From the IMG/VR virus record IMGVR_UViG_3300008050_000005, positions 1 through 43,885 of that record: 43,885 nucleotides of DNA. The stretch is one strand, 5' to 3'. This DNA comes from a virus. Under the pieces are notes generated by a model. The model was not told the origin of the DNA and made no database searches. It worked only from the letters and a program-made list of their open reading frames with translations. This document shows, piece after piece, positions 1 through 43,885 of the stretch (the stretch's first letter is position 1; each line of letters begins with the position of its first letter). Made by a program: the position numbers and the translations under genes.

Positions 1-111
1 CACGAGCATGTCGTCTACTTCGACGACTCGTTCGTTCATCTTTACCTTCGCGCCGGAGATGAATTTCCCTGGCTCATGGTAACCCTTGTAGAGGCCGCCA
101 ACTGCGTCATG
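1..111. repeat. Left copy of 111-bp end repeat (assembly overlap)
   Basis: These 111 bases are identical to 43775-43885. The repeat lies inside the major capsid gene, and the reading frame runs through it without a break when the ends are joined. This is what a circular assembly graph leaves behind, and it is not where a T7-type phage keeps its physical terminal repeat, which would be beside the terminase and early region. The unit genome is 43,774 bp. Confidence 0.97.
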
Positions 112-369
112 GACGCCAGCACTTGTGTAAGTACCGATAGCGTCAACGTCGATGTCGTCGCCGATCACTGGCCACTGGAATGACTTACCGCCACTCAAAG
201 TTTTGTGGGCCATGAATGACCCGGTGTTGTCGTAAAATACTGTCTTGTTGCGAAACGCTTCAAGCACTGTTCCTGAGAACAGCTTCAGCGCTAGAGCTCG
301 GTCGTCGCCATACGCTGAACCGTCCCATGTTTGTAGTGTCCGTGACACTGTGGTGTTAATATCTGTCAT
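1..369 (-). CDS. Major capsid protein, N-terminal part (gene crosses the contig ends)
   Basis: This is the first 123 codons of the T7 gp10-like major capsid protein, starting at the ATG at 369-367. The start is preceded by a strong ribosome site (AAGGAAGG) about ten bases upstream. The frame is open to position 1 and continues in phase at 43774, ending at 42941, for a total of 400 aa. The N-terminal stretch has the LFSG..L.AF.NKTVF arrangement, followed by a SGGKSFQWPVIG segment, as in T7-group capsid proteins. The gene follows portal, scaffold and one small gene, as expected for gene 10. The product would form the icosahedral shell. Confidence 0.93.
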   Translation of the reverse strand, partial: MTDINTTVSRTLQTWDGSAYGDDRALALKLFSGTVLEAFRNKTVFYDNTGSFMAHKTLSGGKSFQWPVIGDDIDVDAIGTYTSAGVHDAVGGLYKGYHEPGKFISGAKVKMNERVVEVDDMLV

Positions 370-546
370 GATAAGAACCCTTCCTTGTTAAAAAAAATTA
401 CGTTAGATACCCGCTTTCATGCGAGGTGTCCTACGATTGACAGGGTCGGACAAGTCCGGGTGCCGTGCCAACTGTTTGGGCTCTCATCAAAACAAATGCG
501 ACGTAATAGCGTTAGCCATTACGAACGCGAATTAAATTAAATTAGA
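370..546. promoter_or_regulatory. Capsid leader region with two dyads
   Basis: This 177-bp noncoding stretch lies between gene 547-927 and the capsid start. It holds a palindrome CGGACAAGTCCG (447-458) and a stem-loop with arms CGTAAT and ATTACG (502-523, inner GC/GC pairs and a GTTA loop). On the sense side there is an AT-rich start (repeated AATTTAATTTAATT). In T7 the equivalent place carries the strong gene 10 promoter and an RNase III site. A phage promoter is expected here, but no consensus could be derived by eye. Confidence 0.5.
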
Positions 547-927
547 TCATGACTTCTTTTTTCGTGAGGCTTTCTTTGCGTTTGATTTAGCAGGCTTATC
601 AGCATCGCCCTGGTCTTCCTCATCCGTCGAACTTTCGTTGATGTCCAGCTTGGACTCCAGATCCGAGAGCTTATCACGTAAAATCTTCTCATCGTCCTGG
701 ATTTGTTTTGGTGTCCTGCCAAGACCTTCCTGGTTGAATGTGTTGTGCGCATCGTCAAAAGCCTCGTCGTCTGTGAATCCTCTGCCAGTGTGTACTATCT
801 CGCCCGAAGATTGAAGTTTAAATTGAGCTTGCCGCTCTGATGTCCCAGCGATAGCAACAAAATTGCACCTGATGCCTTTTTGTGCTAATTCTATCGCTCC
901 GTAAACGCATGTTCCTGTTAGTGCCAT
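547..927 (-). CDS. Unknown protein between scaffold and capsid, lysine-rich tail
   Basis: The protein has 126 aa and its ATG directly follows the TAA of the scaffold gene, so translation is probably coupled. The first 60 residues look globular (two cysteines, alternating hydrophobic strands). The middle is a charged probable coiled coil (KQIQDDEKILRDKLSDLESKL), and the last 20 residues are very basic (KKASRKKKS). I do not recognise a family. Its position between scaffold and major capsid suggests a minor head protein, decoration protein or capsid-assembly helper. The basic tail could touch DNA or scaffold. These roles are inferences from position and composition only. Confidence 0.8.
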   Translation of the reverse strand: MALTGTCVYGAIELAQKGIRCNFVAIAGTSERQAQFKLQSSGEIVHTGRGFTDDEAFDDAHNTFNQEGLGRTPKQIQDDEKILRDKLSDLESKLDINESSTDEEDQGDADKPAKSNAKKASRKKKS

Positions 928-1713
928 TTATTCGATTCCTTGAATGATTTGTTGTGAGGTGTTAGCAAGCCGCCGCTTGAATGATTCGTCGGGCTTACCG
1001 CTTCGTCGTATCTGAGCCATCGCGCCAAGTAGTTCTCCTACCGTATCAAATCCTGACGAGGTGTTTGGCATGGACTGCCCTTGTATTAATGGCTGTGTAA
1101 ACCCGCGACCTGATTCCATTTTCCAATCCCACATCATCTCCTTAACAGCGGTTCGCCATTGTGCAGGGTCTTCTAGCAACACGTTAAGGCTCTCTTGCTT
1201 CTCCTGTGTGTAATTCTTTGACGCCCAGTTCATGAGATTGTTGTACTCGTCCTGTCCACCAGCTAGTTCAGCTGCCTCACTCTGAATTTTCTCTTGTGCG
1301 TATGATCCGTTCTGTGCAATGGCGGTTTGCCCGTGCAAGTAACTATCAACCATATTTTTAGAGATGCCTGTTTTAGCAAAAGATTCATACTGAGCGTCGG
1401 AAAGTTTCCCGTCGGTCTGCCAGTTGGTAACAAGATCGCCACCGTTAAGTCCAGCCCTCTCTACTATCTGATCAACAGAGAGCTCGGACGTGTCGGGTGC
1501 ACGCTCGGACAACTTCTTTTGAAGTTCTTTGTATCCGTTTTCTAGATCTTCAACCGAGTTGTACTTGTCTGCGTAGGTTCTCGCCGACTCTTCGTGAAAG
1601 CCTGCCGCAGAGTCTGCGTTTTCAATTGGTGTAGTCGCCACTTCTGGTGCAGGCGGTGGCGTTGAGCCACTTGCTTGCAGACCAAAGGTTGGAGATGTTT
1701 GTGATGAATCCAT
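928..1713 (-). CDS. Scaffolding (capsid assembly) protein, T7 gp9-like
   Basis: The protein has 261 aa, is acidic and has low hydrophobicity. It begins with a Pro/Ser/Thr-rich disordered head and then long helical segments (YNSVEDLENGYKELQKKLSER near residue 55). T7-group scaffold proteins share this build: N-terminal disorder, a YxSVxDLxxGYxxLQ-like helix, and a C-terminal part that binds the coat. The gene sits directly downstream of the portal and upstream of the capsid, as in T7. It should act as the temporary internal core of the prohead and be lost before packaging. The identification rests on position and composition together with the helix motif. Confidence 0.85.
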   Translation of the reverse strand: MDSSQTSPTFGLQASGSTPPPAPEVATTPIENADSAAGFHEESARTYADKYNSVEDLENGYKELQKKLSERAPDTSELSVDQIVERAGLNGGDLVTNWQTDGKLSDAQYESFAKTGISKNMVDSYLHGQTAIAQNGSYAQEKIQSEAAELAGGQDEYNNLMNWASKNYTQEKQESLNVLLEDPAQWRTAVKEMMWDWKMESGRGFTQPLIQGQSMPNTSSGFDTVGELLGAMAQIRRSGKPDESFKRRLANTSQQIIQGIE

Positions 1714-1723
1714 AGTAGCCCTT

Positions 1724-3319
1724 TTATGCTTGTGCTGGTATTTGACCAGCTATTCCTTGTTGTATTGCGGGACCAGCTGCGTCCATAACTTTGTCTTGCA
1801 TGGACATCTGCTGTTGCTGCTCCATAGCAGCTTCACGTTCAGCGTCAATATCCTCCTGTGACTTGACCAATCCTGGTTCATAGATGCCGGACTGTCTCAT
1901 CATAAGATCAAGTAACACGCTCATGTCCAATCGACTCATGGTATCTGGGCCGAGCTGTGCTAGCACTTGCATGAGTTGCATTAGCTTGCCTTGATCGGCC
2001 TCTCGGCTGAGTGCGCTAATTCCTGTGACCGCTTCTATTTCCACAGACTCTTGTGGAAGTTCGGGTAAATCGCCGTCTCGGCGAAGTTGATACAGTAATC
2101 GTTCAATTAGTGGGACTTGCATCGCGTCAGCTATCGGAGCGTAGACGCCGCCAAGCGCCCCTTCCAACTCCATCGCGACCCGCTGGACTTGATAAGCCGT
2201 GACCCGGTCACCTGTTGGTGTGGTCTCTCCCTCCATCAACATCACGGATGAAAGATCTCTACGTATGCTTTCGCGTACCGAGTTGACGACATTGAAGTCT
2301 GTTAGTTTGTCTGCCCTAAGTACCCCAACGTCAGAGATTTGTCCAGCGGTCACGCGAGCTTGAATCACGGAGCCTGTTGGCTGCGCTAAATCTTGTGGGC
2401 GAACTTGGCTGTTGTGATCCAGGGCGAATAGGTGCTTGCTTGCAAGCGCCGCAAAGTCTAGTGTTCTCTCAGTGAGCTCGTTCATTGAACGAATGTCGCC
2501 GATGTTAGATTGGCATAGGCCAATGCCATAGTGAGCTGCTGGAGCCAGCTCAAATGGTACAGAGAAATACGGGCTAGTCTCTTCCTTAGATGTGACGATG
2601 ATTTTATCGTTCACTTCTTGCTGGATTAGCCAGCTCTCTGAGTCCCATTGCCAAGCTACCCTAGTGTATAACTTGCACATTCTCTGTTCAGTGGACTTGT
2701 TGCGTAGCATCTCTTTGTCTAAGTTGCACGTCTCAAGCATTTTCTCGGACAAGGACAGTGGGTCAATCTCTTCCTGTGTTATGTGGTAAAGAACGTCCCC
2801 CGATGTATCCCTAAATGTAACGTAGTTGTCTAGCCTGTGCACCTTGATGGAGTACCTGTCGGTCAGCTGCAATAGAACGTCTCCGCATATAAGTAATTGA
2901 CTTATCGCAGTACGCATCCTAGATCTAAACCCGGCACGCCGTGTGCGGGTTTTTGCTTGACCGTCGTTTCTCTCAAGCTTGCCGAGCACAATGTACTCAT
3001 GAAGGCTCAGAAGGTTTGAAAATTCATTAACTACTTCTGCATCAACATCCGGGTCAAACTTGTATCTACTCGCAGGCTTGAGCTTGAACCATGGCACACC
3101 TGGAGGGAACAGCGCTAATAGCAGCCGACCCTCAAGGTTGGTGATCCCACGGCTAGCCAGTGATGAGAATGGTTCGGGGAGCTTTTCATTTTCGGACCAT
3201 CCCTCTGGAGGTTGGATCCAAGGCTTCGTCAGAGATGCGCAAAGGCGAGCCCTATTCAGGTGCTCGACTCGGTCAGCATTTAAACGAGTATAATTCCCGC
3301 GAATTGTTTCCGTCTCCAC
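1724..3319 (-). CDS. Portal (head-tail connector) protein, T7 gp8-like
   Basis: The protein has 531 aa, matching the usual 510-560 aa of podovirus connectors. It would form the dodecameric ring at one vertex through which DNA is packaged and ejected. Recognisable stretches are the N-terminal RARLCASLTKPWIQPPEG and the central LTERTLDFAALASKHLFALD region, followed by the GETTPTGDRVTAYQVQRVAMELEGALGGVYAP block typical of this family. The C-terminus is glutamine-rich and acidic. The start is a GTG at 3319-3317, overlapping the TAG of the small upstream gene (TAGTG), so translation is probably coupled. It lies upstream of the scaffold and capsid genes. Confidence 0.95.
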   Translation of the reverse strand: METETIRGNYTRLNADRVEHLNRARLCASLTKPWIQPPEGWSENEKLPEPFSSLASRGITNLEGRLLLALFPPGVPWFKLKPASRYKFDPDVDAEVVNEFSNLLSLHEYIVLGKLERNDGQAKTRTRRAGFRSRMRTAISQLLICGDVLLQLTDRYSIKVHRLDNYVTFRDTSGDVLYHITQEEIDPLSLSEKMLETCNLDKEMLRNKSTEQRMCKLYTRVAWQWDSESWLIQQEVNDKIIVTSKEETSPYFSVPFELAPAAHYGIGLCQSNIGDIRSMNELTERTLDFAALASKHLFALDHNSQVRPQDLAQPTGSVIQARVTAGQISDVGVLRADKLTDFNVVNSVRESIRRDLSSVMLMEGETTPTGDRVTAYQVQRVAMELEGALGGVYAPIADAMQVPLIERLLYQLRRDGDLPELPQESVEIEAVTGISALSREADQGKLMQLMQVLAQLGPDTMSRLDMSVLLDLMMRQSGIYEPGLVKSQEDIDAEREAAMEQQQQMSMQDKVMDAAGPAIQQGIAGQIPAQA

Positions 3320-3489
3320 TAGACGTTAGTTCCCACGCCTTTGACGTTTGTAGGCACACGAAGATTAGTTCGAGAGACCATTCCGGCTTTCTTCTTCTTC
3401 GCCTTGTCATCTTCAATGAACGCGCGAGGATCTTCTGGTGGGGGTGGTGGAGGTGGTGGGGGTGGTGGTGGTGATGGTGATCCTCCCAT
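3319..3489 (-). CDS. Small polyproline protein, T7 gp7.3-like candidate
   Basis: This short 56-aa gene is easily missed. The ATG at 3489-3487 overlaps the TAA of the upstream gene (TAATG). Its stop (TAG, 3321-3319) overlaps the portal's GTG start. AAGGAAGG lies upstream as a ribosome site. The product starts MGGSPS, continues with twelve consecutive prolines (residues 7-18), then an acidic patch (PEDPRAFIEDD), a lysine run (KAKKKK), and a Gly/Asn/Val-rich C-terminus. T7 gp7.3, a small virion protein needed for tail assembly and encoded just before the portal, has a comparable basic-then-glycine C-terminus. The match is by position and composition, not alignment. Confidence 0.75.
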   Translation of the reverse strand: MGGSPSPPPPPPPPPPPPEDPRAFIEDDKAKKKKAGMVSRTNLRVPTNVKGVGTNV

Positions 3490-3686
3490 TAGGAGCCTTC
3501 CTTTTCTTTATCTCTGAGCCGGATGAGCTCTTCTACAAGTGATCGCCTACCACTTCGGTAGACTAGCTCCTGAATCTCTTCAGGGTCTATTAATATTCCA
3601 GAAACGACGGGTTTCGGATTTAGTTCATCAAGCTCTTCAATGAGCTGATCAATCTTTATAGGTAGTTGTGTAGGCAGTGCAGGCAT
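3489..3686 (-). CDS. Small acidic helical protein upstream of portal
   Basis: This protein has 65 aa and is unknown. It is mostly helical and acidic in the first half (IDQLIEELDEL) and ends in a charged helix (RRSLVEELIRLRDKEKEGS). AAGGAG lies seven bases before the ATG. The gene overlaps the end of the upstream gene by 38 bases and touches the next small gene through TAATG, so it belongs to a tightly coupled cassette leading into the portal. Small proteins at this place in T7-like phages are often virion-associated or assembly factors. No function can be assigned. Confidence 0.75.
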   Translation of the reverse strand: MPALPTQLPIKIDQLIEELDELNPKPVVSGILIDPEEIQELVYRSGRRSLVEELIRLRDKEKEGS

Positions 3687-4215
3687 GACCGTGCTCCTTT
3701 AGCCAGTTCATTAGTTGTTGCGGAGAGACGATACCCACGGGTACTGTAATGCCTGCGGTACGTAGCGCATCGGTGCCCATGCTCACGCAGTCCTCAGAGA
3801 GTCGGACCCTGCCTCTACTAAAGAACAGGATGAGCCTGAACGTGGTGCCCCACACGGAGGCTACTACGGCCCCTCTATCCTTGGACTGCTCCCACTTTTT
3901 TAAGTCAACGGGCTTATCTGATTGGAACGTGAAGTGTACACGTCTTCCTGGGTACTTCTTCTTAAAGGTGTCAGCAGGCCAGTACTTATTTCTAGTGAAC
4001 ATTGGGTCTAGGACCACATCGTCGTACTCAATCAGTACATGGCTGATGGCTGATCGTGTGATCCACCGTATCAAGTGACTACCCAAGAGGTAGTAGCATA
4101 GGGCAGGCTCCCTGCGAATGAGCCGCAGTTTCCACCGCCAAGGGTAGTCCCAGAAATGCTTACGCATGCTCATGCCTTCGGCAAACCATAGTTTAAAATC
4201 GTATCGTAGAGTCAT
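3649..4215 (-). CDS. Candidate permuted NlpC/P60-fold protein (YiiX-like)
   Basis: The protein has 188 aa. A histidine in an ISHVLIEYDD strand (H59) precedes a cysteine in an SEDCVSMGTDALR helix (C143). The strand around VVLDPMF and the SVWGTTFRLI segment lie between them. The order His first and Cys later, on a helix start, is that of circularly permuted NlpC/P60 (papain-like) hydrolases, whose members cut peptides or amide bonds. The N-terminal 55 residues are very basic and tryptophan-rich (FWDYPWRWKLRLIRRE). If active it could serve in lysis or in cell-wall opening at entry. Neighbours are the RNA polymerase upstream and the portal cassette downstream. The family call is tentative. Confidence 0.55.
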   Translation of the reverse strand: MTLRYDFKLWFAEGMSMRKHFWDYPWRWKLRLIRREPALCYYLLGSHLIRWITRSAISHVLIEYDDVVLDPMFTRNKYWPADTFKKKYPGRRVHFTFQSDKPVDLKKWEQSKDRGAVVASVWGTTFRLILFFSRGRVRLSEDCVSMGTDALRTAGITVPVGIVSPQQLMNWLKEHGHACTAYTTTYKD

Positions 4216-4231
4216 AGAGGGTTCCTATTGA

Positions 4232-6652
4232 TTAAGAGAAGAAGTATTCCGACACCCGGACTGCTTCGATGTCTAGGTCGCCACGTTCCGGGGGTAGAGG
4301 CAGGCCGTCATAATGCTCAGACCACTCGTTGTACAGTGCCATGAGCCTATTAGACAAGTACATCTCAATGAACTGGTGCCGAAGGATCTCGTTCATCCTG
4401 TCCATGTTGGCGGCGTGACACCAGAACTCATCATGCACCTCGGCGAAGTCAATCTCCTCGTCGCTACAGTCAAGTGCTGTGCCTATCATATGCGTTGCGT
4501 CCATCGAGTGTACCCAGTTTGGTGGTCCACCCTGCACTTGCTTAGACAGTTTGACGGGAGAATTTTCTACCTCGTGGTTGAGGATGACATGTTGGAGTAT
4601 GGTTTTTACTCGGAATTTACCAGGGTTGCGGTACGGCTGGACGACGGGTACCCCTATTGGGGTGGTCCACCTGATTGTCTCGTGCGGCTGCTGCCTGCAC
4701 ATCTCTCGAATGCACACCTCAATCCAATCCATGATCTCAACAGCCTTCGAGCATATGTCACCAACAGAGTCGAGCACCACGCCCGACAGGTAATTGGCTG
4801 ATGGGTACAAGACCTTCTTGTCCACCCCACTCTTTTGTAGCTGCTTGGCGACCTGTAGCCTCGCCCCAATTCTAGTGACGTTGTAGACCTTGGTCATCAC
4901 GGGCTGCTTGACATGCCGCCGTTCAAGTAGCGGCAGCACGAGTTGTGCCATCTCATTCTTAGCCCTAGCGTCAGCGCTGACACGATCAATAACAATCTCC
5001 AGCACGTCCGAGTACACGTCAGCTGGAGTGCTGCTAGGGATTAGGTTGACCGCTGCCCCGCCACGAGAGTCAAGACCAGCTGCTGAATAATGCTGAAGGC
5101 CATTGCATGTCCCATCCACAGCCACTGGCATGTGAGCCGCTAACTGATCATCGAACATCGAGAAGCATGACGCAAGGAATAGCCATGGCTCATCCGCTTT
5201 GCCCCAGTAGTCGATTGTCTCTTCCGGGTTCTTGCTAACCGCCCACATGCTATCAACTTGCGACTCGGTCCAGCTCACCCGCTGGTCAAAGCTAGCCTTG
5301 TCTAGCCCCCACACATTCGCCGCGTGCACTTTCTGCCACCACTCGCCCCTGCTGTCCACGCTCTGCTCGTTGCCGAGAAGCAGCAAAGACCTTCCGATCT
5401 TGTCCTGATGCAAATTTAAGTGCACGGGAATAGGATAACAGCGGGTACGAAAATCTATCTGGTGGGGGAAAAATATCTCTGGCTCGTCAGCAAGATCTTC
5501 AGCAATCGATAGGCGTTGCATGAACTCCACCCGCCTGCCTTGAGCCTGGGCGTTATGCGAGTACACCTCGTGCGCTTGAATCTTCCACTCGCTTCGGGCA
5601 GCTGCATTTGTCTCAATGTCCGAGGGCTTGGGCGGTAGCGGCAGAGGGTCAGAGGCTGGCAGGCCCACCACGCTGCCGCCTTGATCCCAGATCATCTTCT
5701 GCATACGAAGTACAGGCTTGTTAATTTGCCACGGCACGGCACCTAACGCATTGACGCCCTCGTAAAGAAGTGCCGAACCCGCTTCGTTAATTGCGCCCAG
5801 CTGCTCCTTCGTTGGCTTGGCAACCAGTGGTGTCCTAACCCTTATGTATCCTCCCTCTGTTCCATCCTCTAACCACTTATACGGCTTGACCAGCATGGGT
5901 AAAAATCTCGGACGCAAGAGCTGGCGATAGAGATGCCCATCGTCGATGACACTTTTTGCAGCATCGGACAGCCTGACCATACCAATACTCTTAGCTCCAC
6001 GATAAACTTTCCCGTGGTTAAATGCCTTTATGAATTCTGGAGCGCCTCGCTCCGTGGTAGGGTTCTTTATTTCAGCAACTTTAAATAGCGAGTCTGTTAG
6101 TATAGAGCCAACCTGTACGCATACACTTCGTTGCCACTTCGGATTGGACAAAGACTTCTTCGCCCACCGATTCACCCTTGCCACGTTTAAACTTTTAAAT
6201 CTTTTGTCTAATTCTTTCAGCGTCTCAGGCGTCTCTCGCTTCATCTGTTGCAAATGAATTTCTGCAACGACAGCGTTACCTATCGCGTAGGACAGGGAAA
6301 CAAACTTGACGCCAGACGGATCGTTTAAACATTGACCAAGGGTAACGTGCATTGCAATAACGGCTAGCCGATCAGCGTCAAGCGATAAGATAACAGGACC
6401 CGCGCTGGACCTATGCTTCCCCGCCTTGCCCACCGCCATGCTCGCCTGCTCGTTCATAATAATTTGTCGTAGTGGTAGGAACCAATACAGGAGCAGTCGT
6501 TCGACAGGCTTGAGCGCAGCAGCGTCACCGCGAGAGGTAGCCTCACCAGCTAACCGCCAGTAGCGAGCTACGCCGCGAGTGATAGCCTCGGTCTCCATCT
6601 CTATTTGCCTCGCAAACTGTGAGCCTTTAAGTATCTCTCCTACCTCTAGCAT
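4232..6652 (-). CDS. Single-subunit DNA-directed RNA polymerase, T7 type
   Basis: The protein has 806 aa, somewhat shorter than the 883 aa of T7 gp1. The palm motifs are present: motif A DGTCNGLQHYSA with the metal-binding Asp near residue 513; motif B RRHVKQPVMTKVYNVTRIG with the conserved Arg/Lys and YxVT; an NWVHSMDATHM segment; and motif C HDEFW with the second catalytic Asp near residue 740. The ATG overlaps the stop of the nuclease gene (TAATG). The enzyme should transcribe the phage late genes from its own promoters. Unlike T7, the gene sits at the end of the replication block, just before the head genes, so it probably acts as a delayed-early switch to late transcription. Confidence 0.96.
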   Translation of the reverse strand: MLEVGEILKGSQFARQIEMETEAITRGVARYWRLAGEATSRGDAAALKPVERLLLYWFLPLRQIIMNEQASMAVGKAGKHRSSAGPVILSLDADRLAVIAMHVTLGQCLNDPSGVKFVSLSYAIGNAVVAEIHLQQMKRETPETLKELDKRFKSLNVARVNRWAKKSLSNPKWQRSVCVQVGSILTDSLFKVAEIKNPTTERGAPEFIKAFNHGKVYRGAKSIGMVRLSDAAKSVIDDGHLYRQLLRPRFLPMLVKPYKWLEDGTEGGYIRVRTPLVAKPTKEQLGAINEAGSALLYEGVNALGAVPWQINKPVLRMQKMIWDQGGSVVGLPASDPLPLPPKPSDIETNAAARSEWKIQAHEVYSHNAQAQGRRVEFMQRLSIAEDLADEPEIFFPHQIDFRTRCYPIPVHLNLHQDKIGRSLLLLGNEQSVDSRGEWWQKVHAANVWGLDKASFDQRVSWTESQVDSMWAVSKNPEETIDYWGKADEPWLFLASCFSMFDDQLAAHMPVAVDGTCNGLQHYSAAGLDSRGGAAVNLIPSSTPADVYSDVLEIVIDRVSADARAKNEMAQLVLPLLERRHVKQPVMTKVYNVTRIGARLQVAKQLQKSGVDKKVLYPSANYLSGVVLDSVGDICSKAVEIMDWIEVCIREMCRQQPHETIRWTTPIGVPVVQPYRNPGKFRVKTILQHVILNHEVENSPVKLSKQVQGGPPNWVHSMDATHMIGTALDCSDEEIDFAEVHDEFWCHAANMDRMNEILRHQFIEMYLSNRLMALYNEWSEHYDGLPLPPERGDLDIEAVRVSEYFFS

Positions 6653-7035
6653 TAAAGATCGCCTGTGTATAGCTTCGGTGTTATGATCTCGACCGTTTTG
6701 AATTTGTGTGCTGATGTTTCCTTAACGATGATGAGTTTAGATCTACCGTACTCTTTAAAAAGTTTTACGTCACGCTTGAACTTTGCTGTACGCATGCCCT
6801 TAACGTCTATGTAGTGCGGCAGTATAGAACACCCTGGAACTACAAAAAAGTCTGGGACGTACACGTTTTCAGGAACACCTAGCCATATTCGTGGCTGGCA
6901 AATGTAGTCCAGAACAAACCCAGCCTCGTATGCTTCCTCTAAATATAATGCGTACCGCATCTCTGCGCGAGATCCAAAGGTTCGACCCATTGCTCGGCGA
7001 TCTTTAGCTGGTGATACTTTGTATTTCCCTGGCAT
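6652..7035 (-). CDS. DUF1064-like PD-(D/E)XK endonuclease
   Basis: The protein has 127 aa. It shows an N-terminal glutamate (SRAEMRYALYLEE, about residue 24), a PDF strand (VPDFFVV, Asp near residue 61), then YIDVKGMRT with an Asp-x-Lys core, and a later basic FKRDVKLFKEYG helix. This is the arrangement of small phage PD-(D/E)XK nucleases of the DUF1064 type, which occupy the place of T7 endonuclease I in many genomes. The likely role is resolving branched DNA or debranching before packaging. It overlaps the primase gene upstream by 32 bases and is coupled to the RNA polymerase gene by TAATG. Confidence 0.8.
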   Translation of the reverse strand: MPGKYKVSPAKDRRAMGRTFGSRAEMRYALYLEEAYEAGFVLDYICQPRIWLGVPENVYVPDFFVVPGCSILPHYIDVKGMRTAKFKRDVKLFKEYGRSKLIIVKETSAHKFKTVEIITPKLYTGDL

Positions 7036-7873
7036 TGTGTAACTCCTTTGCGTTGGCGATGACTAAGTCAATCGCATCTTTAGTGATTCCATTGCTAACC
7101 CACTCGCGTGCATCCTTTGCTCCTTGCGTAGGCTGAATAATTCGCACTCTCTTTGCGGTGCGTATAAGGCGGGTGGCTAGATCCCTCGCGCCCTTACGTC
7201 CGGGACCATCTGCGTCAGCGACGATCACAATGTCTGCGTCTAATCCTAACGCGGCAACTATCTCGACAGCTCCTCGGCAACTCGGCCTGCCCACCGCGTA
7301 GTAACCCAAGTGTCGTAACGCTGCTGTGTCTGTTGGTCCTTCGGCAACAAGAAGTAATCGGTCATCATCGAGTGGCACGGGCACACCGAAGATCCCATCC
7401 CGGCTACCCTTGACCGCAAACTTTTTACCTTCGATTGTTCTGAGCCTAAAGCCCATGATGTCCCAGCGTTCAGAGTACATCGGAAAGCTGTATGCATTGT
7501 GACCCTCGGACCAGCCAAGGCCCATGGCAGCGAGCACGTAGCTCGGCACGCCAAGGCTATCACCCAACGCATTGTCCTTGTCTATGTCGCAGGCTTCTAC
7601 AAACTTCTGCTGTAGTCTGTCCCAATTGATTATCTTCTTGACTTCTGGCTCTCGTTTCCTTTTTGTGGGTACCCAATTGTCGCTTGAATTTCCCGGAGCA
7701 AAAACAGTCCCACCATCTGTGGTCTGCTTGATCATCTTCATGCCTACTGGAGGACATGGGTCTACCTCGTCTGGTCGCATGCAGTAGATGTACCCATCAT
7801 CAGAGAATGTACACCAGCTGTCGTGACCGCAGAGCTCACACTTCTTGTTTCTGTTTACTCTAAACCACGTCAT
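7004..7873 (-). CDS. DNA primase with zinc finger and TOPRIM domain
   Basis: The protein has 289 aa. An N-terminal zinc-binding region has Cys12, Cys15, Cys21 and Cys31. A linker follows, then a TOPRIM domain: the conserved Glu in LLLVAEGPTD (E178), then IVIVADADGPGRKGA with D220 and D222, and a KDAREW motif near the end. This is the primase half of T7 gp4. No RecA-type helicase domain is attached and none is encoded elsewhere, so unwinding must come from the host or from the SF2 helicase at 9060-10697. The primase would lay RNA primers for lagging-strand synthesis. It overlaps its downstream neighbour and is preceded by a small conserved-looking gene (ATGA overlap). Confidence 0.92.
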   Translation of the reverse strand: MTWFRVNRNKKCELCGHDSWCTFSDDGYIYCMRPDEVDPCPPVGMKMIKQTTDGGTVFAPGNSSDNWVPTKRKREPEVKKIINWDRLQQKFVEACDIDKDNALGDSLGVPSYVLAAMGLGWSEGHNAYSFPMYSERWDIMGFRLRTIEGKKFAVKGSRDGIFGVPVPLDDDRLLLVAEGPTDTAALRHLGYYAVGRPSCRGAVEIVAALGLDADIVIVADADGPGRKGARDLATRLIRTAKRVRIIQPTQGAKDAREWVSNGITKDAIDLVIANAKELHNAREIQSITS

Positions 7874-8088
7874 GCTTCCTCCTCTGGTGGCATTAAGAAC
7901 GCTGGTGTTTCGTCACCCACCCACGCGCCTACCTGGTTATAGCTCCAGTATTCCGTAGCCTCTTCCTCTGTCATGCCCATCTCCATGTTGATTTTGATTA
8001 CCTTCTTGTAGTCATAGAGAATAAAGTTGCTACCGAACCGCTCGACCTCACCAATAATTGCCTCGTTGTATCCATCCATCTTTAACAT
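7870..8088 (-). CDS. Small phage protein of the EEEATEY type, unknown function
   Basis: The protein has 72 aa. The central MTEEEATEYWSYNQVGAWVGDETPAF pattern (acidic helix, aromatic pair, then an Asn.x.GA.vG..TP segment) resembles a small protein often seen in replication regions of phages, for which I know no function. It overlaps the primase start by four bases, and its ATG overlaps the stop of the PP-loop enzyme gene upstream, so it is co-translated with both. An alternative start is the internal ATG at residue 4. Confidence 0.75.
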   Translation of the reverse strand: MLKMDGYNEAIIGEVERFGSNFILYDYKKVIKINMEMGMTEEEATEYWSYNQVGAWVGDETPAFLMPPEEEA

Positions 8089-8900
8089 TATTCGTCCTCC
8101 TGTACATCACTGAAGCAACCGCATCCACCCCACTCGAACATGTCTACATCCTTATCGTCACGTAGCCTAAGTTGCTTGAGTGTCAGTGGAGTAACAGTTC
8201 CACCGCTGCGATCACGTAAAATTGATACGTCTTTGTCTAATAGTTTTCGAATCTTCTCTTCGCCCTCTTCCCACTCCTTGTAGACGTCGGGCAACATCTT
8301 GTGGAGGTGCCTGAACGAGGCCATCCCGGACTTAATGCACCCACCCCCGCAGTTATTGTGTGGAAAACCTAGATCGTATAGCCTTGGTATCTCTAGCCCT
8401 TCTTCCTTTGCTAACTCTATGAGTTGTGGCTGTGTGAGTAGTGGTTTCTCCAGTAGCGTAGAGCCTAGCCAGTACGGTTCCCAGTTCTTTTTTGCTCGAT
8501 CCAGACGATGCTGCTCGTCCCAATTCATACCCAGCCAAAGCCTAACGGATGCGGCATCCGGGTAGTTGTCCTTGATCCACCTCTTGCTCAAGTCTCGCTT
8601 CAATATGCGTGAGCACGGGTCTGCGCGAGTATTGCCCAGGTACTTAACGTCAGCGAACACCTGAAACGGTGTGCGACCATCGGCGATGGAGATCAACTCT
8701 CCCCCAACATTTGCAGCGGCGTGATGCAAGAATTTATATAGCGTCAGATCCTCTATCAAGGTGTCCGTGAACAACAGCCGAAGCTTCGTAGTCTCTGGAC
8801 GCTGGGCTACTCTCTTGGCTACCGCCCACGAGCTAATGCCACCACTAAAGAATACTACATCGTCGATCATAGCGTTGTAAATTTCATTCGTCATGCTCAT
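8088..8900 (-). CDS. PP-loop (PAPS reductase-like) adenine nucleotide alpha hydrolase
   Basis: The protein has 270 aa. The PP-loop SGGISS (residues 19-24, within VVFFSGGISSWAVA) binds ATP in this superfamily. It is followed by LLFTDTLIED, a typical second strand, and a GRTPFQVF segment. Cysteine groups lie in ADPCSRILK, in NNCGGGCIKSG, and in GGCGCF at the C-terminus, consistent with a metal or Fe-S site. Family members include PAPS reductase, the tRNA thiolation enzymes and DndC of phosphorothioate DNA modification. A phage replication context favours nucleic-acid or nucleotide modification over sulfate assimilation, but no DndB, DndD or DndE partner is present. The substrate is unknown. Confidence 0.85.
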   Translation of the reverse strand: MSMTNEIYNAMIDDVVFFSGGISSWAVAKRVAQRPETTKLRLLFTDTLIEDLTLYKFLHHAAANVGGELISIADGRTPFQVFADVKYLGNTRADPCSRILKRDLSKRWIKDNYPDAASVRLWLGMNWDEQHRLDRAKKNWEPYWLGSTLLEKPLLTQPQLIELAKEEGLEIPRLYDLGFPHNNCGGGCIKSGMASFRHLHKMLPDVYKEWEEGEEKIRKLLDKDVSILRDRSGGTVTPLTLKQLRLRDDKDVDMFEWGGCGCFSDVQEDE

Positions 8901-9060
8901 ACTCCCTAATGTTTTCGTTTACCCAATCGCGTATCACTGGATCTTTCATAAGCTTTTCACGTAACTTTTTAAGCAGTTGCTTGTGGGCACTCTGCGCAGC
9001 AGCGTGTGTGATATTGAACTTACTGCCTATCTCTCTCCAGGTGGTTGGCTTGAACTCCAT
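8884..9060 (-). CDS. Small HTH protein, sigma region 4-like
   Basis: The protein has 58 aa when started at the ATG 9060-9058, which overlaps the TGA of the helicase gene (TGATG). A GTG nine bases earlier (9069) is the alternative start. The sequence WREIGSKFNITHAAAQSAHKQLLKKLREKL reads as a helix-turn-helix of the sigma-70 region 4 type: a regular helix, a turn at FNIT, and a recognition helix. It is probably a DNA-binding regulator, and in a phage with an integrase it could be a transcription switch or excisionase-like factor. It overlaps the next gene by 17 bases. Confidence 0.72.
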   Translation of the reverse strand: MEFKPTTWREIGSKFNITHAAAQSAHKQLLKKLREKLMKDPVIRDWVNENIREYEHDE

Positions 9061-10697
9061 CACTTCCACCCATTCGCTGCGATGGTGTCGATGATGCTTG
9101 CCGCCTCGGCTCGTGTCACGTCCGTGGGGTGACCGTGTTTTTTAAGAATGCGTGCTTGTTTTATAGAACAAAGGCCAGCCTTAACTCGACCGAAGCATGT
9201 TCGAACGAGGCGTTGTGCCTGTTTGTTGTCCATGTCTGTTGCGTCTACCCCAAACTTCAGGAGTATGGCAATCTGTTTGGTGCTGGCTGGTGGTGCTGAT
9301 GGGGTAGGGGCGTTGTCCATGTCCAACACATCGAACGGGTTAAACGTCTTGGTGTCGTACTTGGCTTTGGCTACCAGCTTTGCACGTCGTGCTGTCTCTC
9401 TTCTCTCCTCCTCCTCACGCTTTAGCCTCAACTCTTCGATGGCCTCCGCGAGTGTTTCGTCTGGATCGACAGATCCTTCTGAGTCAGCAGCTATTTTATT
9501 TGCAAGTGATACAACCTCGTCTGGTTGCTTGCCTCCAAGGATGTCCATTGGCGTGATCAGCTTGTGCCGACCAGCGTTACCAACGAAATCCAACACCTCA
9601 AGGAATGGCTTGCTTGAGCTGGCTATGGCAGCCCGACGCAGTGCAGGGGAGTCAGCGTCATCGGTATCGACAACGCCCGGCAACGGACGGGTGCCACGGC
9701 CAACCATTTGGCAGAAGAGGGAACGTGACTTAGTAGGTCGTGCGAGTACTACAACCTCTGTCGAGGGTGCGTCAAAGCCTTCAGTGAAGACGCCTACATT
9801 CACGAGTATCCTCGCCCTGCTCTCCTTGAAATCTTGTACCGAATGGTATCGCTCAAGTGGTGGTGTTTTACCACAAACCCATCGAGCACAGTCTGGTTCA
9901 TATCTATTTAATATCTCTGTTAACAGTTCAGCTGATCGGATGGATGGCAAGAAGACTAGCGTCTGCCTATCCTTTGCCAGTTCCAGGGTCGGCGCAGCGA
10001 TAGCGTGCAAATGCCTTTCCTCTTCCATTACCCTGGATAGATCAGCTCCGTTAAGATCGCCAGCTGTGGTTCGCACGGTTGAGTAGTCAAGACCCTCAAC
10101 GTACACCGACCGCTGGCGTATCGGCACGAGCCAGCCATCTGGGATAGCTTCGGCCAAGTCATATGAGTACGCCACATCATCAAACACAGCGCCCATCGCT
10201 AGCTCGTCAGCACGATCAGGCGTCGCTGTAACTCCGAGAGTTTTATGGTTGGGGTTTTCCTGCATGTGCTTGACGAGCCTGCGATAAGTTTTGGCTGGTG
10301 CATGGTGCGCTTCGTCAATTACCAACAGTGACCACTCGCTTGGATCATTCACTAACTCTTCTAGTCTCTTGTTGCCGTTGTTGGTTAGGGTTTGGATAGT
10401 TCCCACCACGATCTGTGGCTTGTCCCACCACCGCTGGTCAGCCTTGAACTCTGCCATCTCCACGCCAATCTCTTTACTGGTCATGCTCTCAAGTGTGTCG
10501 CACAGCTGCTTGATGAGCTCGCCACGGTGTGCAATAATCAGCACCCGACCACGGATAGCCATGTCAGCGATCTTTGATAGCACCACGGACTTGCCGAGTC
10601 CAGTAGCCATGACCAACAGCGAACTCTTATTATCTATAAGAGATTGCTTGACGCATTGGATAGCGTCCTGTTGGTACGGGCGTAGGACAAATGTCAT
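9060..10697 (-). CDS. SF2 DEAH-box DNA helicase
   Basis: The protein has 545 aa. The motifs in order are: the Q-motif-like LRPYQQDAI at the N-terminus; Walker A ATGLGKS (31-37); IIAHRGELIKQ (Ia); Walker B IDEAHHA with D128, E129, A130, H131; GVTATPDR (III); LVFLPS (IV); and QMVGRGTRPLPG (VI). This is the layout of RecG/UvsW/type III restriction-like SF2 helicases found in phage replication modules. The C-terminal 150 residues have charged helices and a TSKQIAILLKFGVDATDMDNKQA segment of SAP-like or helical-hairpin appearance. It probably remodels forks or recombination intermediates. It lies between the HTH/zinc protein and the small HTH gene. Confidence 0.92.
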   Translation of the reverse strand: MTFVLRPYQQDAIQCVKQSLIDNKSSLLVMATGLGKSVVLSKIADMAIRGRVLIIAHRGELIKQLCDTLESMTSKEIGVEMAEFKADQRWWDKPQIVVGTIQTLTNNGNKRLEELVNDPSEWSLLVIDEAHHAPAKTYRRLVKHMQENPNHKTLGVTATPDRADELAMGAVFDDVAYSYDLAEAIPDGWLVPIRQRSVYVEGLDYSTVRTTAGDLNGADLSRVMEEERHLHAIAAPTLELAKDRQTLVFLPSIRSAELLTEILNRYEPDCARWVCGKTPPLERYHSVQDFKESRARILVNVGVFTEGFDAPSTEVVVLARPTKSRSLFCQMVGRGTRPLPGVVDTDDADSPALRRAAIASSSKPFLEVLDFVGNAGRHKLITPMDILGGKQPDEVVSLANKIAADSEGSVDPDETLAEAIEELRLKREEEERRETARRAKLVAKAKYDTKTFNPFDVLDMDNAPTPSAPPASTKQIAILLKFGVDATDMDNKQAQRLVRTCFGRVKAGLCSIKQARILKKHGHPTDVTRAEAASIIDTIAANGWK

Positions 10698-10704
10698 GTG
10701 ACGC

Positions 10705-11415
10705 CTACTTAAATTCTACAGGGCGTCTATGAAACTGATCGTCCGTTATCCATCCAGTGCCACGACATAATCGGCAGCCGTCACCACCGCAAAGATAGCA
10801 CGAGTTTGATGGTCGCGAGTCTCGTAGCGATCTAATGGCGTCGCGGAAGACAGACCTTATTCGTTGCCAAGGGAGGTGCGCTCCAACAGGTGTGTCGGCG
10901 AACGCGTTAACCTCCATGCCAGCTTGCGTTAGCATACTAATCGCCTTGTCAAGTTGCTTGGTGTCAATCTTGTTCTGTGGCTTGAACGGTAAGCCAACGT
11001 CGGATGGTTCGTCCATGCAATCCTGAAGGTCATCCCATGCGAGATGGATATTGGTGCTCGTAGCGCCACCGTCACTAGCCTTCGCGCGTTCGACTACCTC
11101 TTCTCTGTGTGTCTCTGGCACAGCGTTTAGCTCTCGACCAGCACGACGAGACGGTAGGTTATACTCTTGCGCGGTCTTATCCTCCGATAGCATCCGATGG
11201 ATAGAGCTCGTGGCAAGGTGAAAGTTATCTGAGCAAAAGCTGTTGAATGTTTTATGCGTGCTAAGAAATAACTTTCGATCTCGCAATTCTCTCAGTGCGT
11301 CCAGCGCGTTGACGATTGCGGATTCGTTTTCTTTGACGATGCTGACGAGCGTGTCTCGATCCGTGAGATCGTGCTCGGTCATCTCAAGCGCGTCCATGCG
11401 CCGTACCTTATTCAT
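10705..11415 (-). CDS. HTH DNA-binding protein with C-terminal zinc ribbon
   Basis: The protein has 236 aa. The stretch ALRELRDRKLFLSTHKTFNSFCSDNF followed by LATSSIHRML matches a motif common in phage and plasmid DNA-binding proteins (RD.kLY..THxTFe.YC...W..s...aYqli). A conserved RAGRELNAVPETHREEV segment follows. The C-terminus carries CYLCGGDGCRLCRGTGW, four cysteines in a DnaJ-like CxxC repeat that probably holds zinc. It stands directly upstream of the helicase, so a role in replication initiation or in regulation of this block is plausible. The ribosome site is AAGGGG six bases before the ATG. The exact function is unknown. Confidence 0.78.
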   Translation of the reverse strand: MNKVRRMDALEMTEHDLTDRDTLVSIVKENESAIVNALDALRELRDRKLFLSTHKTFNSFCSDNFHLATSSIHRMLSEDKTAQEYNLPSRRAGRELNAVPETHREEVVERAKASDGGATSTNIHLAWDDLQDCMDEPSDVGLPFKPQNKIDTKQLDKAISMLTQAGMEVNAFADTPVGAHLPWQRIRSVFRDAIRSLRDSRPSNSCYLCGGDGCRLCRGTGWITDDQFHRRPVEFK

Positions 11416-11418
11416 TGC

Positions 11419-12009
11419 TTACCCCTTTGTAAGTTGTGGGATGTCGGTTGATGGGTAGAATTTATCATGCGCTGGCTCGATCTCAACCCCAGCAGGGATA
11501 TCACCTGTTGCCAATATATACTCAAGGATAGGAGTCTTCCTCGCCAGCTTCAGGTCGAAGGCTTTCTGTAGCTCCATCCGTGTCTCATGATCTTGGTTGT
11601 CGAACCAATCTTTAAATGCCTGCTCGTCTAGGACGATCAGTTTATCTTTGACCTTCCTGTATCCTGCTGTACCGCCGAGGTACTTAACAGACTTCTTCTT
11701 CCCACCTTGCTTCATTATATCTTCTGTAACTATTGACTCTAGGGTAGCACCGAATCGAAACTGTAACGCCTGCCGACGAGCTTTAAGCTGACGAAGGAGA
11801 GCCTTGCTCTGCTCCTTAATTCTATTCTCTAGCATCTTGGTCTCTTCAAGCTTGCGAAGATACCAATCAGGTAGCCACATGGTGTCCTCTCTGTCGGCGA
11901 GTGCGTTGCATTCTATTCGGAGGTTGTTGCTCTCCTCCTCTATCAACTCCTCGTCGGTTTCTGCAAGAATTTCTTGCCCTAGCAATGGATGTGGTCTACT
12001 TTCGGTCAT
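11419..12009 (-). CDS. Gam/Gp157-like protein (candidate nuclease inhibitor)
   Basis: The protein has 196 aa. A long N-terminal coiled coil (residues about 20-90, with MLENRIKEQSKALLRQLKARRQALQF) leads to a compact domain: KKSVKYLGGTAGYRKVKDKLIVLDEQAFKDWF and LEYILATGDIPAGVEIE at the end. This build, coiled coil then G.i.fr....i.v.de.a...w and a final tG.iP.GVei, is that of the Mu Gam and Siphovirus Gp157 families. Gam protects linear DNA ends against host exonucleases. It stands next to a candidate annealing protein, as expected in a recombination cassette. Its ATG overlaps the end of a short upstream frame. Confidence 0.68.
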   Translation of the reverse strand: MTESRPHPLLGQEILAETDEELIEEESNNLRIECNALADREDTMWLPDWYLRKLEETKMLENRIKEQSKALLRQLKARRQALQFRFGATLESIVTEDIMKQGGKKKSVKYLGGTAGYRKVKDKLIVLDEQAFKDWFDNQDHETRMELQKAFDLKLARKTPILEYILATGDIPAGVEIEPAHDKFYPSTDIPQLTKG

Positions 12010-12175
12010 CGGTATTGTCCTCTATAATTTTTTCAGCCCATTTTATTCCAGTGTCTGTGATCTTTACGCCTAGTATGTCATCCCCATCCATCTTCAACTC
12101 GACCGCGCCGTCCTTGGCTAGATCGAGAAGAAGATTTTGGAGGATAGTTTTATGCGTCTCCGAATGGATGATCAA
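11996..12175 (-). CDS. Possible short overlapping gene with non-ATG start
   Basis: This 59-codon frame fills the only gap in the recombination cassette. It ends at the TAG 11998-11996, overlapping the ATG of the Gam-like gene. No ATG opens it. A TTG at 12175-12173 directly abuts an AGGAGG, which is too close, and ATC codons follow three and six bases later. The product (HKTILQNLLLDLAKDGAVELKMDGDDILGVKITDTGIKWAEKII) looks like a small winged-helix or alpha/beta domain with good codon-level sense. An internal ATG would leave only about 28 residues. The frame is probably real with an unusual start, or a decayed gene. Confidence 0.45.
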   Translation of the reverse strand: MIIHSETHKTILQNLLLDLAKDGAVELKMDGDDILGVKITDTGIKWAEKIIEDNTDDRK

Positions 12176-13034
12176 CCTCCTCTAGATCAACTGCACCAAC
12201 CGCTACCTCTTCGAGAACTTTTAGATCTTGGACGTTGTGCCCATAATCATTGGTGGTGTATGAGACCTCGATGCTGTTGCCATCCTTTAACGCTTTCTTG
12301 GCAGCCTCTGCTAGCCATGGCGCGAAGGTGTCGAAGGTCATGCCTTCGCCAGTGCTGATCGCTACACATGGTGCTCCTGACTTGCCAACCAGTGGCGTAC
12401 CATCACGCTTCATCTTGTCACTCACGTCAGTCACAGTGTATGTCCCAACACCATTGTTACCAGCAACTGGAGTGTGTTTCTTTGTTGCTTGCTGTGGTGC
12501 TGGCGTTGCTGGAGCGCCTTGTTCTGCGAACGTCATCTCCTCGGCAGGAGTATCTGATGTCGCACCGAGTAGGATATATAACGCACCAAAGTTGACGCGA
12601 CATAACTTAGCAACCGCTCGTGTTTGACACATAGATTTCTTTGCGTATAGTTGCTGGACTGCCCATCGTGGTTCGTCCATGCCAAGATACCCATGCGCCC
12701 ACGCTACCTTGACACCATCCCTAAGTAGCCACGCCTTTGCCCTGTAGAATGGGACTTCGTCACCCGTAGGGAAGTACTCGGTGTCATCAACTGACACAGT
12801 AAAGCCTAGCGTTTGTGCGATAGCCTCACCCCCACCGACCTTCATGTACTTCTCGTCCTTGCCTGTGTCTAACAGGTGGTGCTTCTTGATCTGCGGAGCG
12901 AGAGCCTTGATCAGCTCCCTGTTCTCGACGATCCGCTCTTGGATAGTCTTCTCAGATTGCTCAACCGCTGGCAAGTTTTCTCCTGCTATTTCGATTGCCG
13001 TTTCTTCTTGGTTTGTTTTTTCTGGGTTAGACAT
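12150..13034 (-). CDS. Candidate recombination protein with annealing-like and OB-fold parts
   Basis: The protein has 294 aa when started at MSNPEKTNQE (ATG 13034-13032), which has GGAAGG five bases upstream. A longer frame exists but lacks a ribosome site. Residues about 60-165 contain YMKVGGGEAIAQTLGF, WLLRDGVKVAWAHGYLGMDEPRWAV, and KSMCQTRAVAKLCRVNFGALYILLG, followed by TPAEEM. This pattern recurs in phage proteins beside recombination genes that I take for RecT/Erf-like annealing proteins. The last 85 residues (TYTVTDVSDKMKRDGTPLVG to VQDLKVLE) read as an OB fold that would bind single-stranded DNA. With the Gam-like protein it forms a plausible recombination pair. Confidence 0.65.
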   Translation of the reverse strand: MSNPEKTNQEETAIEIAGENLPAVEQSEKTIQERIVENRELIKALAPQIKKHHLLDTGKDEKYMKVGGGEAIAQTLGFTVSVDDTEYFPTGDEVPFYRAKAWLLRDGVKVAWAHGYLGMDEPRWAVQQLYAKKSMCQTRAVAKLCRVNFGALYILLGATSDTPAEEMTFAEQGAPATPAPQQATKKHTPVAGNNGVGTYTVTDVSDKMKRDGTPLVGKSGAPCVAISTGEGMTFDTFAPWLAEAAKKALKDGNSIEVSYTTNDYGHNVQDLKVLEEVAVGAVDLEEVDHPFGDA

Positions 13035-13317
13035 TTTGACCTTCCAATGCTGTTTCAACGATGACCTTACTGTCATCTGCTTCTTTTTGAATCTCGTGCT
13101 TAGTCATTTCCATATTCGCCTCAACGATCTCGTTATGCGCCTCGACAGATCGAGTCTGCACGATGAACGCTAGGCGGTGGATAAGATCAGCCGTCTCCGG
13201 ATGATCCTCGACTATGGCTGACGTCAGCCCCTTGAACATCTCGCAGTCTCTCGACATACCTTGCAGTATGTTGACGATTGTGACCACTCGTTCCTTACTT
13301 AAAAATAAATTTCCCAT
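13027..13317 (-). CDS. Small helical protein upstream of recombination gene, unknown
   Basis: The protein has 96 aa and is entirely helical in appearance, with a C-terminal acidic coiled-coil region (EAHNEIVEANMEMTKHEIQKEADDSKVIVE). AAGGAG lies seven bases before the ATG, and its end overlaps the next start by eight bases. No family is recognised. It stands between the integrase and the annealing-like protein. A role as accessory factor to either is possible but unsupported. Confidence 0.72.
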   Translation of the reverse strand: MGNLFLSKERVVTIVNILQGMSRDCEMFKGLTSAIVEDHPETADLIHRLAFIVQTRSVEAHNEIVEANMEMTKHEIQKEADDSKVIVETALEGQNV

Positions 13318-13341
13318 TTCAATGCTCCTTCTTGATAGGGT

Positions 13342-14331
13342 TTACTTGTACAAGTCAGCTGGCACTTCAAGATAGTGCTTACGACTGACGGCTTCTGAAT
13401 GTCCCATCCACTTGGCTACCACGTAGCTCGGATAAGACTGATGCCACAGAACATCACGAGTTCTGCGGAATGTTTGGCAAGTTATTTTGTCGGTGATCCC
13501 CACTTGTTTTCTTATTGAATCCAGTACTTTCAAAATCATATTATGTTTATACCACATGGCGCTACAAAAGTCATCGTCTGCTACCGCTAAATCTCTTGAC
13601 AAAATGTCTTTCAACTCAGGCTCTATGCGAACGACCCTTGTCTTAGACTTGGAAGTGACGTGACCTACACGGTTCCGGATAGTTATCTTCCCGCCAGGTA
13701 GATCAACGTCACCCCACTTGAGGTTGAAGGCTTCCATCTTGCGGAGTCCAGCGTAGAAGAGTAAGCCGACTAAAGACTTATACGCTCCCGCCTCGTCCAC
13801 GATAGCTCGTCCCTCCTCCTCGGATAGTATTCGGTGCTCGACATCACGAGTCGGAGCTGTCCCTGAAACATGATCGAACGGATTGAATTTTAAACGATCC
13901 TCCTTGAGCGCCCAACTAAAGATGACCTTCGCCACCCTGATATGCTTGCACACTGTGCTCTCTGACATCTTGCCTGCCAGCCAGAGCCTGAAGTCAGCAG
14001 CGCCTACGCGACTGAAGCAGTCCAAGGCACGGTCACCGAAGTACTCAGTGAGCAGGCTGAATGTCTGCTGCTGGATAGCCTTAGTGCTCGGCTGCAAGGC
14101 GCTGTCCCTTCGGATGAAGTACTGCGTCTTCCACTCGGATAGTTTTGGCGAGGATAACATATCGGTGAGCCTTGGATACAACTCGAATTCGATTGCGAGC
14201 TCCTGTACCCTAGCCTCCGCACCCCGCTTGGATAGATGCCTCTTGTGTCCTAGTGACTTGCGTCGGCGCTTGCCACGCGAGTCAGTCCAGCCCACTTGCC
14301 AGTAGTCTCCGTTACTTGATAGTCGTATCAT
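13342..14331 (-). CDS. int: Tyrosine-type site-specific integrase
   Basis: The protein has 329 aa. There is an N-terminal arm-binding-like strand region, a SAM-like core-binding domain (about 60-155), then the catalytic domain. Catalytic residues seen are R197 in YAGLRKME, a lysine in SKSKTRVV (about 228-230), R289 in QTFRRT, H311 in WMGHS and nucleophile Y320 in KHYLEV. The residue three before R289, normally His, is Gln286. The C-terminal VVAKWMGHSEAVSRKHYLEVPADLYK reminds me of planctomycete integrases, a hint at the host from memory only. It would integrate the genome into the host chromosome. No excisionase or attP could be placed. The ATG overlaps the upstream stop (ATGA). Confidence 0.93.
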   Translation of the reverse strand: MIRLSSNGDYWQVGWTDSRGKRRRKSLGHKRHLSKRGAEARVQELAIEFELYPRLTDMLSSPKLSEWKTQYFIRRDSALQPSTKAIQQQTFSLLTEYFGDRALDCFSRVGAADFRLWLAGKMSESTVCKHIRVAKVIFSWALKEDRLKFNPFDHVSGTAPTRDVEHRILSEEEGRAIVDEAGAYKSLVGLLFYAGLRKMEAFNLKWGDVDLPGGKITIRNRVGHVTSKSKTRVVRIEPELKDILSRDLAVADDDFCSAMWYKHNMILKVLDSIRKQVGITDKITCQTFRRTRDVLWHQSYPSYVVAKWMGHSEAVSRKHYLEVPADLYK

Positions 14332-14693
14332 CCTATCACCAACAATTCTGGTTTACAGACCTCTATTGCGTCAGCAAGGGCTAACCGTAAATTATAGACC
14401 CGATAAACCCCATTGTATGGTGTGGTCGTGTCTGCCACCCTTTCCCATAACTCCTCTTGGGTAATATCTCCAGCGTATCCCTCAAACAATTTGATGTGCC
14501 AAGGATAGAGTGCATCATATTTCCCACCCCAAAACACGCCAAAGTTTTGATGGACGCTACCCGTATACCCTATGTAGTCGGCTCGTTGACCGCCTGCTTT
14601 CCTACGGCGTAACCAACCAAATCTTCTCACAAGACCCAGTTGCGTTTCATATTCTATAGGCTTAGTAATCTTGGTAGGTTTTCGTCTAGGCAT
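14328..14693 (-). CDS. Unknown basic protein upstream of integrase
   Basis: The protein has 121 aa. The first 45 residues are basic (MPRRKPTKITKP, then RRFGWLRRRKAGGQR). A second part is rich in Tyr, Trp and Gly (GYTGSVHQNFGVFWGGKYDALYPWHIKLFEG) and ends in a helix. A good ribosome site (AGAGGAGC) lies seven bases before the ATG. It overlaps the integrase start by four bases (ATGA), so it is co-translated with the integrase. Its small size, basic head and coupling to the integrase would suit an excisionase or directionality factor, but the sequence does not show an excisionase fold. Unknown. Confidence 0.7.
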   Translation of the reverse strand: MPRRKPTKITKPIEYETQLGLVRRFGWLRRRKAGGQRADYIGYTGSVHQNFGVFWGGKYDALYPWHIKLFEGYAGDITQEELWERVADTTTPYNGVYRVYNLRLALADAIEVCKPELLVIG

Positions 14694-14868
14694 TGCGAAT
14701 GCTCCTCTCTGCTAACGCCTCTTCGAGCGCCACCTTGACGGCTATGTACATGGGCACTTTAGCGCCTTGAATAGCACTCTCCGCTTCGAGCTGGTCAGCA
14801 AATTGCCGAGCCAGTTCCAGAATCTTGAGCTCTTTTGGTAGTTGTAGTGTTGTAAATTTTGCTTTCAT
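14686..14868 (-). CDS. Small protein, possibly ribbon-helix-helix-like
   Basis: The protein has 60 aa. It has a short N-terminal strand (KFTTLQLPKEL) followed by two helices (KILELARQFADQLEAESAIQ, then YIAVKVALEEALAER). That is the outline of small RHH DNA-binding proteins, though no RHH signature can be verified by eye. GGAGAATATT precedes the ATG. It follows a strong hairpin and an AACTATCC motif in the 116-bp upstream gap and overlaps the next gene by eight bases. If it binds DNA it could regulate the integrase operon. Confidence 0.65.
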   Translation of the reverse strand: MKAKFTTLQLPKELKILELARQFADQLEAESAIQGAKVPMYIAVKVALEEALAERSIRNA

Positions 14869-14984
14869 AATATTCTCCAGTTGGGGATAGTTTGGTGTAT
14901 AATCTCAGATGTCCTTCACTTGGTAGGTGAAAGATTGAGCCCCTAGATGGACGGTTTCCGCCTGAGTCTAGGGGCTCTTTATAT
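14869..14984. promoter_or_regulatory. Intergenic structure: strong hairpin and plus-strand TATAAT
   Basis: The gap holds a perfect 11-bp inverted repeat, GAGCCCCTAGA (14937-14947) and TCTAGGGGCTC (14967-14977), with CGG/CCG pairing inside the loop. A smaller TTCAC/GTGAA stem-loop lies at about 14914-14930. On the minus strand the large hairpin immediately follows the stop of gene 14985-15269, as a 3' end or processing structure. On the plus strand a TATAAT (14898-14903) precedes both hairpins, and TTTATAT follows the large one. This would suit a short antisense transcript of about 70 nt ending at a terminator. No good -35 box is visible. Which strand is used is undecided. Confidence 0.5.
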
Positions 14985-15269
14985 CTACTTCTTTCTGACG
15001 ATCAAGGCATCGGGCAAGGCGTGTTGGATAATGAGTCCAGCTGCCAGCTCCGTGTAGCCTTCAAGCTCACGAGTCTTACGCTCGATGATCTCGCCCACGA
15101 GTTTAAGCTTCTCCTCGATGGCGAGATGCTCAAGTTCAAACACATGGTCTGTCTCAGCCCATGTGCCGATCAGTTCGTTCTTGCTATTCACGCTTATGTG
15201 ATCCCATGTAATTTCTGTCTTAATATCTGCATGGTTTGGGATATCTCTATGGAATTTACTTTGTCTCAT
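14985..15269 (-). CDS. Small acidic early protein, unknown
   Basis: The protein has 94 aa. An N-terminal beta-like part (IKTEITWDHISVNSKNELIGTW) is followed by a helical, charged middle (ELEHLAIEEKLKLVGEIIERKTRELEGYTELAAGLI). No family is recognised. It overlaps the DUF551-like gene upstream by 14 bases and is followed directly by a strong hairpin, so it is probably the last gene of an early transcription or processing unit. Confidence 0.72.
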   Translation of the reverse strand: MRQSKFHRDIPNHADIKTEITWDHISVNSKNELIGTWAETDHVFELEHLAIEEKLKLVGEIIERKTRELEGYTELAAGLIIQHALPDALIVRKK

Positions 15270-15498
15270 TGGATGCCTCCTTCAGGGGCATGGGCGCCCA
15301 AAAGTCAGGCTCGCCCATATCGTTATCGTTATCGTTATTGAACGCTTCGTACTCATCATTGTCAACTTTTCTTTCAACCGTGATGATGGCTGGGTGTGGA
15401 TCACAGAGGTAGAGCCCAAAGACCTTCTCCCCCTCCTCTGGCTTCTGCTCTTTCAGTGTCATCCACGGTTCGATCTTTATTATCGCTGGCTTATTCAT
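15256..15498 (-). CDS. DUF551-like small protein
   Basis: The protein has 80 aa. The pattern WMTLKEQKPEEGEKVFGLYL at the start and EPDFWAPMPL at the end matches the DUF551 layout (W.....lPeeg..Vlv...., then thW.plP.pp), a small domain common in phages and of unknown function. A run of alternating Asn-Asp (FNNDNDNDMGEPD) is encoded by a short GATAAC-type DNA repeat around 15319-15340 and interrupts the domain just before the final motif. Its end overlaps the next gene by 14 bases. Confidence 0.78.
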   Translation of the reverse strand: MNKPAIIKIEPWMTLKEQKPEEGEKVFGLYLCDPHPAIITVERKVDNDEYEAFNNDNDNDMGEPDFWAPMPLKEASNETK

Positions 15499-16037
15499 TG
15501 GCGTGCCTCCTTAATTGCTTCGTCTATGCTACTGGCACAGGTTTCTATATGGTCAAGTAGCCACTGCGGGTCGCGGTGTTCATGCGGTTCCCACACGCTG
15601 ATGCTTGGGTGGGCAACATCACCACCATCACCACTCTCGGCTTCGTCTCTAAGAATATCGATGACTTCATCAGTCGATAGTTCCTCCCAATCGGATAGGT
15701 ACTCGCCTATTGCGATGTCAACGCCACGAGGGATAGGGCGTATCTCCTCGATGCCTTCAATCCACACCAATCTCTCGCCACTTCCTAGCCAATAACATCC
15801 ACCCTCATCTTCTGTGGCTTCCAACGATTCATTACCCTCATCATTCTCACCCAAACACAAACCTTCTCCAAAAAAGTGATTGAGAAGAAACTTATTGTCC
15901 ATATCGGTAAGGTTCTGTGGGTCTGAATCGGGGAGCAGTTCCCCAAAAAAACCTGAACAGGGGTTATCCATCTCCCAAGTTTCAGTGTACTCATTGTCCC
16001 CATCTCGTATTCCAATCGTAATCTTAAAGTGTTTCAT
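15495..16037 (-). CDS. Highly acidic early protein, unknown
   Basis: The protein has 180 aa with a very large excess of Asp and Glu, notably GENDEGNESLEATEDEGG and DWEELSTDEVIDILRDEAESGDGGD. It begins with a beta strand (MKHFKITIGIRDG). No family is recognised. Proteins this acidic in phage early regions are sometimes DNA mimics that block restriction or other DNA-binding host enzymes, as T7 Ocr does. That is only an inference from composition and position. It overlaps both neighbours by four bases, so translation is coupled. Confidence 0.75.
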   Translation of the reverse strand: MKHFKITIGIRDGDNEYTETWEMDNPCSGFFGELLPDSDPQNLTDMDNKFLLNHFFGEGLCLGENDEGNESLEATEDEGGCYWLGSGERLVWIEGIEEIRPIPRGVDIAIGEYLSDWEELSTDEVIDILRDEAESGDGGDVAHPSISVWEPHEHRDPQWLLDHIETCASSIDEAIKEARQ

Positions 16038-16222
16038 TGTACGTCCTCCTTCGGGGCGAGGCTATAGTAGACACCTTCCACCCATTCCATCCACCCATCC
16101 AGCCAATCGCTGTGGTCGTATGGTCTCCAGCACTCCGAATGGTCGCAATTTATTTCCGCTAGCACTTCGGAGAGTGTCCACTCACGCACCTCATTGGTTT
16201 CTTTACATAGTACTTTCATCAT
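16034..16222 (-). CDS. Small tryptophan-rich acidic early protein
   Basis: The protein has 62 aa with six tryptophans in its second half (ECWRPYDHSDWLDGWMEWVEGVYYSLAP) and two cysteines. AAGGAGG lies eight bases before the ATG. Two consecutive ATG codons make the exact first residue uncertain by one codon. No family is recognised. It is coupled to the acidic 180-aa protein by a four-base overlap. Confidence 0.7.
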   Translation of the reverse strand: MMKVLCKETNEVREWTLSEVLAEINCDHSECWRPYDHSDWLDGWMEWVEGVYYSLAPKEDVQ

Positions 16223-16225
16223 TGG

Positions 16226-17026
16226 TCAATCCTCCTTATGGATTAGTTTACTAAATTTGTGCCAATCAATATACGCATTGATGGCGTCTACTAGGTTGTT
16301 ATATTCTGCATAGCAGTCATCGTGTAGGTGGATAGAATTTCCACACTCAGGGTCGGATGCCCAACAGTAGTCATGCACAAAGGCTTGCATATTCATGCTG
16401 TACAACTCCTCGCCTTTTGTGTCACCTTCGATAAGGTGGTAGGTGAAGTAGTCGATGAGCGCCTCGTTCTGCTGCCTGTCGTTGTATTCCATGACCCCGC
16501 CCGACCCAACTGTTGTCATGCGGGATAGCATATTTCCGAGTCCAGCGGTCGTTCTGAGTTCGGCTCTGACCCAACGTGGGACTTGTAGGCGCTCCCACAA
16601 ATCAGCTTTGTACAGGGAAACCCACGAGTCAAAGACTATGTCGTGGTTGATATTCGACCACGATCCATCTCTCAACGGATACCAGCACCAACTGTCATCC
16701 GAGAGGACAGGGATATCGGGCTCTGCGAATTTGCTACAGCGAGTGTAGGGTGTCCACTCCATGTCCTCACCCTTCAAGGCGTTCTCGCTGGCTACCTCTT
16801 TGCCCCACGCATCGTAGTATTCCTTATCGTCATCTTCATCGGGGAACGCCTCACTGACGATGCCATGGGCTTGAGCAAATTTCCAAGGGTCAAGTAGATA
16901 CTCTGCGACCTCTTCGAGGGTCAGTTGATAGCGTACTGTCATGTCATCGGCAGAGTCCTCCCCGATGGGGTCATCGGTTCGGATAATGCTCCAGTTGCTG
17001 TGGATGTAATAGTGGTAATGTCTCAT
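16226..17026 (-). CDS. Large acidic early protein, unknown
   Basis: The protein has 266 aa when started at ATG 17026-17024, chosen because GGAGGAGGT lies about five bases upstream and the ATG overlaps the previous stop (ATGA). A longer frame with five more codons starts inside that ribosome site. It is rich in Asp, Glu, Trp and Tyr, with a clearly negative charge. Its first 30 residues (MRHYHYYIHSNWSIIRTDDPIGEDSADD) resemble the N-terminus of the preceding gene's product (MKHYYYVLPDYRILATDDEV...ESADD), so the two share a duplicated N-terminal module. No family or enzyme motif is recognised. Its size and position make it a notable unexplained early gene. Confidence 0.78.
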   Translation of the reverse strand: MRHYHYYIHSNWSIIRTDDPIGEDSADDMTVRYQLTLEEVAEYLLDPWKFAQAHGIVSEAFPDEDDDKEYYDAWGKEVASENALKGEDMEWTPYTRCSKFAEPDIPVLSDDSWCWYPLRDGSWSNINHDIVFDSWVSLYKADLWERLQVPRWVRAELRTTAGLGNMLSRMTTVGSGGVMEYNDRQQNEALIDYFTYHLIEGDTKGEELYSMNMQAFVHDYCWASDPECGNSIHLHDDCYAEYNNLVDAINAYIDWHKFSKLIHKED

Positions 17027-17370
17027 TGTACCTCCTCCCATGATGGGATAATAATTTTGGATTGGGAAATAATGTACTCATGTGGCGCTTCTACGATCTT
17101 GAAACCAGTGAACGTGGCGATGCCGTATTCAAAGGTAAAGTTGATTGGGTCACGCCTATAGAATTCAAGTTCAGTCTCACCTTTGAGTTGACCAGTGTCT
17201 GTGTGAATGGGTGACGCGTACTCACTGTCAAGTTCACACCTGACCTCGCCCTCCTTGAAACTGTCTATTGGATCACCATCATCGGCAGACTCTCGGATAA
17301 GTTCAGCGGGGACTTCGTCATCGGTGGCAAGGATTCTGTAATCGGGAAGGACATAGTAGTAGTGTTTCAT
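17023..17370 (-). CDS. Acidic early protein sharing its N-terminus with the next gene
   Basis: The protein has 115 aa and is beta-rich and acidic. The N-terminal MKHYYYVLPDYRILATDDEV and the ESADDGDPI segment recur in the adjacent 266-aa product, which suggests duplication of a small domain. Starts and stops overlap neighbours by four bases on both sides. The function is unknown. Confidence 0.73.
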   Translation of the reverse strand: MKHYYYVLPDYRILATDDEVPAELIRESADDGDPIDSFKEGEVRCELDSEYASPIHTDTGQLKGETELEFYRRDPINFTFEYGIATFTGFKIVEAPHEYIISQSKIIIPSWEEVQ

Positions 17371-17633
17371 GCTGTCTCCTTACAGGTGCAAGCCTCTATG
17401 TATTCACAGCACTCACCGCAATACTCACCTTCTAGAATTAAAAAGTGCCGTCTAGCCTCGCACTGAGCCTCGGCTAGCGTACACGCCCCACCCTGCGTGT
17501 CAGCACCGTACACGGTGAAGACGTCTTCAGGTACAAAGGCGTCTCCCTCGAAGTGTCCAACGTGGAAGGTTGCAGAACCATTCCACGATATGAACTGCTC
17601 GGTGTTTTCTACGTTCTCAAAGTAAATCATCAT
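17367..17633 (-). CDS. Small early protein with cysteine-rich tail
   Basis: The protein has 88 aa. The C-terminal 20 residues hold five cysteines (YCGECCEYIEACTC), with two more at QGGACTLAEAQCEA, which could form a zinc-binding knuckle. The first half looks like a beta sandwich (QFISWNGSATFHVGHFEGDAFVPEDVFTVYG). No family is recognised. It is coupled to the next gene by a four-base overlap. Confidence 0.7.
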   Translation of the reverse strand: MMIYFENVENTEQFISWNGSATFHVGHFEGDAFVPEDVFTVYGADTQGGACTLAEAQCEARRHFLILEGEYCGECCEYIEACTCKETA

Positions 17634-17637
17634 TGGT

Positions 17638-17976
17638 TTATCCTCCTTGGATAGTTGTGCTGAAATTCAGTTCAGCGGGGTTAAAGTAGTACCAAACTTT
17701 AGGCACTAGCAGGATGACCGTCCACGCTAGACAGCCAGCCGTAATGCCTGTTATTGAATTCCACAGTGTAGGGTCACCTAACGCTCCGAGGAAATCAGAT
17801 AGGGCGTTGGATAGACTTGCCACGAGCGCACAGCCTACGGCTATACGCCATGCAATGGCTCGCGCTTCGGGGTCGAGTTTCAGTCCAGCAATAAACGCCA
17901 CGAGCAGTATGCCACATACGACAATTCCGTTGTCAATAAATCCGAAGAGAAAGCCGTTTCTAATTAGTTCAAACAT
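17638..17976 (-). CDS. Small integral membrane protein of the early region
   Basis: The protein has 112 aa when started at ATG 17976-17974, because AGGAGG lies six bases upstream. A longer frame reading into the upstream gene lacks that support. Three hydrophobic segments are seen: IVVCGILLVAFIAGL, AIAWRIAVGCALVASL and ITGITAGCLAWTVILLV. An early membrane protein could act in superinfection exclusion or alter host membrane functions. A holin role is less likely from its early position. The last ten codons (LNFSTTIQGG) and the stop are encoded by the same leader repeat that elsewhere is noncoding, so the reading frame runs into a regulatory element. Confidence 0.75.
   Translation of the reverse strand: MFELIRNGFLFGFIDNGIVVCGILLVAFIAGLKLDPEARAIAWRIAVGCALVASLSNALSDFLGALGDPTLWNSITGITAGCLAWTVILLVPKVWYYFNPAELNFSTTIQGG
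17641..17677 (-). repeat. Leader repeat, copy within the end of a gene
   Basis: This copy consists of the palindrome CTGAAATTCAG (17660-17670), then AACTATCC, then the ribosome site AAGGAGGA, reading toward lower coordinates. It matches the copies at 18814-18849 and 19341-19376 almost base for base, but here it doubles as the last codons of gene 17638-17976. It supplies the ribosome site of gene 17367-17633. Confidence 0.75.
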
Positions 17977-18184
17977 GGTCATCCTCCTCGGCAGATAGTT
18001 TCTCGTGCAAGGCTTTAAAATCGTCAAAAGTGTCAAAGACCTCTTGGTCGGATTTGGGATGGAATCCACCGAAAAGCCCACTCGCACAGTCCTCCTCACT
18101 TTCAAGTTGACCGCGAGCGCCTTGCCACTCCCACTCGTCTAAGGCTCTAAGTATTATGTTGCGTTCTAAATCTGTAAGTTTCAT
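17969..18184 (-). CDS. Small early protein, paralogue A (LERNI family)
   Basis: The protein has 71 aa. Its N-terminus MKLTDLERNIILRALDEW and its end HEKLSAEEDD closely parallel MNLTELERNILIHALEEW and QKLSGEEDDEW in the neighbouring gene 18205-18549. The two genes are therefore a tandem duplication. The helical, acidic protein has no recognised family. The ribosome site is part of the AACTATCC...AAGGAGGA leader motif. The stop overlaps the membrane-protein start by eight bases. Confidence 0.75.
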   Translation of the reverse strand: MKLTDLERNIILRALDEWEWQGARGQLESEEDCASGLFGGFHPKSDQEVFDTFDDFKALHEKLSAEEDDHV

Positions 18185-18204
18185 TGGTCATCCTCCTTGG
18201 ATAG

Positions 18205-18549
18205 TTAAGACTTCGATCTTGTTAATGCCGTGTACACAACGTGTGAACAATGGGCTACGTAGAGGGCTGGAGACAGCGCCCATATCCCGATGAGGAATAG
18301 CACCTTCATCGGATTGGATAGTCGGTCGAACAGGCAAGGCTCGTCTACTGGAACGCCGTACATTGGACTCCCATAAGCATTACCCCACTCGTCATCCTCC
18401 TCTCCAGATAGTTTCTGTATCAGGATGAGGCTATCGCCTTGCTTCTCGAAGGTTGGCTCATCTTCGACAGGCTCTAAACCCTCTCCTCGGTCACACCACT
18501 CCTCTAGGGCGTGGATTAGTATGTTGCGTTCTAGTTCTGTAAGATTCAT
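18205..18549 (-). CDS. Small early protein, paralogue B extended by a membrane segment
   Basis: The protein has 114 aa. The first 55 residues are a paralogue of the 71-aa neighbour, which stops just after the shared KLS.EEDD sequence. Here the frame continues for about 60 residues, including a hydrophobic segment MKVLFLIGIWALSPALYVA. The simplest reading is a duplication followed by loss of the stop or by fusion to a membrane anchor. The ribosome site is part of the leader motif (18556-18573). The function is unknown. Confidence 0.73.
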   Translation of the reverse strand: MNLTELERNILIHALEEWCDRGEGLEPVEDEPTFEKQGDSLILIQKLSGEEDDEWGNAYGSPMYGVPVDEPCLFDRLSNPMKVLFLIGIWALSPALYVAHCSHVVYTALTRSKS

Positions 18550-18806
18550 TGGTCATCCTCCTTTTGGATAGTTACTACTAGCCTTCTGGTCACGCCTTCA
18601 GGGTCACCTTGGACAAGAACCTCTAGGTCAATCAGCGGAAAGTCACCGTTGTCGTTCTCATCGACTATGGCATCCTCAACTGTGATCACATCGAAGTGGG
18701 AAAGCAGTTGCTGCTGGATGCCTTCGATAATTGTCGCTATCTCGGCACGCATCTCGGTAGGGACATCGCCCCACCACTTGGTTGTTGTTTGAATGTTGTT
18801 GCTCAT
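18546..18806 (-). CDS. Small early protein, unknown
   Basis: The protein has 86 aa. A helix (PTEMRAEIATIIEGIQQQLLSHF) is followed by a beta-rich acidic half (FPLIDLEVLVQGDPEGVTRRLVVTIQKED). No family is recognised. Its ATG lies just downstream of the leader repeat at 18814-18849, which supplies the ribosome site. Its stop overlaps the next start (ATGA). Confidence 0.73.
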   Translation of the reverse strand: MSNNIQTTTKWWGDVPTEMRAEIATIIEGIQQQLLSHFDVITVEDAIVDENDNGDFPLIDLEVLVQGDPEGVTRRLVVTIQKEDDQ

Positions 18807-18813
18807 TGTTTTA

Positions 18814-18849
18814 TCCTCCTTGGATAGTTGTGCTGAAATTCAGTCCAGC
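18814..18849 (-). repeat. Leader repeat with palindrome CTGAAATTCAG
   Basis: On the sense strand the palindrome (18833-18843) is preceded by GCTGGA and followed by CACAACTATCC and AAGGAGGA, then the ATG of gene 18546-18806. The same block occurs at 17641-17677 and 19341-19376, and parts (AACTATCC plus ribosome site) recur before several other early genes. It may be an operator, an mRNA element or a processing site. Confidence 0.75.
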
Positions 18850-18860
18850 GTCTGTTGCAT

Positions 18861-18912
18861 ATTATTATGCGGTGGATGGCACTCGCTAGAATGCCAACCG
18901 CCTCGCAATAAT
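18861..18912 (-). repeat. 52-bp hairpin, copy 1 of 3
   Basis: The 52-bp element has outer arms ATTATTA and CAATAAT, an inner arm GGATGGCACTC, a loop GCTA, and the opposite arm GAATGCCAACC. It lies eight bases beyond the stop of gene 18920-19333 and ahead of the next leader. The inner arm differs from the other copies but mostly retains pairing, so the structure rather than the sequence appears to be kept. It resembles in placement the RNase III processing hairpins of T7 early mRNA. There is no U-run to make it a classic terminator. Confidence 0.8.
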
Positions 18913-18919
18913 CAGCGTA

Positions 18920-19333
18920 TCAATAATCCTCGTGCGTGTCGGGTGGGCATAGGGTGTCGCGTCCCCACCAATAGAGGAAATCTACCTCGTCACTCGGTCG
19001 GTCGAGTTGTTCAAAGACCTTGTTTCGCAACGCCTCATCGCAATCGTACCAATCGCGTTGAAGGGTGATAGGTCTTCGGCTATACGCCTCGCCAACACAG
19101 GTTGGAGAGTGATTATCAGTCGTGTGGTAAACTTCCCCGCGAATCATCCTGTCCACCGTGTAGTACATGGCTAGTGCTGTGTAGACATTCGCCTTCTTGA
19201 TATGTGGTCGAGCCTCTACCGCAAGGTCATACACGTCTATGTCCATCCACTCATTGCATGGGTCATCGAAGTACTCGCGTACAGTCTCATCGCTGAGTTC
19301 GCCCATTGGTAATCCGTCTAAATTTACGCTCAT
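18920..19333 (-). CDS. Acidic early protein, unknown
   Basis: The protein has 137 aa and is acidic and helical (GELSDETVREYFDDPCNEWMDIDVYDLAVEA). It has a central basic-aromatic part (RPITLQRDWYDCDEAL) and ends FLYWWGRDTLCPPDTHEDY. No family is recognised. It is preceded by the leader repeat (19341-19376) and followed by a 52-bp hairpin, so it forms a self-contained expression unit. Confidence 0.73.
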   Translation of the reverse strand: MSVNLDGLPMGELSDETVREYFDDPCNEWMDIDVYDLAVEARPHIKKANVYTALAMYYTVDRMIRGEVYHTTDNHSPTCVGEAYSRRPITLQRDWYDCDEALRNKVFEQLDRPSDEVDFLYWWGRDTLCPPDTHEDY

Positions 19334-19340
19334 TATCGTA

Positions 19341-19376
19341 TCCTCCTTGGATAGTTGTGCTGAATTTCAGTCCAGC
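19341..19376 (-). repeat. Leader repeat with palindrome CTGAATTTCAG
   Basis: This is the third copy of the leader block, with the palindrome at 19360-19370 carrying one central base change that keeps it symmetrical. AACTATCC and AAGGAGGA follow before the ATG of gene 18920-19333. Confidence 0.75.
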
Positions 19377-19388
19377 AACTGTTCGCAT

Positions 19389-19440
19389 ATTATTATGCGG
19401 TGGTAGGCACTCCGAAGAGTGCCCACCGCCTCGTAATAAT
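19389..19440 (-). repeat. 52-bp hairpin, copy 2 of 3
   Basis: The arms are ATTATTATGCGGTGG and CCGCCTCGTAATAAT, the inner arm is GGTAGGCACTC with partner GAGTGCCCACC, and the loop is CGAA. It overlaps the stop codon of gene 19440-19745 by one base. It is the same length as copies 1 and 3, with changes in the arm and a wholly different loop. Confidence 0.82.
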
Positions 19441-19745
19441 TATTGCTGAAGTTTAAACGTGCCATCTACCACAAGTGTCCACTCGCCATCATCCCTGTGT
19501 AGGTGGCTCACAAAGCACGTAGGCTCTAGCGTATGCTCTTGCACTAGGATCTGTGCAAGAGCCATACCCGCGCCGAAGTGGACAGGCACGACCATGCGTG
19601 TAGAGCCTACTTGCATGGTGATCAGCACATGATCCACTGACTGCACCAAATCGTCCGTGAGCGGGATTGGGTGGTCACCACGAGCAAGTCGCAGTAGTTG
19701 AGAGTTAGTGAGCGGTCGCTCGGTGATGGGTAATGTGTTATTCAT
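19440..19745 (-). CDS. Small early protein, unknown
   Basis: The protein has 101 aa. It begins MNNTLPITERPLTNSQLLRLARGDHPIPL, a helix and a proline-rich turn, then a beta-rich part (HVLITMQVGSTRMVVPVHFG, ending WTLVVDGTFKLQQ). No family is recognised. The ribosome site AAGGAGGA precedes the ATG. Hairpin copy 3 lies upstream and copy 2 begins at its stop. Confidence 0.72.
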   Translation of the reverse strand: MNNTLPITERPLTNSQLLRLARGDHPIPLTDDLVQSVDHVLITMQVGSTRMVVPVHFGAGMALAQILVQEHTLEPTCFVSHLHRDDGEWTLVVDGTFKLQQ

Positions 19746-19774
19746 GGTGTATCCTCCTTGTGGATATTTCGCAC

Positions 19775-19826
19775 ATTATTATGCGGTGGATGGCACTCTC
19801 GCGAGTGCCATCCGCCTCGTAATAAT
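19775..19826 (-). repeat. 52-bp hairpin, copy 3 of 3
   Basis: This is the most perfect copy: GGATGGCACTC, loop TCGC, GAGTGCCATCC, flanked by ATTATTA and TAATAAT outer arms. It gives nearly continuous pairing over 24 positions with one mismatch and wobbles. It overlaps the stop codon of gene 19826-20032 by one base. Confidence 0.85.
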
Positions 19827-20032
19827 TATTGCTGTGATTGAATTATCTTCCACACGCCATCGACATAATCGGACGGCACATGGTCAGCGTCATCGGTATC
19901 GTAGTGGTACAGGGTGTCGAGATAGGTTTGCAAATCCTCTTTGCTGTCAAAGGTCAGACCCTGCAGCACAAGTTCATTATATTCCTGTGCTTGATGTAGG
20001 GTAGGTATCCAATTTGTTTGTGTATGCTTCAT
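19826..20032 (-). CDS. Small early protein, unknown
   Basis: The protein has 68 aa starting MKHTQTNWIPTLHQAQEYNEL. The start at 20032 was chosen because AAGGAG lies upstream of it. A longer frame reaching into gene 20061-20465 lacks a ribosome site and looks out of frame with its neighbour. The protein is helical with an acidic middle (YHYDTDDADHVPSDY). No family is recognised. Confidence 0.7.
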   Translation of the reverse strand: MKHTQTNWIPTLHQAQEYNELVLQGLTFDSKEDLQTYLDTLYHYDTDDADHVPSDYVDGVWKIIQSQQ

Positions 20033-20060
20033 GCTGTGCTCCTTAATTAGAAGAGATAAT

Positions 20061-20465
20061 TTAGTACGATAAAAACCATTCGGTCTTGGGCGTCTTGGTT
20101 GTGAACGGTTCAAACACAGCCCAACCGCTGCCCTCAAACACCGTGCCGTCACAGTGGTGGAAGTGCTCATCCACCCATGGATCGTAGTGGACACGTTCCA
20201 TGAGTACGCCTTGTCTCTCCCAAGCACGGCTATGTACAAAGATGCCTTCCACCTTCGCCGTCACCTCGCGATGTCCGGTCTTGCGAATCCGCGCTGCTCC
20301 CGCTGCAGTTGTGATGGGGTCAGCGCACCGAAGTGTCACCCAATCGCATTGACACGCGACCTTCCACTTCCCCTCGACCTTGATCGTCACCGACCATGTG
20401 CCCTTGTTGATATTCTTGTAGACCCGCACAAGGTCTCCCTCTTTTACTGTTAATTTGTGTGTCAT
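20061..20465 (-). CDS. First gene of the early region, unknown
   Basis: The protein has 134 aa and is beta-rich. It starts with an SH3/KOW-like stretch (VKEGDLVRVYKNINKGTWSVTIKVEGKWKV) and continues with VTLRCADPITTAAGAARIRKTGHREVTAKVEGIFVH, ending in a Trp/Phe-rich part. A basic, beta-barrel-like early protein could bind nucleic acid or an enzyme of the host. No family is recognised. A ribosome site (CAGGAGA) lies six bases before the ATG. It is the first gene after the noncoding control region. Confidence 0.75.
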   Translation of the reverse strand: MTHKLTVKEGDLVRVYKNINKGTWSVTIKVEGKWKVACQCDWVTLRCADPITTAAGAARIRKTGHREVTAKVEGIFVHSRAWERQGVLMERVHYDPWVDEHFHHCDGTVFEGSGWAVFEPFTTKTPKTEWFLSY

Positions 20466-20485
20466 AATGTCTCCTGGTAGGTTAC

Positions 20486-20503
20486 GTCAGCACCATTGCT
20501 GAC
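20486..20503. promoter_or_regulatory. Dyad GTCAGCA-CCAT-TGCTGAC before the first early gene
   Basis: A perfect 7-bp inverted repeat with a four-base spacer, 21 bases before the ATG of gene 20061-20465. It lies in the 5' leader, as either an operator or an mRNA hairpin just upstream of the ribosome site. Confidence 0.6.
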
Positions 20504-20510
20504 TATGTCT

Positions 20511-20527
20511 ATTAGTAGCATACTAAT
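20511..20527. promoter_or_regulatory. Operator-like dyad ATTAGTAGCATACTAAT
   Basis: A perfect 7-bp inverted repeat around a three-base spacer (ATTAGTA/TACTAAT), seven bases from the neighbouring dyad. It is AT-rich with half-sites of repressor size and spacing, and poorly stable as an RNA hairpin, so a protein binding site is more likely. On the sense strand a weak TTGCAC lies a few bases upstream. Confidence 0.6.
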
Positions 20528-20628
20528 CGGCATAGTGCAAGGGATATGTTCAGCCAATTTGGATCAATTATTCAGATTGAAAAGGGTAGGTCAGATACAT
20601 CGGATAAAACATTTAAATCCTCAGCATT

Positions 20629-20766
20629 TGACGCCCACCGAATCGTCCCTTCTTGCTACGACATTCAGAGCCACAGCCCTGCCACAAATGACGCCCAAAT
20701 CGCTGTTTAATGACACCCCACCCCCCATCGCAATAGTCTCAAATAGACTCACACAGGCGCTGACAC
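20629..20766. repeat. GGGYGTCA repeats in the control region
   Basis: On the sense strand GGGCGTCA occurs at 20629-20636 and 20689-20696 and GGGTGTCA at 20711-20718. Related GCGTGTCA lies at about 20761-20768 and GGGCGTCC at 20797-20804. Spacing is irregular. Short iterated sites in the main noncoding region could bind a replication or packaging protein, or be chance in a GC-skewed stretch. Confidence 0.45.
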
Positions 20767-20807
20767 GCATGGGGGCGCGGGGGGGTTGGCGACACTGGAC
20801 GCCCTAA

Positions 20808-20837
20808 CGTATAGGGCTTCACATGTTTCTGTGACAA
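20808..20837 (-). promoter_or_regulatory. Candidate sigma-70-type early promoter
   Basis: On the minus strand TTGTCA (20837-20832) and TATACG (20813-20808) are separated by 18 bases, pointing at the early genes about 340 bp downstream. The -10 overlaps a short dyad GCCCTA/TAGGGC (20801-20817). Host-recognised early promoters are expected in this region because the phage polymerase gene is itself expressed from it. Confidence 0.4.
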
Positions 20838-20863
20838 CATTTGTGACCCATGGGTTACTACTT

Positions 20864-20935
20864 TCAGCACACAGCTGTTGCTGCTAATTCTTCCCCAAAT
20901 ATGACGAGTAATCTACTCCAGTAAAGTAATCTCAT
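20864..20935 (-). CDS. Possible 23-residue peptide in the control region
   Basis: ATG at 20935-20933 has AGGAG six bases upstream, and the frame ends at TGA 20866-20864. The peptide starts MRLLYWSRLLVIFGEE and is amphipathic-hydrophobic. The good ribosome site makes it worth noting. It would be the last late gene or a leader peptide. The coding status is uncertain. Confidence 0.3.
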   Translation of the reverse strand: MRLLYWSRLLVIFGEELAATAVC

Positions 20936-21008
20936 TCTCTTCTCCTAGTACTTGTTTGGGCCCGGTAAATTCTCACAGTTATCCCGGTAGCGGGGTCGTA
21001 GAGAGTCC

Positions 21009-21506
21009 CTATTGTTTTTGGGCTAAAAACGAGGGTTTCCAAGTCATCACAAAATCACAATTTTTCGAATATTTTTCAAGAATAAAATCCCACCAGGCCT
21101 CTTGCTTCATCTCATGAAGTTCGGTCCAATGATCGAGCCAGGCGAAGTCAAAGTGCATGGTTGAGATTGGCCAAGTGTCTGCATCATCATGAACAATTTC
21201 AAATCTATCATCTCGTGTGCAGTGTGGCCAGACCATGTCGATGACCTCTTTATGCTTTTCCACTATGACGACCCGCTTGATCTCAGGGACGTTAATGAGA
21301 TGTTCGTTCACTAGGCCCACGCCTAGCCCTGTGACGAGCACGTTTCCGCGTAACGCCAGGTTAAAGAATACGGCGTGCTCGTCCCACTCCAGGTCTCGGT
21401 CAGTCATAATAAGCTGATCGCCGTTGAACAGTTTCGTCTGGCGGCCTGCGTTGCGAATTTCGAATGAGTTTATTCTCTGTGCTGGGATGTTAGATTTCAA
21501 TCGCAT
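21009..21506 (-). CDS. SAM-dependent methyltransferase / spermidine synthase-like protein
   Basis: The protein has 165 aa. A class I Rossmann fold is indicated by the glycine-rich motif I VLVTGLGVGL (56-65), a following VVIVEKHKEVID (acid at the end of strand 2), then EIVHDDADTW (motif III) and FDFAWLDHW (motif IV region). The short length and arrangement match spermidine-synthase-like folds. A DPPY motif is absent, so classic adenine methylation is unlikely. It is the last gene of the late region, downstream of the large terminase. The substrate is unknown. Confidence 0.75.
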   Translation of the reverse strand: MRLKSNIPAQRINSFEIRNAGRQTKLFNGDQLIMTDRDLEWDEHAVFFNLALRGNVLVTGLGVGLVNEHLINVPEIKRVVIVEKHKEVIDMVWPHCTRDDRFEIVHDDADTWPISTMHFDFAWLDHWTELHEMKQEAWWDFILEKYSKNCDFVMTWKPSFLAQKQ

Positions 21507-21509
21507 GCC

Positions 21510-21932
21510 TTATGGGCTTCCTCGGTGATGTGCCACGGGTTCCATTCTGGTGAGCCGGGCTTTGTTTATCATACCACGAGTTCTCATCGCTGCTGGACGC
21601 ACCCAAAGGGTCGGCTCACTCATCACTGTCTGCCCTCGTGAGGCGATCCAGAGCCCCTTCGCCCTCTCGACGACCATGTTGTATGGGTTTTGTTGGATGC
21701 CTGCTGTCGGAATTGGTTTCCTAAACATGGTGGGCACCTCCAAGTACTTTACCTCAATCCACCTCGGCTGATGGTCGTCGTGTGTGTGAACCCCTGTTGT
21801 ACTGTGCTTAAAGGATCTGGCGTGAAACCTGTACAAGCCGAAGGTTCCCCCCCCGGTCATTAGCCCCCAATTACCGTTACCTGTCAATAGGGCAACGTAG
21901 TCGGTATCCGGCGCAAATTTTATTGATGACAT
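21510..21932 (-). CDS. Unknown late protein after the large terminase
   Basis: The protein has 140 aa, rich in Gly, Arg and Thr. It has a beta-like N-terminus (YVALLTGNGNWGLMTGGGTFGLYRFHA) and a basic C-terminus (KGLWIASRGQTVMSEPTLWVRPAAMRTRGMINKARLTRM). No family is recognised. It lies between the large terminase and the methyltransferase-like gene with only short spacers, so it belongs to the late operon. Confidence 0.7.
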   Translation of the reverse strand: MSSIKFAPDTDYVALLTGNGNWGLMTGGGTFGLYRFHARSFKHSTTGVHTHDDHQPRWIEVKYLEVPTMFRKPIPTAGIQQNPYNMVVERAKGLWIASRGQTVMSEPTLWVRPAAMRTRGMINKARLTRMEPVAHHRGSP

Positions 21933-21940
21933 TCTATCTC

Positions 21941-23641
21941 CTAGTGTTTGAACCAGCGTGGTTCTCCTGCGGGAACAAGTCCCAGCTCTTTGTAGTGGGC
22001 TCGAAGCCGCTCCTCCTGCACTCTTTCTCGCTGACGGTCAGCCGAGACTGATTGGTCTTGGTTGAGGACATCGGTCCACTGCTTGACGCACATCGCCAGG
22101 GCTTCGACCTCGTCCTCGTGTCGCAGGCAGTTACGGTCCCTGGTGATGGTCACCATCTGCCGTTGGAGTTCTTGGTTTGCGGCAACGTCTGGGTGCATGA
22201 TCAGGCGGTGCTGATTCATCACGGGCTCTAGCGATTGTATGATTCTTACTTCCTTTTGCCCACTCGTGTGGACACCGTCTATCGACGCCCCCCAGCCATG
22301 TGGCAAGTCTTCCGTTTCTCCCTGCCGAACACGGTGCTTCATGAGGACGGGCTCTATGAGAGAGACAAACATGTCCATGCCAAAGTTGCTTTCCACGAAA
22401 ATTTCTCGCACCATGTGTTTTTTTGCCAGCACGACGAGATGCTCTAGCACGTCGGGCGAGTACCCACCGTCTAGACCTCCAACGTCTTTTATGAACAGGT
22501 TTCCGTTTAGATGTGAGACTATCGCGTAGGCGGTTTTGTCTGCGCCTCTCCCGGCCGGGTCGATCCACATCTTGCTTCCCGTATACTTTCCCCAATCTTG
22601 CGAGTACATGATTGGCGAGTAGAATCCATCCGTTCCGAACCCAAGCGATGGGATTTCTTCGCACCGTGTCGTTCCTCCTCTATCATTTGTCTGCCCCCAT
22701 GTAATGGTTAGTGGTGCCTCCTCGCGAGCCACCGGGAATACTATTAGATCTTTTAATTGGAGTGGGTACTGAACGCCACCACCAAGGTGAGTTAGCATCA
22801 TGTACTGCATCATGAATGTGGAGCGCCCCTCAGACGCTTCACGTTCCACCAGCTCGTCAGTTGTGAATCTTTCCGGCCATACAGGCTCCCCAATCTCCTC
22901 GCCCTCTGCGAGCCTCTGAGCCAGCTCTGGGGCAAGGTCATCAGTAAGCTCGTCGGCGCTTGGTAATCGGCATGGCCAACATCTAAAGACGTAGCCGCCC
23001 TCGACTAGTTTATCGTAGAGTGATTCTTTGTGGTGAGGCGTGCCGAGCATGATAATGTCGCCGCCGGGAATGAGAATGTTTTCGAATTCTTTTACTTGCT
23101 CACGGAGACGGTCACGCATCTCAATGGTCAGCGTGTTCTCGCTGGTTTCACAGTCATCGCCAAGGATGATGCTCGCTCGGCGTCCAGTGATTTGGCCAGT
23201 GACGGACGCTGCCGCGAAGGATGGCGTTCGATCATTTTCTGCTGGGCCGACATCGAACATTACCGCACTATCTCGCTGACCACCTCGCCTGTCGGGGCTG
23301 AGATGTTGGAGCCATGGAACCTGTGCAATCCATCGCCGAATCATGAACAGTGAGTCCTTCGAGTTTTTCTCCGATTTAGAAACAAGAAGGATTCTCTCGT
23401 TGGGATTCACGAACAATCGCCACAGGCAATACGCTAGCGTAACCCAAGTTTTCGACGCTCCACGGAACGCCCGTACCCCACGCCTTCGTGGTCCATCCTG
23501 TAGCCAATGTCCTATCTCCTTCTGGTGTAGGGCAAACGCTGGGAGCCCCAGCTCTTGCCACAGCTCCTCACCGAAAAACGAAAAGTCTTCAGCCAGCTTT
23601 CCAATGTACTCTTCTAGCTGTTTGTTTTCGTTTACTGGCAT
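21941..23641 (-). CDS. terL: Terminase large subunit, T7 gp19-like
   Basis: The protein has 566 aa, the usual size. The N-terminal ATPase has a Walker A-like RAFRGASKTW (57-66), Walker B IILGDD (158-163) and GTPHHKESLYDKL after the coupling motif. The C-terminal RNase H-fold nuclease begins at WIDPAGRGADKTAYAIV with D361, then IFVESNFG and a late acidic segment. It pumps DNA into the prohead through the portal and cuts concatemers, together with the small subunit at 24646-24921. It overlaps the metallophosphoesterase gene by ten bases. Confidence 0.95.
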   Translation of the reverse strand: MPVNENKQLEEYIGKLAEDFSFFGEELWQELGLPAFALHQKEIGHWLQDGPRRRGVRAFRGASKTWVTLAYCLWRLFVNPNERILLVSKSEKNSKDSLFMIRRWIAQVPWLQHLSPDRRGGQRDSAVMFDVGPAENDRTPSFAAASVTGQITGRRASIILGDDCETSENTLTIEMRDRLREQVKEFENILIPGGDIIMLGTPHHKESLYDKLVEGGYVFRCWPCRLPSADELTDDLAPELAQRLAEGEEIGEPVWPERFTTDELVEREASEGRSTFMMQYMMLTHLGGGVQYPLQLKDLIVFPVAREEAPLTITWGQTNDRGGTTRCEEIPSLGFGTDGFYSPIMYSQDWGKYTGSKMWIDPAGRGADKTAYAIVSHLNGNLFIKDVGGLDGGYSPDVLEHLVVLAKKHMVREIFVESNFGMDMFVSLIEPVLMKHRVRQGETEDLPHGWGASIDGVHTSGQKEVRIIQSLEPVMNQHRLIMHPDVAANQELQRQMVTITRDRNCLRHEDEVEALAMCVKQWTDVLNQDQSVSADRQRERVQEERLRAHYKELGLVPAGEPRWFKH

Positions 23642-24345
23642 GCGAGCTTCCTGCTAAATTTAGATTTGTGATACTTCTCACCACGAGCCATGGGCATGAT
23701 CTCGTGATACGGGATGCCGTCCATGACAACGCCAGCGGCAAGGATTGGCTTGCTGATCATATTTTTTCCGTATGCCATCGCGGGGTGACTCACGTCAACG
23801 CCGCAGCCTACGTCCATTCCGAAGATCCGTTTGTTTGGTCCACAGGCCCAGTGCGTCCCAGCAACTGAGTGTACGTGTCCGATCACGGTTGATTGCATGG
23901 ATTTTACTGCGGCGTTCATGGCCGGGGTCTTCCCGCCGATGCCTGTGCCGTGGACATAGTGCACATCATCTACGTCAATCTCTCGAACCCAATTCCACTT
24001 CGGCGTGTTCCAAACCACGCTGTAGTCTGTAATGAACCGAGCGGGGATGTTAACGCTGGCCGCCAATCGGTAGACTCTCTCGTCATGATTTCCGATTGTG
24101 ACATCAGCTTTTGGAAACGCTTTGACCCAGCGTTGTATTCTTTTTGCGGTTTTTTCAGCTTCGCGAGTCACGTCATCAGCGTCTACGTTTCGCATATGAA
24201 ACGAAATATTGTGATGATCAACGATGTCGCCAATGAAAATTGTTTTGTTGCAATTCCAGGAGTCGTAAAGGTCCTTACAAAATTTTAAATATCCGGGGTG
24301 TGTCGCTGGCTCGTGGACATCCCCGATCACCAGAACTCGACTCAT
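23632..24345 (-). CDS. Calcineurin-like metallophosphoesterase
   Basis: The protein has 237 aa with all five metal-binding motifs: GDVH (8-11), GDIVDH (39-44), GNHDE (85-89), a histidine in YVHG (132) and GHVHS (156-160). Such enzymes cleave phosphomonoesters or diesters of nucleic acids, nucleotides or proteins with two metal ions. It is inserted between small and large terminase genes, where T7 keeps lysis gene 18.5/18.7 functions. A role in DNA end processing, or in degrading a signalling nucleotide, is possible. The substrate cannot be read from the sequence. Confidence 0.9.
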   Translation of the reverse strand: MSRVLVIGDVHEPATHPGYLKFCKDLYDSWNCNKTIFIGDIVDHHNISFHMRNVDADDVTREAEKTAKRIQRWVKAFPKADVTIGNHDERVYRLAASVNIPARFITDYSVVWNTPKWNWVREIDVDDVHYVHGTGIGGKTPAMNAAVKSMQSTVIGHVHSVAGTHWACGPNKRIFGMDVGCGVDVSHPAMAYGKNMISKPILAAGVVMDGIPYHEIMPMARGEKYHKSKFSRKLACQ

Positions 24346-24644
24346 TACCCTTCCTCCTCAACTTTTGTTGGGTTCAGGTATCGCATGGAGTTAATCGAGC
24401 ACCGTGGGATTGCCATGGTGTTGTCATATGTCTCCAACGCAGGCTTAATTCCACCCGCTATGACGATGTAATCTTCCTCTTCATGTATGATGAATCCTGC
24501 GTAAAACAGTCGCTGTGGTGCTGGTAAATCATAAATTCCAACATCAGAATTATCGGCATTTTCGCAGCTGTCGGTCCAATCAACTAAAACTATGGGGTAG
24601 CCATCTCGGCTACTTGCTTGAATTTGTTCATAATGTTCGCTCAT
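24345..24644 (-). CDS. Small acidic late protein, unknown
   Basis: The protein has 99 aa when started at MSEHYEQIQ (ATG 24644-24642), one base after the TAA of the small terminase gene. A longer form starts at 24665. The pattern IVLVDWTDSCENADNSD, then FIIHEEEDYIVIAGGI, ending AIPRCSINSMRYL, resembles small phage proteins of the W.D.....G.l..e.dd.i.l.......ip...I type, whose role I do not know. It stands between the small terminase and the metallophosphoesterase. Confidence 0.72.
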   Translation of the reverse strand: MSEHYEQIQASSRDGYPIVLVDWTDSCENADNSDVGIYDLPAPQRLFYAGFIIHEEEDYIVIAGGIKPALETYDNTMAIPRCSINSMRYLNPTKVEEEG

Positions 24645-24645
24645 G

Positions 24646-24921
24646 TTACGCTGTCGCGGCATCATCCATATCGTCTAACGCTGGAAGATTCATGCCACGT
24701 TTTCGCCATTCCTCTATTATGTTTGCAACGGGGCTGTCCCCTGTCGCTGTTGTGGTGATGCCGCAGTCTTTTAGACGTTGGCGTATTACATTTAGATCCG
24801 CAGCTGTTGCCTCGATGCGTACAGACTCACCGTCCTTGGTGAGTGTTTCTCTGCCTTCTCTTAATATTTTTAAAAGTTGCTGATCATAAAGATCGGCAAT
24901 GTCGTCTAGGTTTGTGCTCAT
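24646..24921 (-). CDS. terS: Terminase small subunit (DNA maturase A), T7 gp18-like
   Basis: The protein has 91 aa, helical and acidic. It contains the segment SVRIEATAADLNVIRQRLKDCGI, characteristic of T7-group small terminases (..r....psaadLn.ar.fLk..gi). The gene follows the internal virion protein gene, as gene 18 follows genes 16 and 17 in T7, and precedes the large subunit with two genes in between. It would recognise the concatemer and assist the large subunit. It overlaps the stop of the giant internal protein by four bases. Confidence 0.85.
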   Translation of the reverse strand: MSTNLDDIADLYDQQLLKILREGRETLTKDGESVRIEATAADLNVIRQRLKDCGITTTATGDSPVANIIEEWRKRGMNLPALDDMDDAATA

Positions 24922-27900
24922 GGGTTGACCTTATATCCTTTTAACGTCTCGATTTCTTTTCTCATCCTGCTCACTGTACTCGACTCCTCGCCACGCTCCT
25001 CGATTGCCAGCGGAAGGTGTCGCTCTACGTCTTGAACATTTAAGTCTACGTCAAGGTTTCTGTACTCTGGCGAGTTTGCTAATGCGTAGTCGTGTGATAG
25101 TCCGTAGAACTTAGAGATGATATCGCTGACCATTGTTTGCTGGATCGTGTGTCCCGTTTTAGGGTCCCGCGCGACTTTTCCATGCCTAATATACTCATGG
25201 TGCATGTTACCACTCGGAAGCAAATAAGCTTCGAGAGTTTGCCGTAATGTTAAGTCATCGATTTTGATAGTTCCGTCGCCGACTATCTTCTTCATGTAAT
25301 GGAACACCGACCAATCGTAATCTTCCGGGCCAGCAACATCGCGTAGCTCTATCCCATTGTAAACCGCGTAAGACTCGGCATGGAATGGGTAGTCAAGTTT
25401 TTCTAGCGCGATCATTAGCTCGTCGGTAGATACCGACTGTATGCGAATTGGTGAGACAATATTGATTGCCGTTTGCCACCAGCCGTCGTCCGGCTGAAGC
25501 CGAGATACAGGCTCGCCAAGGATGGTGTACTGAGGAGGCGCCTCGCCGCCGCCCCACACGGTTGTGGCTTTAATATTATCCATGATCTTCCTCGTGTCAG
25601 CCACAACGGGATCAGTCGCATAGCTCATGGCTCGTTGCAGAGAGTTCCATGGAATCAGTGTGCCGAGGAATTGCTTTTGCCAACGTAGAACACCAGAATC
25701 TTCTGGGTCTGGGTTTGCAAATGCGTCGGTGAGTGCGGTTAATGATTTGATGAACATCTTCTCATTAAGCTGCTTGGTTAACGCATAGAACATCACGGCC
25801 AAAAGATTTGTTTTGTCCTGCTCTCGTATGGTTGGATCCGCTTCTAGTACCTCAAAGCCATCCGCGACGATTGCAAGAACCGTTGCGAAGGGGTCCATCT
25901 TTCGGAACTGGTATCGCTTTTCTCCAATCTTTACCGAGTAGGGCATGCCGCCATTTTGTGACCATATTTTACGTTTGTGAGAGTTGTATGGGCCAGCGCC
26001 TTGGATCATATCGTTTTCGTACCAGTACCACGCCAGCCCCATGAGCGCCATGCCTGATGCCTGACGACCGCGAGCTTCCATCATTCGTCGAGGATCTCCG
26101 CTTCGAAGATCTTCCATATGCTTTCGGTGGTATCGCCAGAGCTCGGCCTCTTCGGGCAGGCCATACTGCTGACTTCGTTTTACCGATGCCTGCCGCCTCC
26201 TAAGCGCGGCCAACTCGGACGAGTGTAGGTCGCCATCTTCAATTTCATCGATGTGCTTGCCATATTTCGTTTCTAGGTGATCTGTATACGCCTTAAGCCG
26301 AACCTCAAATTCTGGCGTGCGGCCACCTCTTAGGTTGTTTAACTTCTGCGCAACCTCGGACACTATTGTTGTTGGGGACATACCGAACGCTTGCTCCATT
26401 AGGTTCATTGGCGTTCTATAGAACGGAATAAGAATTCTTCCGATACCCCATGTGTTTTGGTCTAAGAACTTTTGGAACCCTGATGCGTTTGGACCAAGGT
26501 CACCCTGGAACACAGGCCGCGTTGCGTAGTCCTCAACATGCCTCACGAGTTCGTTGTGGCGGTGCGTCCTGTGGGTATTAACTTTCTCTGCAACAGCCAT
26601 ACCCTTTTCGTAGTCATCGTCTATTTTCGAAATCTTAGGGTCATTTATTGCCTCATGAATTAGCGTCTGCTCGTTGCGGAGGTGTCCGTCTTTGATGGTG
26701 TTTTGAATTTCTTTATCCACCATCTCGGAAACCGTATCGTGCATCTTCGATTTGTATCGAAGTACCTGGAACCTATTTGCATTTTCTAGCTTCCCGCCAG
26801 GTCGTTGTGCCTTTTTAACAAGTTTAGCCATATTATCTGTATACGATTTATCAGCAAGTGCGGTGCGTCCTGCCATCTGCCGGAAGAACTCATCGATTGT
26901 CATGATCGCTCGACTTGGGTGCCGAACCAAGACCCCACCAATGACATGATTGAGAACCCATTTTCCCGCTTTTCCCGCGAAGCTGCCTGGCTCCCTGTCG
27001 GTCCATACCGCTTTTCGTGCGAAGCTAGCGTCATTGAGCTCACGTCCGGGCATGAGCTGGCCCTCTTCTTTTGCCGCCGTTTTCAAGGCGTATTCGAGGG
27101 CGGTTGTCATGTTACCAATGTTATGCCTAAGATTTGTAAGTGTCTGCGCCGCAACCTCAAAGTTGCCCGTGGCCACAGACGTCGCGAATTTTCCTGCTCC
27201 TGTAATACCCAGCGTGAGTGCAGGAGAAATTGCCGCAAGCCCCGTGTACGTGGCCGGGCCGGAGAGCAACCAGTTTGTGTAAATTTCTTGAACGACTCCA
27301 CGGAACTTTCCACCTATTTGTTTATTGGAGCTCTTAATAACTTCAGAGATGAGGCCAAGGTCGGTCAGGTCATTTGGGTCAAGTCCCCGAAGTCCGTTAG
27401 CTATTTCTTGAACGCTGGCCGAGTCACGTCCAATTGATTTCAAGAACTCCGCAGCCTTTGTCGCGTCTGTTAGCTCTTTCTCAGTTGGAAGTTTTAGTGG
27501 CGCTCCCCATGCCTGTAGATCTTGCCCTGCTTGGGCACGCTTTAGTTGTGCGATTGCTGCGACGTATTGATAGGCGATAGCCTCCCTTTGTAGTAACGCC
27601 TTGTCAACGATTGACCCGGAGCTGTCGGCAGCTTTCTGCGCTTGCTGAAGCTTCTTTAGTCTATTCTGCAACATGAAGTTAGCGACGAACACTTTCACAG
27701 CGCCTTCGCCATGTTCGCGAGCGTCCGTTATCATGACCTCGGCTACCACTTGCTCGCTAGGTACCTCGTGCACAGCTCCTAATCGGGCGTACATGTTAAC
27801 CGCGCGTTTTGATATGATCTCATTGCTCAGTGGCGGGATGATATCCTCGTCCATAAGCTTACGAGTGAGGTCGCCATAGGCGGCGGCAACTTTAAGAATC

Positions 27901-30900
27901 TCGTGAGGGTCGTCCGGCGAAATGCCAAAGGTTGATCGTTTAGGATCCAACGACGGTCGTAATCCCGACCTGTCTGGATTCCTTTTTAATAGCTCTGGGT
28001 CCCGCATCCGTGCTGTTCCGAGGATGTCGTCCTCTTGAATCATGTCATTAAGATCTTCGCCATCTTTGAGCCCTTGCTTGACCCTGGCCACAACCTTATC
28101 CCAGCCAATCGCTGGCATGTACTTTCCTGGTGCGTATCGAATGGGTAAGTCTGTTCTCGTCATTAGACTAGCAAAGAACTTTGCCACGTCAGGTTTAATT
28201 TGGCGAGCGAGCGGCGAACCCTGGACGTCTTTATACACGTCACGAATTTGGGCCGCTATGTAAGAGAGAGCATTCGCTTGGCCAGCCGCCAGCCCTTCTG
28301 GATTCGCGATGTAACTCTCCCAATTTCTGGCGAAGTTTTCCATGGCGGCCTCGTCCCAGTTACCATCGACAACGCCGAAGGCATCCTCCATGGCTTTGAG
28401 TTGCTTCTTATTTCCACCAGCCAGTAGTTGTGCGTGTAGTGCGTGACCGAGTTCGTGAACTGCGGTTGACGCATCGGGAGCGGTTATTCCTCTGATGAAG
28501 GCGACGCCGGATTCGGTGTCGATGAGGGCTTCGCCTCGTTCGTCTTGCCGGAGCCGCTGCTCCCCAGGCCGTCCATCAGCACCCGAAACTCCTTCGTCGA
28601 GTTCCCGGCCTTTGCCAGTTCCATGCGTTCCTTCAGGCGTTTCGTGCCAGGGTCTTGAGCCCCATGCATCTTCAGACTTCGTTGGTACAGGTGTTCTATC
28701 ATCGCTTAATATCCTATCATAATCGTCGCGTGTTATGGTGATGGTATCGAAGGCTTCTACTTCAGCCCTTGCTACTGGGTCTAATTCGACCAATTCTCGT
28801 TGTAAATCAGCAAATTCTTCGAATTTTCTTTCCATATGTGCTATAGCATCGTCGGTTTTTCCAATAAGACCACTTGCCGCGTCGTCGAATTCTGGTACGT
28901 AGGCTGATCGAATGCCGATAACCTTATTTCCACCAGCACGAGTGGCGCCACGTTCTGCTTCATTTATTGTTTGAGCTCCGAGCCCTTTGGACTTAAGAAA
29001 GGCCACGACCTTCGCAACCTCTTCGGGCGTAACGCCACTGTCAAAGTAAATTTCTACGCCCGGTCTGGCGTTGGGGTTACTCTTGAGAATGTTTCCTTCT
29101 GATGAGGAAAGGTCAAGGACCAAACTTCCCATCATGGCATCCTGATCGCCATCCTTGCCCAATTGAGCCATGGTCCTTCTCGCAGATCCAAAGTCTGGAA
29201 CTTGGTCCGTTTCGGACACTGTCTTGAATTTAGGCTTTCCATCTTTGCCAAGAATAGGATTACCCTCGGCGTCAAGTTGTGGAGCTCTTCCTGGCTTTTG
29301 AGTGTTTGAGTATGTAACCTCAACGTGTAAAGATGCTTCACCCTCGCCACCCGAATACCTATAATTCTCTCCAACGCTGTACGCAGTTGCGGTTGGGTCG
29401 TCGCCAATGATCGTGCGAGCTGTTGTCTGAGCGGCAGCAACTTTTGTTGGGTCCTGCACGCCTGCCTCCATGACAACTCGTTGTGGACGTATAAGATCTG
29501 ACTCTAGGTCGAACGAGCCGCCTTCGCCGTCAAGGTTTGTCCAGTTCTTCTTTGTCCATTTTTCTTTTTCCATGAACCAGCCAACCGCCTGGAGATCGTC
29601 TGCTGACATCCCTAGACGTTTTGCTGCGTTCTCGAAGACCTCTTGTCCAAATCCCATAGCAGAACCAGCTGTATCTTTTGTTGGGTCCGTGCCTTTGATG
29701 TAGCTGCCTTGCACAGCCCCTTCAGCGTTTGGTGGAATTGGCTTACGGCCAGCCAATCTTTCCAAAAATCGAGCAGCCCAAACATCAATGGTTGCTTGGT
29801 TGTCACGTCCTAAAAGATTCGCTGCAAAGTTTACAGCTTTCACACCTTTGCCTTGTACACCCTTTCGAGTGCTGTACCAGTGCCCCGTCAACGTGTCCAT
29901 AGCGTTGCCAGTATTAAAACCAAACTTTGTAAAACCTTCGTCGGCGAGATCTTTCACCGCTGAGTCTACTAAGCCATCTTTTCCAATAACTTTATTGCCT
30001 GCTTCAACCCATTCTTTAAACGTGCCACCAGCTTGGCGATGCTTTCCGTACGCCTCAAGGACGTCATCAAATGCGCCGCGTGTGTAGTGGTGCATGACAT
30101 TGGTCATGTTTGCGAAGTTTGCTTTCACCTTTGTCTGTGGGCTTAGAGCTCCAAGTAGTTCTCCTACAAGATCTCTGTAAACTCCCCACTCTCTGCCGAG
30201 CCTCTGCCGCATAGTGGCGTACCAATTTGCGTGACCAAGAATGGTCTTTGCAACTTCATCGCCAGCTGCCGCTCGTGCTCGTACCTCAAGAACTTCTTTT
30301 TCTAGCTTACCGCCCAAGTCTTTAACACGCCGTTTTCGCTGTGGGCTGCCGACTGCGTAGGCTTTGCCGTTTCTGTTTCGGTGGAATGTATATGGTATTT
30401 TTTTGTATTTTACCTTTAGAACAGCGTTGCCACTGTCGTCCACAACTAGCTTGCCGTCGGCGTCTACTTTTTGTTTGATGGATGCAATTTCAAGGGGTTG
30501 CCATTCGCTTTTTGGGTGTCTCGCCATAGAATCAGCGACCTGTGATTTTATACTATTGCTGGTTTCTTCATCTAGGCCGTGGGCACTAATCGCATCGTCA
30601 ACAACTTGGCTATCTCTTTTGTTAAGTTTGGCAACACCTTTCGATCTTTCTCCGCGTGCTGTCCCCATGATGCGTTTGTCTTGGTGTAACGACATCACGG
30701 TTTCTACGCCATGCCCATCTACTGTTTTTACTGTGTTAGCTGCAAGGTCTATTTCAGAGCTTGTTGATTTGGACAAAATAAATAATGTATCTATTTCCCC
30801 TTTGCCCATCAGGAAGCCTGAAACAGCCTGCTCCCCAGCAAGTTGTGGGATGTCGTTATCGTGTGCAACAAGTGTGCCCATTGCAGTAATTAGATCCTCT

Positions 30901-32198
30901 TCAGGGATTCCCTGGAGTCCGAGCCCGTCTTCCTCAAGCTTCGCAGGAATATCTGACATCTTCATGCCACTTTCTAAATATTCAGTTGCGGCTACATTAC
31001 GAGCAAGAGATATTTTACCTACTCTGTCTAGCTTACGGAGCTGGGATGGGTTTAGCCCCATCTCATCGGTGCTTTTTGCTATTGTTCTTTTTATATTCGC
31101 TGCGCCTCGGCCAGTGTATCCCACTGATCGTAGCAGACCATCAGCGAGAATGCCTAGCGGGAGTCCCTCCAGCGCCATCATGAATCTGGCAGTTATGAAC
31201 TGTCCGTCCTCAACATATCGTTTCGAAGAAAGACGTTGCGTCCATTCATTGTCGAAACCCGATTGTATTAAGAGATCAGAAATGTTTCCCATCGCAGGGT
31301 CCCACGCAATGGGATCCGCGAGGAAGCCAGCGGTGGCCTCTGTTGCCATCACCTTTCCGACATTCGATGCGGAGTACTTGCTTCCTACCAGAGCGCCTTG
31401 TTGCACATTTCGACCAGAGATTTTGCCAGCCATGCCAGCGAAGCCTCCTCCATGCCGCCCGGCGTTAAGTACTTTTGATGCGGCTCCAAATGGAATCAAA
31501 AACGAAGTTACTGTTTCTGCAATTGTTGTGACAGGTAAAGGGATGTCAGCCCATTCCTCATTGAACTTGCTCAGTGGAATAGTTATAGTACCCCAGGCAT
31601 CAGGAATTGGATTCTCACCAAGCTGTTTGTGTATGTCAATGCGAAGGTCAGCAATAGATTTTGAGTCACCGCCACCATCTCCGATCAACCAACTTTCTGC
31701 CTCCATCGCCAAGCCCAAGCCCTCGACACCAAGGTTATACATGTTCGCACCAAGGTTCAGAGCGCCTCTAAAAACTGGGCCTACAACTTTACCACCATGC
31801 AACTCGTCAACTCGTCTTGCCTTTCCAAATAAACCATAGTCGCCAAAGATAAGAGCATTGCCAAAGCCCATGCCCTCTTCAATTATTGTTTGAGCTAATG
31901 TGTTTTCTACTGGCGCAACCTTGCCCGTTTTGGTGATCGCCGCCGCCTGCTCTTCTGTAACATCTACTCCACTCGTCTCAAACTCTTTACGACTCATGCC
32001 GTGAATCTTGCCACCCTGCGGCGTGAACGGTTTAGCCACTTCGGGTGGTGCATTCTTCGCGGGAATCTCAGCTAGTAGGCCCTCTTCTTCAGCGATACGT
32101 TCTACGTCCTGCTGTAGCTCTGGGTCAACCGCTGCGTAGGGGTTGAGCTCGCTACCGGGTCCGATCATTCCTGCTAGAACATCTTCGTCTTGTGGCAT
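24918..32198 (-). CDS. Giant internal virion protein, T7 gp16 position, with metalloprotease motif
   Basis: The protein has 2,426 aa, almost twice T7 gp16 (1,318 aa). It follows gp14-like and gp15-like genes and precedes the small terminase, the exact place of gp16, and should be an ejection protein forming part of the DNA conduit. Domains seen: about 680-850, a LGALSPQTKVKANF...GRDNQATIDVWAARFLERL block like the DUF7178 domain of large phage proteins; H1248-H1252, HELGH within TAVHELGHALHAQ with a WDEAAMENFARNW helix downstream, a zinc-metallopeptidase signature; about 1640-1690, a glycine/alanine-rich hydrophobic stretch that could insert in membrane. No lytic transglycosylase domain was recognised. 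Confidence 0.88.
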   Translation of the reverse strand: MPQDEDVLAGMIGPGSELNPYAAVDPELQQDVERIAEEEGLLAEIPAKNAPPEVAKPFTPQGGKIHGMSRKEFETSGVDVTEEQAAAITKTGKVAPVENTLAQTIIEEGMGFGNALIFGDYGLFGKARRVDELHGGKVVGPVFRGALNLGANMYNLGVEGLGLAMEAESWLIGDGGGDSKSIADLRIDIHKQLGENPIPDAWGTITIPLSKFNEEWADIPLPVTTIAETVTSFLIPFGAASKVLNAGRHGGGFAGMAGKISGRNVQQGALVGSKYSASNVGKVMATEATAGFLADPIAWDPAMGNISDLLIQSGFDNEWTQRLSSKRYVEDGQFITARFMMALEGLPLGILADGLLRSVGYTGRGAANIKRTIAKSTDEMGLNPSQLRKLDRVGKISLARNVAATEYLESGMKMSDIPAKLEEDGLGLQGIPEEDLITAMGTLVAHDNDIPQLAGEQAVSGFLMGKGEIDTLFILSKSTSSEIDLAANTVKTVDGHGVETVMSLHQDKRIMGTARGERSKGVAKLNKRDSQVVDDAISAHGLDEETSNSIKSQVADSMARHPKSEWQPLEIASIKQKVDADGKLVVDDSGNAVLKVKYKKIPYTFHRNRNGKAYAVGSPQRKRRVKDLGGKLEKEVLEVRARAAAGDEVAKTILGHANWYATMRQRLGREWGVYRDLVGELLGALSPQTKVKANFANMTNVMHHYTRGAFDDVLEAYGKHRQAGGTFKEWVEAGNKVIGKDGLVDSAVKDLADEGFTKFGFNTGNAMDTLTGHWYSTRKGVQGKGVKAVNFAANLLGRDNQATIDVWAARFLERLAGRKPIPPNAEGAVQGSYIKGTDPTKDTAGSAMGFGQEVFENAAKRLGMSADDLQAVGWFMEKEKWTKKNWTNLDGEGGSFDLESDLIRPQRVVMEAGVQDPTKVAAAQTTARTIIGDDPTATAYSVGENYRYSGGEGEASLHVEVTYSNTQKPGRAPQLDAEGNPILGKDGKPKFKTVSETDQVPDFGSARRTMAQLGKDGDQDAMMGSLVLDLSSSEGNILKSNPNARPGVEIYFDSGVTPEEVAKVVAFLKSKGLGAQTINEAERGATRAGGNKVIGIRSAYVPEFDDAASGLIGKTDDAIAHMERKFEEFADLQRELVELDPVARAEVEAFDTITITRDDYDRILSDDRTPVPTKSEDAWGSRPWHETPEGTHGTGKGRELDEGVSGADGRPGEQRLRQDERGEALIDTESGVAFIRGITAPDASTAVHELGHALHAQLLAGGNKKQLKAMEDAFGVVDGNWDEAAMENFARNWESYIANPEGLAAGQANALSYIAAQIRDVYKDVQGSPLARQIKPDVAKFFASLMTRTDLPIRYAPGKYMPAIGWDKVVARVKQGLKDGEDLNDMIQEDDILGTARMRDPELLKRNPDRSGLRPSLDPKRSTFGISPDDPHEILKVAAAYGDLTRKLMDEDIIPPLSNEIISKRAVNMYARLGAVHEVPSEQVVAEVMITDAREHGEGAVKVFVANFMLQNRLKKLQQAQKAADSSGSIVDKALLQREAIAYQYVAAIAQLKRAQAGQDLQAWGAPLKLPTEKELTDATKAAEFLKSIGRDSASVQEIANGLRGLDPNDLTDLGLISEVIKSSNKQIGGKFRGVVQEIYTNWLLSGPATYTGLAAISPALTLGITGAGKFATSVATGNFEVAAQTLTNLRHNIGNMTTALEYALKTAAKEEGQLMPGRELNDASFARKAVWTDREPGSFAGKAGKWVLNHVIGGVLVRHPSRAIMTIDEFFRQMAGRTALADKSYTDNMAKLVKKAQRPGGKLENANRFQVLRYKSKMHDTVSEMVDKEIQNTIKDGHLRNEQTLIHEAINDPKISKIDDDYEKGMAVAEKVNTHRTHRHNELVRHVEDYATRPVFQGDLGPNASGFQKFLDQNTWGIGRILIPFYRTPMNLMEQAFGMSPTTIVSEVAQKLNNLRGGRTPEFEVRLKAYTDHLETKYGKHIDEIEDGDLHSSELAALRRRQASVKRSQQYGLPEEAELWRYHRKHMEDLRSGDPRRMMEARGRQASGMALMGLAWYWYENDMIQGAGPYNSHKRKIWSQNGGMPYSVKIGEKRYQFRKMDPFATVLAIVADGFEVLEADPTIREQDKTNLLAVMFYALTKQLNEKMFIKSLTALTDAFANPDPEDSGVLRWQKQFLGTLIPWNSLQRAMSYATDPVVADTRKIMDNIKATTVWGGGEAPPQYTILGEPVSRLQPDDGWWQTAINIVSPIRIQSVSTDELMIALEKLDYPFHAESYAVYNGIELRDVAGPEDYDWSVFHYMKKIVGDGTIKIDDLTLRQTLEAYLLPSGNMHHEYIRHGKVARDPKTGHTIQQTMVSDIISKFYGLSHDYALANSPEYRNLDVDLNVQDVERHLPLAIEERGEESSTVSRMRKEIETLKGYKVNP

Positions 32199-32207
32199 AT
32201 GTGATTC

Positions 32208-34124
32208 CTAATTATTTTCTCGTGACGACCACTGGAGGCCACGACTAGTTGCTGAGAATTTATTAAAGAATGCTATAGGATTGTCTCCTGGAGCGAGATA
32301 TAGTTCGGAAATCTCCAAGAGCTTTTTAGTACGTGCTTCTAGGTACTTTGATGGATCCGTTTCCCTTAGTACTTGGTTCTCGGCGACCCACGAGCGCCAA
32401 GTTTTTCTCAAACCAGAGTTTAGTTTAACCCAATCTTCATACACGCCTGGATCTGTGTCAGTCGATGGGGTGTAGAATCTATACATCATCGTTGGTGGCT
32501 CTGCGCCTGCCGCTGTCCAGAAGGCGTTTTCGATCTGGTCGAACAGCTCTACTGCCTCTGGCGAGAATTTCTCATCCTCGTATTTCGTCTCTAAGCTGTT
32601 CGCGCTGATCAGCAAGTTACCTTGCGTTGCGGTCAGCGTTCCCTCACCTACGAGATTCCAAATTTCTGTCGGAAGAACTCGTCGCTGATGGACATTGCTA
32701 TCATGTATACGCATCATCATCTGTGCGTACACCTTCGGGCTGCTATCTGGCACAAGCCCTCCCCGTTTTTTCTTAAGCTCTAAAAGTTCATATGCGTAGT
32801 CGTGCCCTCTCTCAGGGTACGTCGTTATTAGATGCTCGCGAATCTCTTTGTCAGTTTTAAAATCTGATCCACCGTCGGGGTCTAGGTACTGAAGAATCAA
32901 TTGCCTTGCCGTGTGGTTGTCTTGCGTGTGGTGTATTTCCCGCTGACGGATTAAATCATATTCGTCAGGAAGGCGCTTGCGCAAATCGTTTATTTTATTG
33001 TATGTAACGGACGCTCTTGGAAATAGTGGGTTGCCCTCGCTGTCGGTTTGGCTTTGAAAGCGTCTTAGGAAATCTCTTTGCTTGGCTGGTGCCATGTAAC
33101 CCTCCGCAAGGGCATGCTCAAGTGTGTCCACAAGCCTCGTTGAGAATTTAGTATCTCGTGGGTCTGACCCCGCATTCGAGATATCCGCAAACACGTCGTC
33201 GCTCATCGACCACGATGCGTAATTTGATGCCGTCAATCCCGTGAGCTCCTCGCCGAGCGAGGTCATAGCGGTCTCTCGCCGTCCTTCAATAAGTTTTGCG
33301 TCAAGGCCCTTTCGCGCTCCGTAGCCCTCCGGCAACCTCGTCATTAACTTCTCAGCTCGCTCGTAGTGGCCAGCCGCTGTTGCTTGTTGAACGGCATTAA
33401 CAGTAAGACCTAACATGTAGAGCTCTTTGTTGCCTGGGTCCATCAACCAGTTTTCGTGGTCAGCTTTCACCTCTTTCCAAAGCTCGTTGTTGGATTTTAA
33501 CTCACCGTCAGCAGCGAAGACGAGGTCAGAAACAATGCCATCGTTGTAGAGGACTTTTCGCTCTTCAGCAAATCCCGAATAATGGCTTCTGAATGCTGCC
33601 GCTGTGCCCTCTAACATTGTGTTTAGGTATGCGTCGATTTCTGGTTGCGTGAGTTGATCGTTTGGAAGAAGGTGCCCCTTGTCGCTGATCTCCGCGCCGA
33701 GTGTTTCTGCGGCGATGCCCATTGCCATAGCGTGGGAGGCGGCACTGGGGTTGCCGTGCAGTTCTACTAACTGAAATAATTCATCTTGGAGAGATGTCCC
33801 GCCCTCTTCTGTCGGAATTGCCGCCCTGCCGGATTCAAACTCTGCCTTGTACCAATTCATATCCTCGGCGCCATCTCGCCTCAAGTTTCCAAGGTTCGAC
33901 GATCCGTCTCCTCGTATGCTTTTTGTGATAGACGAATACGCTTCCCCGAAGCCAGACAGCAAGCCCATGACCTGTTTAAGTTCTTGGTTAGGGACGTGAA
34001 CGCCAGCCCTTGGCATGTTCAGCACACCAGGAGCGAAGGTGCCAAGAGCTTGGGCTGACGATGGACGGTAGCTAGATCCCACGCTTTCGGTTTTTGGTGT
34101 TGTTTTTCTTCTTTTTTTAGCCAT
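32208..34124 (-). CDS. Internal virion protein, T7 gp15-like
   Basis: The protein has 638 aa (T7 gp15 is 747), soluble and mainly helical, with a basic disordered start (MAKKRRKTTPKT). Segments such as EIDAYLNTMLEGTAAAFRSHYSGFAEERKVLYND and the repeated helical hairpins fit the tetratricopeptide-like build of gp15 proteins. Assignment rests mainly on order: tail tubular B, then the 186-aa protein, this protein, the giant internal protein and the terminase. It should be ejected with DNA and form part of the trans-envelope channel. Confidence 0.8.
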   Translation of the reverse strand: MAKKRRKTTPKTESVGSSYRPSSAQALGTFAPGVLNMPRAGVHVPNQELKQVMGLLSGFGEAYSSITKSIRGDGSSNLGNLRRDGAEDMNWYKAEFESGRAAIPTEEGGTSLQDELFQLVELHGNPSAASHAMAMGIAAETLGAEISDKGHLLPNDQLTQPEIDAYLNTMLEGTAAAFRSHYSGFAEERKVLYNDGIVSDLVFAADGELKSNNELWKEVKADHENWLMDPGNKELYMLGLTVNAVQQATAAGHYERAEKLMTRLPEGYGARKGLDAKLIEGRRETAMTSLGEELTGLTASNYASWSMSDDVFADISNAGSDPRDTKFSTRLVDTLEHALAEGYMAPAKQRDFLRRFQSQTDSEGNPLFPRASVTYNKINDLRKRLPDEYDLIRQREIHHTQDNHTARQLILQYLDPDGGSDFKTDKEIREHLITTYPERGHDYAYELLELKKKRGGLVPDSSPKVYAQMMMRIHDSNVHQRRVLPTEIWNLVGEGTLTATQGNLLISANSLETKYEDEKFSPEAVELFDQIENAFWTAAGAEPPTMMYRFYTPSTDTDPGVYEDWVKLNSGLRKTWRSWVAENQVLRETDPSKYLEARTKKLLEISELYLAPGDNPIAFFNKFSATSRGLQWSSRENN

Positions 34125-34685
34125 TTAAAACCCCATCGTCGATGACCAAGGTATTGCCCCGGACCCGCCTTTTTGGGCTCGTGTCATCGAGAGGCCTGTT
34201 GAGAGCCCTGACATCCCGCCGCTGAGTCCAGCCAGCATCTCGTTTTGACCCTGCGCCAGTGCTGCATTTATATTTTGTTCGTAGCCTGCCATGTTCTCGG
34301 TGTTCAAGTTCTTATAGTTAATGTTCATCATCGTCATCTTGTTCGCAGTATTTTCGTTTATGATTGAAAGATTTTGAGCTTCATCTATGTCGGCTTGCGT
34401 TAGCACTCTCTCACCTGACCCGGATCCTGTTGAAAGACCGCCAGATGCTTGTGCAACTCTAATCCTGCCCCTAACCTCGGACGCTCGTCTCATGGTTTTT
34501 AACGACTCTGCGTCACGAGCCGCAAGTGTTTGTTTTTGCATAACACCTCGACGCTCTATTATAGAATCCCTACGCATCTCAGCATACTTTTTGTTGGTCA
34601 TCATTGACCGCTTGACAGCTTTGTTCTGTTGCGAGGCGCCCATCACTGACGTAACCGCACCGAGTGCCATCATTTCCATGCCCAT
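34125..34685 (-). CDS. Internal virion protein, T7 gp14-like
   Basis: The protein has 186 aa. It starts with a small hydrophobic Ala/Gly segment (MMALGAVTSVMGASQQNKAVKRS) and continues with a long charged helix (EMRRDSIIERRGVMQKQTLAARDAESLKTMRRASEVRGRIRVAQAS). The RVAQASGGL.TGSGS type sequence and an N-rich, methionine-rich helix follow, the pattern of gp14 proteins in T7-group phages. It would sit in the outer membrane or envelope part of the ejection channel. It lies one base from the gp15-like gene. Confidence 0.82.
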   Translation of the reverse strand: MGMEMMALGAVTSVMGASQQNKAVKRSMMTNKKYAEMRRDSIIERRGVMQKQTLAARDAESLKTMRRASEVRGRIRVAQASGGLSTGSGSGERVLTQADIDEAQNLSIINENTANKMTMMNINYKNLNTENMAGYEQNINAALAQGQNEMLAGLSGGMSGLSTGLSMTRAQKGGSGAIPWSSTMGF

Positions 34686-34688
34686 GGG

Positions 34689-37157
34689 TTACTCCGTTGT
34701 AGTTGTATGAACACCGTGATACTCCAAAGACGTCCATGTGCAGGGTCTTGGGTCGGTGTTTATTAGTTTGAGTGTTAAATTTTCAACATTGCCGTGCGTC
34801 CAAAATCCAACCTCTGCGTAGTCAGATACCGTACCAACATCTGGCGTGAATACTTTTGTTCTTTCTGTGCTTGTGTCTTGCGAATCGGTTAGCGTTATGC
34901 TGTACTCCCCAGATGTTTGGTGCTCAACAATAGATTTTTTAAGGGCCGTGCGTCCATCAACCACGGCCTTGCCTTGATCGTCCCTCATAAACAACTTACT
35001 TAATGTCAACTCGGTTGAGTAAGAACGACCGAAGATGCACTTTTCGGCTGCGAAAGATGTGGCATCGGCCTCCACGGCAAAAGTGGCGGAAGCGTCGTAC
35101 CCATTAGCGGCCATGGCAATGGTTGCGTGCTGGTTAGTGTCTGTATTTACAACCGTGTTAATGCCAGAATCTACAAAGCCATCTCCAACCGTACCCTGAA
35201 GGCTCCACGTCACGGTCCATGGGGTTTCACTTCCCGTCTTGGTTCCCCCGGTCTTAGATACCCTGTGGTCCAGGTGCACCGTAAAGTTGCCAGCGTCTTT
35301 TGGCTCGGCACCAGACGTATCGATTTTGTCAACAAACAGGCGAGTGGTACTAGTGCCAGCATCGGTATGTGTTTCTTTTCTTAGCATGTACAGATCGGTG
35401 TCGATGATGGCGCAGTCCATAAATGCGTCTGCGCCAAAGTCCCACTGTCCCCATGCAGATTGTTTGCGTTTTTGCCCTTCGGTGTATGACTGATAGACAT
35501 ACAGTTTTGCTGCCTCATAGCCCTCCCCTGCTGCTCTATCGCGTGAGCCTTCGTCTGCATAGTCATCAAACTCAACGACGTGTGAAATTATTACGTCGTC
35601 GTACTCCTGCGGCGTCGTCGTCCCGACATCTGACCATGTGCCAGGATCATCCCAAGCGCCATCTGCGTAAGATGTAAAAGTGGATCCACTGACGTCACCC
35701 TCTAGCGTGGGCATCACGTACAGCGTTTCAGTATTTGTGCATGTGACCATGTTTACAATAACTGGCGGCACGTAGTTATGCACATGGCGGGTGATATCCG
35801 CAGCCTTGTTTGAGACTGCCATGTCATCGTAAAAGTATTCATAAATAACAGAATATCTCTTGCCACCTCCGGGAAAGTAGAGACGCTCGCCAATGGACAC
35901 AGGCCGAACCTTTTGTGTTTCATATCTCGTGCTTGCCGTCACAGATGTTGTGCTTGGGGTGAGCGGCTCGCCTTGCGTTGAAAGTTCAAACTGCTGGCCT
36001 GCCCGTGTCATAATTAAGACGGATTGCCTGAAGGGCACAACGAAGTCAATAATTGTAATGTCTGTCGCCGCTAACTGTGCTTCGATTGGGTCTGAGTCAA
36101 TGAGGAACGCAGAGTCATCTAGGTAATGATTAAACAGGTCGTCAGATGCCGAAAAGCAAATGAACTCATCGCTGGCAAGAACCATTCGGTTGTTGTAGTA
36201 ACCAATGTCGCTGATGGGCATGCCCTCTGAAATAAATTTCGGGGGTGGATTTTGATCGCTATGGCCACGGCTAATGTCCATGTTAATGTCGGGGTAATCT
36301 TCAACTCTTCTTAACGACAGTAGCCCATCGGCTTCTATGTCGGGACTAATTCGAACGAATATTCTCTTGTGATCTATTGGACCACCTGTGCAAATTACTT
36401 TGCCGTAAGGGAAAGCCTTTAGCCCAACGACCGCGTCATCATAGTCATCGGGATCTTTTCCGTTTCCTTGTAATGCCTCTTGCACATCGGTAGAGCTTGC
36501 GTTTCCAACGATAAATGATGTTGACTCATTTGTCCATGGGCATTTAAGACCCCATGTCGTCCCAGAAGTACCGCTCCAGCCAGATCCCGCGGAAAGGCAC
36601 TGCTCCTGGTAAGATCTTCCTGTGTAGTCGTTGAATTCAATCGACCACTCAAATGGATGGGAGCTGTTGGTTCTGGTTAACTTCACAGGCATTCTGGTTG
36701 AGTCAATGTCAGCGCCTTCGCCATCTGGCGTGTCAATAGTTTGAGTCGATCTATTTGTATTTACAATGAAGGTGGCATCTGCAATATTTTGAAATTGGTA
36801 ATCATTAACCGTTGCGCCCTGTGCGCTAAGATAGTTTCCTGTATTATTTACTGGAACCGCAAAGTGATCATTGTAAATATCATAAATTGCAGTAATACCG
36901 CCGTCACTGTAAATGACCAAGAATTCGGCTAAATTGTCTCGTTCTATTTTGTGAATTCTATACTGTAGTGCAGAGCTTATTCCACTATCCATATAGTTTA
37001 TAACAGTTGAACCGGGTCGTTTTCTCGCTCCATCAATTATGTTGAACGCTAAGTTCTTCGCTTCTTCGACTTGTCCTGGAAAACGTATGCTATCCGCTTG
37101 TCGGCTTACGCCATGGGCTAACGAGTTGATACGTTGTACAAATGGTGTACTTGGCAT
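34689..37157 (-). CDS. Tail tubular protein B (nozzle), T7 gp12-like
   Basis: The protein has 822 aa (T7 gp12 is 794). The N-terminus, FVQRINSLAHGVSRQADSIRFPGQVEEAKNLAFNIIDGARKRPGS, is typical of gp12 (..GVSqQp...R...Q.ee..N......Gl.rRPgt). The IDFVVPFRQSVLIMTRAGQQFELS segment is also characteristic. Around residues 495-545 a block GAWDDPGTWSDVGTTTPQEYDDVIISHVVEF looks like an inserted beta domain (G8-like start), not part of the T7 core. It forms the nozzle at the tail tip. Confidence 0.92.
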   Translation of the reverse strand: MPSTPFVQRINSLAHGVSRQADSIRFPGQVEEAKNLAFNIIDGARKRPGSTVINYMDSGISSALQYRIHKIERDNLAEFLVIYSDGGITAIYDIYNDHFAVPVNNTGNYLSAQGATVNDYQFQNIADATFIVNTNRSTQTIDTPDGEGADIDSTRMPVKLTRTNSSHPFEWSIEFNDYTGRSYQEQCLSAGSGWSGTSGTTWGLKCPWTNESTSFIVGNASSTDVQEALQGNGKDPDDYDDAVVGLKAFPYGKVICTGGPIDHKRIFVRISPDIEADGLLSLRRVEDYPDINMDISRGHSDQNPPPKFISEGMPISDIGYYNNRMVLASDEFICFSASDDLFNHYLDDSAFLIDSDPIEAQLAATDITIIDFVVPFRQSVLIMTRAGQQFELSTQGEPLTPSTTSVTASTRYETQKVRPVSIGERLYFPGGGKRYSVIYEYFYDDMAVSNKAADITRHVHNYVPPVIVNMVTCTNTETLYVMPTLEGDVSGSTFTSYADGAWDDPGTWSDVGTTTPQEYDDVIISHVVEFDDYADEGSRDRAAGEGYEAAKLYVYQSYTEGQKRKQSAWGQWDFGADAFMDCAIIDTDLYMLRKETHTDAGTSTTRLFVDKIDTSGAEPKDAGNFTVHLDHRVSKTGGTKTGSETPWTVTWSLQGTVGDGFVDSGINTVVNTDTNQHATIAMAANGYDASATFAVEADATSFAAEKCIFGRSYSTELTLSKLFMRDDQGKAVVDGRTALKKSIVEHQTSGEYSITLTDSQDTSTERTKVFTPDVGTVSDYAEVGFWTHGNVENLTLKLINTDPRPCTWTSLEYHGVHTTTTE

Positions 37158-37165
37158 GCTCTATA

Positions 37166-37903
37166 TTAGCCCTGCTTCGGTGCCTCTTGAGAAGGAGGTG
37201 GACCACCTGGAATCATTGGTCGAACATTAAAGTTCTGATCCGTTTCAGGCTTGTTGCGAAGCGCTGACGCTTCTGCTTGCATGTACTCTTGGTTGAGTGT
37301 GACATCCATTTGAGGGTTGCCCTGCATGCGTCGCTGGAAGGTCATCTTTGCACGCGATATGATCACGTCTTGAAGATGTGACGGAAGATATTCGAAATCC
37401 AAAATTTCTGTAATATCGATATGAACCTCTTCTGTGGTTGAGGCAGCGGTTGACCCATGGTTTGCGCCTTTTCTAACGTCAAAGGAGCTTCGGTCAGCGT
37501 CGTACAAGAACGTACTACTGTGGGTCACTGGGGTTGCCTCTTCGTCAGTCCACGTACTCTTTCGTATCACTAGGTTTCGATACGAGTCAGGGCCAGCTCC
37601 GCGTACCTTTAGGACGGTTCCCGCAGTTGAAAACTGAACCCAACCGCCGCCTTCTGGCGACGTGGGGCTCACGGCGTCGTCGCCGTCTGTGGTCGTGTAG
37701 GCTACGGATTGTCGTGTGTTCTCCGGCCAGCCCCACGCTTGGATTCTCCTGTTTTCGCGGTCAATAAATTGCTCCGCTCGGTAGTACACAGACGTTGAGT
37801 CACCGTTGTCGCTGGGCTTGGTTGTCCCAGACATCGGAAACTCTAAGATGGTCTCCACTACCTCGTTGATCCCGTCAACGAATGTCATTCCCATTTGTGC
37901 CAT
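37166..37903 (-). CDS. Tail tubular protein A paralogue 2 (gp11-like)
   Basis: The protein has 245 aa. It shares the outline of gp11-type adaptors: an N-terminal FVDGINEVVETILEFPM helix, YYRAEQFIDRENRRIQAWGWPENTR (the AE..id..sr.iqa.GW..N motif), and a C-terminal DFEYLPSHLQDVIISRAKMTFQRRMQGNPQMD. A proline-rich tail ends the protein (PGGPPPSQEAPKQG). A second gp11-like gene lies directly upstream (37924-38832), so the adaptor ring may be built from two proteins or two stacked rings. It is followed by tail tubular B. Confidence 0.8.
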   Translation of the reverse strand: MAQMGMTFVDGINEVVETILEFPMSGTTKPSDNGDSTSVYYRAEQFIDRENRRIQAWGWPENTRQSVAYTTTDGDDAVSPTSPEGGGWVQFSTAGTVLKVRGAGPDSYRNLVIRKSTWTDEEATPVTHSSTFLYDADRSSFDVRKGANHGSTAASTTEEVHIDITEILDFEYLPSHLQDVIISRAKMTFQRRMQGNPQMDVTLNQEYMQAEASALRNKPETDQNFNVRPMIPGGPPPSQEAPKQG

Positions 37904-37923
37904 TTGTGGTCACTCCTTCTTGG

Positions 37924-38832
37924 TTAATAGACGCTACGGTCTATGGTTCTTGGTCTGCCCCGAATTTGACGCATTTCCATTGTGTTAAGTAAGTTCGTAT
38001 CCGCTGCACGAATCTCTTCCTGCATCGCGGTACTCTTGGTTGTTCTGGCTTCCTCTTGTAACTCAGAGTCACGAGGACGCGAGAACGTAGGCATAGTGTG
38101 TGCGTAACTTGTGTTGCGATTTAAAGCTAACGCGGATTCCGCAATTATCCAATCCTGGAATGCTGGCGGGATCTCTATGTACTCGAACTGATACGTGTAC
38201 GTCATCTTAAAGGTGTCAGCGATTACAAACGTGTTGTCGTCTGCCTCGTACATGTACTCACCCTTGCGAATCAAGTTTTCGTTTATGTCTGTGCCATACG
38301 TGTCAATGTGGTAGATCGTGTAAGCCTTTTGTACTGTTCCACCCGCTACATATGTCACAGTGAAACTTGTGCCGTCCACCCCGTCTAGCGATATATTGTT
38401 GTCGTCTACCACGGTTATGGTGTGCACGTACCCGCTGGTGTCATGCGTCGCGGGGGTGGGTCCAGCGGTCCCTACCGCCCCTGTTATATATACCCTGTCG
38501 CCAGTGGCCAGGCCGTGTGAGTTGGCGGTAACCACCGAGGGGTTGGCGGTTGATATGCCGCTGATGTCGGTGGCCGTGCCTAGTTCAAGTCTATCAACGT
38601 GAATGTACCCTATTCGTGGATCCAATAGTTGATCGTCAGCTGCGAGTGGTGCCACAGAAACGTCGTACTTACGGTTCCAGTTCCAGCCCTGTGCCATAAT
38701 TCTATTCGAGGTGTCGTCAATCATCCGCTCAACTTGAGCGTGCGTTGACGATCCTCCAGTGTCTAATGCTGGCACTGGGAGCTTGCCTATCCTTCGCAAG
38801 ACTCCGTTTACTGCTTCAAGTTTGTTACCCAT
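37924..38832 (-). CDS. Tail tubular protein A paralogue 1 with FCCH-like insertion
   Basis: The protein has 302 aa. The N-terminus LEAVNGVLRRIGKLPVPALDTGGSS and QVERMIDDTSNRIMAQGWNWNRK are classic for gp11-type adaptors between portal and nozzle. Residues about 90-165 contain ISTANPSVVTANSHGLATGDRVYITG, then NNISLDGVDGTSFTVTYVAGGTVQ. This is the form of the FCCH-like beta domain that decorates phage tail proteins (i...np.vvta..HGl.tGd.V.i.g.....sf.l.gvdgt....y..gG.v). The rest of the adaptor resumes afterwards. It differs from its paralogue downstream in this insertion. Confidence 0.88.
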   Translation of the reverse strand: MGNKLEAVNGVLRRIGKLPVPALDTGGSSTHAQVERMIDDTSNRIMAQGWNWNRKYDVSVAPLAADDQLLDPRIGYIHVDRLELGTATDISGISTANPSVVTANSHGLATGDRVYITGAVGTAGPTPATHDTSGYVHTITVVDDNNISLDGVDGTSFTVTYVAGGTVQKAYTIYHIDTYGTDINENLIRKGEYMYEADDNTFVIADTFKMTYTYQFEYIEIPPAFQDWIIAESALALNRNTSYAHTMPTFSRPRDSELQEEARTTKSTAMQEEIRAADTNLLNTMEMRQIRGRPRTIDRSVY

Positions 38833-38835
38833 GGG

Positions 38836-39474
38836 TTACGCCTTTATTACTACAAAAGAAACCTTACAGTCACCTGTAACGCCAACGGTGAAACTCGATA
38901 CGGCTCTGGTTATGTCGCCATACGCGGTGCCCTCTATTTGAGTTAGGATAACCAGGTATTCAGTAGTTGCAAGAGAGGTGCTAAGTGTGACGGTTACGAG
39001 CCCACCCGCCGCAGTAACGCTTGTAACCCCAAAGTCATTGGCGTCGGCGGTAACAACGCTTCCAGTGTGCGTGTAATTGAACGTGCCAAAGGCGCGTGTC
39101 GCTACCGCCATCGTTGCCCCGCCAACAGATATCGTGCTTGCGGTAACTGTAAGTGATGCTGCTGCAACCGCGCCAGCGGCGGTAATGTCCCCGGTGTTCA
39201 TGTCTAGGTCGCCGCTAACGTCTAGGTCGCCGCTAACGTCAACGTCGCTTGAAAAAGTAGCCGTTGTTCCTGTTAACGAAGCTAAAGTTGTAGCGCCACT
39301 TACCCCAAGGGTAAGATCACACGTAACAGCGCCTTCGAAATCAGCTGTCCCGGTGACCGAGAGATTACTAGCGTGGCCGCTATCACCGACTTGCAACGTA
39401 TGCGTTGATCCGTCGCCTATTTGCACGATAGCGCCAGTGTAAGGCGTAATGGTATTTGTTTTAAGTGTTCCCAT
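38836..39474 (-). CDS. Tail fibre-like repeat protein
   Basis: The protein has 212 aa, rich in Thr, Ser, Val, Gly and Ala. It begins MGTLKTNTITPYTGAIVQIGDG and contains repeated short beta modules (ATFSSDVDVSGDLDVSGDLDMNTGDITAAGAV), typical of trimeric beta-helical fibres. The tandem VSGDLD units are also visible as DNA repeats near 39210-39245. A compact C-terminal beta domain (FNYTHTGSVVTADANDFGVTSVTAAGGLVTVTLSTSLATTEYLVIL) ends the protein. It lacks the T7 gp17 N-terminal anchor. It may be an appendage or head fibre. Confidence 0.78.
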   Translation of the reverse strand: MGTLKTNTITPYTGAIVQIGDGSTHTLQVGDSGHASNLSVTGTADFEGAVTCDLTLGVSGATTLASLTGTTATFSSDVDVSGDLDVSGDLDMNTGDITAAGAVAAASLTVTASTISVGGATMAVATRAFGTFNYTHTGSVVTADANDFGVTSVTAAGGLVTVTLSTSLATTEYLVILTQIEGTAYGDITRAVSSFTVGVTGDCKVSFVVIKA

Positions 39475-39483
39475 CGTTATGCC

Positions 39484-39606
39484 TTACTTGCCGTATACCC
39501 AATTTTTGATTTTGTCTGCCATGACGCATCCGGCTATAAAAGAGAGGCAAGAAGCCAACGCAATAAACCAGGTGGTGCCTAACAGGTCTGCTAAAAATAA
39601 ATTCAT
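39484..39606 (-). CDS. 40-residue membrane protein, holin candidate
   Basis: This very short gene is easily overlooked. ATG at 39606-39604 overlaps the TGA of the upstream lipoprotein gene (ATGA) and the frame ends at TAA 39486-39484. The product has a hydrophobic segment (WFIALASCLSFIAGCVMA) flanked by MNLFLADLLGTT and a basic C-terminus (DKIKNWVYGK), the form of a one-pass membrane protein. With its upstream lipoprotein neighbour it may form the lysis cassette. Coupled translation supports its reality. Confidence 0.7.
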   Translation of the reverse strand: MNLFLADLLGTTWFIALASCLSFIAGCVMADKIKNWVYGK

Positions 39607-39983
39607 TTGCAAGTTTTCCTATGTGAGAGAATAGAGCTCACGACCTTGTAGCCGAGAGCCAGAGTGAGTGCTCCTGTTGCGATAACAACAGGAATGAATA
39701 GAGCGTGAGCGTAAGTTAATACGAGCCAATTTAAAATTATGAGTCCGACGCCGATGCACAGCGGGTACCACCCCTTGCGACCGCCAGAAATTACGATCAA
39801 AGCAATTCCCGCGAGTACGGCGACGCCGCCGAGCCAAGGCAGAATTTCGAATCCTGTGGATCCCTCTGCCCCTACCGCTGGCATGCCGCTTGGCAGTCCA
39901 ATGGAGCCGGAGAATGGGGCCGACGATGGCTTGAACATCGAGCAGCCGGAAAGTAAAAGTAGGATCGTAATAATATATTTCAT
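39603..39983 (-). CDS. Lipoprotein-type multi-pass membrane protein (lysis cassette candidate)
   Basis: The protein has 126 aa. The N-terminus MKYIITILLLLSGCSMF is a lipoprotein signal with lipobox LSGC, cleavage before Cys14. A Pro/Ser/Gly-rich stretch is followed by three hydrophobic segments: LGGVAVLAGIALIVIS, LCIGVGLIILNWLVLTY and FIPVVIATGALTLALGYKVV. The C-terminus is basic (SHRKTCK). A combined lipoprotein and multi-membrane protein in the late region could be a holin or spanin-like component. It overlaps the LamG gene stop by one base and the 40-aa membrane gene by four. Confidence 0.78.
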   Translation of the reverse strand: MKYIITILLLLSGCSMFKPSSAPFSGSIGLPSGMPAVGAEGSTGFEILPWLGGVAVLAGIALIVISGGRKGWYPLCIGVGLIILNWLVLTYAHALFIPVVIATGALTLALGYKVVSSILSHRKTCK

Positions 39984-42097
39984 TAGTGTTTTAACCGTAT
40001 TGGTGAGAGAATGGTCGAGAATCGTGTTAGGTGCTGAGTTGGTCGGCGAGATCTCATTTGCCGCGTGCCACGGGCTAATCGCTCTAGTGAGCGGAGTTGC
40101 ACCCGTGAGAGTGCTCGTGGGAAGAGGGCCATGTGTGTGTGAAAGGTCTCGATCACCTGTGGGTTGCCAACGTCGTCGGTGTTAGTGTCGGGGTATTGTG
40201 TGTTGTCGAATTGCATCGCCCCCATCGTCACAACGTCATAGTCTCGTCCCCAGGTGTACACGGTGTTAAGCCAAGGTAACGCCGGAGGCGTGGGCACGTC
40301 ATCAACTGCCACAACGTCAATCGTTTTCGTGTTCATGACATTCGAGCGACCAAGGACGCTCATGTGAATGTGCGACAACGATTCATCGACGTTTTCTCCA
40401 CCACCAGCCGAAAACCCGCCAAAGGTGTAGCGACCAAGTCGCCAATCCCCGTTGCTCGTCCCGCCCCCGTGGTGGAAGCCTTCGTAGTGGCCCACGCCGT
40501 TTCTGTTTGCATCACCCTGCGGCAGGGGTATAACATTATCTGAGCCATCGGTAAGCGTTAGTATGTGATACTCGCCATCGTTAGTGAGATCCTCTGTGCG
40601 TCCGTCGTCGTGCCCCCACTTACACTCCAGTGTATAGCTGTCAACATCAGCGACTTGAAGCACGAAATGAAAGCCGCCGTAGATGCTTGGACTGTATGTA
40701 GGATTATCTATGTACCCTGATGGGTCAGTCCAGTTGGTGTTCATGCTGCCCACCTCAACGCCCGTAAAGTCTACGAGCGTTCTTGGGAACGTCCCGCCTG
40801 GTGCTTTTGTCGCCCAAAACATCCCAACCATGGACACGCCAGTGGTGAGATTGGGGTCATCCCCGCCAGATCGCTCCAGGATGTCTTCGAGGACTGTCAT
40901 TTTCCAAGTTTGAAACTGCTCGATGTTCATGTGACTCGGATTGGTGGTGATGCCAGACCCTCGAAATTTCGAATCGGCGTCGTCCTGGTCATCCTCGTCG
41001 TTGGTCGTTCTAACGCCAAGGCAGTACCGTTCGGTGCCATTTGGCTGGTGGTGGTGTGTTCTTGCGTATTTCTTTGGAATTGTTATGTCGAGCACTCGCC
41101 GAGCGGCTAGGTAGTGCCTGCGAATTCTATCGCCAGTGAGTGCTGTGTTGTACGTTGCCGCGTATGCGAGTGATCCGTCTTTTAAACAGTCACGATTAGC
41201 CGCCCCAGGTTTATTTACTCGAACTTGAATCTGATTGGCTGGAACATTTGTACCCGCACTTCCGTTGGCTATTTCTCTGCCGTCTAAGTACAACCTACAC
41301 CTACCCCCGGCACCCCAAACCGCTACAAGTTGAGTCCAATCTTGGTGGTAGTATGACGTGGTGTCCATAGACCATACAGGCGTGAGTTCGTAGGCATCGC
41401 CTGTCCAACGCAATTTAGCGCAAGGCGTGTAATAATCACCCGCGACGGCGCCACCGGGCCCACCACCGCCCGTAACATTTTTCCTCGCAAATCCAAGGTG
41501 AGCCTCGAAACCGTCGGCGTCTATCAATGAGAGTAGCCAAGCGGGATCGTCGTCCGTACTGTCAAGTGCTGATAATTTGACCCAAATTTCTAAACTAAAT
41601 GGAAGCCCGTCGATGAGCGTGTGTCCTGGGTGTGTGGTACCAGGGGCAAGTGTCCCTACCCCGCCAAGTGCCGCGCCACTACCACTGTAGTGTTGCAACT
41701 CGCCAGCGTCTACGTTCATCGACAGTTGCCCATCATTTAGAATGGTTGGTCCCTCCAGCTGTGTGTTCAATGCGCTCACGTCTTTCGTACCGTTAACCTC
41801 TGTGACGCCTGAGGCGTAAGTTCCCGCCCCGCCAGTGTTGACCCATGCGCTTGCTTGAGTGTTTCGCATTATGGTGTTGCTCTTGGGATCGTCCAGCGGA
41901 AAGATGCTCGTCGCACCTGATCGCTCCATCTCCTCTTGGAGTGGTCGAACAGCGGAGTTAATCCACCACACGTCCGTATCGCCAGGCCCGACGGTCTCAT
42001 AAGCGTTGTCGTAGACCGCTAGTGCGCCAAGTTGTCGGCACCTACACAAAAAGGGTGTGTGCTTAGAAGGCGCGACCCGTGGCGTAAGAAAAGGCAT
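39983..42097 (-). CDS. LamG (concanavalin-like) domain structural protein
   Basis: The protein has 704 aa. Residues about 155-330 form a LamG/laminin-G-like fold: LPFSLEIWVKLS, then WTQLVAVWGAGGRCRLYLDGREIANGSA, and LAYAATYNTALTGDRIRRHYLAARR. A second, more degenerate copy near the C-terminus ends ETFHTHMALFPRALSRVQLRSLERLARG. In virions such domains bind sugars or proteins, so this is a candidate receptor-binding or head decoration protein. It lies downstream of capsid and two small genes, where T7 has none. The start is weakly supported by a ribosome site. An internal start would trim the first 25 residues. Confidence 0.8.
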   Translation of the reverse strand: MPFLTPRVAPSKHTPFLCRCRQLGALAVYDNAYETVGPGDTDVWWINSAVRPLQEEMERSGATSIFPLDDPKSNTIMRNTQASAWVNTGGAGTYASGVTEVNGTKDVSALNTQLEGPTILNDGQLSMNVDAGELQHYSGSGAALGGVGTLAPGTTHPGHTLIDGLPFSLEIWVKLSALDSTDDDPAWLLSLIDADGFEAHLGFARKNVTGGGGPGGAVAGDYYTPCAKLRWTGDAYELTPVWSMDTTSYYHQDWTQLVAVWGAGGRCRLYLDGREIANGSAGTNVPANQIQVRVNKPGAANRDCLKDGSLAYAATYNTALTGDRIRRHYLAARRVLDITIPKKYARTHHHQPNGTERYCLGVRTTNDEDDQDDADSKFRGSGITTNPSHMNIEQFQTWKMTVLEDILERSGGDDPNLTTGVSMVGMFWATKAPGGTFPRTLVDFTGVEVGSMNTNWTDPSGYIDNPTYSPSIYGGFHFVLQVADVDSYTLECKWGHDDGRTEDLTNDGEYHILTLTDGSDNVIPLPQGDANRNGVGHYEGFHHGGGTSNGDWRLGRYTFGGFSAGGGENVDESLSHIHMSVLGRSNVMNTKTIDVVAVDDVPTPPALPWLNTVYTWGRDYDVVTMGAMQFDNTQYPDTNTDDVGNPQVIETFHTHMALFPRALSRVQLRSLERLARGTRQMRSRRPTQHLTRFSTILSPIRLKH

Positions 42098-42098
42098 C

Positions 42099-42620
42099 TT
42101 AGAATAATGACATCGCCACGTTCAAGTCTGCACCCGTGGGCGTTACCGCGTCCGTTGTTGTGTCACTGAATTGAACTTCAATCTTTGAGGCGCCTTCAAG
42201 GTCAACGGTAGCGGAGGCGATGTTGTTTTGTGTGTCTGTAATCACCTTGGTCGCCGTGTCGCCGTATTCTAGCTCCACGATGTCGGCAAAGAAATCGCCA
42301 GTATCAAACACCGAACCCGCTGTTGCACTTCCGGCCTGTGAACCGCATGTGAAGGTGATCTCCGCGATGAAGTTTGCTATCCATTCGCCGCTAGCCAACT
42401 GTGACCAGCCCCAGACAAACGCGCAGCCAGTGTTTCCGTCAGCGTCTCCTGTGAAGATTAGCTTGGCCAAGTTTGCGTACTTGCAGTCTGTGATCCCCGT
42501 GCCCGATGGCGTGGTGTCACTATATCCCTTGGTCGGCACGCCTGATGGCGTTTGGTTTGATGGGTGTAGTTTGTAATATTTTCGCTCCTGTGTTTGGAGC
42601 GTAAAGGTTGTAGAGGCCAT
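42099..42620 (-). CDS. Beta-rich structural protein, unknown
   Basis: The protein has 173 aa, rich in Thr, Ser, Gly and Ala (ASTTFTLQTQERKYYKLHPS; SATVDLEGASKIEVQFSDTTTDAV). The composition fits a virion beta-sandwich protein. Its end is one base from the start of the LamG protein gene and its start overlaps the previous stop by one base, so it may serve as its partner or anchor. No family is recognised. Confidence 0.75.
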   Translation of the reverse strand: MASTTFTLQTQERKYYKLHPSNQTPSGVPTKGYSDTTPSGTGITDCKYANLAKLIFTGDADGNTGCAFVWGWSQLASGEWIANFIAEITFTCGSQAGSATAGSVFDTGDFFADIVELEYGDTATKVITDTQNNIASATVDLEGASKIEVQFSDTTTDAVTPTGADLNVAMSLF

Positions 42621-42838
42621 TATTCGTCTCTCCTGCGTTGTTCGTCCATTTGAGTTTCCATTCTTTCTAGTCGTTCTGTGATTGTTAGTTGTCTGGTTAG
42701 TACCTCGACGATCAGGCGATCATGCCGAAGATACGATGTGGCTATAAGTGCCAATAGTGTAATTGAAATTGTGATAATTCCAACCCAATCTCGAACGGCA
42801 AGGTAAACAACCCGTGGGTTTCTGTGGTCTCGTGTCAT
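42620..42838 (-). CDS. Small membrane protein with coiled coil, downstream of capsid
   Basis: The protein has 72 aa from ATG 42838-42836, which has a weak GGTGG upstream. A GTG at 42850 would add four residues. One membrane segment (WVGIITISITLLALIATSYL) is followed by a charged coiled coil (EVLTRQLTITERLERMETQMDEQRRRDE). The type II topology with a coiled-coil tail is that of Rz-like spanins or of holin-associated proteins. It is the first gene after the capsid and its hairpin region. Confidence 0.72.
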   Translation of the reverse strand: MTRDHRNPRVVYLAVRDWVGIITISITLLALIATSYLRHDRLIVEVLTRQLTITERLERMETQMDEQRRRDE

Positions 42839-42854
42839 GCCTGTTACCACCGCC

Positions 42855-42928
42855 GCTACGAGAGCAAGGCATCGGACGATTATAAAGTTCCAATGCCTCG
42901 CTTCGATGTAGCGATGGAGGACTCCATC
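42855..42928 (-). terminator. Hairpins after the capsid gene
   Basis: The 90-bp gap after the capsid stop holds a short hairpin GATGGA/TCCATC (42913-42928) and a longer one with AGGCATTGG pairing with CCGATGCCT on the sense strand, bounded by GCTAC/GTAGC (42855-42912). In T7 the late terminator lies at exactly this place, behind gene 10. There is only a short A/T stretch and no clear U-run, so it could be an attenuator or RNA processing site. Confidence 0.5.
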
Positions 42929-42940
42929 TAAGGTGGTGAA

Positions 42941-43885
42941 TTAATCGTGAACTTCGATGACACCCGCACACCATGGTGATAGGAAGTCATAGCCGACCAT
43001 CATTTGTGCTTTCATGAACTTCACGTTACGACGGTGGTCGTCTTGAAGAACGGTCTGCATGCCTGATGCTTGAACCATACCAACTGCTGGTGTACCTTCT
43101 TGTGCACCACAGAGAGCAACAGCCGCAACTCGTGCAGATGAAGCGCCGTCTCCGTCAGCGTCAAGGTTGTACTTCGCGCCAAGTGCAGCGTCCCAACCAT
43201 CGTATTCTTCGATACTATCAGTAGGGATGTGGTTCGTTAGAATAACATTGAACCCTTCTAGCATACCGATTGCACGAGTGTTGTAATCCCACGTATTGGA
43301 ACCGTAGGCCGTGTTGTAGATACCGCCATTACTTGCGCCTGCAACACCACCGACTACGGAGGAGGTTGCAACAGCACCTGTATTGTCGAATCGTTCGTTT
43401 ACGAATGAGACGTCGTGACGCAAGATCTTGCGAAGATACGGACTGATGAAGAGGTATCGACCATCTTCGGGTACGTTGTCATCGTCAAACTCTTTTGCCA
43501 AAGTTGAAACGTCGTCGCGGAACAAACTCATTCCAGCGGATGTGTCAGGATAAGCCTCTTGCACCGTTGGAGTTGTTGACGCTATGGTACGCTGGACTTG
43601 TTGACCGCCAGGGTAAACGCCAGCAATGCCCTCGTCACGAGCTGCGTGAATCGCAGTAGTACAAACCTTTTTATCATTTGATATGGCAAGCGTTCGGCCC
43701 AATTTTGTGGCAAAAGGAGCCATTATGTCAAAGTGACTCAAATCGAGATCAGTGAATGGAATGTCAATCGCTGCCACGAGCATGTCGTCTACTTCGACGA
43801 CTCGTTCGTTCATCTTTACCTTCGCGCCGGAGATGAATTTCCCTGGCTCATGGTAACCCTTGTAGAGGCCGCCAACTGCGTCATG
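42941..43885 (-). CDS. Major capsid protein, C-terminal part (gene crosses the contig ends)
   Basis: These are codons of the T7 gp10-like capsid protein that continue in frame from 1-369 after joining the ends. The final 111 bases duplicate 1-111. The unique part ends with TAA at 42943-42941. The sequence includes AAIDIPFTDLDLSHFDIMAPFATKLG, the YLFISPYLRKILRHDVSFVN segment, and IGMLEGFNVILTNHIP, which are typical of T7-type coat proteins. The whole protein is 400 aa, and the coat forms the shell around scaffold and DNA. Counting it as separate genes at the two ends would be an artefact. Confidence 0.94.
   Translation of the reverse strand, partial: HDAVGGLYKGYHEPGKFISGAKVKMNERVVEVDDMLVAAIDIPFTDLDLSHFDIMAPFATKLGRTLAISNDKKVCTTAIHAARDEGIAGVYPGGQQVQRTIASTTPTVQEAYPDTSAGMSLFRDDVSTLAKEFDDDNVPEDGRYLFISPYLRKILRHDVSFVNERFDNTGAVATSSVVGGVAGASNGGIYNTAYGSNTWDYNTRAIGMLEGFNVILTNHIPTDSIEEYDGWDAALGAKYNLDADGDGASSARVAAVALCGAQEGTPAVGMVQASGMQTVLQDDHRRNVKFMKAQMMVGYDFLSPWCAGVIEVHD
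43775..43885. repeat. Right copy of 111-bp end repeat (assembly overlap)
   Basis: Exact copy of 1-111. Removing one copy gives the circular 43,774-bp genome and one uninterrupted capsid gene. Confidence 0.97.

Follow-up and report, generated by a model that had tools for sequence, protein, structure and literature searches.

Three related hairpins between early genes of a T7-like phage as candidate intercistronic RNA signals

The phage and its early gene cluster

The DNA analysed here (the window, meaning the whole stretch at its full length) is a virus record of 43,885 bases with a 111-bp direct repeat at its ends. PHROGs annotation places all of its genes on the minus strand, with tail proteins, a helicase and a primase-like protein annotated in addition to the genes listed in Table 1. 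Because of its single-subunit RNA polymerase, its T7-type head-tail, tail and terminase genes, its one-strand gene arrangement and its end repeat, the window is a T7-like phage, and its polymerase gene adjoins the structural genes. A tyrosine integrase coexists with the T7-like polymerase, which suggests a temperate life style. Amid the late genes lies a single ORF of 2426 aa (24918-32198), which takes up about one sixth of the genome.

A gene cluster that we regard as early from its gene order starts below a 543-nt gap (20466-21008) and heads toward lower coordinates. Its first gene (20061-20465) belongs to the mycobacteriophage L5 gp82 family (PF25735, E 2e-14), and two adjacent genes further along, 17969-18184 and 18205-18549, are paralogues (39% over 69 aa) with similar leaders. 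The gap contains TTGCAC-17-TACTAA (20540-20512), a candidate host promoter with a close counterpart in the related viral contig L005; the consensus promoter scan does not list it. Also in this gap between late and early genes is a palindrome around GTAACCCATGGGTCAC (20840-20864), possibly a genome-end, att or regulatory site, with like palindromes in the same place in the viral contigs L005 (~12823), L014 (847-862) and L007 (16403-16423 and 16521-16541). The AACCCATGGG motif also surrounds the start codon (GTAACCC ATG GG) of two late genes, at 34674-34698 and 38821-38845. A further gap of 116 nt (14869-14984) holds a strong hairpin, GAGCCCCTAGA...TCTAGGGGCTC, and then a second stem, CTTTCAC...GTGAAGG; these stems may be a terminator of the early cluster.

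Table 1. Genes, hairpins and leader modules of the window
Feature	Position	Strand	Description
Head-tail adaptor	1724-3319	-	PHROGs
Single-subunit RNA polymerase	4232-6652	-	PHROGs
Integrase	13342-14331	-	PHROGs
Terminase	21941-23641	-	PHROGs
Major head protein	42941-43813	-	PHROGs
Early ORF, 68 aa	19826..20032	-	no family match; ends in hairpin copy 3
Early ORF, 101 aa	19440..19745	-	no family or phage match; flanked by hairpins 3 and 2
Early ORF, 137 aa	18920..19333	-	no family or phage match; flanked by hairpins 2 and 1
Early ORF, 86 aa	18546..18806	-	no family match; downstream of hairpin 1
Hairpin copy 1	18861..18912	-	sense loop UAGC; begins 7 nt past TGA of gene 18920-19333
Hairpin copy 2	19389..19440	-	sense loop C(UUCG)G; first base is last of TAA, gene 19440-19745
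Hairpin copy 3	19775..19826	-	sense loop C(GCGA)G; first base is last of TAA, gene 19826-20032
Small stem GCUGGA-CUGAAU-UUCAGC	18832..18849	-	repeat and RNA fold
Small stem GCUGGA-CUGAAA-UUCAGC	19359..19376	-	repeat and RNA fold
Small stem GCUGAA-CUGAAU-UUCAGC	17659..17676	-	without 52-nt hairpin; within 3' end of gene 17638-17976
Shine-Dalgarno module AACTATCCAAGGAGGAT	19340..19356	-	before gene 18920-19333
Shine-Dalgarno module AACTATCCAAGGAGGAT	18813..18829	-	before gene 18546-18806
Shine-Dalgarno module AACTATCCAAGGAGGAT	18190..18206	-	before gene 17969-18184; no hairpin
Shine-Dalgarno module AACTATCCAAGGAGGAT	17640..17656	-	before gene 17367-17633
Shine-Dalgarno variant ATCCACAAGGAGGAT	19751..19765	-	before gene 19440-19745
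Shine-Dalgarno variant ATCCAAAAGGAGGAT	18555..18569	-	before gene 18205-18549
Shine-Dalgarno variant ATCCATAAGGAGGAT	16229..16243	-	before gene 16034-16222

Hairpins and leader modules between the early genes

Between early genes two and five, a 52-nt hairpin occupies each of the three 80-113-nt gaps of the early cluster 20032-18806. The initial annotation had reported three copies of this length at the positions in Table 1, two of them overlapping a stop codon by one base, and both statements hold, with bases 19440 and 19826 ending TAA stops. Its placement of the copies among early gene units was likewise borne out, each filling part of the gap from a stop codon to the ribosome-binding site that follows. 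What it had missed was the coding strand, together with the remainder of a repeated leader. Every gene here is encoded on the minus strand, so the transcript corresponds to the reverse complement of the letters first read. The tetraloops do all differ, as had been noted, but on the sense strand they read UAGC, UUCG and GCGA rather than GCTA, CGAA and TCGC. The outer arms described as ATTATTA...TAATAAT are general to the copies, except that the right arm of copy 1 is CAATAAT. From the end of the hairpin to the next start codon the distance is 29, 54 or 55 nt; the register follows the stop codon, not the start codon.

The repeat family spans 67 nt, with 76-87% identity among the copies. The predicted sense fold comprises, from the base upward, seven AU-rich outer pairs, a C-A mismatch, a G-C pair, an A-G mismatch, two G-C pairs, a second C-A mismatch, an 11-bp upper stem and the tetraloop, and the middle mismatches (C-A, A-G, C-A) are identical in all three copies. 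Folding energies of the sense RNA are -22.7, -29.1 and -29.8 kcal/mol for copies 1, 2 and 3 (z -3.8, -7.3 and -7.3), with none of 200 shuffles as stable, and two of the three hairpin loci are among the three most stable 52-nt stretches of the genome in a 4-nt-step scan of both strands. Plus-strand folds are similar or better (-21.7, -31.3 and -36.3 kcal/mol); the antisense of copies 2 and 3 is the more stable because two fixed C-A mismatches become G-U there. The hairpins are real, repeated, non-coding and far from chance. A covariance model, run with filters off as well, found no fourth copy in the window, and Rfam gave no match to the window at gathering score. The hairpin sequence is new.

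Variation among the copies is concentrated in the upper half, where 9 of 22 columns differ, versus 1 of 30 below (10 of 52 in all; Fisher P 0.001); with the loop excluded, 5 of 18 upper columns are variable (P 0.02). The initial annotation had seen partly compensating changes as a mark of selection for structure. Both members of pair columns 20/41 and 21/40 do change, though the two bases at 20/41 form a U-U mismatch in copy 1. In the covariation analysis that had been proposed, 96 of 500 shuffles equalled the observed score, and three copies are too few to prove covariation. Hints of selection for structure come from the sense strand. The UUCG and GCGA loops, both closed by C-G, are of the hyperstable UNCG and GNRA types, whereas none of the antisense loops is of either type. 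Additionally, single-side changes to G-U occur at pair columns 11/50 and 26/35, and these wobble changes between copies pair in the sense RNA only.

The hairpin (three copies) is part of a combinatorial leader, together with an 18-nt small stem (three copies, consensus GCUGRACUGAAWUUCAGC) and a Shine-Dalgarno module (seven copies). The last of these, AACTATCCAAGGAGGAT, has complementary AUCC and GGAU arms, and is found four times in exact form and three times with a 2-nt longer spacer. ATCC..GGAGGAT stands at 7 of the 51 gene leaders, all within 16229-19765, where chance would be expected to give 0.14 occurrences of the longer-spacer form and 0.12 of the exact form (up to three mismatches) in the whole window. 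All three modules precede two genes (18920-19333 and 18546-18806), hairpin and Shine-Dalgarno module one (19440-19745), small stem and Shine-Dalgarno module one (17367-17633), and the Shine-Dalgarno module alone three (17969-18184, 18205-18549 and 16034-16222); every hairpin has a Shine-Dalgarno module downstream. The genes separated by hairpins show no kinship to each other, so the modules were not copied along with genes by tandem gene duplication. At copies 2 and 3, unrelated genes end in the same last codons and stop, CAG CAA TAA, and the last codons and stop of gene 17638-17976 are encoded by the small-stem and Shine-Dalgarno modules.

We considered the Shine-Dalgarno 16-mer as a marker of kinship and rejected it. 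It is present in more than 100 viral contigs, nearly all with a single copy, and no hairpin was found in those searched; a single copy before one conserved gene and without a hairpin indicates a common strong leader rather than kin. More than 100 viral contigs (L016-L134) carry the leader ACTATCCAAGGAGGATAAATTGGC, one copy in each, nearly always directly downstream of a TATAAT-like box and ahead of one conserved gene.

Relatives and the RNase III sites of T7 and T3

Searches with the hairpin sequence found nothing relevant in the viral contigs, phage and plasmid records and bacterial genomes searched, nor did searches of viral contigs with the junction of small stem and Shine-Dalgarno module. 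When 84,980 bacterial and archaeal genomes were scanned for the pattern, one chance match turned up, inside a coding gene. The first early gene and the RNA polymerase led to no usable relative. The terminase led to relatives L005-L009; the closest relative, L005/L011 (terminase 94%), stops inside the first early gene, before the hairpin region; the 94% terminase belongs to contig IMGVR_UViG_3300037574_000149.

The helicase led to the next relative, L014 (69%), in which the early region is covered and has neither a homologous hairpin nor such a hairpin series. This contig has its own stop-to-start leader, repeated about seven times within 1605-3884 (consensus CACCTACC-stem-AGAATCGAGAGCACAATG), which begins GCC TGA CCATCCCACCTACC and continues with a small stem and then AGAATCGAGAGCACAATG. 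Its sequence is unrelated to the window modules, and its layout is analogous. The L014 stem is GGCC/GGCC or GCCC/GGGC, one double change, with a covariation score that 7 of 500 shuffles reach. The sole L014 match to the window hairpin model, a weak one (11.8 bits, E 1.6), is a hairpin with a C(UUCG)G loop just past a TGA stop in the early region (4269-4305).

The early message of T7 is cut at five RNase III sites, and a single cut in the R1.1 RNA gives fragments of 47 and 13 nt (PMC4858673). The T3 sequence record marks five RNase III stem-loops in the early region (54, 50, 49, 51 and 40 nt). In one of them, R0.5, the first base is also the final base of a stop codon (CDS 901-1359, stem-loop 1359-1408), the same register as two of the window copies. 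The T7 record is without site annotation, and with its sites placed in the gaps by the general positions of R0.3-R1.3 and by sequence likeness to T3, the sites of both phages mostly fold into an AU-rich outer stem, an internal loop, a 9-11-bp upper stem and a small loop, and within each phage form a diverged repeat family.

The window hairpins resemble these sites (R0.3, R0.5, R1, R1.1 and R1.3) as diverged hairpins between the early-operon genes of a T7-type phage with a single-subunit RNA polymerase. They also share the general design, about 50 nt with an AU-rich outer stem, a distorted middle, a 9-11-bp upper stem and a small loop, and so fall within the layout of the T7 group (about 40-54 nt, with the outer stem separate). 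They differ in that the T7/T3 sites hold the cleavage site in an asymmetric internal loop, whereas the window hairpins have three isolated 1x1 mismatches. Sequence homology between the two is not detectable. A covariance model built on ten T7/T3 sites recovered four sites of K1F (E 8e-8 to 1e-3) but neither the window hairpins nor anything in gh-1 and phiKMV. In the reverse search, T7 R0.5, T7 R1.1 and T3 R0.5 appear at E 6-10 among nine sub-threshold matches, none of them significant singly and all biased in that any hairpin model favours hairpins. The window hairpins may work like R sites; these comparisons do not establish membership in the T7/T3 sequence family.

Processing or 3'-end protection and the alternatives

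We interpret the hairpins as probable intercistronic RNA signals of the processing or 3'-end-protecting kind in the early mRNA, and put the probability of this reading at about 0.5. The initial annotation had proposed this kind of role, and the position and architecture shared with the T3/T7 sites support it in part. Counting against it are the undetected homology to those sites, the isolated mismatches, the non-significant covariation, the more stable antisense folds of copies 2 and 3, and the lack of such a hairpin series in L014. The cleavage, protection and effect on translation that we infer would proceed as follows. The sense RNA of a polycistronic early mRNA would fold between a stop codon and the leader of the next gene, and host RNase III would probably cleave the stem at its distorted middle. 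Cleavage would leave a stable GC-rich hairpin, with a small and often hyperstable loop, at the 3' end of the upstream message, where it would hold off 3' exonucleases. A short leader bearing a strong Shine-Dalgarno module would open the downstream message.

The hairpin could also act uncut, as an element of translation or mRNA stability that insulates cistrons and heads a composite leader tuning initiation, in the manner of SAS/ESAS (Start-Associated Sequences and Extended SAS). In cluster K mycobacteriophages, the 13-bp SAS, GGGATAGGAGCCC, is found at ribosome-binding sites of non-structural genes, half of them with an upstream 17-bp inverted repeat, ESAS, whose pairing as RNA the authors considered improbable (PMC3203893); motifs of this kind are also present in cluster EF Microbacterium phages (PMC7302621). 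The window module AACTATCCAAGGAGGAT is likewise a motif that recurs at the ribosome-binding sites of some non-structural genes, its Shine-Dalgarno sequence flanked by complementary arms and in some cases joined by an upstream inverted repeat, but it reads AUCC-AAGGA-GGAU and does not carry the 13-bp SAS consensus. This parallel, the constant order of hairpin before Shine-Dalgarno module and the modular mix of leaders all favor an uncut element; the hairpins' variable distance to the start codon and registration to the stop instead, and a sequence unrelated to SAS/ESAS, speak against it, and we regard it as possible but doubtful. The upstream element of the window also differs from ESAS in having a stable RNA fold and a position set by the stop codon. 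The ESAS repeats do not support RNA pairing, for which reason Pope et al. favour binding at the DNA level. A DNA-level element here, either an operator (an inverted repeat bound by a phage or host protein) or a cruciform, would accord with that view, with the more stable plus-strand folds of copies 2 and 3 and with a lower stem that is almost invariant, mismatches included. Differences in the upper arms, however, mostly preserve pairing of the sense RNA, and the UNCG/GNRA loops of that strand and the strict placement downstream of stop codons also point away from DNA, which makes this explanation improbable.

Another possibility is that the repeats are recombination linkers, stop-to-start cassettes for the gain, loss and shuffling of unrelated early genes, with the fold secondary. 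The model for this is the PeSLs, promoter early stem-loop cassettes of T4-type phages for which such a role has been proposed (Arbiol 2010 and Comeau 2014, as described in papers citing them). These too are stem-loop cassettes repeated between small, variable early genes; the window cassette differs in having neither a promoter nor a terminator-like T-run, and in belonging to a T7-like phage. Such linkers would account for the lack of kinship among the genes between hairpins, the shared CAG CAA TAA endings, the gene end encoded by small-stem and Shine-Dalgarno modules, and the recurrence in L014 of a different module (GCC TGA CCATCCCACC...) about seven times amid mostly other gene content. Yet no rearrangement across a hairpin was seen, and in contrast to PeSLs the cassette has no conserved promoter (the promoter scan lists none in the hairpin gaps, and the region is not above chance), so we think this unlikely; linkers of this kind could at the same time have a role as RNA. 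We entertain, tentatively, the idea that the three-part RNA cassette of processing hairpin, small stem and Shine-Dalgarno mini-stem is the standard linker for unrelated early genes in this phage, with relatives following the same principle through linkers of unrelated sequence and each genome being uniform. Intrinsic terminators or attenuators would fit a stable hairpin past a stop codon, but neither strand has a T-run after the stem, which largely refutes them; the terminator scan reports none of the three hairpins, and a stop at the first would silence the remaining early operon, leaving this reading very improbable. Even less credible is mobile hairpin DNA (REP/MITE-like) spreading by itself. 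The repeats are short, imperfect palindromes, as such DNA would be, but there are only three, in one orientation and all in the stop-to-start gaps of consecutive genes, with none elsewhere in the phage and only the one in-gene match in the bacterial and archaeal scan.

Processing of the hairpins, if it takes place, would extend RNase III-type segmentation of early mRNA to a T7-like phage distant from T7, T3 and K1F, with a sequence and a stem design so different that repeated invention would be suggested. Two known kinds of element, T7 R sites and SAS/ESAS, come together in the composite leader, and its modules are small test constructs for the division of work between stop-proximal hairpins and structured Shine-Dalgarno modules. 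Should the linker idea hold, T7-like phages would have, in the cassette, a linker system that serves early-gene exchange at the level of RNA, and the composite leader gives a hint of how phages take in unrelated early genes while keeping expression intact.
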